The notes beneath the pieces are model-generated. The model was not told the DNA's origin, made no database searches, and saw nothing but the letters and a program-made list of their open reading frames with translations. Of a stretch of DNA of 44,620 nucleotides, positions 1-44,620 are shown one piece after another. The DNA comes from a virus. The stretch covers positions 1 through 44,620 of IMG/VR virus record IMGVR_UViG_3300013372_003156; one strand, 5' to 3'. The translations under genes and the position numbers were made by a program. Each line of letters begins with the position of its first letter. Position 1 is the first letter of the stretch.

Positions 1-2
1 CT

Positions 3-287
3 GTATTACCAGCTGGTGTAACAGCTGATTATGTCTTTATTTCAAATGGTGGTTATATAGAACCTCCACCTGCAGCAGCTGCTTTAGTGTTTACAGCTGT
101 CCAGCCAGGTAATGCCTTAATAGGTCAGAATTTGAATCTAAATATTGGATCGGTGACGGGCGGTATCATCCTAGAGGATCTATTTGTCGATCCAGGTAAT
201 ATTGCTGGTGGTAGTGGTGGCACTACCAGCGGTGGCTCAATTGGTGTCGCCGGAGACAGCCAAGCAGCGTTAGCAAGTGACTCTTAG
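3..287 (+). CDS. C-terminal end of a structural or adhesin protein (partial)
   Basis: The reading frame is open from the left edge (frame starting at base 3) to a TAG at 285-287, so only about 94 C-terminal residues are visible. A GTG at 87 could be read as a start, but the frame is open and protein-like upstream of it (a segment rich in Pro-Pro-Pro and Ala precedes it), so I treat this as a truncated gene. The C-terminus is rich in Gly, Ser and Thr, much like the glycine-rich tail of the next gene. The next gene follows after 16 bases with a good ribosome binding site. It is probably another tail or adhesin protein, but no family can be assigned from the fragment. Confidence 0.6.
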   Translation, partial: VLPAGVTADYVFISNGGYIEPPPAAAALVFTAVQPGNALIGQNLNLNIGSVTGGIILEDLFVDPGNIAGGSGGTTSGGSIGVAGDSQAALASDS

Positions 288-303
288 TAAGGAAGAATAA
301 ACA

Positions 304-2796
304 ATGCCATATAAATGGACATTAACAAGTGGTAGTCTACCTCCTGGTTTAACATTAACCACTGTCAATAGTGGTCGTAGTGGATTCCTAAAAGGTCAGC
401 CAACAAAGATTGGCACATACAATTGGCGCTATACAGTTACTGACGATTCAGTACCCGACCCTCTGAGTGCCTTCAATGATTATACAATGACAATATCTTC
501 ATCATTATATCTTGTTGGAAATTTAATTGATGATTTTGGAAGACTTCCAAACGCAACTAAAGGTGCTGCATTAAATAATGCATATACTAGTGGAAGATTG
601 GCAGTTCAAGAATTAGGTTCATTTGATAGTGTATTCTCTGTGTCGCTTGTCTCTGGTAATAAACCAGCATGGTTGACTATTGCTGCTGGTGCAACAACAA
701 ATGTTCCGGGTGGCACAAGACCAATTGATTCATATTGTACGGCTCCAATTAATTTTACTGGCACACCTACTGATGTGGGTGCCTTCACATTTACTATTAG
801 AATATCTTCAACATCTGGTGCCTTCCAAGATCTTCCTATTGAATTAGCTGTTGTTAATGAAATTGTAACTCCGCAAGTCCTTGGCGAGTACTGGGCATTG
901 TCGGCCGATAAGACAAGCATAGAAGAAGGCGAGACAGTTAGAGTCTACTTATATACAACCAATCAAACAGATGGTGCAACAATACCTTATGTTATTGGTG
1001 GTGTAAGTGCGGCCGATATCAACGTTCCACTGAGTGGTAACTTTACAGTCAATTCTACAGTTATTAGAGAACCAATATTTACTTCAATTGGTGGTATATT
1101 AACAGAGCCAATTATTGGCTATCGAGAATACACATACTATGTTGGCCATATTGATATTACAGCCACAGCTGACCTAACAACAGAAGGCACAGAGACAATG
1201 ATAATTGCTTTGCCTAATGTTAAAGTTAACCAGGTAGGCTGGGTAACATCGTTGCCTATTAGTATTTTTGACACATCATTGTCACCAGCTGTTATTAAAA
1301 TTGAATCTACAGAATCTTCTGTACAGGAGGGTGGTTCATTTGAGATTAAATTAACCCACACGCGTTCTTCTTTGGGTACAATATTTAATTATAATATTGA
1401 AGGTGTAACATCGGATGATTTGTTTGGTCAACCATTAGGTGGTTCATTCAAAATTGGCTATAATGGTGATAACCAAATGTCCCCAGCCGATCTTCCATAT
1501 TCTTTAAAAACATTCCAAATTAAACCTAACGGTATTGTTGATACAAATAAAAAGTTTAAAATTAACGTACCAGGTTTAAATTTAAGCATAACTGTCGACA
1601 TTACCGATGCCAACCCGACATATAGCCTATCAGCTACATCTGGTGAAATTAAAGAAGGTCAGACTGTAACATTTACACTGTTTACAACAACAGTTGCTGA
1701 TGGTACAACAATACCTTACAGGATTACTGGAGTGTCCATATCTGACATTGGAGATGCTCTAGGCAATCCAATATCATTAACTGGTAACTTTACAATTAAC
1801 AATAACCTTGGATCTGTAACAATTAGGGCAATTGAAGATTTGACGACAGAGAGTGGGACTGAAACAATGACGTTTAGTGTTCCATCTCTTGGCTTAGTCA
1901 AGCAAGTCAATATCATTGATAGCTCAACAACACCTGATCCAATCAACTATACAATGACTCTCCTTGCACAAGACAATTCAGCAATTAATGCTGATACAAC
2001 TTTAACAGAAGGCGATTCGTTCTTTGTGCAAATTGATTCATCAGCCCAAGCAGCTGGTTCTGGTGTGAGATACTCAATTAGTGGATTAACAGATGCTCTG
2101 CTAGATACCACTAACGCAGGGCCAGGCCAGGTAACAAGTTTGAATGGCACATGGACTATGTTCTCTAGAGAATTCTTAGGGTTCCCATCTTCATTTTATG
2201 TTGCCCTTGTTAAGACTAAGTCAGATGGTGGTACAAATAACCTAAGAACTGTTACTGTATCGCTACCAGATCTTAATAGACAAGCATCGTTTAAACTGAA
2301 GAGTAAGCCAGTAACAATAACGCCTCCACCGCCGCCTGCACCACCACCGCCTCCTCCACCTCCTCCAGCATCTGCAGATCCAGTTGTATTAACAGTGGCT
2401 GCCACACCTACTGGATATGTTGGGGTGAATTATAACTATATTGGTTCGCCTGTATATGTTTCTTATGAAGGTGGTACTGGTCCACTAACCTGGTCTGTAT
2501 CTTCTGGTTCAATACCAACCGGTATGACTGCCGCTACAGAAAATGGTAATAACACAGGCCACCTATATTATCTAAGTGGTGCTCCAACAACAGTTGGAAC
2601 ATATAGTTTTGTTATTACAGGCACAGATACCTTAGGTATATCAGACACATTATCACTTTCAATCACTGTCCAGGCTCCTCCAAATAATACTGGTGGATCA
2701 GATCCAGGTAGTGGTGGCACCGCACCAGGTGGCGGTGGTCCAGATGGTCCTGATAAAGTAATTGATGATATATTTGCTGATGCATTAGGTTTATAA
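304..2796 (+). CDS. Multidomain Ig-like / Calx-beta-like virion adhesin
   Basis: This 830-residue protein is built of beta-sandwich-type repeats. Residues about 1-65 and 100-185 and the segment after 700 read like putative Ig (He_PIG) domains, with the pattern Pro-x-Gly-Leu ... Gly-x-Pro-Thr-x-x-Gly-Thr-Tyr. Between them, four segments carry the Calx-beta-like signature of a Glu-Gly near the first strand and Thr-Glu-x-x-Glu-Thr near the last (about 195-330, 340-440, 445-545, 550-670). A proline run (bases about 2323-2370) forms a rigid linker before the last Ig-like domain. The C-terminus is glycine-rich and ends in a short acidic tail. AAGGAAG lies just upstream of the ATG. Its position before the long tail fibre suggests a surface adhesin or baseplate decoration. 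The fold call comes from sequence pattern only. Confidence 0.7.
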   Translation: MPYKWTLTSGSLPPGLTLTTVNSGRSGFLKGQPTKIGTYNWRYTVTDDSVPDPLSAFNDYTMTISSSLYLVGNLIDDFGRLPNATKGAALNNAYTSGRLAVQELGSFDSVFSVSLVSGNKPAWLTIAAGATTNVPGGTRPIDSYCTAPINFTGTPTDVGAFTFTIRISSTSGAFQDLPIELAVVNEIVTPQVLGEYWALSADKTSIEEGETVRVYLYTTNQTDGATIPYVIGGVSAADINVPLSGNFTVNSTVIREPIFTSIGGILTEPIIGYREYTYYVGHIDITATADLTTEGTETMIIALPNVKVNQVGWVTSLPISIFDTSLSPAVIKIESTESSVQEGGSFEIKLTHTRSSLGTIFNYNIEGVTSDDLFGQPLGGSFKIGYNGDNQMSPADLPYSLKTFQIKPNGIVDTNKKFKINVPGLNLSITVDITDANPTYSLSATSGEIKEGQTVTFTLFTTTVADGTTIPYRITGVSISDIGDALGNPISLTGNFTINNNLGSVTIRAIEDLTTESGTETMTFSVPSLGLVKQVNIIDSSTTPDPINYTMTLLAQDNSAINADTTLTEGDSFFVQIDSSAQAAGSGVRYSISGLTDALLDTTNAGPGQVTSLNGTWTMFSREFLGFPSSFYVALVKTKSDGGTNNLRTVTVSLPDLNRQASFKLKSKPVTITPPPPPAPPPPPPPPPASADPVVLTVAATPTGYVGVNYNYIGSPVYVSYEGGTGPLTWSVSSGSIPTGMTAATENGNNTGHLYYLSGAPTTVGTYSFVITGTDTLGISDTLSLSITVQAPPNNTGGSDPGSGGTAPGGGGPDGPDKVIDDIFADALGL

Positions 2797-2799
2797 ATA
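2792..2799 (+). promoter_or_regulatory. T4-like late promoter (TATAAATA)
   Basis: An exact TATAAATA overlaps the stop codon of the upstream gene and lies about 65 bases before the long tail-fibre ATG. Transcription would begin near 2805, so two palindromes (2809-2820 and 2832-2845) would fall in the leader. Confidence 0.65.
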
Positions 2800-2808
2800 A
2801 CTGAGAGG

Positions 2809-2845
2809 GGTTATATAACCTCTACTATATCCCAGTATATACTGG
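2809..2845 (+). repeat. Two perfect palindromes in the tail-fibre leader
   Basis: GGTTATATAACC (2809-2820) is a perfect 12-base palindrome. CCAGTATATACTGG (2832-2845) is a perfect 14-base palindrome 11 bases further on. The first can also pair through AGAGG (2804-2808) with CCTCT (2819-2823). Both sit between the late promoter and the fibre start at 2864. They could be leader hairpins or dimeric protein-binding sites. No T-tract follows either, so they are unlikely to be terminators. Confidence 0.6.
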
Positions 2846-2863
2846 TTACAATTTGAGGGCCAT

Positions 2864-5800
2864 ATGGCAACTAAGTTTCAGATTAAAAGATCGTCTGTAT
2901 CTGGACGTACGCCTAATACTACCAATGCTGCAAACTCATCCTATATTGCAGCCGGTGAGCTAGCGCTAAACTTAACTGATAAGAAGATGTATTCTTCTAA
3001 TGGTACCAATTATTTTGAAATTGGTTCCTTTAAGGTTGAGCAAACCAATTCAACGTCCAATGTTTCTACATTTACAGAAATTTCTACACTCCAGTTTGAT
3101 GAGGATAGTGGATTTGCTGTCACTAGTCCATCAACTGGTGTTGCCAAGATTGCTATCAATAGCACATTTAAATTCTGGCAAGTAGATGGGGTACAGAAGC
3201 TAACTGCAGCTGGTCTAGATACAGTAAACTTTATTGGTGGCAATAATATTAGCATTACTGCTAATGGCGCCAACACGCCTCAGTCTATTGCCTTTGCTAC
3301 CTCAATGACACCAACATTTACTAGTGTCACATTTGGCAATAGTACTGTCAACACAACAATCAATTCATCGTCTATTGCTGTCACAAAAATATTTGCTAAT
3401 GGTGTTACAGGGTCAGCTGGCCAGGTATTATCAGCAAATAGTACTGGTGGTATTTATTGGGAAACTAGTGCTGGTGGTGCTGGCACACTTACTGTAACAA
3501 GTGATACATTCAATGGTAATGGCTCCAACACAATTTTCACTCTATCAACATCATCCACAACAGATAGATCATTTGTATATCTAAATGGTGTTCAGCAAGC
3601 ACCAACAACAGACTACACAATTTCAGGAACAACATTAACATTTGTAGTTGCGCCACCTAGTGATAATGTTATTGAAGTTAGATCATTTGATATTCCATCA
3701 ATTGCTGACATTACTGTTACAACAGACACATTTACAGCAAACGGAACACAAACAAACTTCACTCTATCAACCCCAGATTCTTCTGTGACTAATTCGTTGG
3801 TATTCCTTAATGGCGTGACACAAGTACCAACAACTGATTATACCTTATCTACTACAACATTAACATTTCTCTCAGCACCAGTTAATGGCACTGCAGTCCA
3901 AGCAATCAGCTTCACCTCAGCTGGTGTTAAGTCCGCTGCATTTACTGGTAATGGTAGCAACACTCAGTTTACATTGCCTGTCATATCAACAACATCAAAA
4001 ACAATTGTTGCCATTAATGGTGTTACCCAGACACCAGTAACAGATTATAGTGTATCTGGTACAACATTAATATTTGCTGTTGCTCCAGTTAATAATGATA
4101 ATATTCTTGTTAGAGTGTTACCATCGAAGGTAGATTCAGCTGGTGGTAATACACAAATACAATACAACAAGTCTGGCTCACTTGGTGGGTCAGCTGGCTT
4201 TACATTCAATGATACTACTAACAATGTTGTAGTTGGCAATACATTAACTGTACCAAACTTTATTCTCAATGCCTCTAACCCACCTGCCAACTCAACCTCA
4301 ACAGGTACAACAGGTACATTTGCATGGGATAGTAGCTTTTTCTATGTTGCCACTGGTACAAATACTTGGAAGAAGGTTCCAATCACAACAGATGGTGCTG
4401 GTGGTGGATCACCAGGTGGATCTAATACACACATTCAGTATAATGACAGCAACACTTTTAATGGTTCTGCAGCATTTACTTTTAATGAATCTACCAACAC
4501 TGTTACTCTAAGTAATACTCTTGCCATTGGTAGCAATGTAACAGTTAATACTAGCACAATCTTTATTGGTAATAGTTCTGTTAATACCACAATCACTGCT
4601 GGTAATGTCCATCTGCAAGGTACCCAGCTAACAGTTGGCAATGTTGTACTGACAGGCGAGCAGCTTACTGTTGGTAATAGTACTGTCAATTCAGTTATCA
4701 GAGCAAACGGTGCCACATTTAGTGGCCACTTAATGCCATCTGCTAATGTTACCTACGACATTGGTAACTCAGCTATGCGTTGGAGAGATTTGTGGTTGTC
4801 TGGCACCACAATTAATCTCGGTGGTGCCACTATTAAGACAGACACCGATACTGGCGCCATTGCCTTTGTTCCTAAGGCTACAGCAGATGTACCAAATCCT
4901 AAGGCTGTTGTAGTATCGCCGCGTGGTGGTATTCAAGCTGTGGATACAACTGATGGTGTGCCTGTTATCAATAATTCAATTACAGTTGTAGATGGTATAT
5001 CATACGGCAACTCTACAGTTAATACTACTATCAACTCAACATCTGTATCTACTGTAGTATTGAATGTTGGTTCTAATGTTTTTGTCAACACAAGTACTAT
5101 ACATCTTGGCAACTCTACAGTCAACACTGTCATTCATACAACAGGCTTTACTGGTAATGGTGCTGGCTTACATAGCGTTAATGCTGCTGCACTAGAAGGG
5201 AATACAGTTGCCAATATCTTAACAGCTGCCAACACTGCTGCTAATACATTGGCCAATGCCGCATACTCTAATGCAGTATCTTATGCTGCATCTAACACGT
5301 ATGTTAATAACACATTCCTACCACTAGCTGGCGGCACATTAACTGGTGCCATTACAGTTGGCAACTCTACTGTCAATTCTGTTGTCAATAGTACATCTGC
5401 ATCCCTTGGCAATACTACTATTACTGGATTTGTTAATGTATCATCCAATTTAACCGTTACATCTGTAGCAGCATTTGGCAACAATGTTACAATCACAGGT
5501 AACCTAATTGTTACTGGTACAAGAATATTTGCTAATACAACAACTGTTGATTTGAGTGATAATATTATTACATTGAATGCTGATATAGGTGCAGGTGTTC
5601 CATCAGAAAATGCTGGGCTAGAAGTCCACAGAGGGACTAGTGCCAATGTCCAATTTGTTTGGAATGAAACAATTGATAAATGGACATTTACAACAGATGG
5701 TACTAACTATGTAACCGTTGCTTCTAATAATGATGTTACAACTGCCTATAGTAATGCTATTGCCTATTCAGGTAATGCAGCTTTAGCTTATGCTAATGCT

Positions 5801-7261
5801 ATTGCATATGCTGCTTCTAACTCATATGTTAATAGTACATTTGCTCCTCTGAGTGGCGCCACATTTACTGGAGCAGTTTCTGGTATCACAACTTTGGCAG
5901 CTGGCAATACTACAATTACTGGCTTTGCTAATGTATCAACTACATTACAAGTAGGTACAAACACAGCAACATTTGGTACTGCTCTTTATGTTGTTGCTAA
6001 TGGTGGTGTTGGCATCGGCACGGCGAGTCCGGCTACGAAGTTGGAAGTGACTGGCGACATTACGCAGACATGGGCTGCGTCGATGGACAGGTTTGTTGGC
6101 TCCAAATTTAGCACGACCTACGAACTGGGGTTGCACTTCATTGAGGCAACCAGAGAAACACGGATTGTCAGCAAAGCGGCAGACAGCACAGGGTTTATTT
6201 CTTTTTATACCGGCGTTACTCCAACGGTAAGGGCAGTCATCGACTCCTCCGGCAACCTCGGCATCGGCAATACAGCACCTAATGCAAGGCTGCATGTTAC
6301 GCAATCCACAACAACTGCCGCTTCCTTAACGTGGGGAGCTGCAGCTGGTCAAATCTTTAGAAATGAAGACTCAGAGCTTGCATTTGGATTGTCAAGCTCT
6401 TCTCCGTATCCAATATATCTTCAAGCAAGAACAAATGCTAGTGCAGTTAGACAAATTGCGCTCAATCCTCTAGGGGGTAATGTTGGTATTGGAACGCTTG
6501 ATCCTACAATATCTTCCGGATCTGGCTTACACATTAATAGTGGTTCTGGTCATGGTGGTTTGAAGTTACAATCAACAGGAAGAACATTTGAATTACTTAG
6601 TACATCAGGCGGATACTTTACAGTATACGATACAACAGGGGGTGCAGATAGATTATCTATTGCAGCTAATGGTAATGTCGGTGTTGGTACTACCTCACCA
6701 GGTTACAAGCTAGATGTCAATGGAACAACAAGTGTTGGTTACCTAAGAGTGGCACCTCAGGATGGGTCCTCCGAGGGCGGCGAGATACAGCTTGTGGGTG
6801 CTAGCTCTTATGGGACATTGCAGATTGATAATTTCCAAGGTAATGCTAGAATACACACATTAGCATCAGGTAAGGTATTTCAAGTAATCGGGGGCACGTT
6901 AGATGTAACAGGCACAGGTGGCTCAAGTTCATTTGCTGCCAATGTTAATGTCACCGGAACTCTTAGCTGTACTACCTTGACGGAAACATCCTCTATCACC
7001 TTCAAAGAAAATGTAAATCCAATTTCAAATGCTCTTGATAATATTACTAAACTTGTTGGTGTTACATACGACCGTAAAGATGGGTCGGCAAAACAAAAGG
7101 CTGGTTTAATTGCTGAGGAAGTTGAACAAGTATTGCCTAATGTTGTACAAAAAGATAATGATGGTAATCCGTCATCTATTGCATACACCAACCTAATTGC
7201 GTATCTTATTGAATCAATTAAAGAACTAAAACAAGAGATTGATATCTTAAAGGGCAAGTAA
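2864..7261 (+). CDS. Long tail fibre with C-terminal S74-type intramolecular chaperone
   Basis: This 1465-residue protein starts with a module (residues 1-55) found again at the start of the 10710 gene and probably serves to attach the fibre. Three copies of a roughly 60-residue module follow (about 205-420): Phe-x-Gly-Asn-Gly-x-x-x-x-Phe-Thr-Leu, then a Val-Tyr-Leu-Asn-Gly-Val turn, then Asp-Tyr-x-x-Ser-Gly-Thr-Thr-Leu-Thr-Phe. A long Asn/Thr/Val-rich shaft comes next, then four copies of a Gly-(Val/Ile)-Gly-(Thr/Asn)-x-x-Pro-x-x-x-Leu-x-Val motif typical of S74-tailed fibres. The last ~90 residues (from about 1375) match the Peptidase_S74 auto-chaperone: a Phe-Lys-Glu-Asn start, Tyr-Asp-Arg-Lys, Gly-Leu-Ile-Ala-Glu-Glu-Val-Glu and a C-terminal coiled coil. 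In that family the domain trimerises the fibre and cleaves itself off. A GC-rich patch at 6001-6300 suggests mosaic acquisition. Confidence 0.85.
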   Translation: MATKFQIKRSSVSGRTPNTTNAANSSYIAAGELALNLTDKKMYSSNGTNYFEIGSFKVEQTNSTSNVSTFTEISTLQFDEDSGFAVTSPSTGVAKIAINSTFKFWQVDGVQKLTAAGLDTVNFIGGNNISITANGANTPQSIAFATSMTPTFTSVTFGNSTVNTTINSSSIAVTKIFANGVTGSAGQVLSANSTGGIYWETSAGGAGTLTVTSDTFNGNGSNTIFTLSTSSTTDRSFVYLNGVQQAPTTDYTISGTTLTFVVAPPSDNVIEVRSFDIPSIADITVTTDTFTANGTQTNFTLSTPDSSVTNSLVFLNGVTQVPTTDYTLSTTTLTFLSAPVNGTAVQAISFTSAGVKSAAFTGNGSNTQFTLPVISTTSKTIVAINGVTQTPVTDYSVSGTTLIFAVAPVNNDNILVRVLPSKVDSAGGNTQIQYNKSGSLGGSAGFTFNDTTNNVVVGNTLTVPNFILNASNPPANSTSTGTTGTFAWDSSFFYVATGTNTWKKVPITTDGAGGGSPGGSNTHIQYNDSNTFNGSAAFTFNESTNTVTLSNTLAIGSNVTVNTSTIFIGNSSVNTTITAGNVHLQGTQLTVGNVVLTGEQLTVGNSTVNSVIRANGATFSGHLMPSANVTYDIGNSAMRWRDLWLSGTTINLGGATIKTDTDTGAIAFVPKATADVPNPKAVVVSPRGGIQAVDTTDGVPVINNSITVVDGISYGNSTVNTTINSTSVSTVVLNVGSNVFVNTSTIHLGNSTVNTVIHTTGFTGNGAGLHSVNAAALEGNTVANILTAANTAANTLANAAYSNAVSYAASNTYVNNTFLPLAGGTLTGAITVGNSTVNSVVNSTSASLGNTTITGFVNVSSNLTVTSVAAFGNNVTITGNLIVTGTRIFANTTTVDLSDNIITLNADIGAGVPSENAGLEVHRGTSANVQFVWNETIDKWTFTTDGTNYVTVASNNDVTTAYSNAIAYSGNAALAYANAIAYAASNSYVNSTFAPLSGATFTGAVSGITTLAAGNTTITGFANVSTTLQVGTNTATFGTALYVVANGGVGIGTASPATKLEVTGDITQTWAASMDRFVGSKFSTTYELGLHFIEATRETRIVSKAADSTGFISFYTGVTPTVRAVIDSSGNLGIGNTAPNARLHVTQSTTTAASLTWGAAAGQIFRNEDSELAFGLSSSSPYPIYLQARTNASAVRQIALNPLGGNVGIGTLDPTISSGSGLHINSGSGHGGLKLQSTGRTFELLSTSGGYFTVYDTTGGADRLSIAANGNVGVGTTSPGYKLDVNGTTSVGYLRVAPQDGSSEGGEIQLVGASSYGTLQIDNFQGNARIHTLASGKVFQVIGGTLDVTGTGGSSSFAANVNVTGTLSCTTLTETSSITFKENVNPISNALDNITKLVGVTYDRKDGSAKQKAGLIAEEVEQVLPNVVQKDNDGNPSSIAYTNLIAYLIESIKELKQEIDILKGK

Positions 7262-7263
7262 TA

Positions 7264-8142
7264 ATGGCTACCCTAAAGAACACCACAATTAATGATACTG
7301 GCCACATAACTTTACCATCTGGCACTACAGCTCAGAGGCCTGGTAGTCCAGCAGCTGGAATGGTTAGACACAATTCCAATACTAACTTAGTCGAGTGGTA
7401 TACAGGTAGTGCATGGGTAACAGTTACCCAGCCTGTTAGTGTGCAGCCTCCTGTTGTTTCCACAAATTTGTTGGTTCATTTGGATGCTGGTAATACATCA
7501 TCATACTCAGGATCTGGAACAGTATGGAGTGATCTAAGTGGCAACGGTAACCACTTTAATATCGTAGCAACTGCCTATAACAGTTCAGGTCCTAAGTATA
7601 TGGACTTTAATGGCAGCTATGGTATAGCCAAAAATGGTGGTGATATTTCTCTATCTGATGCAACTGGCGTTACATATTGCGTGTGGACTAGAGTATTAAA
7701 TTCTGCTAGTACCTGGAGAACATTGACAAGATCATATGTCAATGACCACCACGTAATCATACAAGCGGGTGGTTGGCAGATAGGAATGTATGATAACGAT
7801 AGTGTAGGATTTATAGATTCAGGATATTCACAGCAGAGCTTGCCAAATTATGGTACATCCAATTGGGTTGCATTATACTGGAGATGGCAGTCATCAAGCC
7901 CATACTATGAAATATCATATAATGACACACCTAGCACTATTAGAGGTTCAATAACTAATGCCAATGCAAGATACAACAGAGGATTTGGTAGTATAGGTGC
8001 TTATCATAATGGAGATACCAATCCAGCTAACGCTTCTCAATTTTGGGGTGATATTGGTGTCTTCATGGCTTACAATAGAAGGCTAACGGATGCTGAGCTA
8101 ACCCAAAACTATAACTTTTACAAAACAAGATTTGGTCTATAA
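7264..8142 (+). CDS. Tail-fibre paralogue with LamG/concanavalin-like C-terminal domain
   Basis: The 292-residue product starts two bases after the fibre stop and opens with a ~55-residue module shared with the next two genes (Met-Ala-Thr-Leu-Lys-Asn-Thr, Ile-Asn-Asp-Thr-Gly, Thr-Ala-Gln-Arg-Pro-Gly, Arg-His-Asn-Ser). The rest (about 70-292) resembles a concanavalin/LamG-like jelly roll: Leu-Val-His-Leu-Asp-Ala-Gly-Asn at the start, Trp-x-Asp-Leu-Ser-Gly-Asn-Gly-Asn, and at the end the Phe-Met-Ala-Tyr-Asn-Arg-Arg-Leu-Thr-Asp-Ala-Glu-Leu segment usual in phage LamG domains. Such domains bind sugars, so a receptor-binding role is likely. Its last codon overlaps the next start (TAATG), which implies translational coupling. 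Confidence 0.75.
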   Translation: MATLKNTTINDTGHITLPSGTTAQRPGSPAAGMVRHNSNTNLVEWYTGSAWVTVTQPVSVQPPVVSTNLLVHLDAGNTSSYSGSGTVWSDLSGNGNHFNIVATAYNSSGPKYMDFNGSYGIAKNGGDISLSDATGVTYCVWTRVLNSASTWRTLTRSYVNDHHVIIQAGGWQIGMYDNDSVGFIDSGYSQQSLPNYGTSNWVALYWRWQSSSPYYEISYNDTPSTIRGSITNANARYNRGFGSIGAYHNGDTNPANASQFWGDIGVFMAYNRRLTDAELTQNYNFYKTRFGL

Positions 8143-9224
8143 TGGCAACTCTCAAAAATACAATTATTAATGATACAGGTCATCTGACGCTACCAGTTGG
8201 TACCACTGCCCAAAGGCCTGGAACACCTGCTAACGGAATGATTAGACATAATTCGAGTACAGGTCTTATTGAAATGTATGCTAGCGGACAGTGGGGATCA
8301 GTTGCATCGGGGTGGGATGCAACTGGAGGATCTATTTTAACTGTTGGTGATTTTAAAATTCATACATTTACTTCCTCAAATACATTTGTTGTGACATCCT
8401 TTGGCTCAACAATTGAAGTGCTTGTTGTGGGTGGTGGTGGTGCCGGTGGCTTTGGTCATGGTGGAGGTGGTGGAGGTGGCGCTGTACTGTATCATGCCAA
8501 TCTTGCTGTAACTGCAACAAGTTATTCAATAGTAATAGGAGCTGGCGGCTCTCAGTCCCTTAATAATGCAGCTAATAACCCAGGTGCCTCAACTACTGCT
8601 TTTGGTGTAACAGCTACTGGCGGGGGCAGTGGTGCTAATGAGTTATATGATGACACATCTGGTAGAGGCGGAGTTGGTGGCAATGGTGCTAACAGCGGTG
8701 GTGGTTCCTATGGTAACTCTAATGCAGGTACCGCTACTGCCCCATCTGCACCTGGTTGGACTGTCTATGCCGGTAATGCTGGGGCTAGAGGATATGCCTT
8801 GGTAGGCTACAACTATGGTTGTGGTGGTGGCGGAGGTGCTGGTGGCACTCCTGCACAGCCCGACAACATAGATGGTGGTAATGGCGGTAATGGTGTTTTA
8901 ATTAACATTGATGGCAACAATTATCTTTGGGCTGCAGGAGGTGGGGGTGTTGTGTATTCCCAAGGTGGTACGCATGGTCATGCTGGCTACGGCGGTGTTG
9001 GTGGTGGTGGTGCCGCCACGGTTTGGGGGGAAGGAGCACTAACACTTGGTAGTGGTGGTGGACAAGGAATTAGTACAGGTGGGAATGGCACACTAGCTAA
9101 TGATGGTGCTGGTGGGTCTGGAGGAACAAACACAGGCAGTGGTGGAGGTGGTGGCGCCAACGAAAACGGTATTGGTGGTGCTGGTGGGTCTGGCATAGTA
9201 ATAGTTAGATACAAATTTAGATAA
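8142..9224 (+). CDS. Glycine-rich tail-fibre/adhesin paralogue A
   Basis: A 360-residue protein. Residues 1-55 are the same N-terminal module as in its two neighbours. Next come a short beta segment with His-Thr-Phe-Thr-Ser-Ser-Asn-Thr-Phe and Val-Glu-Val-Leu-Val-Val-Gly-Gly-Gly, and then about 240 residues dominated by Gly runs. It ends in Gly-Ser-Gly-Ile-Val-Ile-Val-Arg-Tyr, a hallmark of the phage glycine-rich domain. In T-even gp38-like adhesins, Gly runs form packed polyglycine-II helices; a similar fold here is inference. There is no clear Shine-Dalgarno: the start overlaps the previous stop, so expression is probably coupled. It is strongly similar to the next gene across most of its length. 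Confidence 0.75.
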   Translation: MATLKNTIINDTGHLTLPVGTTAQRPGTPANGMIRHNSSTGLIEMYASGQWGSVASGWDATGGSILTVGDFKIHTFTSSNTFVVTSFGSTIEVLVVGGGGAGGFGHGGGGGGGAVLYHANLAVTATSYSIVIGAGGSQSLNNAANNPGASTTAFGVTATGGGSGANELYDDTSGRGGVGGNGANSGGGSYGNSNAGTATAPSAPGWTVYAGNAGARGYALVGYNYGCGGGGGAGGTPAQPDNIDGGNGGNGVLINIDGNNYLWAAGGGGVVYSQGGTHGHAGYGGVGGGGAATVWGEGALTLGSGGGQGISTGGNGTLANDGAGGSGGTNTGSGGGGGANENGIGGAGGSGIVIVRYKFR

Positions 9225-9225
9225 A

Positions 9226-10314
9226 ATGGCAACACTTAAAAACACAATTATTAACGACACTGGGTTTATTCAATTGCCATCAGGCAATACAGCCCAGAGA
9301 CCAACTGCATCTAACGGTATGATGCGATTTAGCTCAAGCAATAACACTCTTGAAATGTATGCAAATGGTCAATGGAATACAATTGTACCACAATCAAGCA
9401 AAGTAACTGCTACGGGCGGAACAATTAGCTCTGCTGGTGGATATACTATTCACACATTCACATCATCAAATACATTTACTGTCACTGCAGCTGGTAGCGC
9501 TGCTACAGTAGAGGTTTTGTTAGTAGCTGGAGGTGCAGGTGGTGGTGGGGCCCTTGGCGGTGGCGGTGGAGGGGGTGGTGTTATATACATGCCTGCTGTT
9601 ACAGTAACTGCAACAAGTTACTCCATTGTGGTTGGTGGTGGCGGGGCCGGTGGTGGTGGATATGGAAGCGGAGCGAGCGTCAGTGGTGCTAACACAACAG
9701 GATTTGGGGCAACAGCTGCTGGTGGTGGGGGATCGGGAACCCATGACTCGGGTGATGGTGTAGCTGGTGGATGTGGTGGTGGCGCTGCCTCAAACAACGG
9801 AAGAATTAACCAAGGTGGTGGTAGTTCAGGTAATAGTTTAGGTTCTAACAGGGGTACAATTTACGGTAACAGAGGTGGCAATATGACCGCTGCTCGTACT
9901 GGTACCCCTACAGCAGCTGCTGGTGGAGGTGGAGCCGGAGGTGCTGCTCTTGATACAAATTCTAATCTCACCTCTGGTACAAGGTACCATGGCAGAAGTG
10001 GTGGTGGTATTGGTATGATTAGCAACATTAATGGAACAAGCTATTATTGGGCTGGTGGCGGTGGCGGTGGTGTATACACAGCTGCTGTTGGTGGTTATGG
10101 TGGATTTGGTGGCGGTGGCGGAGGCTCAACTAATGAGCTTGGTGGTGGACTTGGTGGTACAGGGGGCATTAATAATGGTGCCAGTGGTGCATTAAATAGT
10201 AATGGTGGTGCTGGTGGCACTAACACTGGAGGCGGCGGGGGCGGCGGATCGTGGTCTACCTACTCTGGTGGTAATGGTGGTAGTGGTATAGTTATTGTTA
10301 GATATTTGGCTTAG
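9226..10314 (+). CDS. Glycine-rich tail-fibre/adhesin paralogue B
   Basis: A 362-residue tandem paralogue of the preceding gene, starting one base after its stop. It has the same N-terminal module (residues 1-50), the same entry segment (Thr-Gly-Gly, then His-Thr-Phe-Thr-Ser-Ser-Asn-Thr-Phe-Thr-Val), Gly-rich blocks and the same Ser-Gly-Ile-Val-Ile-Val-Arg-Tyr end. The Gly blocks differ in length and in the inserted polar loops between the two copies, as expected for host-recognition loops. Tandem duplication followed by divergence, or a pool of alternative tips that recombine with each other, would explain the arrangement. A role as a receptor-binding tip is inferred. Confidence 0.75.
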   Translation: MATLKNTIINDTGFIQLPSGNTAQRPTASNGMMRFSSSNNTLEMYANGQWNTIVPQSSKVTATGGTISSAGGYTIHTFTSSNTFTVTAAGSAATVEVLLVAGGAGGGGALGGGGGGGGVIYMPAVTVTATSYSIVVGGGGAGGGGYGSGASVSGANTTGFGATAAGGGGSGTHDSGDGVAGGCGGGAASNNGRINQGGGSSGNSLGSNRGTIYGNRGGNMTAARTGTPTAAAGGGGAGGAALDTNSNLTSGTRYHGRSGGGIGMISNINGTSYYWAGGGGGGVYTAAVGGYGGFGGGGGGSTNELGGGLGGTGGINNGASGALNSNGGAGGTNTGGGGGGGSWSTYSGGNGGSGIVIVRYLA

Positions 10315-10323
10315 GAGACTTAA

Positions 10324-10701
10324 ATGGGACATTTTGCAAAAGTAGTTGATCAAATTGTTGTAACAGTAATAGTTGCTGAGGCTGATTTTATTGCAACCTT
10401 AGAAGACGCTAATAGTTGGATTCAAACTAGTTACAATACTAGAGGTGGCATCCACTATATGCCAAATAGTATCACACCAAGTGATGACCAATCAAAAGCT
10501 TTAAGAAAGAATTATGCTGGTATAGGTTACACTTATGACAGTGAAAGAGATGCGTTTATTCCTCCCAAACCTTACCCAAGCTGGTTATTAGATGAGACAA
10601 CTTGCTTATGGATTGCACCAAAGGTAAAACCATCAAATAATAAAATGTATAAGTGGAATGAAGAGTTGCTCGATTGGGTCGAATACATCATGGGTCAATA
10701 A
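10324..10701 (+). CDS. Small conserved marine-phage fibre-associated protein
   Basis: A 125-residue product preceded by GGAGA at 10315. It begins Met-Gly-His-Phe-Ala-Lys-Val-Val and ends with a Trp-containing block. The segment Arg-Lys-Asn-Tyr-Ala-Gly-Ile-Gly-Tyr-Thr-Tyr-Asp, followed by Asp-Ala-Phe-Ile-Pro-Pro-Lys-Pro-Tyr-Pro-Ser-Trp, is one I recognise from many marine T4-like phages, where the protein sits among tail-fibre genes and has no assigned function. A canonical copy usually starts with a longer variable loop. It may cap or decorate a fibre, or assist its assembly, but nothing in the sequence shows which. Confidence 0.7.
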   Translation: MGHFAKVVDQIVVTVIVAEADFIATLEDANSWIQTSYNTRGGIHYMPNSITPSDDQSKALRKNYAGIGYTYDSERDAFIPPKPYPSWLLDETTCLWIAPKVKPSNNKMYKWNEELLDWVEYIMGQ

Positions 10702-10709
10702 ATAATTAA

Positions 10710-11810
10710 ATGGCAACAACAGGTAAAATAGAACGAACAGACATTCCGGGCGCAGTCCCAAATGTCACTGACAGTTCTAACACATCATATATTGAACCAG
10801 GTGCATTGTTTATCAATGTCACTGACCAAAAGCTATACTCCTCAAATGGGTCAAATTACTTTCAGATTAGTGGATCGGGCGGCGGCTCTGCTAATGTTTC
10901 TGTTGTATCTCAAACGTTTACTGGCAATGATACCAACACGCAGTTCACCCTCTCAACATCTGCTAATACATCTAGAACATTTGTATTCCTAAATGGTGTT
11001 GCCCAGGTACCAGTTACAGATTATTCCATCACAGGAACTACTCTAACATTTGTTACAGCGCCAGCCAATACTGATACTATTCATGCCCATATTCTTGATA
11101 TCAGTAATCCAAATGATGTTGAGTTTACATTTGATAGCTTTATAGGCAACAATACTAATACCCAGTTCACTCTTGGTTCATCATTAGCATCTAATTCTTA
11201 TGCGTTAATATTCCTCAATGGTGTTGCTCAAGTTCCCACAGCAGATTATGGTGTATCTGGAGCAACATTAACATTTACAGTTGCCCCAACATCTACAGAT
11301 AACATTAATATTGTTGGCATTAATGCTGCCGACAACTTGATGGCAACAACATTTACAGGAAATGGTTCAGCAACAAACTTCACATTAACTGACCCATCAA
11401 CAACTAACAAAACATTTGTTTATCTTAATGGTGTTGTCCAGAGGCCAACAACAGACTTCTTTGTTACAAATAAAACTCTTACATTTATTACGGCGCCGGC
11501 AAATAATGATGTTATTACAGTAAGAACCTTCTTTTATAGGCTAGATGCTAGCGGCACAAATACATATGTCCAGTTTAATGACTCAAATGACATTAGTGGA
11601 TCGCCTGGGTTTACATTTAATAAAACAACAAATAATGTGGTAGTTGCCAATACGCTAAGCATTGCTCAGCTAACATTCACAGCTTCCAACCCTCCAGCAA
11701 CGGCTGTTTATCCTGGGGTAGCTGGAACAATAGCATGGGATTCAAATTACATATATGTTTGTGTTGCAACTAATACATGGAAACGTGTTGCAATTGCTAC
11801 TTGGCCATAG
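10710..11810 (+). CDS. Short tail-fibre protein sharing modules with the long fibre
   Basis: A 366-residue protein. Residues 1-50 repeat the N-terminal module of the 2864 fibre (Tyr-Ile-x-x-Gly ... Lys-x-Tyr-Ser-Ser-Asn-Gly-x-Asn-Tyr-Phe). Three ~65-residue copies of the Phe-x-Gly-Asn ... Phe-Leu-Asn-Gly-Val ... Thr-Leu-Thr-Phe module then follow (about 65-130, 135-205, 210-275). The end carries a Val-Gln-Phe-Asn-Asp-Ser module and a Ala-Ser-Asn-Pro-Pro-Ala ... Ala-Trp-Asp-Ser-Asn-Tyr-Ile-Tyr-Val ... Thr-Trp-Lys-Arg-Val block; both are also present internally in the long fibre. It looks like a shortened relative that keeps the attachment and shaft modules but lacks the S74 tip. It probably attaches at the same site or forms a joint. 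Confidence 0.75.
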   Translation: MATTGKIERTDIPGAVPNVTDSSNTSYIEPGALFINVTDQKLYSSNGSNYFQISGSGGGSANVSVVSQTFTGNDTNTQFTLSTSANTSRTFVFLNGVAQVPVTDYSITGTTLTFVTAPANTDTIHAHILDISNPNDVEFTFDSFIGNNTNTQFTLGSSLASNSYALIFLNGVAQVPTADYGVSGATLTFTVAPTSTDNINIVGINAADNLMATTFTGNGSATNFTLTDPSTTNKTFVYLNGVVQRPTTDFFVTNKTLTFITAPANNDVITVRTFFYRLDASGTNTYVQFNDSNDISGSPGFTFNKTTNNVVVANTLSIAQLTFTASNPPATAVYPGVAGTIAWDSNYIYVCVATNTWKRVAIATWP

Positions 11811-11820
11811 TTCTGAATAA

Positions 11821-11828
11821 CATAAATA
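11821..11828 (+). promoter_or_regulatory. Possible late promoter variant (CATAAATA)
   Basis: CATAAATA, one base from the T4 consensus, lies in the 57-base gap before the 11868 gene at a usable distance. T4-like marine phages tolerate a variable first base. It is weak on its own. Confidence 0.3.
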
Positions 11829-11867
11829 AACAAGACCCTTCAACCATTTTAGTTAGGATTAGACGGT

Positions 11868-12056
11868 ATGACAACCAAAATTAAACCATCTAACGTCGAA
11901 GAAGCTGTATATCCAGTAACTGCCAATAATGCTAATAATCTTGGCGGTACACCAGCCAATCAACATTATACGGAATCAAGAATAACAATTACAGGCACAG
12001 CACCAGTCAATGTCGGTGCAACATCAAATGGTCATATTTGGCTAGTGTACCAGTAA
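11868..12056 (+). CDS. Small tail-fibre-like protein
   Basis: A 62-residue protein. The central Asn-Asn-Ala-Asn-Asn-Leu-Gly-Gly-Thr-Pro-Ala-Asn-Gln-His-Tyr-Thr stretch resembles the (Asp/Asn)-Asn-Leu-Gly-Gly-x-Pro-Ala-x-x-Tyr motif that joins shaft domains in many phage tail fibres. The C-terminus ends in Gly-His-Ile-Trp-Leu-Val-Tyr-Gln, a plausible closing beta strand. It lies between the short fibre and the giant repeat protein, with 12 bases to the latter. It may be a chaperone, an adaptor or a remnant of a larger fibre. No specific function can be assigned. Confidence 0.6.
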   Translation: MTTKIKPSNVEEAVYPVTANNANNLGGTPANQHYTESRITITGTAPVNVGATSNGHIWLVYQ

Positions 12057-12068
12057 TAGGTCTTTATA

Positions 12069-15000
12069 ATGCCAAATAAGCTGTTCTTCAATGACAACGG
12101 TACTCTAAGAGAAGCCGAAATTCTAAAAGTTAATGACGGCGGTATTCTCCGTACTGTTAGGGATGCCTTTGTTAATGATAATGGTACACTAAGACAAATT
12201 TTCTCTGCTACCAGAGAAACTATTTACGAAACATCCAGAACAACTACATTTGACACTGTCATTGTTACAACATTTGATACGGCTGTAAGCACAAACAAAA
12301 ATACAACCACAGCATATGTTACGTTTTACGAGTCAGCATTTGGTACAAGCAAGCAAACAGCTACTAGTAAAAATACATCTACAAATAGATCCACTGCCTA
12401 TGCTACAACAAAAACAACTGCCACTGTATTTGATACATTAACTGTATTTGAAACAACAATTGGTACAAATAGAGTAACATCTACTAGTAGGGCCACAACT
12501 ACAGTATTTGACACAAACACTATATTTGATACAACAATCAATACAGCAAGAAACACAGCAACAGAAGTTCTAACAACGTCTGTATTTGATACAGTTATTG
12601 GCACTAACAGAAGCACAACATCTGTATTTAATACTACAACTGCATTTCAAACTACAACTGCATTTGAAACTGCCTATGCTACTACTACAGTATTTGGCAC
12701 AACAACAATATTTGATACAACAATCAACACTGCCCGCGACACGGCAACCTCTAGAGCCACAACAACAATTTTTGATACAGTATCAGTATTTGATACAACC
12801 ATTGGCACAAATAGAGTAACATCTACAAGTAGAGCCACAACTACAGTATTTGATACAACATCAGTATTTGATACAACAATCAACACTGCTCGCAATACAG
12901 CAACCTCTAGATCAACAAATACAGTATTTGATACTGGCTATGATACATCTAGAATAACAAATACTATCTTTAATACTGGTACAATTAAGGACACAGTTAT
13001 TGATACAAGTAAAGCAACATCTACAAGTCGTGCAACATCTACGGTGTTTGCAACTGCCTATAACACAACAAAGGCTACTGCAACATCTAGAGGAACAGAT
13101 ACAATAATTGATACATCTAGAGCAACTGCGACATCTAGAACTACCGATACTATAATTGATACAAGTAGAGCAACTGAAACATCTAGATCAACAACCTCAA
13201 CATTTGATACCACAACAACATTTAATACTGCCTACGGTACTACAACAACATTTGATACCACGACAACATTTAATACTGCCTATGGTACTACAACAACGTT
13301 TGATACAACTACTGTATTTGCAACAACAACTACGTTCATTACATCTCTTATTACAACAACTGTATTTAATACAACTTCTGTATTCAATACAACAACAACG
13401 TTTATTACATCTCTTATTACAACAACTGTATTTAATACAACATCAGTATTCAATACAATAACTACGTATATTACTACGCTTGTTGCTGCTACAAATAGAG
13501 CAACAGATACATCTAGAGGTACAACAACCGTATTTGCAACAACAACATCATTTGCTACTGCTACAACATTCTACTTCCAAACAACAACATCCAGAGCAAC
13601 AGGCACAAGCGTCGGTGGCAGTACAATAACATCCAGAGCAACAGGCACAAGCGCCGGCGGCGGCACAAGTTTCAATACAATAACATCATTTGCTACTGGC
13701 ACAAGCGTTGCTGGTAATACATCGTTTATAACATCATTTAATACTTCTAATATTACATCTAGAAATACAACATTCTTCTTCCAAACAACAACATCATTTG
13801 CTACTAGTACAACATTCTTCTTCCAAACAATAACAGCATTTCCTACTATTACAACCGCCGGTGGTAATACAACATTTATTACTACGCTTGTTGCTGGTAC
13901 AACAGCTGTTGCTGGTACATCTCGTAACACAACATTCTACTTTAATACAACTACAATATTTGTAACGCAATTTGAGACATTGTATAGCTATGGATATTTT
14001 AAGGGTCAGCCACTCCAGGCTCCAAGAGCTACTTTTACAGGCACATCAAGGGCTACTGGCACAACATTGGTTGCAATTACATCTTTTAACACAACATTCT
14101 ACTTTAACACAACATTCTACTTTAACACCTCTAGAGCTACAACATTCTTCTTTAATACAACAACATCAAGAGCAACAGGCACAAGCGTTGGCGGCAGTAC
14201 AATAACATCCAGAGCAACTGGCACGAGCGCTGTTGCTGGTACATCATTTATTACAACATTTATTACATCTAACATTACCTCTAGAGGTACAACATTCTTC
14301 TTCCAAACAACAACATCACTTGCTACTATTACATCTAGAAATACAACATTCTTCTTCCAAACAACAACATCATTTGCTACTAGTACAACATTCTACTTCC
14401 AAACAACAACATCATTTCTTACGCAAACAACCGTTGTTAATAATACGATAACATCAAGAGCAACAGATACGTCTAGAGGGACTACGACCACATTCCAAAC
14501 AACTACTACATTTAATACAACATTCTACATTATTACATCACTAGCTACTGCCACGTCTATAGTAACTGCTACATCTAGAAGTACCACATCATCCTTTAAT
14601 ACATCACTAGTTACTGCCACGTCTATAGCAACTGCTACATCTAGAAGTACAACATCATCCTTTGATACATCTAGATCAACAGATACATCTAGAACCACAT
14701 CAACATCTAGAGTAACAGATACAACAGTTAGCACATCTAGAACTACATCTACTTCTAGAGTAACAGATACAACAGTTAGCACATCTAGGGCCACAGCTAC
14801 TTCTAGAAGTACAACTACTGCATTTAATACAACTACAACATTTACAACAGCGTACGGTACAACAACTACGTTTAATACAACTACAACATTTACTACAGCA
14901 TATATAACAACTACTACATTTGATACGACTACTACGTTTGATACTGTAATTGATACAAGTAAATCTACAACATCTGTCTTTGATACAACAACAACATTTG

Positions 15001-15968
15001 CTACTGCATATCAAACATCTGATGTCAAGTCAACAAACTTTGATACATCTACTGCATTTAATACACTTGTCGTAACAAATAGAAATACAACCTCAACATT
15101 TGATACATCAACTACCTTTGAAACAGCATATGCTACAAACATAGCTACCTCTACAAATAGATCAACAACATCTGTGTTTGATACATCAACTGCGTTTGAA
15201 ACAGCTTATGATACAAACATAGCTACCTCTACAAATAGATCAACAACTTCAACGTTTGATACATCAACCACATTTGAAACTGCTTACAATACAAATAGAA
15301 CAACTGATACATCTAGAACTACAGATACAACAATTGACACATCTAGATCCACAGAGACATCTAGGGCTACTGCCACATCAAGATCTACAACAACTCTATT
15401 TGAAACAGCATATGATACAAACATAGCAACAATATCTGTCTTCAATACATCAACTACATTTGAAACAGCCTATGCTACAAATAGAAACACTTCTACAAAT
15501 AGATCAACAACATCTGTATTTAATACAGTAACAGCTTTTGAAACAACTTATGATACAAATATTCTAACATCAACATCAAGAAATACAACTTCAACATTTG
15601 ATACAGAAATTGTAACTGTATTTGATACAGTATCTGTATTTGATACAACAACAGCCTACGATACATTAATTGATACCCAGGTTGGCACAAGTAAGACGAC
15701 AAGCAGCACATACGATACAGCTTATGCAACAAACCGTAACACAGCCTATAACACTTCACGAAATACAGTATTTAACACAGCTGTTGAAACTTCTTATTTG
15801 ACAGTGTTTGATACAACAACTACATATAATACAACTACTATATTTGATACAACAACTACATTTAATACAGATTCTGGAGCTGGTACAATGGTGTCAACAA
15901 GTAAATCTACTGGTACCAGTAAATCAACTGGAACAAGCAAGGTAACATCTACATCCAGGATTTCATAA
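12069..15968 (+). CDS. Giant Thr/Ser/Phe-rich repeat protein, predicted beta-repeat fibre
   Basis: A 1299-residue protein. Residues 1-50 contain two copies of an Asn-Asp-(Asn/Gly)-Gly-x-Leu-Arg module, like the N-terminal modules of marine phage tail proteins. From about residue 57 to the end it consists of short repeats of the type Thr-x-Phe-Asp-Thr, Thr-Ser-Arg-x-Thr and Thr-Ala-Tyr-x-Thr. In the stretches I indexed, Thr and the bulky residue (Phe, Tyr, Arg) fall on every second position, with Asp, Asn, Ser, Ala and Gly in between; repeats of 4 and 6 residues keep this parity. A central part (about 490-830) uses Phe-Phe-Phe-Gln-Thr-Thr-Thr-Ser, Phe-Tyr-Phe-Asn-Thr and Gly-Thr-Ser-Val-Gly-Gly variants and is interrupted once by a unique segment near 13970-14035. 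I see no Cys or Trp. The pattern suggests a beta-solenoid or stacked beta fibre. I recognise no named family. Confidence 0.7.
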   Translation: MPNKLFFNDNGTLREAEILKVNDGGILRTVRDAFVNDNGTLRQIFSATRETIYETSRTTTFDTVIVTTFDTAVSTNKNTTTAYVTFYESAFGTSKQTATSKNTSTNRSTAYATTKTTATVFDTLTVFETTIGTNRVTSTSRATTTVFDTNTIFDTTINTARNTATEVLTTSVFDTVIGTNRSTTSVFNTTTAFQTTTAFETAYATTTVFGTTTIFDTTINTARDTATSRATTTIFDTVSVFDTTIGTNRVTSTSRATTTVFDTTSVFDTTINTARNTATSRSTNTVFDTGYDTSRITNTIFNTGTIKDTVIDTSKATSTSRATSTVFATAYNTTKATATSRGTDTIIDTSRATATSRTTDTIIDTSRATETSRSTTSTFDTTTTFNTAYGTTTTFDTTTTFNTAYGTTTTFDTTTVFATTTTFITSLITTTVFNTTSVFNTTTTFITSLITTTVFNTTSVFNTITTYITTLVAATNRATDTSRGTTTVFATTTSFATATTFYFQTTTSRATGTSVGGSTITSRATGTSAGGGTSFNTITSFATGTSVAGNTSFITSFNTSNITSRNTTFFFQTTTSFATSTTFFFQTITAFPTITTAGGNTTFITTLVAGTTAVAGTSRNTTFYFNTTTIFVTQFETLYSYGYFKGQPLQAPRATFTGTSRATGTTLVAITSFNTTFYFNTTFYFNTSRATTFFFNTTTSRATGTSVGGSTITSRATGTSAVAGTSFITTFITSNITSRGTTFFFQTTTSLATITSRNTTFFFQTTTSFATSTTFYFQTTTSFLTQTTVVNNTITSRATDTSRGTTTTFQTTTTFNTTFYIITSLATATSIVTATSRSTTSSFNTSLVTATSIATATSRSTTSSFDTSRSTDTSRTTSTSRVTDTTVSTSRTTSTSRVTDTTVSTSRATATSRSTTTAFNTTTTFTTAYGTTTTFNTTTTFTTAYITTTTFDTTTTFDTVIDTSKSTTSVFDTTTTFATAYQTSDVKSTNFDTSTAFNTLVVTNRNTTSTFDTSTTFETAYATNIATSTNRSTTSVFDTSTAFETAYDTNIATSTNRSTTSTFDTSTTFETAYNTNRTTDTSRTTDTTIDTSRSTETSRATATSRSTTTLFETAYDTNIATISVFNTSTTFETAYATNRNTSTNRSTTSVFNTVTAFETTYDTNILTSTSRNTTSTFDTEIVTVFDTVSVFDTTTAYDTLIDTQVGTSKTTSSTYDTAYATNRNTAYNTSRNTVFNTAVETSYLTVFDTTTTYNTTTIFDTTTTFNTDSGAGTMVSTSKSTGTSKSTGTSKVTSTSRIS
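12235..15960 (+). repeat. Coding array of short degenerate repeats
   Basis: About 3.7 kb of 12- and 18-base-scale degenerate units encode the Thr-x-Phe-Asp-Thr and Thr-Ser-Arg-x-Thr repeats. The hexamer TCTAGA recurs many times because Ser-Arg is mostly encoded TCT-AGA. Three zones differ in unit type: Phe-Asp-Thr/Ser-Arg, then Phe-Phe-Phe-Gln/Gly-Gly, then Phe-Asp-Thr/Ser-Arg again. Near-identical blocks recur (for example near 14700-14790), pointing to duplication within the gene. Confidence 0.75.
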
Positions 15969-15971
15969 CGA

Positions 15972-15979
15972 TATAAATA
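15972..15979 (+). promoter_or_regulatory. T4-like late promoter (TATAAATA)
   Basis: An exact TATAAATA just after the giant repeat gene and 36 bases before the ATG at 16008, leaving room for a leader with GAGGTG. Confidence 0.6.
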
Positions 15980-16007
15980 TTAACATGTCCTAATTGAGGT
16001 GAATAAC

Positions 16008-16199
16008 ATGAGTGATGAACAAAGAGTTTGTAATGAGCAGCTTGATAAAAAGTTAGAGTCTTTTGTGGAAGTTGTCCTCCAAAAAATGATTGATCTCCAT
16101 CAGGAAATCAAAACCCTAAAAAAGAAAGTCCACGAAACTGAAAAGAAACTTCAATCGCTTCAGCAGTCAGATGATGCTGATGAGCGTATTGGCGTCTAA
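16008..16199 (+). CDS. Small coiled-coil protein
   Basis: A 63-residue product from the ATG at 16008. A GTG at 15999 is in frame, but GAGGTG at 15996-16001 is better placed as the ribosome binding site for the ATG. The sequence is highly charged and heptad-like across most of its length (Leu, Val and Ile at i and i+3/4, with Lys/Glu elsewhere), so a coiled coil is likely. It ends in an acidic tail. It overlaps no neighbour and lies between the fibre genes and two unrecognised proteins. It may be an assembly chaperone or a trimerisation partner, but this is not shown by the sequence. Confidence 0.6.
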   Translation: MSDEQRVCNEQLDKKLESFVEVVLQKMIDLHQEIKTLKKKVHETEKKLQSLQQSDDADERIGV

Positions 16200-16212
16200 A
16201 AGGAATTATATT

Positions 16213-17205
16213 ATGGTAGCCGAAGTTCCAGCAAAAGGTGGAAAGATTAAGTTCTTTAACATGTCTTCTAACGAATGGGTCAACGATGACGTGACACATT
16301 TTATGAAATCTGGTAATATGTTGCGTTCGCCAGCAAATGCAAGGTTAACAGAAATTGCTAAGTATATTCCAAAGAACCCAAATGGTTCTAAAATTGAATA
16401 TGATATCAATTACGGTAGCCCCAGTGGTACAATAGCTGGGTATAAGTTTACCGATCTATTGACGCAAATTCTCTATCTTGCACCATGCAATACAAAAATT
16501 GCAACTCAAAATATGATTGAGTGTATTCAAAAGGGGGCCACACCAGAAGGCCATAGAATTGTAGAAGCTCTAAGAGCCAACCTTACTGACAAGTATCTTT
16601 TAGATGAAGACCTAGATCTAGAATATGGTGACGTAAATGAATTAGTGCTCCTCCCAGGTACTAACTTGATTACAAAAGATGCAGTTGATTTTAACAAAGT
16701 AGAAGAACTATATAAGAACGGAGCGTGGGTCAAACTTCATCCCATCACTGCTAAAGTTTGGCAGACAATGCTAGAGCAGAGATTTAAGGGTAGAGTAGTC
16801 AAGAACGATGCCTCAATGTATCCAATTCTCAAACGAGCAAAGAAAGTATACTTCACGCTGTCCTCTGAAACAGGTTGCGCTGCTGTTATTCTTGGAAAGG
16901 GTATTGGTCTTATCGACAATAAAAATAAGGAAAGTAAGGTTGGTAAAACCTTTGAGGCAGTATACACATCATTGGATAGATGCGGTGTTAAGGATAAACT
17001 TGTTAACAAATTTGCTGCTCTTATGTCATATCCAGAGTCAGGACTAATTAGTGTTCACCACGAGAACAAAGAAGAATGTGTTCAAAGATTCTTTGATAAT
17101 ATGAAGAAGCACAAACACATTACGCTTTCCAAAAAACCTGGCGAAGTTGGTGATGATGTTATTGAAAAAGAATTGAAAGAACAAGGTGGGATGAAGCAGC
17201 CATGA
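16213..17205 (+). CDS. Unrecognised protein with GT-B-like C-terminal segment
   Basis: A 330-residue product from the ATG at 16213, with AAAAGGAA just upstream. Longer in-frame starts would overlap the previous gene and are not needed. Residues about 170-250 carry a pattern reminiscent of GT-B glycosyl- and glycerophosphotransferases: Lys-Leu-His-Pro, then Met-Tyr-Pro-Ile-Leu-Lys-Arg-Ala-Lys-Lys-Val-Tyr, then Ser-Ser-Glu-Thr-Gly-Cys-Ala-Ala-Val-Ile-Leu-Gly-Lys-Gly. The N-terminal half is unrecognised. It overlaps the next gene by ATGA, so the two are probably co-translated. Placed right after the Thr-rich fibre protein, it could modify virion proteins, but that is inference. An uncharacterised structural protein remains possible. 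Confidence 0.55.
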   Translation: MVAEVPAKGGKIKFFNMSSNEWVNDDVTHFMKSGNMLRSPANARLTEIAKYIPKNPNGSKIEYDINYGSPSGTIAGYKFTDLLTQILYLAPCNTKIATQNMIECIQKGATPEGHRIVEALRANLTDKYLLDEDLDLEYGDVNELVLLPGTNLITKDAVDFNKVEELYKNGAWVKLHPITAKVWQTMLEQRFKGRVVKNDASMYPILKRAKKVYFTLSSETGCAAVILGKGIGLIDNKNKESKVGKTFEAVYTSLDRCGVKDKLVNKFAALMSYPESGLISVHHENKEECVQRFFDNMKKHKHITLSKKPGEVGDDVIEKELKEQGGMKQP

Positions 17206-18095
17206 AAACAATTGTAATTGCTCAACACCATGGTACATTCTTAACCCTCAACTCTCTCAAGGATAGGGGTATTAAAGATGTGACTATTATTATACCTGGC
17301 AGCCAAGTTGAAAAATATAACAAGATGTATAGTGAGAATGCATCTAAGGCTGATTACCAGGCATTTAAAGATTACGATAAGCTCATATTATCTTATATCA
17401 AGACAAACAATTTAGATTATAAGGCCTATGTTGTGGATAATTTTGATGTTAGAAATTCTCTAATTTCTACACTTAAAGTTATTATGGATTTAAGTTATAA
17501 TGAGATAGTTGCTTGTATTCTAAGTGGAGCAGTTGTCAATAATGATTACACAAATCATGTAAAAGATGCTCTAGGATTTAAAACATATGGGTTATGTTAT
17601 TCAAGAGTGTATAACAATGATAGTCAATTATCAATGTATCATATGATTGGGTTACCGCAGCGCGATTCATCGTTTGATTTGAATTTTTTTGTTGTTGATG
17701 TTACTAAGGTGCAAGCTCTAGATCTTGAAAAAACAGATAGCCAGCTTCTATCAGATGCAGCCAAAAAGAAAAACATCATGGTACTTGGTAGAGAATTTAA
17801 TGGTAAAGATGACCCTCTGATTGGCACTGCTATTTCAGCCCGGCAAACCATAGGTCACAATCTTAGAATTCAGTCAGGTTTCATTGTAAATCTATGGAAC
17901 AAGTCAATTAAATCAAATGATTCTCTAAGATCAGAAGAGGTTTATGGTTATCCATTCAACTTGTATAGCCAATTTACTAATAACTTAGATAGCTTTTTAC
18001 CAGCGACAACATTGAATAAAATCAGGATTAATGGAAAGGAAACAGAAAAATTAACTAGTGGTCTCTACCAATGTCTGGATATAATTGATCTATAA
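17202..18095 (+). CDS. Unrecognised protein, possible Rossmann-like N-terminus
   Basis: A 297-residue product whose ATG overlaps the stop of the previous gene (ATGA). It begins Met-Lys-Thr-Ile-Val-Ile-Ala-Gln-His-His-Gly-Thr and soon has Val-Thr-Ile-Ile-Ile-Pro-Gly-Ser, so alternating beta strands and helices of a nucleotide- or sugar-binding fold are plausible. No catalytic motif stands out. There are no membrane segments. The close coupling to the upstream GT-B-like gene suggests a joint pathway, and its stop overlaps the late promoter of gp13. I do not recognise the family. Confidence 0.55.
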   Translation: MKTIVIAQHHGTFLTLNSLKDRGIKDVTIIIPGSQVEKYNKMYSENASKADYQAFKDYDKLILSYIKTNNLDYKAYVVDNFDVRNSLISTLKVIMDLSYNEIVACILSGAVVNNDYTNHVKDALGFKTYGLCYSRVYNNDSQLSMYHMIGLPQRDSSFDLNFFVVDVTKVQALDLEKTDSQLLSDAAKKKNIMVLGREFNGKDDPLIGTAISARQTIGHNLRIQSGFIVNLWNKSIKSNDSLRSEEVYGYPFNLYSQFTNNLDSFLPATTLNKIRINGKETEKLTSGLYQCLDIIDL

Positions 18096-18098
18096 ATA
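18091..18098 (+). promoter_or_regulatory. T4-like late promoter (TATAAATA) before gp13
   Basis: An exact TATAAATA overlapping the stop codon of the upstream gene, 33 bases before the gp13 ATG. GAGGG lies between them as ribosome binding site. Confidence 0.7.
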
Positions 18099-18130
18099 CA
18101 TTTACAGAGTATTTTTAGAGGGTCAATCCC

Positions 18131-18871
18131 ATGGCAGTTCCAACATCCAGATCTGAATTCAAAGAGTTTTGCCTTCGTAAATTAGGTAAGCCAGTTATTG
18201 AAATTAACGTGGATGATGACCAGGTTGAAGACCGTATTGACGAGTCACTAAAGTACTATTGGGACTATCATTTTGATGGGTCTGAAAAATTGTATTATAA
18301 GCACCAAATCACGTCAACAGATATTGCCAACAAGTACATTACTCTACCAGAAAATATTATAGGTGTTGTTAAGCTATTTCCTGTTGGCCAAAGCTTAAAC
18401 ACAATGAACCTGTTCAACATTCGTTACCAAATTGCACTAAACGATCTTTATACTTTGACTACACAGTCAATGGTGCCATATGTCATGGCAATGCAGCATA
18501 TTCAGTTTCTTGAAGAGATTCTCGTTGGCCAAAAGCCTATACGCTATAGTAGACATAAAGATAGATTGTTTATTGATATGGATTGGACCCAAGCGGTAGA
18601 GGGTGAGTTTTTTGTTGTCGAGGCCTATCAGATTGTTGACCCAGATACATTTACAGATGTTTGGTCAGACCGTTGGTTAGCTCTTTATGCAACAGCCCAA
18701 ATTAAGTATCAGTGGGGCTCAAACCTAACAAAGTTCACTGGTATGGTTCTCCCAGGTGGTGTTCAGTTCAATGGCGAAAAGATTCAAGATGATGCAAAGG
18801 GAGAAATTGAAGCTCTAGAACAAGAAATGCAAACTTCATATACATTACCAGCTTACCACATGGTAGGATAA
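18131..18871 (+). CDS. 13: Neck protein gp13 (head completion)
   Basis: A 246-residue protein with the start typical of marine T4-like gp13: a Ser-Arg-x-Glu-Phe-Lys-x-Phe-Cys-Leu-Arg-Lys-Leu-Gly-Lys-Pro block, then Ile-Glu-Ile-Asn-Val-Asp-Asp-Asp-Gln and Asp-Glu-Ser-Leu-Lys-Tyr-Tyr. T4 gp13 is somewhat longer (about 309 residues). gp13 joins gp14 to seal the portal after packaging and form the neck onto which the tail docks. It is followed, one base after its stop, by gp14, and the order 13-14-15-16-17 is the T4 order. Confidence 0.9.
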   Translation: MAVPTSRSEFKEFCLRKLGKPVIEINVDDDQVEDRIDESLKYYWDYHFDGSEKLYYKHQITSTDIANKYITLPENIIGVVKLFPVGQSLNTMNLFNIRYQIALNDLYTLTTQSMVPYVMAMQHIQFLEEILVGQKPIRYSRHKDRLFIDMDWTQAVEGEFFVVEAYQIVDPDTFTDVWSDRWLALYATAQIKYQWGSNLTKFTGMVLPGGVQFNGEKIQDDAKGEIEALEQEMQTSYTLPAYHMVG

Positions 18872-18872
18872 A

Positions 18873-19541
18873 GTGGCAACTAATTTTTATTTCAATAATT
18901 TTGGTAGCAGCCAAGAGCAAAACCTAATTGAAGATCTAGTAATAGAGTCAATTAAAATCTATGGCCATGAAGTTTGGTATTGCCCAAGAACTATTGTTAA
19001 TGAGGAAAAGATCTTCAAGGAAGATGAGCTAGCCTCTTTCAATAATGCATATTCAATTGAAATGTATATTAAAAATGTTGAAGGCTTTGAGGGTGAAGGA
19101 GACTTCTTATCCAAGTTTGGTCTACAAATTAGAGATAGAATTACATTCACTGTAGCAAGAAGAACATTTGCCGATGAAGTAACTGGTGGCACAAGACCTA
19201 AAGAAGGAGACATGATCTTCTTCCCACTAACAAGTAAAGGTTATGTTGTTAGATTTGTTGAGCACGAGGCAATCTTCTATCAAATGGGTTCCCTACAAAC
19301 ATTTGATATTGTCTGTGAACTATTTGAGTTCAATCAGGAAACATTTAATACTGGTGTCGACATTATTGACGACACATATAACGATCTCAGCTTTGCAATG
19401 GCTAATAATACTCAGGTTGTTACCCAATTCAATATATCAACAATTGATAAACAAGCTCAGAACGAAGAGTTTGAAACAAGAGGTGATAATATTCTTGACT
19501 TTACTGAAATTAACCCATTCTCAGAGGCTAACACCTACTAA
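18873..19541 (+). CDS. 14: Neck protein gp14
   Basis: A 222-residue protein with a GTG start at 18873; AGGA lies four bases upstream of it and no ATG fits. It shows the gp14 pattern: Phe-Tyr-Phe-Asn-Asn-Phe at the N-terminus, Val-Trp-Tyr-Cys-Pro-Arg around residue 32, Glu-Met-Tyr-Ile-Lys-Asn-Val-Glu-Gly-Phe, Arg-Pro-Lys-Glu-Gly-Asp and Phe-Glu-x-Asn-Gln-Glu-x-Phe-Asn-Thr-Gly near the end. With gp13 it builds the neck collar. Its stop codon overlaps the gp15 ATG by one base, so translation is coupled. Confidence 0.9.
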   Translation: MATNFYFNNFGSSQEQNLIEDLVIESIKIYGHEVWYCPRTIVNEEKIFKEDELASFNNAYSIEMYIKNVEGFEGEGDFLSKFGLQIRDRITFTVARRTFADEVTGGTRPKEGDMIFFPLTSKGYVVRFVEHEAIFYQMGSLQTFDIVCELFEFNQETFNTGVDIIDDTYNDLSFAMANNTQVVTQFNISTIDKQAQNEEFETRGDNILDFTEINPFSEANTY

Positions 19542-20686
19542 TGTTTGGCAACGAATTTTATCACGAAACAATTAGACGCTACGTCATTGTGTTTGGCACA
19601 ATGTTCAATGACATGGTTGTTCATAGAAGAAACAACGCTGGTACAATCATCAAACGTATCAAGGTACCTATTGCCTATGGTCCAAGAGCAAAGTTCTTAT
19701 CAAGAATTCAGCAGGACCCAAATCTTACAAAGCCTGATGCTATTAGTCTTCCAAGAATGAGCTTTCAGATAGCTGGGTATAATTATGATGGAACAAGGAA
19801 GCTAACAACTGTGGGCCAGATTAAAACACCAGCTGACCAGGATATGAAAAACTCCTCTGTCTATAATCCTGTTCCGTACAATATAGACTTTGAATTGTCA
19901 ATCTATGTCCTAAATGCTGAAGATGGTACAATGTTAATTGAGCAGATACTGCCGTACTTTACCCCAGAGTGGACAAACACTATTAAGCTAGTTGATGATC
20001 TAGATCTTCGTATGGATGTTCCATTGGTATTGAATAACATAACAACTGAAGATACCTACGAAGATTCATATGAAAATAGAAGAACTATTATCCATACATT
20101 AAACTTTACAATGAAGGGCTATGTATTTGGTCCTGTTAAGGATAAGAATATTATCAATACAGCTCTAACAAGAACATTTGTTGCTCCTGGATTTGAAGCT
20201 GATGTTGAGACAGCCAATAGTGGACCAAATGCAGTAATTAGTGTTGGAATAACAAACGCTGGTAGCGGCTATGTCAATAATCAGATTATTACATTCTCTA
20301 ATGGCACAAGCAACAGTACTGCTAAGATTACAACAAACGCTACTGGCTCTATTACCAGCCTAGTAATACTAACTGGTGGTAACTTTGCAAATTCATCTAT
20401 TATCAGAACTCAAGTTGCTAATACTACAACTACATCTAATGCAACAAATGGTAACACTTCAGCAGGTACTGGTGCAGTATTTGATGTAACGCTTGGCTCT
20501 GAGCTATTCTACACAATTGTTACCGTAACACCTGGATTGGATGCTAATGGTGATCCAACCACAAACGCTGAAATATCAATTACCGCTAATAGTATTGCTG
20601 CTAACGATAATTGGGACTTTATTGTTACAACCAATACAAATCCTAATTTTCCAGTAGATGATCCAACAAATGACCCAGACATTTAA
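19541..20686 (+). CDS. 15: Tail terminator / sheath stabiliser gp15 with an inserted domain
   Basis: A 381-residue protein against about 272 in T4. Residues 1-225 are standard gp15: Phe-Tyr-His-Glu-Thr-Ile-Arg-Arg-Tyr near the start, Ile-Lys-Val-Pro-Ile-Ala-Tyr-Gly-Pro-Arg, Leu-Pro-Arg-Met-Ser-Phe, Ile-Glu-Gln-Ile-Leu-Pro-Tyr-Phe and Phe-Thr-Met-Lys-Gly-Tyr. Residues about 231-320 are an extra Gly/Asn/Thr-rich domain almost duplicated in the sheath protein. The C-terminal Val-Thr-Pro-Gly-Leu-Asp-Ala-Asn-Gly block then resumes the usual gp15 ending. gp15 caps the tail tube and sheath and contacts the neck. Its end lies just before or overlaps gp16, depending on the gp16 start. Confidence 0.9.
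   Translation: MFGNEFYHETIRRYVIVFGTMFNDMVVHRRNNAGTIIKRIKVPIAYGPRAKFLSRIQQDPNLTKPDAISLPRMSFQIAGYNYDGTRKLTTVGQIKTPADQDMKNSSVYNPVPYNIDFELSIYVLNAEDGTMLIEQILPYFTPEWTNTIKLVDDLDLRMDVPLVLNNITTEDTYEDSYENRRTIIHTLNFTMKGYVFGPVKDKNIINTALTRTFVAPGFEADVETANSGPNAVISVGITNAGSGYVNNQIITFSNGTSNSTAKITTNATGSITSLVILTGGNFANSSIIRTQVANTTTTSNATNGNTSAGTGAVFDVTLGSELFYTIVTVTPGLDANGDPTTNAEISITANSIAANDNWDFIVTTNTNPNFPVDDPTNDPDI
20231..20500 (+). other. ~90-residue module shared with the sheath protein (gp15 copy)
   Basis: Residues about 231-320 of gp15 align with the 23379-23652 module of gp18. The shared framework is Gly-Tyr-x-Asn, Ser-Asn-Gly-x-Ser-Asn, Thr-Gly-x-Ile-Thr-Ser, Gln-Val-Ala-Asn, Thr-Asn-Gly-Asn-Thr-Ser-Ala-Gly, and a final Val-Thr-Leu-Gly-Ser. 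Confidence 0.8.
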
Positions 20687-20699
20687 ACATAAAGAAACT

Positions 20700-22761
<2,062 letters not shown>

Positions 22762-22782
22762 AAAACATGAACCTAGGGAATT

Positions 22783-22790
22783 TATAAATA
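22783..22790 (+). promoter_or_regulatory. T4-like late promoter (TATAAATA) before the sheath gene
   Basis: An exact TATAAATA in the 75-base gap between gp17 and gp18, 47 bases before the gp18 ATG. It would give the sheath its own strong late transcript. Confidence 0.7.
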
Positions 22791-22836
22791 ATTTCAGTAG
22801 CTTTATTCAATAGATTTGTCTACGAGGAGAATCACG

Positions 22837-25149
22837 ATGGCATTTCAAGTTAGCCCAGGCGTAAATGTAAGCGAAATCGACTTGACGACAGTGGTTCCTG
22901 CTGTTTCTACCACAGAAGGTGGTATTGCAGGTACATTCCGCTTTGGTCCAGTAAATGAACGCGTAAATATTTCTTCAGAAGTTGAACTAGTCAAAACATT
23001 TGGTAAGCCAAGTGACGACAATTTCGAAACCTTCCATGTTGCATCTTCATTCCTAGCATATGGCAACCAGCTATATGTTGTTCGTGCTGCTGACGCAAAT
23101 GCATTTAACGCATATGCAAACACAACAGCTGCCACTGACCTACAGGTCAAGAATCTAGATGATTACCTAACAAAAACCACAGGTCCTTCACAGGGTGCAA
23201 TTTACCGCGCCAAGTATCCTGGTTCAATTGGTAACTCACTAAAGGTTTCCATTTGCGACTCTGCAAATGCTTACCAATCAAATGTAATGTCATCTGTAAA
23301 CAATGCAAACAACACACTGTCCTTTGCAGTAAGTGTTGGTGCAAATACAGGTACATTAACTGCAACTCAAGCATCACAAAACGTAGTAACAATTACAGTT
23401 TCTGCTGGCGGTACTGGTTATAATAACACAGACGTTATTGTTCTATCAAATGGTTCATCAAACACAGGTAACAGCACAATTGTAACAAACTCAACTGGTG
23501 GTATTACATCAGTAACAGTTGTTGGTGGTGGCCAGTTCCCAAATACAACAGTAATTGTTGTACAGGTTGCTAACTCAACAGCTGGCGCCAATTCAACAAA
23601 CGGTAACACATCAGCTGGTTCAGGTGCTACATTCACAGTTACACTTGGCTCAACAGCTGCTGCTAACTCACTAGCAAACACAGAACTAAACACACAGCTT
23701 GATCTACTAACAGTAGGCGATAGGCTAAAGGTTGGTTCACAGTACTTGAAAATAACAGCAGTTGGTGCCACATCAGGTGTTTCAAATGGTGTTGTAAGAT
23801 CAACAATCAACTTTGAAGACATATACACAGGCTCAGTTGCAGTTTCTAAGTCAACAAACTCAACATCAGCTAATGCAGTAACACGCTTCTGGGAATTCTT
23901 CAATGAGGTAGATTCAGCTCCAGGCACATCAGCATTTGTTCAAGAGCGTGGTGGTTCATCAGATGAGCTACACGTAATTGTTGCTGATGAGGATGGCTTG
24001 TTCTCAGGTGTCAAGGGTACAGTTCTAGAGAAGTTTGAAAGAGTATCTCGTGCTACAGATGCCAAAAAAGAAGGCGCTGCAATTTACTATAGAGATATTA
24101 TCAATAACGGTTCAGAATATCTTTGGTGGTTCAAGGACAATGGTTCAGCTGCATCAAATACAGCTGTAAATATGTCTTCATCAGATGTCAACGCTAAGCC
24201 AACAACCAAATCATTTGCCGGTGGTGCAGATGGCGGTGGTGAAGCTAACATTGCCTTCTCATATCTGGCTGCTGCATATGATGAGTTTGCATCAGCAGAA
24301 GAAGTTGATGTGTCACTGCTTCTAACAGGTAAGTCAAGAGGCGGCACATATGGTGAACAACTAGCCAACTATCTAGTCGACAATATTGCAGAGGTTCGTA
24401 AGGACTGCGTAGTATTTACATCACCAGAAAGAGGTGACGTTGTTGGTGTCCAATCTGGCGTACAGGCTGATAACATTGTAGAATTTAGAAATGCTCTAAG
24501 ATCAACATCTTATGGTGTTCTAGATTCTGGATACAAGTACACATATGATCGTTACAACGACGTATATCGCTTTGTACCATTAAACGGTGATACAGCTGGT
24601 CTATGCGTAAGAACAGACACTATTCGTGATCCATGGTTCTCACCAGCAGGCTTCAATAGAGGCCAGATCAAGAACATTGTTAAGCTAGCATATAATCCAG
24701 ACAAGCCAGATAGAGACACTCTATATAAGGCTGGTGTCAACCCAGTGGTAACATTCCCTGGCCAAGGCACAGTATTGTTTGGTGACAAGACTCTACTAGC
24801 TAAGCCATCTGCATTTGATAGAATTAACGTACGCAGATTGTTTATTGTCCTTGAGAAGGCAATTGCTACAGCTGCGAAGTTTACACTATTTGAGTTCAAC
24901 GATGATTTCACAAGAGCTCAGTTCCGCAACTTGGTAGAGCCATTTCTACGTGAGGTCCAAGGCCGTCGTGGTATCTATGACTTTAAGGTAGTCTGTGATA
25001 CAACGAACAACACACCTGAAGTAATTGATAGCAACCAGTTTATTGGTGACATCTACATCAAGCCTGCTCGTTCAATTAACTTCATCCAGCTAAACTTCGT
25101 AGCAGTACGCACTGGTGTCGAGTTCAGCGAAGTTGTTGGTCAGTTTTAA
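22837..25149 (+). CDS. 18: Tail sheath protein gp18 with an inserted domain
   Basis: 770 residues from the ATG at 22837, which has GAGGAGA 6 bases upstream; an upstream in-frame codon at 22816 is not needed. The N-terminus (Phe-Gln-Val-Ser-Pro-Gly-Val-Asn-Val-Ser-Glu-Ile-Asp) and the C-terminal block (Ile-Asn-Val-Arg-Arg-Leu-Phe-Ile, Phe-Glu-Phe-Asn-Asp, Ala-Arg-Ser-Ile-Asn-Phe-Ile-Gln) are typical contractile-sheath sequences. T4 gp18 has about 659 residues. The extra length is largely explained by a Gly/Asn/Thr-rich insertion at about residues 181-272 that is nearly repeated in gp15. gp18 subunits surround the gp19 tube and contract on infection. Confidence 0.92.
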   Translation: MAFQVSPGVNVSEIDLTTVVPAVSTTEGGIAGTFRFGPVNERVNISSEVELVKTFGKPSDDNFETFHVASSFLAYGNQLYVVRAADANAFNAYANTTAATDLQVKNLDDYLTKTTGPSQGAIYRAKYPGSIGNSLKVSICDSANAYQSNVMSSVNNANNTLSFAVSVGANTGTLTATQASQNVVTITVSAGGTGYNNTDVIVLSNGSSNTGNSTIVTNSTGGITSVTVVGGGQFPNTTVIVVQVANSTAGANSTNGNTSAGSGATFTVTLGSTAAANSLANTELNTQLDLLTVGDRLKVGSQYLKITAVGATSGVSNGVVRSTINFEDIYTGSVAVSKSTNSTSANAVTRFWEFFNEVDSAPGTSAFVQERGGSSDELHVIVADEDGLFSGVKGTVLEKFERVSRATDAKKEGAAIYYRDIINNGSEYLWWFKDNGSAASNTAVNMSSSDVNAKPTTKSFAGGADGGGEANIAFSYLAAAYDEFASAEEVDVSLLLTGKSRGGTYGEQLANYLVDNIAEVRKDCVVFTSPERGDVVGVQSGVQADNIVEFRNALRSTSYGVLDSGYKYTYDRYNDVYRFVPLNGDTAGLCVRTDTIRDPWFSPAGFNRGQIKNIVKLAYNPDKPDRDTLYKAGVNPVVTFPGQGTVLFGDKTLLAKPSAFDRINVRRLFIVLEKAIATAAKFTLFEFNDDFTRAQFRNLVEPFLREVQGRRGIYDFKVVCDTTNNTPEVIDSNQFIGDIYIKPARSINFIQLNFVAVRTGVEFSEVVGQF
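23379..23652 (+). other. ~90-residue module shared with gp15 (gp18 copy)
   Basis: Residues about 181-272 of the sheath protein, matching the gp15 module over its length and most strongly over its last 30 residues. It lies in the part of gp18 that varies between phages and is expected to point outward. Confidence 0.8.
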
Positions 25150-25168
25150 TCGATAAGGAGAGACGTAC

Positions 25169-25705
25169 ATGGCATTCGATATTAACGAAATTAAGAGTCA
25201 GCTAGCACTTGGCGGTGCTCGCCCATCTCTTTTCCAAGTAAGACTAAGCAACCCAGCAACGTCAGAAGCAGATACGGTTGTACCATTCATGGTAAAGGCC
25301 TCTCAGATTCCTGCCTCAACAGTTGCTCCAATTGAAGTCTTTTACTTTGGTCGTCCAATTAAGTTGGCTGGCCAAAGAGTCTTTGATAACTGGACAGTAA
25401 CAGTTATTAACGATGAGGACTTTAGAGTCAGAAAGGCACTAGAGACTTGGTCGTACAACATCAACTCATACTCAGGCAATATTCGCGAATTTGCAACATC
25501 TGCACCATCCGAATATAAGTCAAGAGCTGAAGTTATCCAATATAGCAAGACAGGTGAAGAACTACGCACATATGTCTTCGAAGGTATATTCCCACTTTCA
25601 ATTGGTCCAATTGAACTATCATGGGAAAATGGTAACGCCATTGAAGAATTCCAATGTGAATTTGCTCTAGATTACTGGGCAGTCCCAGCCGACGGTCAAG
25701 AATAA
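25169..25705 (+). CDS. 19: Tail tube protein gp19
   Basis: A 178-residue protein (T4 163) with a strong ribosome binding site (AAGGAGA). The gp19 hallmarks are present: Ala-Arg-Pro-Ser-Leu-Phe-Gln-Val near residue 18, a Lys-Ala-Ser-Gln-Ile-Pro-Ala-Ser segment, Val-Phe-Asp-Asn-Trp-Thr-Val-Thr-Val-Ile-Asn-Asp-Glu-Asp and a final Phe-Ala-Leu-Asp-Tyr-Trp. gp19 forms the rigid inner tube through which DNA leaves the capsid. It follows the sheath gene after 19 bases and is closed by a GC-rich hairpin. Confidence 0.92.
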   Translation: MAFDINEIKSQLALGGARPSLFQVRLSNPATSEADTVVPFMVKASQIPASTVAPIEVFYFGRPIKLAGQRVFDNWTVTVINDEDFRVRKALETWSYNINSYSGNIREFATSAPSEYKSRAEVIQYSKTGEELRTYVFEGIFPLSIGPIELSWENGNAIEEFQCEFALDYWAVPADGQE

Positions 25706-25716
25706 TAATGGATAGA

Positions 25717-25743
25717 GAGGGCCGCTAAATATAAGCGGCCCTC
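25717..25743 (+). terminator. Hairpin after gp19
   Basis: A perfect 10-base-pair stem (GAGGGCCGCT at 25717-25726 with AGCGGCCCTC at 25734-25743) and a 7-base loop, in the gap after the tube gene. No uninterrupted T-tract follows, so it may be a weak terminator or an RNA 3'-end stabiliser for the abundant gp18-gp19 transcript. Confidence 0.7.
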
Positions 25744-25769
25744 CTACTCTTGACTAGAGGTTATATAAT

Positions 25770-27326
25770 ATGCAGTTATTTGGATTTGAAATTAAACGAA
25801 AGGAAGAGGAACAGCCACAAATAATGGCTGTCAACCAGCCTTCCTTTGTTCCTCCAGTAAATGATGATGGCGCTGTTATCGTATCAGGTGGCGGCGTTGT
25901 TGGTACCTATGTTGACTTAGAAGGTACTGCAAGAACTGAAGCTGAGCTAATCACAAGATATCGTCAACTATCTCTCCAACCAGAAATTGAAACTGCTGTA
26001 GAAGAAATTGTAGGTGAGATGATCTCCTATGATTCAAACCAAGAGCAGGTCAATATTAATCTTGATGATCTAGAATTCTCAAAGCAACTCAAAGATAAAA
26101 TTACAGATGAGTTTAATGAAGTAAAGAAACTACTAGACTTTTCATCATCTGGTTTTGATATCATTAGAAGATGGTATGTTGATGGTAGATTATACTACCA
26201 TGTAATTATTGATACAACTAATCCACAAGATGGTATTAAAGAGCTTCGTTACATTGATCCTAGAAAGATTAGAAAGATTAGAGAGATCAAGAAGCAAAAA
26301 AACACAACAATTACTGTTCAAAATGAATACTACATGTACAATGATAAAGGCTTCCAATCTAAGGAAGTTACATCTTCTACAAATGGTTTGAGAATTGCTA
26401 GAGATTCAATTGTTCTAGTATCATCAGGCCTACTAGACGAAAACAACTCATACGTTCTGTCATACCTTCATAAGGCTATTAAGCCAATGAACCAATTACG
26501 TATGCTAGAGGATGCTTCTGTTATCTATAGATTAACAAGAGCACCAGAAAGAAGAGTATACTATATTGATGTTGGCAACCTTCCAAAGATGAAGGCAGAG
26601 CAATATCTTGCTGATATGATGCAGCGTCATAAGAATAGATTGGTATATGATGCTACAACTGGTGAAGTCAGAGACGATAGAAAGTTTATGACAATGACAG
26701 AGGACTTTTGGATTCCACGCCGCGAAGGTGGCAAGGGCACAGAAATTACAACACTTCCAGCAGGTGCAAACTTGGGTCAAATGGATGATGTTGTATACTT
26801 CCAAAAGAGATTGTACCAATCATTACATGTTCCAGTAACAAGATTAAACTCTGAGCAAGGATTCAGCCTAGGCAGATCATCTGAGATTACTAGAGAAGAA
26901 CTAAGATTTTCTAAGTTTATTGACCGTCTAAGAATGAAATTTTCTGTATTGTTTAAGGATGCTCTTGGTAAGCAACTAGTCCTAAAAGGTATTGTTGCCC
27001 AAGAAGAACTATTAGATATTATGTCAAAGGTTAAGTTTGACTATGTCCAAGATGGTTACTTCACAGAGTTGAAGGAAGCTGAAATTATTACAAGCAGAGT
27101 TAATACTGTCAAGAATATGGAAGATATGATTGGTGTTTACTACTCTCGTAACTTTGTTCGTAAGAAGGTTCTACGCTTGTCTGACGATGATATTGAACAA
27201 ATGGAAGAAGAGAATGGCAAAGACCCAATCCTTCAGCAGCAGGCTGAGCAGCAAGATGCAAATGCCGATATGCAGCAGCAACAAGCCCAGTTGCAGCAGC
27301 GTAGAGCTGATACTGAACAGGTTTAA
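25770..27326 (+). CDS. 20: Portal vertex protein gp20
   Basis: A 518-residue protein close to the T4 length of 524. Conserved gp20 blocks include Asp-Leu-Glu-Gly-Thr-Ala near residue 50, Arg-Tyr-Arg-Gln-Leu-Ser-Leu-Gln-Pro-Glu-Ile-Glu, Ile-Arg-Arg-Trp-Tyr-Val-Asp-Gly-Arg-Leu-Tyr-Tyr-His, Ile-Asp-Pro-Arg-Lys-Ile-Arg, Arg-Ala-Pro-Glu-Arg-Arg-Val-Phe/Tyr-Tyr-Ile-Asp-Val-Gly-Asn-Leu-Pro and Asp-Phe-Trp-Ile-Pro-Arg-Arg-Glu-Gly-Gly. The C-terminus is Gln-rich. The portal dodecamer nucleates the prohead and is the packaging channel for gp17. GAGG lies upstream of the ATG, which follows the gp19 hairpin, so gp20 opens a new block of head genes. Confidence 0.95.
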   Translation: MQLFGFEIKRKEEEQPQIMAVNQPSFVPPVNDDGAVIVSGGGVVGTYVDLEGTARTEAELITRYRQLSLQPEIETAVEEIVGEMISYDSNQEQVNINLDDLEFSKQLKDKITDEFNEVKKLLDFSSSGFDIIRRWYVDGRLYYHVIIDTTNPQDGIKELRYIDPRKIRKIREIKKQKNTTITVQNEYYMYNDKGFQSKEVTSSTNGLRIARDSIVLVSSGLLDENNSYVLSYLHKAIKPMNQLRMLEDASVIYRLTRAPERRVYYIDVGNLPKMKAEQYLADMMQRHKNRLVYDATTGEVRDDRKFMTMTEDFWIPRREGGKGTEITTLPAGANLGQMDDVVYFQKRLYQSLHVPVTRLNSEQGFSLGRSSEITREELRFSKFIDRLRMKFSVLFKDALGKQLVLKGIVAQEELLDIMSKVKFDYVQDGYFTELKEAEIITSRVNTVKNMEDMIGVYYSRNFVRKKVLRLSDDDIEQMEEENGKDPILQQQAEQQDANADMQQQQAQLQQRRADTEQV

Positions 27327-27337
27327 TTGAACAAATT

Positions 27338-27345
27338 GATAAATA
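27338..27345 (+). promoter_or_regulatory. Possible late promoter variant (GATAAATA)
   Basis: GATAAATA, differing from the consensus in the first base only, 22 bases before the ATG at 27367. The first base varies among late promoters of marine T4-like phages. Confidence 0.35.
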
Positions 27346-27366
27346 ATTAGAATATTGGAGTATTAT

Positions 27367-27570
27367 ATGACAGAACAAGTAAGAGACATGATTGGTGCAG
27401 TTATCAACCAGGATGCAGCAACATTCCTTGATAAGTTTGAAACTGCAATCAACACAAAGGTAGCAGCTAGGTTGGATGCAATGTATCCAGAAGTTGCCCA
27501 TGCAGTAATGAATCCACAAGCCGAAGCCCCAGCAATTGAGGCTCCAGCTGAAGTACCAGTAGAACAATAA
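27367..27570 (+). CDS. Prohead core protein, gp67-like
   Basis: 67 residues from the ATG at 27367; TTGGAG six bases upstream is the likely binding site, so an in-frame TTG at 27355 is not the start. T4 gp67 sits at the same place, right after gp20, and opens with a similar short helix of the type Ile-x-Ala-Ile-x-x-x-Asp ... Phe-x-x-Ala. Here that helix is Met-Ile-Gly-Ala-Val-Ile-Asn-Gln-Asp ... Phe-Glu-Thr-Ala-Ile. The T4 protein ends in an acidic tail; this one ends in Glu/Pro/Ala repeats. gp67 shapes the scaffold core and is degraded by gp21. The assignment rests on position, size and N-terminal pattern. Confidence 0.6.
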   Translation: MTEQVRDMIGAVINQDAATFLDKFETAINTKVAARLDAMYPEVAHAVMNPQAEAPAIEAPAEVPVEQ

Positions 27571-27580
27571 GGGGATATCC

Positions 27581-28444
27581 ATGGCCACAATGCGCGAGTC
27601 ATTAAAGAAACTAGTAGAGGTTGCAAAGCCTGTTCCTGGTGATGAGCAGGAATTTGTGGCTAAGCATGGTATGAAGGTTATGGACTTCCAAGGTAAGGAT
27701 TCCATTTCTACTGAAAGTCCATCCGACTTAATCAGAAAGAATGTTGACTATATCAAAGGTCCAGGTCAAGGTGAAAGAGCAAGTGACGACCATGGTCACG
27801 ATGCACCAGGTGAATCAGAAGCTGCATACAATATTCCTGAGTCAAGAGATGCTAAGCTTGCCAAGCTATCAGAAATGATGGGTATGATGGGCCCTAGCTA
27901 TGAGAATGGCAAAGACAAAGATGAAGACGAAGATGAAGACGAAGATGAAGACGAAGATGAAGATGATGAGGATGAGGATGATGAAGATAAGAAGGAAGTG
28001 AAAGAAGCTAAAAAGCAAGTTGTTGGTGTAGAGATGCACTATAAGCATGCAACAAAGAAGCCTTTCAAGGTTACACACTTCTCAGTTCAAGATGCCGAGC
28101 GTGGCAGAAAAGATTATGAGAAGATGGGTTATAAGTTAGTTGGTAAGAAAGCACAGATGGGTGAAGAAGCAGAGCAGGTTGATGAAAATTTACCATTGCT
28201 TCCAAAGCAAAAACAAATTGCTCGTGACCTTCTAAAAAAGGAAATGGAAGACCGTAAAAAGCAACGCAACGACAACAGACAAGCTGGTACACCAAAGCTA
28301 ATGGAAGAAGATAGAAGGGATGCTAATAATGAAGTTCGTCGACATATAATGGCTACACCAAGACTTGTTCATAAAGCAGACACATTCAAAAAAATGAAGA
28401 ATATGCTGCAATCAGTTAATAAACATGATAATGTGGGTTCATGA
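27581..28444 (+). CDS. Probable prohead core/scaffold protein with acidic tract (gp68 position)
   Basis: A 287-residue protein with GGGG upstream of the ATG. It occupies the T4 gene 68 position between gp67 and gp21, but it is about twice as long as T4 gp68 and I see no direct similarity. Residues about 110-140 are an almost uninterrupted Asp/Glu run encoded by a 12-base tandem repeat. The C-terminal half is basic and helical. A strongly acidic middle with basic ends suits a scaffold or internal protein. The next gene overlaps its stop (ATGA). Confidence 0.6.
   Translation: MATMRESLKKLVEVAKPVPGDEQEFVAKHGMKVMDFQGKDSISTESPSDLIRKNVDYIKGPGQGERASDDHGHDAPGESEAAYNIPESRDAKLAKLSEMMGMMGPSYENGKDKDEDEDEDEDEDEDEDDEDEDDEDKKEVKEAKKQVVGVEMHYKHATKKPFKVTHFSVQDAERGRKDYEKMGYKLVGKKAQMGEEAEQVDENLPLLPKQKQIARDLLKKEMEDRKKQRNDNRQAGTPKLMEEDRRDANNEVRRHIMATPRLVHKADTFKKMKNMLQSVNKHDNVGS
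27920..27990 (+). repeat. 12-base tandem repeat encoding the acidic run
   Basis: GATGAAGACGAA occurs three times perfectly in tandem (27920-27955) and then degenerates through GATGAAGATGAT-type units. All units are in frame and encode Asp-Glu-Asp-Glu. Copy number could vary by slippage without breaking the frame. Confidence 0.8.
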
Positions 28445-28722
28445 AAGGTTTTATAGATTATCTTAATGAAGAAAGTGAACTACAAGGGTCTTTGCATAGC
28501 AAGAATCCAATGAAGGTTAGAAAAGCTGCTGGAGAGCTTAGAGCAGAAATGCGTAATAAGATTCCGGCGAGCCATGCAGAAAGGTTAATTAGTAAGTATA
28601 GTAACCATCCTAAGCTTGCTACAGAGTTAAGAAACGCAAAAGAAAAGTATCCAGAGGCTGATGTAAGACCAATATTAAAAACTCACATCAGACAAATGGG
28701 TATTAAACATATGGGTGTATAA
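28441..28722 (+). CDS. Small protein with a capsid-targeting-like N-terminus
   Basis: A 93-residue protein whose ATG overlaps the previous stop. Its first ten residues are Met-Lys-Gly-Phe-Ile-Asp-Tyr-Leu-Asn-Glu. From memory, the T4 internal protein III targeting sequence is Met-Lys-Thr-Tyr-Gln-Glu-Phe-Ile-Ala-Glu, and every aromatic, aliphatic and Glu position coincides. In T4 this leader directs the protein into the prohead core and gp21 cuts after the Glu. The rest is a small basic helical protein rich in Lys and Arg, suitable for binding packaged DNA. It lies two genes upstream of gp21. I infer an internal head protein; the function of the mature part is unknown. Confidence 0.6.
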   Translation: MKGFIDYLNEESELQGSLHSKNPMKVRKAAGELRAEMRNKIPASHAERLISKYSNHPKLATELRNAKEKYPEADVRPILKTHIRQMGIKHMGV

Positions 28723-28724
28723 CA

Positions 28725-28991
28725 ATGCCAGATTACGTAAAATTTAAAGCTTCAGAAATTGCTCTAACAACAGCAAACAATGTAAATTTAGCTAGTGTTG
28801 TTAGATTGCTCAATTCAAATACAACAACTGCTTCAACAATTACTATTGCCAATAGTGGCGGTACAATTGCTACATTTACTCTTAATTTTGCTGGCACCGA
28901 CGGTAGTGAAATGTATCTTGTCAAAGAACCAACAGATACATTAGCAGCAACAAATGGTACTGTTAAAGCTGCATCAGTTGCATACAAATAA
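28725..28991 (+). CDS. Small beta-rich virion protein (possible head decoration)
   Basis: An 88-residue protein starting two bases after the previous stop. It is rich in Thr, Ala, Asn and Val, with alternating strands and almost no Lys/Glu clusters: Phe-Lys-Ala-Ser-Glu-Ile-Ala-Leu-Thr-Thr-Ala at the start, and Lys-Glu-Pro-Thr-Asp-Thr-Leu-Ala-Ala-Thr-Asn-Gly-Thr near the end. Similar small proteins occur next to the head genes of marine T4-like phages. Size, composition and position between core proteins and gp21 favour a capsid decoration or head-fibre protein. This is inference, because there is no recognised motif. Confidence 0.55.
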   Translation: MPDYVKFKASEIALTTANNVNLASVVRLLNSNTTTASTITIANSGGTIATFTLNFAGTDGSEMYLVKEPTDTLAATNGTVKAASVAYK

Positions 28992-29003
28992 GAGAGAACA
29001 ACA

Positions 29004-29675
29004 ATGAAACTAATCTGCGAAGTACTAGAAGAAGTACAACTAATTACAGAAGAAAAGGAAGATGGCAAGAAGGACTTCTATATTGAAGGTGTCTTCATGC
29101 AGGCTGACCTAAAGAATAGAAATGGCCGTATCTATCCTATGCCTGTAATGGAAAAGGAAGTTAACCGCTACGTTAAAGAATACGTAGATACAAAGAGAGC
29201 TTTTGGTGAGCTAGGCCACCCAGAAGGCCCACAAATTAATCTTGACCGTATTTCACACATGATTACGGAATTAAAAAGAGATGGATCAAACATTGTTGGT
29301 CGTGCTAAGATTCTTGAAACACCAATGGGTAACATTGCCAAGAACATTATTCAAGGTGGCGGTGCTTTAGGCGTTTCATCACGTGGCATGGGTTCACTAA
29401 AAGATAAAAATGGCATTATGGAAGTCCAAGATGACTTCACTCTTGCCACAGCTGCTGATATTGTAGCTGACCCTTCAGCACCAGGTGCATTTGTTAACGG
29501 TATTATGGAGGGTGTTGAGTTCTGGTATGATGTTGATGGTAGATTGAAAAAAGAACAGGTAGCATATCAAGCAAAAGCAAGTATTGAGGATCTAGCAAAA
29601 CATAAAAAATTAAATGAAGAAAAATTGCTTCAAGTTTTTGAAACATATATTAATCGATTAAAATCCCAGTTATGA
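29004..29675 (+). CDS. 21: Prohead core scaffold and protease gp21
   Basis: A 223-residue protein (T4 about 212). The herpes-assemblin-like protease fold is marked by Asn-Arg-Asn-Gly-Arg-Ile-Tyr-Pro near residue 38, His72 in Gly-Glu-Leu-Gly-His-Pro, and Ser125/Ser126 in Gly-Val-Ser-Ser-Arg-Gly, followed by an Asp-rich segment ending Ile-Val-Ala-Asp-Pro-Ser. These fit a Ser-His serine protease. gp21 cleaves gp22, gp67, internal proteins and the gp23 leader after Glu in (Leu/Ile)-x-Glu. It overlaps the next small gene by ATGA. Confidence 0.92.
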   Translation: MKLICEVLEEVQLITEEKEDGKKDFYIEGVFMQADLKNRNGRIYPMPVMEKEVNRYVKEYVDTKRAFGELGHPEGPQINLDRISHMITELKRDGSNIVGRAKILETPMGNIAKNIIQGGGALGVSSRGMGSLKDKNGIMEVQDDFTLATAADIVADPSAPGAFVNGIMEGVEFWYDVDGRLKKEQVAYQAKASIEDLAKHKKLNEEKLLQVFETYINRLKSQL

Positions 29676-29920
29676 CATTCTACGTGTATGCTCTAATAGA
29701 TCCTGTTAATAACATACCCTATAAGCCTAATTATAATAATCAAAAACTTTATGTTGATAAAAGTGTTAGCAGAAACGAAGGGTCAAAAAACCCACACTCT
29801 GTTAAAATAGTTGTTGATAATGTAGTATTTGGATGCAAAAAGGATGCCTGTTTACACTATGGTGTATCTAGAAATACTTTTGAAAAGCATTACAAGTATA
29901 AAACGCTGTCAAAACTTTAA
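29672..29920 (+). pseudogene. Remnant of a GIY-YIG-type homing endonuclease
   Basis: An 82-residue frame starting inside the gp21 stop (ATGA). It begins Thr-Phe-Tyr-Val-Tyr-Ala-Leu-Ile-Asp-Pro-Val-Asn-Asn-Ile-Pro-Tyr, the usual opening of GIY-YIG endonucleases, but the Tyr-Ile-Gly-Lys-Gly that should follow, and the catalytic Arg/Glu region, are absent. The C-terminal half (about 45-76), with Lys-Ile-Val-Val-Asp-Asn-Val-Val-Phe ... Ala-Cys-Leu-His-Tyr-Gly-Val-Ser-Arg-Asn-Thr-Phe, matches the DNA-binding IENR/NUMOD-type repeat usual at the end of such enzymes. An internal in-frame deletion of the nuclease core would give exactly this. It sits between gp21 and gp22. A small expressed DNA-binding protein is an alternative reading. 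Confidence 0.6.
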
Positions 29921-29923
29921 TTT

Positions 29924-29931
29924 TATAAATA
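29924..29931 (+). promoter_or_regulatory. T4-like late promoter (TATAAATA) before gp22
   Basis: An exact TATAAATA 48 bases before the gp22 ATG, in the only gap between the endonuclease remnant and the scaffold gene. Confidence 0.7.
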
Positions 29932-29971
29932 ATATTAACCAATTTACGTAAATTATTTGGGAGAAAATACA

Positions 29972-30838
29972 ATGTCAGAAGTACTTCACGAAGAAGATTT
30001 TAAGGTACCAGGTGTTAACGCATCTGTTGCCGGTCCTGTAGACCCAGCTGGTGGTAAGGACTCATCAAAGGCAGCCAAGAAAGATGCTGGCATGCCAATG
30101 GAAAAGCTAAAGGCCGTACAAGAGGACCTAGCTGCTCTATTTGATGGTTCAGAACTATCAGAGGATTTCAGAGAAAAAGCAACGGTCATTTTTGAAGCTG
30201 CTATCAACGAGAAGGTTTCTGGCGTTGTAGCATCTCTAGAAGAGCAATACGAAGCACGCCTAACTGAAGAAGTTGGTGCAATTGAAGAAGCCCTAGTAGA
30301 GAAGATTGACAGCTACCTAGACTACGTAGTAGAGCAATGGGTAGAAGAGAACAAGCTAGCAATTGAAAGCGGTATTAAGGCCGAAGTAGTTGAGAGCTTT
30401 ATGGAAGGCCTAAAGGGTCTTTTCACAGAACATTATGTTGATGCTCCAGAAGAGAAGCTAGATGTACTAGCCCAGACAGCTGCTGAAGTTGAAGAACTAA
30501 AAGCTAAGCTATCTGCATCAATCAATGAAAATATTGAACTATCTAAGAAGCTAGAATCAGCAGAAGCAGAGAAGGCATTTACTGAAGTATCAGAAGGCCT
30601 AGCTGCAACTCAAGTAGAGAAGTTTCGCACATTAGCAGAAGGCCTAGAGTATGCCGACGTTTCTTCATATAAGAAGAAGCTAGGTATGATCAAGGAATCA
30701 TATTTTGCTGCTAAGAAGGTAGAGTCAAATGCTCAGCAACAACTAAATGAGGAAGTCGCTCCTGCTCCAGCAGAGAAGGCAGTTGATCCAGTCATGAACA
30801 AGTACGCTGCGGCAATCTCTCGTTCGGTCCAAAAGTAA
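29972..30838 (+). CDS. 22: Prohead scaffold protein gp22
   Basis: 288 residues from the ATG at 29972, preceded by GGGAGA; an in-frame TTG at 29957 is less likely. It is Glu/Lys/Ala-rich, with a long predicted helical and coiled-coil region (about 45-240) and the block Val-Ser-Gly-Val-Val-Ala-Ser-Leu-Glu-Glu-Gln-Tyr-Glu common to T4-type scaffolds. A short Pro/Ala linker leads to a conserved C-terminal helix ending Tyr-Ala-Ala-Ala-Ile-Ser-Arg-Ser. The protein forms the prohead core on which gp23 assembles and is destroyed by gp21. T4 gp22 has about 269 residues. It directly precedes gp23, as in T4. Confidence 0.9.
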   Translation: MSEVLHEEDFKVPGVNASVAGPVDPAGGKDSSKAAKKDAGMPMEKLKAVQEDLAALFDGSELSEDFREKATVIFEAAINEKVSGVVASLEEQYEARLTEEVGAIEEALVEKIDSYLDYVVEQWVEENKLAIESGIKAEVVESFMEGLKGLFTEHYVDAPEEKLDVLAQTAAEVEELKAKLSASINENIELSKKLESAEAEKAFTEVSEGLAATQVEKFRTLAEGLEYADVSSYKKKLGMIKESYFAAKKVESNAQQQLNEEVAPAPAEKAVDPVMNKYAAAISRSVQK

Positions 30839-30844
30839 TCAATT

Positions 30845-30852
30845 TATAAATA
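30845..30852 (+). promoter_or_regulatory. T4-like late promoter (TATAAATA) before gp23
   Basis: An exact TATAAATA 29 bases before the gp23 ribosome binding region (AAAGGAG), giving the capsid gene a dedicated late transcript. Confidence 0.75.
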
Positions 30853-30880
30853 TTAGATAACCCCCAAAGGAGAAATAAAG

Positions 30881-32203
30881 ATGTTTTCTAACGAACAACT
30901 TCTAAAGAAGTGGCAGCCAGTTCTTGAGCACGCAGATCTTCCATCAATTAAGGACAATCTACGTAAGTCAGTAACAGCTCAGCTACTAGAAAATACAGAG
31001 CGTTCAATGAAGGAACAGGGCGGTATGCCACGTGCTCTTCTTGAGGCTTACTCAGTAACAAACGACACTGGCACAGCTGGTTTCGGCGATGGCGTTGCAA
31101 ACTACGATCCAGTTCTAATCAGCTTGGTTCGCCGTTCAATGCCAAACCTAGTTGCTTATGACGTCTGCGGCGTTCAGCCAATGACAGGTCCAACAGGCTT
31201 GATCTTTGCTATGAGAAGCAAGTATGTTGACCAATCAAACTCAGCAACAGAAGCATTCTACAACGAAGCAAACACAGCCTTCTCATCAGTAGCCCTAGGT
31301 AACTCAACAGTTAACCTACCAGGTCAGCGCCACGTTGGTACAGTACCAGGCACAGCAAACAATGCTGAGTCAAATACTTACAACTTTGTTGGTGGTATGA
31401 CAACATCTACTGCTGAAGGCAACAATACATTTGCCAACATGGCCTTCTCAATTGAAAAAGTTTCAGTTGAAGCAAAGAGCCGTGCATTGAAGGCAGAGTA
31501 CACAATGGAATTGGCACAAGACTTGAAGGCAATTCATGGTCTAGATGCTGAGTCAGAGTTGTCAAACATTCTACAATCAGAAATTCTTGTAGAAATCAAC
31601 CGTGAAGTTATCCGCACAATCAACGTAGTTGCTAAGCGCGGTGCCAACACAACAACATCAGCTGGTACATTCGACCTAGACGTCGATGCCAACGGTCGTT
31701 GGTCAGTTGAGAAGTTCAAGGGTCTATTGTTCCAGATCGAGCGCGAAGCTAACCAAATTGCCAAGGACACACGTCGTGGCAAGGGTAACATCATTCTTTG
31801 CTCTTCAGATGTTGCATCTGCATTGCAAATGGCTGGTGTTCTAGATTACGCTCCTGCTCTAAATAGCAACGCTCTAAACGTTGACGACACAGGCAACACA
31901 TTTGCTGGTGTTCTAAACGGTCGTATCAAGGTCTACATCGACCCATACGTAACAGACAACTATATGACAGTTGGCTATAAGGGCGCAAGCGCATTCGATG
32001 CTGGTATCTTCTACTGCCCATACGTTCCTCTACAAATGGTTCGTGCAGTTGGCGAAGATAACTTCCAGCCAAAGATTGGCTTCAAGACTCGCTACGGCAT
32101 GGTAGCAAATCCATTCGCAGAAGGTGCTGCATATGGTGCTGGTGCTATGACAAAGGACGCAAACGTATACTACAGACGCGTCGTAGTAAGCAACCTACTA
32201 TAA
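30881..32203 (+). CDS. 23: Major capsid protein gp23
   Basis: A 440-residue protein (T4 521). The match to T4 gp23 is direct: Leu-Leu-Lys-Lys-Trp-Gln-Pro-Val-Leu-Glu at the start, Val-Arg-Arg-Ser-Met-Pro-Asn-Leu-Val-Ala-Tyr-Asp-Val-Cys-Gly-Val-Gln-Pro-Met, Glu-Ala-Lys-Ser-Arg-x-Leu-Lys-Ala, Glu-Leu-Ala-Gln-Asp-Leu-Lys-Ala-x-His-Gly, and Gly-Phe-Lys-Thr-Arg-Tyr-Gly near the end. The expected gp21 cleavage is after Glu55 in Ala-Leu-Leu-Glu, at the place of the T4 Leu-Thr-Glu site, removing a helical leader. The shorter length reflects a reduced insertion region (about 130-180). It has a strong ribosome binding site and is closed by a strong terminator. Confidence 0.96.
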   Translation: MFSNEQLLKKWQPVLEHADLPSIKDNLRKSVTAQLLENTERSMKEQGGMPRALLEAYSVTNDTGTAGFGDGVANYDPVLISLVRRSMPNLVAYDVCGVQPMTGPTGLIFAMRSKYVDQSNSATEAFYNEANTAFSSVALGNSTVNLPGQRHVGTVPGTANNAESNTYNFVGGMTTSTAEGNNTFANMAFSIEKVSVEAKSRALKAEYTMELAQDLKAIHGLDAESELSNILQSEILVEINREVIRTINVVAKRGANTTTSAGTFDLDVDANGRWSVEKFKGLLFQIEREANQIAKDTRRGKGNIILCSSDVASALQMAGVLDYAPALNSNALNVDDTGNTFAGVLNGRIKVYIDPYVTDNYMTVGYKGASAFDAGIFYCPYVPLQMVRAVGEDNFQPKIGFKTRYGMVANPFAEGAAYGAGAMTKDANVYYRRVVVSNLL

Positions 32204-32224
32204 TCCTTAACCGGAAAATAGAAA

Positions 32225-32253
32225 GAGAGGGCCGCGAAAGCGGCCCTTTTTTT
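32225..32253. terminator. Strong terminator after gp23, shared with a convergent gene
   Basis: AGGGCCGC (32228-32235) pairs with GCGGCCCT (32240-32247) around a GAAA tetraloop, and the T-tract runs to 32253. On the minus strand the same hairpin is followed by A/T bases, so it can also stop the convergent gene ending at 32264. Its stem resembles the hairpin after gp19. Confidence 0.85.
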
Positions 32254-32263
32254 ATGCCTGAGG

Positions 32264-32692
32264 TTAGGCAATTAGTTCGGTGTAGGGAACATTCTTATAT
32301 CGGTTGAACAGATGTAGGTTATTAGCCAACCACTGTTCCATTTCTTTCGTTTTACGATCCTCGTTGTCTCCGTTGCTTGTAGTTAGGTCAACGATCCATC
32401 TTGGTCCAATTAAAGTTCCATCATCGTTACAATACTGTCTCCAGTAAATTGCAGCACAACCGTTTGGTTTACTTTTGATGTGTTCGGATGCGTAACATAT
32501 TTTATGGAAAGTTTTTGTAGATTGATTAAATGCTGGAAAGCTCAGGTAACCAGTAACATCGCCTCTTGGAATTTTGAAAGTTTTACTCGATGGCCAAATA
32601 ACTTGCCAAAGTTTTTTCCGTTGTATTGGTCCAAGATTATCACCAAAGACCTCTTTCCCTATGCACTGATGCATTTGAATTAACTTGTTCAC
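32264..32692 (-). CDS. Unrecognised protein, the only minus-strand gene
   Basis: A 142-residue protein read on the minus strand from a GTG at 32692. GAGG lies about seven bases upstream on that strand, so the start is well supported. It has several Trp residues, three Cys and a mildly basic N-terminal half, with Trp-Ile-Val-Asp-Leu-Thr-Thr-Ser near residue 99 and a helical, acidic C-terminus. No signal peptide or membrane segment is evident. It is transcribed against all neighbours from its own sigma70-type promoter and stops at the gp23 terminator. That arrangement is typical of a separately acquired early gene. I do not recognise a family. Confidence 0.7.
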   Translation of the reverse strand: MNKLIQMHQCIGKEVFGDNLGPIQRKKLWQVIWPSSKTFKIPRGDVTGYLSFPAFNQSTKTFHKICYASEHIKSKPNGCAAIYWRQYCNDDGTLIGPRWIVDLTTSNGDNEDRKTKEMEQWLANNLHLFNRYKNVPYTELIA

Positions 32693-32724
32693 ATTAACCT
32701 CAGATGTTGTTCAGAACAGCTACC

Positions 32725-32752
32725 ATTATACATACATTTGAACTGCAGTCAA
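32725..32752 (-). promoter_or_regulatory. Sigma70-type promoter for the minus-strand gene
   Basis: On the minus strand, TTGACT (complement of 32747-32752) and TATAAT (complement of 32725-32730) are separated by 16 bases, near-consensus. The -35 box lies within TTGAACTGCAGTCAA (plus strand), an almost perfect inverted repeat that could serve as an operator. Confidence 0.75.
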
Positions 32753-32810
32753 CCAGCTATTTGTAACTTGTTGATTTTAAACGTGTTTTAAACTATTGAT
32801 AAATATAGGT

Positions 32811-33419
32811 ATGAAGATATCTACTTTCAAATCTTACTTGGGCGAGCAAGCTGAGCTAGGTCTTACTGTGTTTGACCTTGACGAAACTCTATTTCACACA
32901 AAAGCTAAAATCAAAGTGATGTATAGCGGTAAGGTTATCCACACATTAGACAATCAACAATACAACCACTATAAGCTTAAACAAGGCGAAAGCTTTGATT
33001 ATGGTGAGTTTAGAAGTGCTGAGGTATTTGAGAAGACCTCTACACCAGTAGCCAAGATGATAGGTAAAGCAAAGGCAATTATTAATAATGCATTTGCCAA
33101 AGGATCCAAAGTTATTATATCAACAGCCAGAGCAGACTTTGATAATAAAGAAATTTTCTTGAGAGCACTAGATGCTCATGGTATTGATACAAGCAAGATA
33201 CACGTTGAAAGAGCTGGTAACTTAAAGTTGGGGTCAAGTGCTAAAAACAAGAAGGCTATATTCCGCAAGTATCTAAGAAGTGGTCTATATAAAAGAATCA
33301 GATTTTTTGATGATGATACAAACAACTTAACAAGTTTTAAATCATTACAGAAAGAATATCCACAAATAACATTTGAGGCATGGCATGTAGGACCGTCAGG
33401 TTCTGTAACAAAATATTGA
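32811..33419 (+). CDS. HAD-superfamily phosphatase-like protein with capsid-targeting-like leader
   Basis: 202 residues from the ATG at 32811. HAD motif I is Phe-Asp-Leu-Asp-Glu-Thr-Leu (Asp22, Asp24), motif II is Ile-Ile-Ser-Thr-Ala-Arg, and the acidic motif IV is Phe-Phe-Asp-Asp-Asp-Thr-Asn-Asn. The fold therefore looks complete and the nucleophile is present; the substrate is unknown, though nucleic-acid 3'-phosphatases such as the T4 Pnk phosphatase half share this design. The N-terminus (Phe-Lys-Ser-Tyr-Leu-Gly-Glu at 6-12) matches the pattern of the T4 capsid-targeting leader and of the 28441 protein. If real, the enzyme would be packaged, and cleaved after Glu12. A GATAAATA ends only five bases before the ATG. 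Confidence 0.75.
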   Translation: MKISTFKSYLGEQAELGLTVFDLDETLFHTKAKIKVMYSGKVIHTLDNQQYNHYKLKQGESFDYGEFRSAEVFEKTSTPVAKMIGKAKAIINNAFAKGSKVIISTARADFDNKEIFLRALDAHGIDTSKIHVERAGNLKLGSSAKNKKAIFRKYLRSGLYKRIRFFDDDTNNLTSFKSLQKEYPQITFEAWHVGPSGSVTKY

Positions 33420-33427
33420 GGTGATGT

Positions 33428-33637
33428 ATGGTTGAAAATGCTCGGTTCCTAACAAAGTATATAAGAGACAACAGAACAGCAGAGCTGTTTGAACTTGAGG
33501 ATAGATCAGGTTACGTTGTAAGGATGATTCATAATAGAGTCATTAAGGAAGATAGAGTAATCAAAGGTAAGTCTATCCATTATATTGTTGACACATGTGA
33601 GAATTGGGTAGAAGGAATCATTGATCCATGGATTTAA
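33428..33637 (+). CDS. Small protein coupled to the radical SAM gene
   Basis: A 69-residue protein with GAGGTGATG immediately upstream of its ATG. It is compact and mixed alpha/beta, with one Cys and two Trp, and no recognised motif. Its last ten bases overlap the start of the radical SAM/SPASM gene in another frame. Small genes coupled to such enzymes are sometimes substrates or recognition partners, but there is no obvious precursor-peptide core here (no run of Cys, Gly or Ser at the end). I cannot assign a function. Confidence 0.55.
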   Translation: MVENARFLTKYIRDNRTAELFELEDRSGYVVRMIHNRVIKEDRVIKGKSIHYIVDTCENWVEGIIDPWI

Positions 33638-34650
33638 TTCCAATAGCAGTAAATGAGAATGGTATTAAAAATCATCCGCTGTTTGCCCATATAGTAAGAT
33701 TAGATTTTGACCTAACAGGGCTCTGTAATAGGCAGTGTTCATTCTGTCCTAGAAGCTTAGATGCTGTCCCACTATATCCCAATATCAACAAGCAAATGTC
33801 TCTTGAAACAGTTGAGATAGTAATAAAAGAATTACTCTCGATAGATTTCAAAGGCTGGGTTGAGCTTGCTGGAAGAGGTGAGAGTACACTCCATAAAAAA
33901 TTTGATACTATAGTTGATATGCTAACTGCTGCACCAAGAAAATGGAAGGTGAGACTAACCACAAATGGTTATAAGCTTGATGAGTGGTGGAACTCTCCTG
34001 TTGGTCAAAAATTAGATGAATTAATTTTAAATAGTTATGAGTCTAAAGAAGAATACGAGGAGAGGCAGCAAAAATATATAACCCTACCAAGTGGTGGTAA
34101 AGTTTATCATTATTATAAACAAGATGGATTTACTATTGATCAGATCAACAGCATGCCAAGCTACAAAGAAGATGGCAAGAGCTGGAAGCATGCTTTCAAT
34201 AATAGAGCTGGATATTTTAAAAATCAAGACAGAAGAAATGATATTCTTGATTACACAAACGTAGTTAAAATGCCAAATGGGCAAAGTGTGAAGATTAGTG
34301 ATTCACCATGTTGGCATCCAATGAGACAGATCTTTATTGATTTTGATGGTAACTATCAGATGTGCTGTAATGATTGGTCTAGTCAAATAAAAATTGGCAA
34401 CGTGCATGAAAGATCGCTAATTGATATGTTTGTGAATGATGAAAAGATTAATAGAATAAGATGGCGACTAATTAATAAAGATAGAACTCAAATTCTACCT
34501 TGTGCAATGTGTGATGACATACAGGGAGCAACAACCCAGGTAGGTAAAGTCATTGAAAAGTTTAGACAGACAAAAGCATATAAAGAACATGTTATTCCTT
34601 TAGCAAGACTTGGAAGAAGGTTTGATGAGGGATTGAAGGAGGGTATATGA
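33628..34650 (+). CDS. Radical SAM enzyme with C-terminal SPASM-like cysteine domain
   Basis: A 340-residue protein. The Cx3Cx2C motif (Cys33, Cys37, Cys40) binds the catalytic [4Fe-4S] cluster and SAM, and Arg-Leu-Asp-Phe-Asp-Leu-Thr-Gly before it is the usual first strand. A Gly-Arg-Gly-Glu-Ser-Thr segment (about 89-94) corresponds to the SAM-binding GGE-type motif. In the C-terminal part, Cys-Trp-His-Pro, Asp-Gly-Asn-Tyr-Gln-Met-Cys-Cys-Asn-Asp-Trp and Leu-Pro-Cys-Ala-Met-Cys form a SPASM-like auxiliary cluster site. SPASM enzymes act on peptides, sugars and alcohols; the substrate cannot be read from the sequence. It lies in a late-region accessory island next to the HAD protein. Confidence 0.85.
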   Translation: MDLIPIAVNENGIKNHPLFAHIVRLDFDLTGLCNRQCSFCPRSLDAVPLYPNINKQMSLETVEIVIKELLSIDFKGWVELAGRGESTLHKKFDTIVDMLTAAPRKWKVRLTTNGYKLDEWWNSPVGQKLDELILNSYESKEEYEERQQKYITLPSGGKVYHYYKQDGFTIDQINSMPSYKEDGKSWKHAFNNRAGYFKNQDRRNDILDYTNVVKMPNGQSVKISDSPCWHPMRQIFIDFDGNYQMCCNDWSSQIKIGNVHERSLIDMFVNDEKINRIRWRLINKDRTQILPCAMCDDIQGATTQVGKVIEKFRQTKAYKEHVIPLARLGRRFDEGLKEGI

Positions 34651-34670
34651 GACCGCGGTTGAAGACACAA

Positions 34671-34678
34671 TATAAATA
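34671..34678 (+). promoter_or_regulatory. T4-like late promoter (TATAAATA) before the tail-tube-like gene
   Basis: An exact TATAAATA 33 bases before the ATG at 34704, with AAGG between them. Confidence 0.7.
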
Positions 34679-34703
34679 TTAGTATTAATAAAGGTAATTA
34701 GCA

Positions 34704-35204
34704 ATGGCCATTCAAAAAAGTTTCTTATCCCCATTAGGTTATCAGTTAGCAATTCAAAAGATTCCTAATACTATCCTTAATGTAACATCAGCCAACTTAC
34801 CTGGTATAACGGTTGAGGATGCCGAGCTACAAACACCCTTTAAGGTTATTCGTTATCCTGAAAAGGTTGTGTACAATGATTTTGTTGTAAGGTTCAAGGT
34901 AGATGAGGATCTGGCAAACTATAGAGAAATTTTTGACTGGATGCATTTAATTGGTAGACCAGAACAGTTTAGTGCTCCAAATACTAATGCTCTATACCCA
35001 AATGATATCTATAGTACATATGCCTCAGATGGTACATTGTTAATTTTAAACTCAGCTAATAAAAACAACATTGAGGTTAGATTCAGAGATTTGTTCCCAG
35101 TTGTTTTGAGTGACCTTGAATTCAATTCTCAAGAATCTGATATAAATTATATTGATGCCACAGTGACCTTTAGATGCTTGCTGTTTACCCTTCACACTGT
35201 TTAG
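34704..35204 (+). CDS. Tail-tube-fold structural protein (possibly gp3 or gp54 type)
   Basis: A 166-residue protein. It has the tail-tube layout: Phe-Leu-Ser-Pro-Leu-Gly-Tyr-Gln-Leu-Ala-Ile at the start, Ser-Ala-Asn-Leu-Pro-Gly-Ile (like the Ala-x-x-Leu-Pro-Gly of gp19) at about 29-35, Val-Val-Tyr-Asn-Asp-Phe-Val-Val-Arg-Phe-Lys-Val-Asp-Glu-Asp and a C-terminal strand pair. In marine T4-like genomes, a tail completion protein sits between gp23 and uvsY, so gp3 is a reasonable candidate; a baseplate-tube initiator (gp54) is the alternative. It has its own late promoter, unlike the recombination genes that follow. Confidence 0.6.
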   Translation: MAIQKSFLSPLGYQLAIQKIPNTILNVTSANLPGITVEDAELQTPFKVIRYPEKVVYNDFVVRFKVDEDLANYREIFDWMHLIGRPEQFSAPNTNALYPNDIYSTYASDGTLLILNSANKNNIEVRFRDLFPVVLSDLEFNSQESDINYIDATVTFRCLLFTLHTV

Positions 35205-35212
35205 AGTATAAT
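35184..35212 (+). promoter_or_regulatory. Sigma70-like promoter for uvsY-uvsW
   Basis: TTTACC (35184-35189) and TATAAT (35207-35212) with a 17-base spacer, lying at the end of the preceding structural gene. It would start the recombination operon independently of late transcription, around 35219. Confidence 0.6.
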
Positions 35213-35215
35213 ATA

Positions 35216-35231
35216 CCTACCGTAGGGTAGG
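35216..35231 (+). promoter_or_regulatory. Leader hairpin overlapping the uvsY ribosome binding site
   Basis: CCTACC (35216-35221), a GTAG loop and GGTAGG (35226-35231) form a six-base-pair hairpin. GGTAGGA is also the only Shine-Dalgarno-like sequence before the uvsY ATG at 35241, so pairing would hide it. Confidence 0.5.
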
Positions 35232-35240
35232 AACTATATT

Positions 35241-35675
35241 ATGAAGCTTGAAGAAATATTTGGTGAATGGGAGAAGGATAGCAAAGTTGACCGGACAGAG
35301 CTCGGTGACGTTGCATTGAACATACCTAAACTTCACCACAAGTACTTTAAACTATTCTCCCACGAACGTCTACTGCTTAGAAAGCTTGAGCAGGACATGA
35401 AGAAGCTAAAGAAGCTGAAGTGGGAATACTATACAGGTGTTCTTGACCAAGAGACTCTTGAGGAGATGAAGTGGGAACCGTTCCTACAAAAAATCCTGAA
35501 ACAAGACGTGCCTACATATATTGATAGCGATTCAGATATTATTACTCTTAACCTTAGAATAGCTGTTCAGCAAGAAAAGATTGATGCATTGGAATCAATT
35601 ATTAAGTCAGTAATGAACTTAGGGTTCCAGGTTAAGAGTGCCATTGATTGGGAAAAGTTTAAGACAGGACAATGA
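35241..35675 (+). CDS. uvsY: Recombination mediator UvsY
   Basis: A 144-residue, helix-rich, charged protein close to the T4 UvsY length (137). It has Glu-Glu-Ile-Phe-Gly-Glu-Trp-Glu-Lys-Asp-Ser near the start and Ile-Pro-Lys-Leu-His-His-Lys-Tyr in the conserved ssDNA-binding region, then a Leu-Leu-Arg-Lys-Leu-Glu-Gln-Asp-Met-Lys helix. UvsY loads the UvsX recombinase on ssDNA covered by gp32. The start overlaps nothing, but its end overlaps the uvsW ATG by four bases. Transcription probably comes from the sigma70-like promoter at 35184. Confidence 0.92.
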   Translation: MKLEEIFGEWEKDSKVDRTELGDVALNIPKLHHKYFKLFSHERLLLRKLEQDMKKLKKLKWEYYTGVLDQETLEEMKWEPFLQKILKQDVPTYIDSDSDIITLNLRIAVQQEKIDALESIIKSVMNLGFQVKSAIDWEKFKTGQ

Positions 35676-37132
35676 CAGAAACACTAGTTGTCTCAAAATT
35701 TAATGATGTATATGTGACAGTTGATTGTGACGCTAGTGTTGCGATGGAGCTGAAGGACTACTTTACTTTCAAGGTTCCTGGTTATCGCTTTATGCCTGCC
35801 TACCGCAACAAGGTATGGTCAGGCGATATTCATCTATACAATCCAATGAGTAGAAGACTTTACTTTGGATTGATTCCGTATATACAAAAGTTTTGTGAAT
35901 CAAGAGACTATAAGGTAGTCTTTGATAAGAATGTTGATGGCTTTGCAGCTATTGACGAAGATTCAGTTGTTAACTTTATTCAAAGCCTCAACTTACCATT
36001 TAAGCCAAGAGGCTATCAACTAGAAGCATTCCTACATGCTATTAGAACAAAAAGAGCTCTACTAGTATCCCCCACTGCCTCTGGTAAGTCATTAATCATC
36101 TATATGATTACTAAGTGGTGGCAGCAAACAGATTTCAAGACTCTCATCATTGTTCCAACTATCTCCCTAGTTGAGCAGATGAAAGGTGACTTTGTATCTT
36201 ATGGTGGTGATGAGAATGATATCCACACCATTATGTCTGGTAGAGAGAAGAATTCAGACAGACCAATTGTAATTTCTACATGGCAATCAATCTATAAGAT
36301 GCCAAGACAATGGTATGAACAGTTTGATGTTGTCATTGGAGATGAGGCCCACCAGTATAAGGCCAAGTCACTAACATCCATTCTTGAGAAGATGACCAAG
36401 TGTCCTATCAGATTAGGCTTTACTGGAACTCTCGATGGTACACAAACACATAAGTTGGTACTTGAAGGTTTGTTTGGAGCAGTAAAGAAAGTAACTACTA
36501 CTGCTGAACTTATTGAACAAAAGCATCTTGCGGACTTTAAAATTCAGGCCATTGTTCTCAAGCATACAGATGCCAACAAGAAAGAATATAGTAGGACTGA
36601 GTACCATGATGAGATAGATTTTCTTGTTCGTAATGAAGCAAGGAACAATTTTATATCTCAGTTGTCTCTACACCTGAAGGGTAACACTCTTATCCTCTAT
36701 CAGTTTGTAGAGAAGCATGGAAAGCCACTCCATGCAATACTTACAGAGCAAAATAAAGAGGATAGACACATCTTCTTTGTATCTGGAGAAGTTGAAGTAG
36801 AGGATAGAGAACTAGTTAGAAAGATTACAGAGCAGGAGGACAATGCCATCATTGTGGCCTCATATGGTACGTTTTCAACTGGTATAAATATTAGAAACCT
36901 ACACAATGTTGTGTTTGCTTCACCTACAAAGTCTAGAATTAGATCTCTACAGTCAATAGGTAGAGCGTTAAGAAGAGGTGACAATAAAGAGCAGGCAACA
37001 TTGTATGATATAGCTGACGACCTATCTTGGAAGAAAGCTAAGAATCATACCCTAAAGCATTTTATTGAGCGAGTGGGAATTTATACTAGTGAGAAGTTTG
37101 AATACAAAATCACGAGCTATCAATTGAGGTAA
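35672..37132 (+). CDS. uvsW: Helicase UvsW
   Basis: A 486-residue superfamily 2 helicase. The N-terminal ~100 residues form the UvsW-specific DNA-binding domain. Walker A is Ser-Pro-Thr-Ala-Ser-Gly-Lys-Ser (133-140), the DEAH box is at 224-227, Thr-Gly-Thr follows as motif III, and the C-terminal motif VI is Gln-Ser-Ile-Gly-Arg-Ala-Leu-Arg-Arg-Gly. UvsW unwinds R-loops, D-loops and stalled forks and drives the switch from origin-dependent to recombination-dependent replication. All catalytic motifs are intact. The gene is coupled to uvsY by an ATGA overlap. Confidence 0.95.
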   Translation: MTETLVVSKFNDVYVTVDCDASVAMELKDYFTFKVPGYRFMPAYRNKVWSGDIHLYNPMSRRLYFGLIPYIQKFCESRDYKVVFDKNVDGFAAIDEDSVVNFIQSLNLPFKPRGYQLEAFLHAIRTKRALLVSPTASGKSLIIYMITKWWQQTDFKTLIIVPTISLVEQMKGDFVSYGGDENDIHTIMSGREKNSDRPIVISTWQSIYKMPRQWYEQFDVVIGDEAHQYKAKSLTSILEKMTKCPIRLGFTGTLDGTQTHKLVLEGLFGAVKKVTTTAELIEQKHLADFKIQAIVLKHTDANKKEYSRTEYHDEIDFLVRNEARNNFISQLSLHLKGNTLILYQFVEKHGKPLHAILTEQNKEDRHIFFVSGEVEVEDRELVRKITEQEDNAIIVASYGTFSTGINIRNLHNVVFASPTKSRIRSLQSIGRALRRGDNKEQATLYDIADDLSWKKAKNHTLKHFIERVGIYTSEKFEYKITSYQLR

Positions 37133-37135
37133 GTT

Positions 37136-37549
37136 ATGGCAGCATTCATTCTTGTCAAACTGAGCGATGATGACTCATTCATTATTGGAGAACTTCACAA
37201 CGAATCAGAAGATGATGTTGTGATGAAGTATCCTGTTGTAATTAGGTTAAAGACTACTATTAACCAAACAACAAATGTTACAACTTCTAAACTAATGCCT
37301 TTCTCAGAGAACAATATAGTTGCTCTCAAGAAGACATCTATCATTGCCTTCTCTAAACCCAATGAACGAATCATTAAGTACTATCTAACGTTTATGGAAA
37401 GGTTCCAACAGATACTAGATGAAGATCTAGAAAAGGACATCTGTGGTCTTCAAGATGAATATAGCGATAGTCCACTTAGTGTAGAAATAGATGATGAAGA
37501 GCTAGATGGGGTTGCTGTTGTATCCTCTTCTACCCCTATTTTGCACTAA
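37136..37549 (+). CDS. Small protein with Sm/LSm-like N-terminal pattern
   Basis: A 137-residue protein three bases after uvsW. The N-terminal ~75 residues have the five-strand Sm-like pattern Val-Lys-Leu-x-Asp-Asp-x-x-Phe-Ile-Ile-Gly-Glu-Leu ... Val-Met-Lys-Tyr-Pro-Val-Val-Ile-Arg-Leu, followed by Pro-Phe. A helical acidic C-terminus follows. Proteins of this kind occur after uvsW in marine T4-like phages without an assigned function. An Hfq-like RNA-binding role is possible but rests on a pattern only; a true family match cannot be claimed. Confidence 0.5.
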   Translation: MAAFILVKLSDDDSFIIGELHNESEDDVVMKYPVVIRLKTTINQTTNVTTSKLMPFSENNIVALKKTSIIAFSKPNERIIKYYLTFMERFQQILDEDLEKDICGLQDEYSDSPLSVEIDDEELDGVAVVSSSTPILH

Positions 37550-37609
37550 TTAATATATCTGACCCCCACAAAGGTGATTATACTAAACAGAGTGCAAAAA
37601 GTCAACTGG

Positions 37610-37638
37610 TTGAACTAACTTATTGAATGTACTATAAT
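37610..37638 (+). promoter_or_regulatory. Sigma70-like promoter for gp55
   Basis: TTGAAC (37610-37615), a 17-base spacer and TATAAT (37633-37638), ending 25 bases before the gp55 ATG. It lets the late sigma factor be made before late promoters are active. Confidence 0.75.
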
Positions 37639-37663
37639 AACAAAATGTTGAAAAGGATTTGTA

Positions 37664-38233
37664 ATGACCGATATTAAAGACAAAGCTAATCACTACGTTA
37701 GTAATGATGAGTTCTATAAGGCTATAGTGGAATTTAAAAAGAAGGTCCTTGCCGCAGAGGCACAAGGTCTATCAAAACCTGTGATTCCACATTACATTGG
37801 CGATTGTTTGATCAAGATCGCTAATAAGCTTTCCTATAGCCCTAACTTTATCAACTATACATTCCGCGATGAAATGATTGCGGATGGTTTGGAAAACTGT
37901 ATTAACTATTTCCATAACTTTGACCCTGATAAGTCTACTAACCCTTTTTCATACTTTACACAAATTATTTACTTCGCTTTCCTTCGCCGTATTCAGAAGG
38001 AGAAGAAGTATATGTATGTTAAGCATAAGGTTACCCAGCAGAAGATGATCAACCATGAGTTGATGAACCTTCAGGAGTTAGATGAGCTTGGTGAGTTTGA
38101 TATCGAGATCACTGACTATACATCCAATGACTATATGGATACGTTCATTGAGCAATTTGAAGCAAGCGCTCTGAAGAAGAAGACCGAAAGGCAAGCTAAG
38201 AAAGGCCTTGAGAAGTTAATTAAGGAAGACTAA
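37664..38233 (+). CDS. 55: Late transcription sigma factor gp55
   Basis: A 189-residue protein (T4 185). The region Ile-Ala-x-Lys-Leu-Ser-Tyr ... Phe-Arg-Asp-Glu-Met-Ile-Ala-Asp-Gly-Leu-Glu-Asn-Cys (about 52-82), followed by Asn-Pro-Phe-Ser-Tyr-Phe-Thr-Gln-Ile-Ile, is the sigma region 2-like core of gp55. The C-terminus is basic and ends in Lys/Asp-rich residues, including the segment that meets the gp45 clamp in T4. It directs RNA polymerase to TATAAATA, eight exact copies of which occur at suitable places in this window. AAAAGGA lies upstream of the ATG. Confidence 0.9.
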   Translation: MTDIKDKANHYVSNDEFYKAIVEFKKKVLAAEAQGLSKPVIPHYIGDCLIKIANKLSYSPNFINYTFRDEMIADGLENCINYFHNFDPDKSTNPFSYFTQIIYFAFLRRIQKEKKYMYVKHKVTQQKMINHELMNLQELDELGEFDIEITDYTSNDYMDTFIEQFEASALKKKTERQAKKGLEKLIKED

Positions 38234-38236
38234 ATT

Positions 38237-39316
38237 ATGAGGATCGCTTTGATAACTGACACGCACTTTGGTGGCCGTGGCGATAGTCCTATATTCTCAG
38301 ACTTCATTGGAAGATTCTATAGTGAGGTATTCTTTCCTTATCTCAAGGCAAATGATATTGATACTATCATCCACCTAGGAGATATTGTAGATAGAAGAAA
38401 GTATATTAGCTATCTCTCATTGAGAAAGTTTAGAGACCAATTCATCAATCGTGTTATTCATGCTAATTTTAACTTGCATGTTATTATTGGTAACCATGAT
38501 ACATTCTATAAGAATACAAACGAAGTCAATTGTATGACAGAGTTGTTTGGTACCAATAGACCAGACAACATTAATTGGTATACAGGAGCAACAGAAGTTA
38601 AGTTTGGTAGTACAAATATTCTGTTTGTACCATGGATGTGTAGTGATAACTTTGATTCAGTAATTGAAAAGATTGCTGACACTGATGCACAAGTATGCTT
38701 TGGCCATCTAGAGCTTGCAGGCTTTGAGATGCAAAAGGGTACAGTGATTGATCATGGCTATGATGCTAAGATCTTTAAGAAGTTTGATGTTGTACTCTCC
38801 GGTCACTATCACCATAGATCAACAAAGGGTAATGTGACCTATCTTGGTTGTCCTTATGAGATTGTGTGGTCTGATTATGATGACCCTAAAGGGTTCCATG
38901 TCTTTGATACAGAAACAAGAGAAATTGAATTTATTAAGCATGACTTGACCTTATTTGAAAAGTACCACTATGATGATCTTGATAAGGAACGCGATGATGT
39001 AGTTCTTGATGACTACTCTTTCCTCAACGGAAAGTTTGTAAAAGTTATAGTCAAGAATAAAACTAACCCATACTGGTTCGATAGTGTTATCGATAGAATT
39101 GAGAGGGCAGGTGTTGCTGACCTTCAGGTAGTTGAGGATCATTTACATCTTGACTTAGAAGAAGATTCAAGTATAATATCCGATGCAGAGGACACTCTAA
39201 CAATCATTAGAAAGTTCTCTGATCAATACATTAGTAATAAAGATAATGTACCTAGGCTGAACAAGCTTCTCGGCGACTTGTATGTTGAAGCAATGGAAAT
39301 ACAAACTAAGCAATGA
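38237..39316 (+). CDS. 47: Recombination nuclease subunit gp47 (Mre11/SbcD type)
   Basis: A 359-residue protein (T4 339) with a complete metallophosphatase core: Asp8-x-His10, Gly-Asp-Ile-Val-Asp-Arg (Asp49), Gly-Asn-His-Asp (86-88), Gly-His-Leu-Glu near 155 and Gly-His-Tyr-His-His near 186. With gp46 it resects double-strand ends for recombination-dependent replication. It follows gp55 after three bases and overlaps gp46 by four (ATGA). Motifs and length give no sign of damage. Confidence 0.95.
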   Translation: MRIALITDTHFGGRGDSPIFSDFIGRFYSEVFFPYLKANDIDTIIHLGDIVDRRKYISYLSLRKFRDQFINRVIHANFNLHVIIGNHDTFYKNTNEVNCMTELFGTNRPDNINWYTGATEVKFGSTNILFVPWMCSDNFDSVIEKIADTDAQVCFGHLELAGFEMQKGTVIDHGYDAKIFKKFDVVLSGHYHHRSTKGNVTYLGCPYEIVWSDYDDPKGFHVFDTETREIEFIKHDLTLFEKYHYDDLDKERDDVVLDDYSFLNGKFVKVIVKNKTNPYWFDSVIDRIERAGVADLQVVEDHLHLDLEEDSSIISDAEDTLTIIRKFSDQYISNKDNVPRLNKLLGDLYVEAMEIQTKQ

Positions 39317-41028
39317 GTATTCTTTTTAAGAAAGTCAAGTGGAAGAATTTTTTATCCACTGGCAACATATTTACAGAGATAGATCTTACTAAGCATAAGT
39401 CAACTCTGATTGTAGGTACGAATGGTTCTGGTAAGTCAACCATTCTTGATGCTATTTCATTTGCTCTCTACAATAAGCCATTCAGAAAGATTAATAAGCC
39501 TCAGCTTGTTAACTCTATCAATGGTAAAGATCTATGTGTTGAGCTTGAGTTTGTAGTTGGTAATGCTAACTATAAGATCATTAGAGGTATCAAGCCTACT
39601 AAGTTTGAGATCCATAAGAATGATCAACTACTCAACCAAGATGCTGATAGTAAAGACTATCAAGAGGTAATTGAGAAGCAGATCGTTAAGATGAACCATA
39701 GAACATTCTCCCAGGTAGTTGTTCTTGGTTCCTCTACCTATGTTCCATTCATGCAACTTCCTGCAGCTCAGCGAAGAGAAGTGATTGAGGACCTACTTGA
39801 CATTCAGGTATTCACTACAATGAATACTCTACTAAAGGGTAAGGTGTCGACAAACCAAGATGACTTGAAGCAAGCAAAGTATGATAGTGATCTTGTTGAT
39901 GAGAAGATTAACATTCAGAATAGCTACATTGATTCTTTGAAGAAAGATGTACAGAATAAGGTTGATGATAACAATGTAAAAATTGAGCAGACTGAAGCTG
40001 AGATTGATATGTGTAATATTGACCTTACAATGAAGGGTAACACAATAGAGGAAAAGATTCAGCAAACTACTAACCTGGATAAGTTAACCAAGAGAATGGA
40101 GAAGTCTGTTATCCTAAAGGAAAAGACTATTGATAAACTATCCAAGTTGGATAAAGAGATTAAGTTCTTCCACGACAATGATGACTGTCCAACTTGTAAG
40201 CAAGGAATTCCTCACGAGTTCAAGTCTGAGTCTATTGCTACAAAGCAAACGCAAGTAACTGAAATACAAGAGAACCTAAAGCTTCTTGATGATGACTATA
40301 ATAATACTGTTACAGAAATTACAAGAATTAATAAAATCCAAAAAGAGATTCAAACAATCCAGCAAGAGATTACTAAACTGCAGACAGAGATAACTTCTAA
40401 GAAGAAGTTTATTGATTACCTGCAAACTGAGATTAATGGATTGGAAACAAACACGGCAAACGTTGATGCAGAAAAACAAAAACTAAAAGAACTACAAAAG
40501 CAAAAGACAGAAGCTGAGGAAAAGAAGCAGAAGCTGCTAGAGGAGTACGAAATACTACAGGCAGCTTCTGCTCTCTTAAAGGATGGTGGTATCAAGACCA
40601 GAATCCTTCGCCAGTATATGCCAATTATTAATAAGTTAATCAATAAGTACTTGGCTGCCATGGACTTCTTTGTTCAGTTTGAGATTGATGAACAGTTTAA
40701 TGAAACCATCAGATCAAGATTCAGAGATGAGTTTAGTTACAATTCATTCTCAGAAGGTGAGAAGATGAGAATCAACTTAGCAGTGCTCTTTACATGGAGA
40801 GCAATTGCTAAAATGAGAAATAGTGCTGCTACCAATCTTTTGATTATGGATGAGGTGTTTGATAGTTCTCTTGATAGTTCTGGCACAGATGAGTTCTTGA
40901 AGATTATTCAGACTCTCACTGCTGATACCAATACATTTATTATTAGCCATAAGACAGATCAGTTGTTTGATAAGTTTCATAATGTTATTAAGTTTGAGAA
41001 GACAAAGAACTTTTCGAGGATTGTATAA
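39313..41028 (+). CDS. 46: Recombination ATPase subunit gp46 (Rad50/SbcC type)
   Basis: A 571-residue SMC-like ATPase (T4 560). Walker A is Gly-Thr-Asn-Gly-Ser-Gly-Lys-Ser (35-42). Two long coiled-coil arms flank a zinc hook Cys292-Pro-Thr-Cys295. The signature motif Phe-Ser-Glu-Gly-Glu-Lys is near 479 and Walker B Leu-Leu-Ile-Met-Asp-Glu near 510. The Gln-loop region is intact. It partners gp47. Its last base overlaps the start of the first 2OG oxygenase (TAATG), so recombination and oxygenase genes form one transcription unit. Confidence 0.95.
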   Translation: MSILFKKVKWKNFLSTGNIFTEIDLTKHKSTLIVGTNGSGKSTILDAISFALYNKPFRKINKPQLVNSINGKDLCVELEFVVGNANYKIIRGIKPTKFEIHKNDQLLNQDADSKDYQEVIEKQIVKMNHRTFSQVVVLGSSTYVPFMQLPAAQRREVIEDLLDIQVFTTMNTLLKGKVSTNQDDLKQAKYDSDLVDEKINIQNSYIDSLKKDVQNKVDDNNVKIEQTEAEIDMCNIDLTMKGNTIEEKIQQTTNLDKLTKRMEKSVILKEKTIDKLSKLDKEIKFFHDNDDCPTCKQGIPHEFKSESIATKQTQVTEIQENLKLLDDDYNNTVTEITRINKIQKEIQTIQQEITKLQTEITSKKKFIDYLQTEINGLETNTANVDAEKQKLKELQKQKTEAEEKKQKLLEEYEILQAASALLKDGGIKTRILRQYMPIINKLINKYLAAMDFFVQFEIDEQFNETIRSRFRDEFSYNSFSEGEKMRINLAVLFTWRAIAKMRNSAATNLLIMDEVFDSSLDSSGTDEFLKIIQTLTADTNTFIISHKTDQLFDKFHNVIKFEKTKNFSRIV

Positions 41029-41579
41029 TGTGGATCAAACAATATTTCAATAAAAATTGGGTTGACATGGTACACAAAATTGCTGAAGGTTATAATGATG
41101 AACGAGGTGAAATTTATCAATACAGTACCAAGACAGACAACCTCAAAGTACTTAATGAGAACTACACACAAAGATGGATACCAACAAATAAGCACAAACA
41201 ACTCCTAGATCATTTTAACGAGATTGTGTTTAAAGCAAATAAAGAGATGTTTGGATATGATTTGTGGTTTAATACTGAAACAATTCAGTACACAACATAT
41301 GATAGTAAAGTACAGGGCGAATTCCCAACGCATACAGATTCCATTTTATTTGGTAAACCATCAACCCAAAAATTAACTGTTGTTGTTGGCTTAACTGATA
41401 GTACTGCCTATGAGGGTGGGATGCTGGAAATTCACTTGACAAAGCAACAGTTACAATATAAATTGTCGGCAGGCCAAGTAATAATTTTTCCATCTATGGT
41501 CAACCATAGAGTAACACCCGTAACATCTGGCATAAGACAAACTCTAGTGACCTGGTATAGTGGTCCAATGTGGAGGTAG
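41028..41579 (+). CDS. 2-oxoglutarate-Fe(II) oxygenase 1 of a tandem trio
   Basis: A 183-residue protein with the double-stranded beta-helix iron site: His102-x-Asp104 (Thr-His-Thr-Asp-Ser), distal His160 (Asn-His-Arg-Val) and Arg170 for the 2-oxoglutarate carboxylate (Gly-Ile-Arg-Gln-Thr-Leu-Val). The Tyr-Glu-Gly-Gly-Met-Leu strand fits prolyl-4-hydroxylase-like (P4Hc) phage enzymes. All catalytic residues are present. Marine T4-like phages carry many of these with unknown targets. It ends in Gly-Pro-Met-Trp-Arg, the codons of which supply the ribosome binding site of the next gene. Confidence 0.85.
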   Translation: MWIKQYFNKNWVDMVHKIAEGYNDERGEIYQYSTKTDNLKVLNENYTQRWIPTNKHKQLLDHFNEIVFKANKEMFGYDLWFNTETIQYTTYDSKVQGEFPTHTDSILFGKPSTQKLTVVVGLTDSTAYEGGMLEIHLTKQQLQYKLSAGQVIIFPSMVNHRVTPVTSGIRQTLVTWYSGPMWR

Positions 41580-41580
41580 T

Positions 41581-42150
41581 ATGTATTCTAAGATTATAGT
41601 AACACCAAAATACTTTCCTGCACAATGGTGTGACAATGTAAATAATTTTATGCTCAAAAATGTTGCACCCGACCCACAGTTTGGTAAGAAAGGCGTCAGA
41701 CGCTGTACAGTAAGATTACTAGCACGAGGAATGAAGCCATATGAGGGTGTATTTGATTCTATGATGTCTCACGCCAAGCAAATTATGCATCATCTTGATG
41801 TCGATGTTGACTATAAGATTGATGGCGCAATACAACATATAACATACAATCCGGGTGATCATGTTGGTTGGCATAATGACACGATGAATATTTCTGCAGC
41901 AATGAATAATCCGCTGTATAGTAATCTAAAGACAAATAGAAAGGTTTCCATGACGGTAATGCTTTCTGACCCTAGTGAATATACTGGAGGTGAGTTTATA
42001 TTTGAGCCAGGTATCAAGGTTCCCCATAAAGTAGAAGGTAAAGGAACTACTGCTACGTTTACCTCTTACTCACAACATAAGGTAGAAGAAATCACATCGG
42101 GTGTAAGAAACATTTTATTCATCTTCATGACAGGACCCGAGTGGAGATAG
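41581..42150 (+). CDS. 2-oxoglutarate-Fe(II) oxygenase 2 of a tandem trio
   Basis: 189 residues from the ATG at 41581, one base after the upstream stop, with GGAGGT (41572-41577) formed by the last codons of the previous gene. The iron site is His98-x-Asp100 (Trp-His-Asn-Asp), His166 (Gln-His-Lys-Val) and Arg176 (Gly-Val-Arg-Asn). Tyr-Thr-Gly-Gly-Glu-Phe matches the same strand as in its neighbours. Tandem duplication with divergence is likely, because only the C-terminal half aligns well. The target is unknown. It ends in Gly-Pro-Glu-Trp-Arg, again providing the next Shine-Dalgarno (GGAGA). Confidence 0.85.
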   Translation: MYSKIIVTPKYFPAQWCDNVNNFMLKNVAPDPQFGKKGVRRCTVRLLARGMKPYEGVFDSMMSHAKQIMHHLDVDVDYKIDGAIQHITYNPGDHVGWHNDTMNISAAMNNPLYSNLKTNRKVSMTVMLSDPSEYTGGEFIFEPGIKVPHKVEGKGTTATFTSYSQHKVEEITSGVRNILFIFMTGPEWR

Positions 42151-42151
42151 T

Positions 42152-42706
42152 ATGTCAATGATAACTGTTAAGTCAGCTATTCCAAAAGATCTAATTGACA
42201 GTTGGAGTTCCACAACAGAACGTATACCAAGCCGTCCAGGTGAGACTTTTGATAAAAGTTTGCCATCAGGCATATCCAATGATAAGAATATGAGGTCTTG
42301 TGAGACCCGGTTTATAACTTTTAACAACCACAGAAAGTTTTATCTTAACATTCTAGACAACATCTATCCATTCATTGACTTCTATCAATATGCATTCAAT
42401 GTTCAACTTTATAGAGTGCTAGAGTTACAACACACCACATACTTTAAAGATGACCATTATGCAAAACACCTTGATACAATCTTCGATAACAAAATACCAC
42501 ACCAAAGAAAAATTAGTTTAGTTTTAATGTTATCAGACAGAAGTGAGTATAGTGGTGGGGAACTTATTATTAACAATGAACCTGTTGATCTTGATAAAGG
42601 GGATATGGTTATGTTTAAGCCAACAACACACCATGCAGTTGAGAAGGTTCAACAGGGTGTCAGAAAAACTTTAGTGATGTGGGCTTTAGGTCCACATTGG
42701 AGATAG
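42152..42706 (+). CDS. 2-oxoglutarate-Fe(II) oxygenase 3 of a tandem trio
   Basis: A 184-residue protein starting one base after the upstream stop. The motif set is His106-x-Asp108 (Lys-His-Leu-Asp), His161 (His-His-Ala-Val) and Arg171 (Gly-Val-Arg-Lys), with Tyr-Ser-Gly-Gly-Glu-Leu on the same strand. The central Arg-Lys-Ile-Ser-Leu-Val-Leu-Met-Leu-Ser-Asp block is closest to oxygenase 2. It ends in Gly-Pro-His-Trp-Arg, though no gene follows closely here, so the Trp-Arg ending is a family property, not only an RBS device. The substrate is unknown. Confidence 0.85.
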   Translation: MSMITVKSAIPKDLIDSWSSTTERIPSRPGETFDKSLPSGISNDKNMRSCETRFITFNNHRKFYLNILDNIYPFIDFYQYAFNVQLYRVLELQHTTYFKDDHYAKHLDTIFDNKIPHQRKISLVLMLSDRSEYSGGELIINNEPVDLDKGDMVMFKPTTHHAVEKVQQGVRKTLVMWALGPHWR

Positions 42707-42741
42707 TTGAAAATAACAATGAGTTGTTGTATAGTGATCGT

Positions 42742-42749
42742 TATAAATA
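42742..42749 (+). promoter_or_regulatory. T4-like late promoter (TATAAATA) before the QueE-like gene
   Basis: An exact TATAAATA 22 bases before the ATG at 42772, in the 65-base gap after the oxygenase trio. Late expression of an otherwise metabolic gene would be notable. Confidence 0.6.
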
Positions 42750-42771
42750 ATGATTAATTGAGGCTTCTGTA

Positions 42772-43692
42772 ATGCAAAAAGAATATAACTATTCTGAGAT
42801 CTTCTATTCTATTCAGGGTGAAGGTCGGTATACTGGTATACCAACTGCTTGGTTGAGATATTTTCTCTGTAACCTCCAGTGTGATGGCTTTGGTCAGAAA
42901 GACCCAACCGACCCCAAGACATATAAGCTTCCCTATAAAGATATGCCCGTCGACTTTATTAAGCGAGTTGAGGATCTTCCTGTATGGAAGTATGGTTGCG
43001 ATTCATCTTACTCTTGGGCTAAGAAGTTCAAGCACCTAATGCATAAGGGCACGCCTGAGTATATTGCTAATCAGATTATAGGTTCTATTAGAACTGAACA
43101 TAATATGGAAGCAAAGTTTGATCACCCGGCAGGCCAGCCTATCCATATGTGCTTCACTGGCGGTGAGCCTTTAATGAAGCATGCCCAGGATTGTACAGTT
43201 GGTATTCTCGATTACTTCGATAGGATCAAGAATAGTCCTAGATTCATTACATTTGAGACTAATGCTACTCAAGCATTAAAGCCAGAGTTTAATAACTTTA
43301 TGACTAACTGGAGAGAGATGGGTAGAGAGATCTTTATTTCATCTTCTCCTAAGCTCTGGACCACCTCTGGTGAGACAAACAAGGATGCTATCGTTCCTGA
43401 GGTACTAGCTGAGTATAGTAGGCTATCTAGAGGCCATGGCCAGATTAAGTATGTTGTTAATGGTAAGAAAGAAACATGGGAAGAAGTTGACCATGTAACA
43501 AATGAATTTAGAAAGGCAGGAGTAACATTTCCTGTTTGGATTATGCCAGTTGGTGCCACGGAAGAAGGTCAGACTGGCGAGCTAGAAGGTTATATGAGTG
43601 CTGGAGCTATTGCTGATCAGGCCTTCAAGAGAGGCTTTAACGTCTCGGCAAGAGTCCATGTGTACTTGTGGGGTAATACAATTGGAGTCTAA
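42772..43692 (+). CDS. queE: QueE-like radical SAM enzyme (7-carboxy-7-deazaguanine synthase family)
   Basis: A 306-residue protein. The family start Tyr-Ser-Ile-Gln-Gly-Glu-Gly (12-18) with Thr-Gly-Ile-Pro-Thr-Ala-Trp-Leu-Arg is intact. The cluster cysteines are spread out: Cys33 and Cys37 (Cys-Asn-Leu-Gln-Cys), then, after 38 residues, Cys76 followed by Asp-Ser-Ser-Tyr-Ser-Trp, the usual Cys-Asp-Thr-x-Tyr continuation. Phe-Thr-Gly-Gly-Glu-Pro-Leu is the SAM-binding motif. QueE turns carboxytetrahydropterin into CDG on the way to preQ0, used for queuosine or, in some phages, for modified guanines in DNA. No queC, queD or DNA-modifying dpdA gene is in the window. The family also contains variants, so the activity is probable but unproven. 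Confidence 0.8.
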   Translation: MQKEYNYSEIFYSIQGEGRYTGIPTAWLRYFLCNLQCDGFGQKDPTDPKTYKLPYKDMPVDFIKRVEDLPVWKYGCDSSYSWAKKFKHLMHKGTPEYIANQIIGSIRTEHNMEAKFDHPAGQPIHMCFTGGEPLMKHAQDCTVGILDYFDRIKNSPRFITFETNATQALKPEFNNFMTNWREMGREIFISSSPKLWTTSGETNKDAIVPEVLAEYSRLSRGHGQIKYVVNGKKETWEEVDHVTNEFRKAGVTFPVWIMPVGATEEGQTGELEGYMSAGAIADQAFKRGFNVSARVHVYLWGNTIGV

Positions 43693-44245
43693 CTATACAA
43701 AAAGTACAATCCTTCTTCAGGAGGATGTTGAATACCTGAAAGCGTTGTATGGGAGACTCACCCCTACTTTTTATACGCGGGACTTTAATTTGTTTAATGT
43801 ATACAAATGTCACATTCCAAGAAAAATGCCGCCAGAAGATATAGTTACAATTCGTAGAGTAGCTAATACTATTCAACACTATACACAAGCTAAAGAAAGT
43901 TTAGCTCATTATTTCTTAAAATACATTGAAGGGTCATTCACAAACGTCCATATAGATAACCCCAACAGAGTAAACAAAACAGCTGTTACATTAATTGATG
44001 CGTCTACAGATTTAGTGGGAGGCGACGCCATTCTTCTAAAAAAAATTACTAAAGAAGACCTTTTAGAGGGAAAATCTCAGCCAGAAAACGTTCTTAATCC
44101 TTCCAAAGGAAAACGTGATCCTTTCATACCTCTTCTTATAAAACAAGAAATAGGTAGTACAATGGTCTATGATAAATTTATTCAACATGGAGTTGCGAGA
44201 GTAGAAAAGGGTCATCGTTTAGTTCTTATATCATGGTTTAAATAA
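43682..44245 (+). CDS. 2-oxoglutarate-Fe(II) oxygenase-like protein 4
   Basis: 187 residues if read from the TTG at 43682, which has GGGG eight bases upstream; an in-frame ATG at 43658 would overlap the QueE gene by 35 bases and gives a less protein-like start, so the start is uncertain. The iron site is His90-x-Asp92 (Val-His-Ile-Asp), with Val-Gly-Gly-Asp-Ala on the following strand, His169 (Gln-His-Gly-Val) and Arg179 (Gly-His-Arg-Leu-Val). It is more diverged than the trio and does not end in Trp-Arg. The target is unknown. Confidence 0.75.
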   Translation: MESNYTKSTILLQEDVEYLKALYGRLTPTFYTRDFNLFNVYKCHIPRKMPPEDIVTIRRVANTIQHYTQAKESLAHYFLKYIEGSFTNVHIDNPNRVNKTAVTLIDASTDLVGGDAILLKKITKEDLLEGKSQPENVLNPSKGKRDPFIPLLIKQEIGSTMVYDKFIQHGVARVEKGHRLVLISWFK

Positions 44246-44246
44246 T

Positions 44247-44620
44247 ATGAAAACAATTAAGTACAAAAAGAAGCAGTTTGACAAAGACATTGAGACTCTA
44301 GCATCAAAGATCAAAAAGTCAAAAGTTAAGTATAGCTACATTGTAGCACTATCAAGAGGTGGCCTGATTCCAGGTGTCATTCTTTCGCATAGGCTAGGTC
44401 TGAAGTTGGTTCCTGTCACCTGGTCTACAAGAGATGGTGGTGATAAAGAAAGCAATTGCTGGATCCCTGAAGATGTGAATGATGGTCATAAGATCCTCGT
44501 TGTTGATGATATTGTCGATAGTGGCGAAGCCCTAAAATCATTATTCGAAGATTGGAACAGCTCTATCCACAATCAGTTGATGGTGGAAAATATCCACGTA
44601 GCAACCTTGATTTATAACAA
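44247..44620 (+). CDS. Phosphoribosyltransferase (partial, runs off the window)
   Basis: The frame opens with an ATG at 44247, one base after the previous stop, and continues to the right edge (about 124 residues visible). Residues 32-40 (Ile-Val-Ala-Leu-Ser-Arg-Gly-Gly-Leu) and the PRPP-binding loop Ile-Leu-Val-Val-Asp-Asp-Ile-Val-Asp-Ser-Gly-Glu (about 86-97) are the type I phosphoribosyltransferase signature, with a hood segment between. Xanthine/hypoxanthine-guanine transferases have this pattern. The gene follows the QueE-like and oxygenase genes and may belong to purine metabolism. The C-terminus is outside the window. Confidence 0.85.
   Translation, partial: MKTIKYKKKQFDKDIETLASKIKKSKVKYSYIVALSRGGLIPGVILSHRLGLKLVPVTWSTRDGGDKESNCWIPEDVNDGHKILVVDDIVDSGEALKSLFEDWNSSIHNQLMVENIHVATLIYN

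Follow-up and report, generated by a model that had tools for sequence, protein, structure and literature searches.

Known trimeric phage fibres, such as the long and short tail fibres of T4 (gp34-gp37, gp12), are parallel trimers with the receptor-binding end at the C-terminus. Another long beta structure, on the tip of the T4 tail, is the triple-stranded beta-helix needle of gp5, in which three chains are wound around one axis (PMC4576200). The gp5 needle is built from octapeptide repeats, and no mirror symmetry is implied for it. The baseplate wedge protein gp7 (Pfam PF23786, Baseplate_wedge; phrog_17744) is a monomer present in 6 copies per tail (PMC3004832). Outside the phage tail, TxT motifs on a flat face are found in ice-binding beta-solenoids, which have a constant coil length. 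The window analysed here, i.e. the whole 44,620-nucleotide stretch of IMG/VR virus record IMGVR_UViG_3300013372_003156, contains a gene in a T4-like tail region that encodes a protein of 1299 residues (Table 1). Like the T4 fibres this protein is repetitive, is encoded in the tail-fibre region and has an N-terminal anchor and a variable end presumed to contact the host, but the variable end is predicted in the middle of the chain and both termini at the base. No sequence match to a known fibre family or to any other entry was found for it in Pfam, PHROGs or the PDB, and it lacks the gp7-like N-terminal domain that is present in some of its relatives. As an analogy only, the protein resembles a nucleic-acid inverted repeat, with self-complementary arms, a central loop, compensatory changes, bulges and inserts, although the pairing elements are protein side chains in beta pairs that follow a degenerate two-class code.

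Table 1. Features of the window that are relevant to the predicted hairpin fibre (all on the + strand; L-numbers denote relatives from IMG/VR)
Feature	Position (nt)	Residues	Remarks
Giant predicted hairpin fibre gene	12069..15968	1-1299	ATG at 12069, stop ending at 15968
N-terminal anchor (role inferred)	12069..12203	1-45	three xVND(N/G)GxLR-type repeats; start conserved in L001-L003, L005, L007 and in the L077 and L079 families
N-arm (outgoing strand)	12213..13967	49-633	mirror-paired with the C-arm
Tip	13968..14042	634-658	centre of symmetry at residue 646
C-arm (returning strand)	14043..15797	659-1243	mirror-paired with the N-arm
C-terminal mini-hairpin	15807..15959	strands 1247-1268 and 1276-1297	22 pairs around a DSGAGTM turn
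Upstream tail-fibre module	2864..11810		S74-tailed fibre, Gly-rich and other tail-fibre-like proteins
Downstream neighbour	16171..17205		phrog_26179; a homologue lies downstream of the hairpin gene in L120 and at the start of the DLP6 genome
Neck/tail-completion and terminase genes	18131..22761		head-tail adaptor, tail sheath stabilizer; T4-like myovirus context

A first-pass annotation of the sequence had described a giant protein in which Thr and bulky residues keep a strict two-residue parity, and this observation was confirmed. The protein contains 466 Thr residues (36%) and no Cys, Trp or His. An autocorrelation of residue classes, which had been suggested in advance as a check and for which peaks at even lags only were expected, gave an observed/expected value for Arg of 0.00 at every odd lag from 1 to 29 in residues 46-1299; F/Y/R, S, N, D and A were also strongly even-biased. 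After residue 45 every Arg and Lys is on one parity. The mutual information between residue type and position parity is 0.40 bits, compared to a maximum of 0.03 in 1000 shuffled, 0.03 in 1000 first-order Markov and 0.05 in 1000 second-order Markov sequences. Thr and F/Y/R/K share the same face, whereas the other face holds S, T, A, N, D, V, G and I. Since Thr also fills about 20% of the other face, the strictness is clearest for R, K, F and D. Tandem periods of the DNA are mostly multiples of 6 nt (18, 30, 36, 42, 48, 54, 66 and 78). The single interruption that had been noted is real and spans residues 634-658 (nt 13968-14042); the three zones of different repeat flavour, however, are in fact a mirrored order of outer zone, inner FYF/FFF/GG zone, interruption, inner zone and outer zone. 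Codon changes in comparison to the closest relative (L001) are mostly synonymous (46 versus 16 in the two base regions), so the protein is under purifying selection.

The parity is only part of the regularity, since the face carrying Thr and the large residues is a mirror palindrome about the interruption; neither this global symmetry nor the residue-pairing rule was recognised in the first-pass annotation. Residue i matches residue 1292-i (1-based) for 585 positions without an indel. The Thr-Thr mirror correlation is 0.58 over 589 pairs at centre 646.0, which lies inside the interruption, and a unit-shuffle null gave a mean of 0.015 with a standard deviation of 0.094 and a maximum of 0.23 in 500 trials. 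An offset of 0 ranks first or close to first in every 60-residue window from tip to base. Of 293 facing pairs, 292 put Thr/Ser opposite Thr/Ser or a large/other residue opposite another, leaving a single mismatch (permutation mean 143, minimum 119). Among the 122 non-Thr pairs, 119 hold exactly one aromatic residue: F:R occurs 55 times (mean 22, maximum 37 in 5000 permutations) and Y:I 13 times, and the others are F:K, Y:K and F:A/G/L/V. Two aromatic residues meet only once (mean 30, minimum 21). Duplication or inversion of DNA gives direct or antisense peptides and cannot make a reversed peptide order, so selection for antiparallel pairing of the arms is the natural cause.

Searches for homologues, which had also been named beforehand as a way to examine the protein, showed that the same rule holds without refitting in about 40 distinct phage proteins of 324-2399 residues with unrelated central loops. 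All eight proteins tested with unit-shuffle nulls gave z values of 4.3-9.3. No Thr mispairs were present in the held-out proteins L008 (194 pairs) and L009 (117 pairs). In 37 dereplicated proteins F:R was found 758 times (155 expected), Y:R 398 times (67), F:Q 349 times (49) and Y:I 97 times (8), whereas R:R was absent (58 expected) and F:Y occurred once (89 expected). Arm lengths stay equal while protein length varies more than twofold: the centre offset is 14-16 in 21 proteins of 668-1535 residues and 22 in 5 proteins of 324-392 residues. The base regions of both arms are conserved together while the distal parts diverge together, and double changes such as F:R<->T:T and Y:R<->R:Y are in excess. 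The tips of the relatives are unrelated or divergent in sequence, while the N-terminal anchor is shared by several hairpin families. A log-odds scan for mirrors in ordinary proteins proved unreliable because its scores inflate in proteins of other composition (up to 56 in unrelated frames), and we relied on Thr correlation and pair counts instead. Other Thr-rich periodic phage proteins (L068, L071, L074, L075, L081, L086 and L087) were rejected as relatives since they have no convincing unique mirror centre. No relative of the 324-residue protein L079 was detected in the bacterial/archaeal genome collection, and tblastn searches against cultured phages with the full protein, the anchor, L079 and L077 gave no match, to which the filtering of low-complexity sequence probably contributes.

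One cultured phage, Stenotrophomonas phage DLP6, carries the mirror-paired arms. Its baseplate protein AMQ65900.1 has them, in a C-terminal extension (residues 712-1288), fused to a gp7-like N-domain, as have L008 and L009, and a domain is inserted in one strand of the DLP6 protein with pairing resuming below it. Relatives such as those of Caulobacter phage Cr30 and Rhizobium phage RHph_I1_18 lack a Thr-rich extension.

We propose that the protein is one giant antiparallel beta-hairpin, with a probability of roughly 0.84. In this model a small N-terminal domain anchors the protein to the tail, the chain runs out for about 585 residues as one strand, turns at the non-repetitive tip, which is the interruption noted before, and runs back for about 585 residues, pairing residue i with residue 1292-i, and the mini-hairpin closes the C-terminus. 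One face carries the two-class pairing code, with Thr/Ser opposite Thr/Ser and one aromatic residue (F/Y) opposite one non-aromatic partner (R, K, Q, I, L, V, A or G), and the aperiodic order of 2-, 4- and 6-residue units makes one register far better than the neighbouring ones. Fully extended, the arm would be near 200 nm long (585 × ~0.34 nm). The tip most likely touches the host cell, which would make the protein a thin adhesion filament on the tail or baseplate. The mirror register, the pairing code, the equal arm lengths, the conservation across many proteins and the fusion to a gp7-like wedge protein in other phages are direct results of our analysis. By contrast, we infer that mirror pairs are physical cross-strand pairs, for which no measurement was made here, that they form within one chain, that the shape is extended rather than coiled, that the protein is present in virions and that the tip binds a receptor. 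Structure prediction, likewise proposed at the outset, did not help: AlphaFold2 gave no usable model for the tip region with 13 relatives (pLDDT 32) or for L079 with 7 relatives (pLDDT 34), the alignments being shallow and repetitive, and no fold search was run with these models. The structure and function of the protein are unproven. No solved structure is similar, and an isolated two-stranded ribbon of this length has no precedent known to us and may need coiling or partners. The gene lies between the tail-fibre and neck genes, but no proteomics or microscopy of such a virion was found, and a search of the paper on DLP6 found no mass spectrometry, its figure legend reporting only head and tail sizes; whether the protein is a virion component is thus left undecided by the gene position. 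The first-pass interpretation is partly supported: an all-beta protein with a Thr/bulky face, a fibre-type anchor and no known family agrees with our data, but a beta-solenoid does not, and stacked short hairpins or an amyloid are not what the sequence encodes, since apart from the C-terminal mini-hairpin the whole repeat region is one in-register antiparallel pair of arms.

In a broader view, which we regard as likely although somewhat less so than the hairpin itself, phages have evolved a protein analogue of a nucleic-acid hairpin, in which a residue-by-residue side-chain pairing code (Thr:Thr and aromatic:Arg/Lys/Gln/Ile) sets the register of a single-chain antiparallel beta ribbon of up to about 700 pairs, used as a thin fibre whose mid-chain tip touches the host. 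If this is right, it is a new protein architecture that can be read from sequence alone, with the register encoded by complementary side chains as bases encode it in DNA; we found no description of it in the open-licence literature that was searched. It gives a measured table of cross-strand pair preferences from thousands of natural pairs, a possible design rule for long beta fibres and a class of phage appendages that standard annotation misses because of low-complexity filters, the lack of a Pfam or PHROGs family and the failure of AlphaFold2. It also marks where variable tips sit in many uncultured phages, and makes the specificity of beta pairs directly testable with double mutants.

The alternative that survives best, although it remains tentative, is that the hairpin exists but coils on itself or bundles, for example as three hairpins, into a thicker and shorter shaft whose core is the Thr/aromatic face. 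One face carries nearly all aromatic and Arg residues, and the large-class pairs have a nearly constant summed volume (F+R, Y+I, F+K and Y+K about 358-363 cubic Angstrom, from standard residue volumes), which hints at a packed core; many phage fibres are moreover trimers. The oligomeric state was not addressed, as only monomers were predicted. No constant superperiod, as coiling with regular stacking would impose, was detected, and the gp7-fused versions are expected to be single-copy per wedge. It is unlikely that the arms pair between two chains, as an antiparallel homodimer in which the N-arm of one chain pairs with the C-arm of the other and the interruption lies in the middle of a two-ended filament. 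The mirror rule is the same for both arrangements and sequence alone does not separate them. However, the centre is always a non-repetitive, divergent loop with turn-like motifs (KGxP, PEGGT, PENGT), the parity flips at the loop in DLP6, L008 and L009, which is easy for a turn, and in those proteins the hairpin hangs on a domain whose T4 counterpart is monomeric. Even less likely is a beta-solenoid, triple-stranded beta-helix or amyloid-like stack with mirror symmetry as a by-product of composition and repeats. Strict parity and TxT repeats resemble solenoid faces, but nulls that keep composition, parity and unit lengths do not give the mirror, the other Thr-rich periodic phage proteins have no unique mirror centre, and the best direct repeat lag drifts along the chain (20, 26, 16, 22, 12, 54 and so on) with no constant coil length, whereas the mirror register holds in every window. 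A disordered or glycosylated, mucin-like Thr-rich stalk would fit the low AlphaFold2 confidence and the high Thr/Ser content but is very improbable, as exact residue pairing over 585 positions, equal arms and compensating changes have no role in such a stalk.

The pairing code extends beyond the two long arms. The C-terminal mini-hairpin is short and taken alone is weaker evidence, but all 11 of its face pairs (F:R, Y:K, F:K and T:T) obey the code.

The open reading frame reported by the first-pass annotation was confirmed at the same position and encodes a protein of 1299 aa with 36% Thr and without any Cys, Trp or His (see the table below). The strict two-residue parity claimed for this protein is real. 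An even-lag bias in residue autocorrelation had been named in advance as a test of this claim, and over residues 46-1299 Arg never occurs at an odd distance (1-29) from another Arg. Residue type carries 0.40 bits of information about position parity, in comparison to at most 0.05 in shuffled or Markov sequences. Thr and the bulky residues Phe, Tyr, Arg and Lys share one face, while the other face is filled by Ser, Thr, Ala, Asn, Asp, Val, Gly and Ile. The 44,620-base contig is from a T4-like contractile-tailed phage, as large terminase, sheath, portal, major head protein and sheath stabilizer were identified. The gene closes the tail-fibre module and lies just upstream of the neck genes.

Relatives retrieved from IMG/VR all featured one unique stretch in the middle of the repeats, with a similar repeat flavour on both sides. 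We therefore asked whether the protein reads as a mirror image around that stretch, and this is the case. Thr at position i predicts Thr at position 1292-i with a correlation of 0.58 over 589 pairs, and the centre of symmetry, residue 646.0, lies inside the segment that the first-pass annotation had described as a unique interruption. Shuffling of the 2-, 4- and 6-residue units of one arm, which retains composition, parity and unit lengths, gave a mean correlation of 0.015 and at most 0.23 in 500 trials. The zero-offset register is the best or close to the best in each 60-residue window from tip to base, and the pairing proceeds along the arms without an indel. Alternative registers that sometimes edge ahead in single windows (for example offsets of 20, 22 or 38) are local repeats and are not consistent between windows.

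On the Thr face the protein has 293 mirror pairs, of which 292 agree in class, i.e. Thr/Ser with Thr/Ser or other with other, whereas permutation gave 143 mismatches on average and 119 at least. Of the 122 other:other pairs, 119 contain exactly one aromatic residue: F:R 55, Y:I 13, F:A 9, F:I 7, Y:V 6, F:L 6, F:K 5, F:V 5, F:G 5 and Y:K 3. Two aromatic residues meet only once (permutation mean 30, minimum 21), and the number of F:R pairs exceeds that of every one of 5000 permutations (mean 22, maximum 37). Phe is found in either arm (30 and 25 of the F:R pairs). Pooled over six proteins without any filter, the counts (expected values in parentheses) were T:T 713 (398), F:R 241 (45), Y:I 71 (5), F:T 7 (254), R:T 1 (143) and R:R 0 (13). 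Proteins that had not been used for these counts obey the same rule: the phage proteins L008 and L009 show no Thr mispair in 194 and 117 pairs, respectively. In 37 dereplicated proteins we found F:R 758 (155), Y:R 398 (67), F:Q 349 (49), F:K 203 (42), Y:I 97 (8), R:R 0 (58), F:F 5 (103) and F:Y 1 (89). Note that this latter set was filtered on local Thr correlation and its Thr-mispair counts are thus biased, contrary to the unfiltered counts of the protein itself, of the six pooled proteins and of L008 and L009. The opposite face shows only weak preferences, with A:T, N:S, D:S and I:S enriched and S:S depleted.

Two short-motif scans and two protein scans brought further families with unrelated central loops, and a census yielded about 42 distinct tips after removal of two doubtful periodic proteins. 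In the family starting with MA(I/L)(Y/F)VNDSGTLR and its close variants, the mirror centre sits at a constant offset of 14-16 from the middle of the chain in 21 proteins of 668-1535 aa; in the family of locus L079 the offset is 22 in five proteins of 324-392 aa. The arms hence stay equal however long the protein is, which means that insertions and deletions are matched between arms. Between relatives, the bases of both arms are conserved together (for example 99% and 95% between the present protein and its relative L001) while both distal arms diverge together (16% by position). Tips are often more divergent than the arms beside them, as in the relatives L176 and L186 (arms 95%, tip 52%). Changes on both sides of a pair, such as F:R to T:T or Y:R to R:Y, are about four times (L079 family, 33 versus about 9) and two times (family of locus L077, 848 versus about 399) as frequent as calculated for sides that change independently; relatedness and alignment errors inflate these values, and we regard them as supporting evidence only. 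Other IMG/VR proteins of 37-56% Thr with periodic TTTTFNT-type repeats (L068, L071, L074, L075, L081, L086 and L087) showed no convincing unique mirror centre and represent a separate, unexplained kind.

In the cultured Stenotrophomonas phage DLP6, a protein annotated as 'baseplate wedge subunit' (AMQ65900.1, 1288 aa) features a gp7-like N-domain followed by the same kind of hairpin, with its centre at 974.5 and a Thr mirror correlation of 0.65 over 262 pairs. A separate domain of about 130 residues is inserted in its N-strand, and a weaker match suggests that pairing resumes below it; a similar match occurs in L030. The inserted domain, which concerns the gp7-fused hairpins of DLP6, L030 and L031, looks like a carbohydrate-binding module, although its identity was not examined separately. 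L008, L009 and L012 have the same design with longer arms, and between their gp7-like domain and the main hairpin a stretch of the same flavour has several parity flips and an inserted domain, possibly representing smaller hairpins. The gene downstream of the hairpin gene belongs to phrog_26179, a family of unknown function, both here and in the distant locus L120, and its DLP6 homologue opens that genome just before the neck genes. This gene, syntenic with the hairpin gene in distant phages, is a possible functional partner.

Positions of the proposed hairpin gene, of related proteins and of further features of the contig
Feature	Sequence	Position	Strand	Remark
Hairpin gene	contig	12069-15968	plus	1299 aa
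Mirror pairing of the two arms	hairpin protein, residues	49:1243 to 633:659		no indel
phrog_26179 gene	contig	16171-17205		downstream of the hairpin gene
Three consecutive tail proteins	contig	7264-10314		common start MATLKNT.INDTG
(AAGATG)n tandem repeat	contig	27912-27992		inside ORF 27581-28444
Inserted domain	DLP6 AMQ65900.1 (L021), residues	about 583-711		in the N-strand
Weaker match below the inserted domain	DLP6 AMQ65900.1, residues	533-574:1241-1282		
Stretch between gp7-like domain and main hairpin	L008, L009 and L012, residues	about 530-1060		
Gene for a 2106-aa protein	L029	2271-8588		
Main hairpin	L029 protein, residues	44-576:662-1194		
Candidate second hairpin	L029 protein, residues	1288-1431:1444-1587		

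The mirror register, the pairing code, the equal arms, the broad conservation and the tail-module or baseplate context are results of the analysis, whereas the following model is our inference from them. We infer that mirror pairs are cross-strand neighbours in an antiparallel two-stranded ribbon, that the turn zips first and that the aperiodic order of units keeps the arms from slipping. The anchor would hold the base to the tail, and the tip, out to about 200 nm from the base if fully extended (585 pairs × ~0.34 nm, estimated by us), would make the first contact with the host. F:R, F:K and Y:R pairs are consistent with aromatic-cation stacking and F:Q pairs with aromatic-amide stacking, two established types of interaction that were not assayed in the present study. 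Whether the ribbon stays extended or coils or bundles is open, and no virion proteomics data are available. Structure prediction, which the first-pass annotation had proposed as a check, was run twice with AlphaFold2 and failed in both cases (pLDDT 32 and 34); this neither supports nor refutes the fold since the alignments were shallow, of low complexity and gapped without regard to the mirror. The mirror rule by itself is compatible with an antiparallel dimer as well as with a hairpin. However, T4 gp7 is a monomer present in 6 copies (PMC3004832), and for this reason we favour pairing within one chain.

The protein resembles known phage fibres in place and likely role, but membership in the trimeric fibre families is not supported by any sequence match. 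The beta-solenoid, one of the folds considered in the first-pass annotation, did not find support, as the protein lacks the constant coil length of solenoids; the ice-binding proteins mentioned there, as well as the gp5 needle, served as analogies only. To our knowledge, and as far as open-access literature is concerned, no protein with residue-level self-complementarity on this scale has been described. We therefore consider it to be of a categorically new kind, although the structural claim is as yet unproven.

The L029 protein features a main hairpin, a candidate second hairpin and several DSGAGT-like mini-turns further on. In the contig of the present study, the three consecutive tail proteins that share their start, two of which have Gly_rich_2 domains, are recent paralogues with swapped C-terminal parts. 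The ORF with the (AAGATG)n tandem repeat is located near the head genes.
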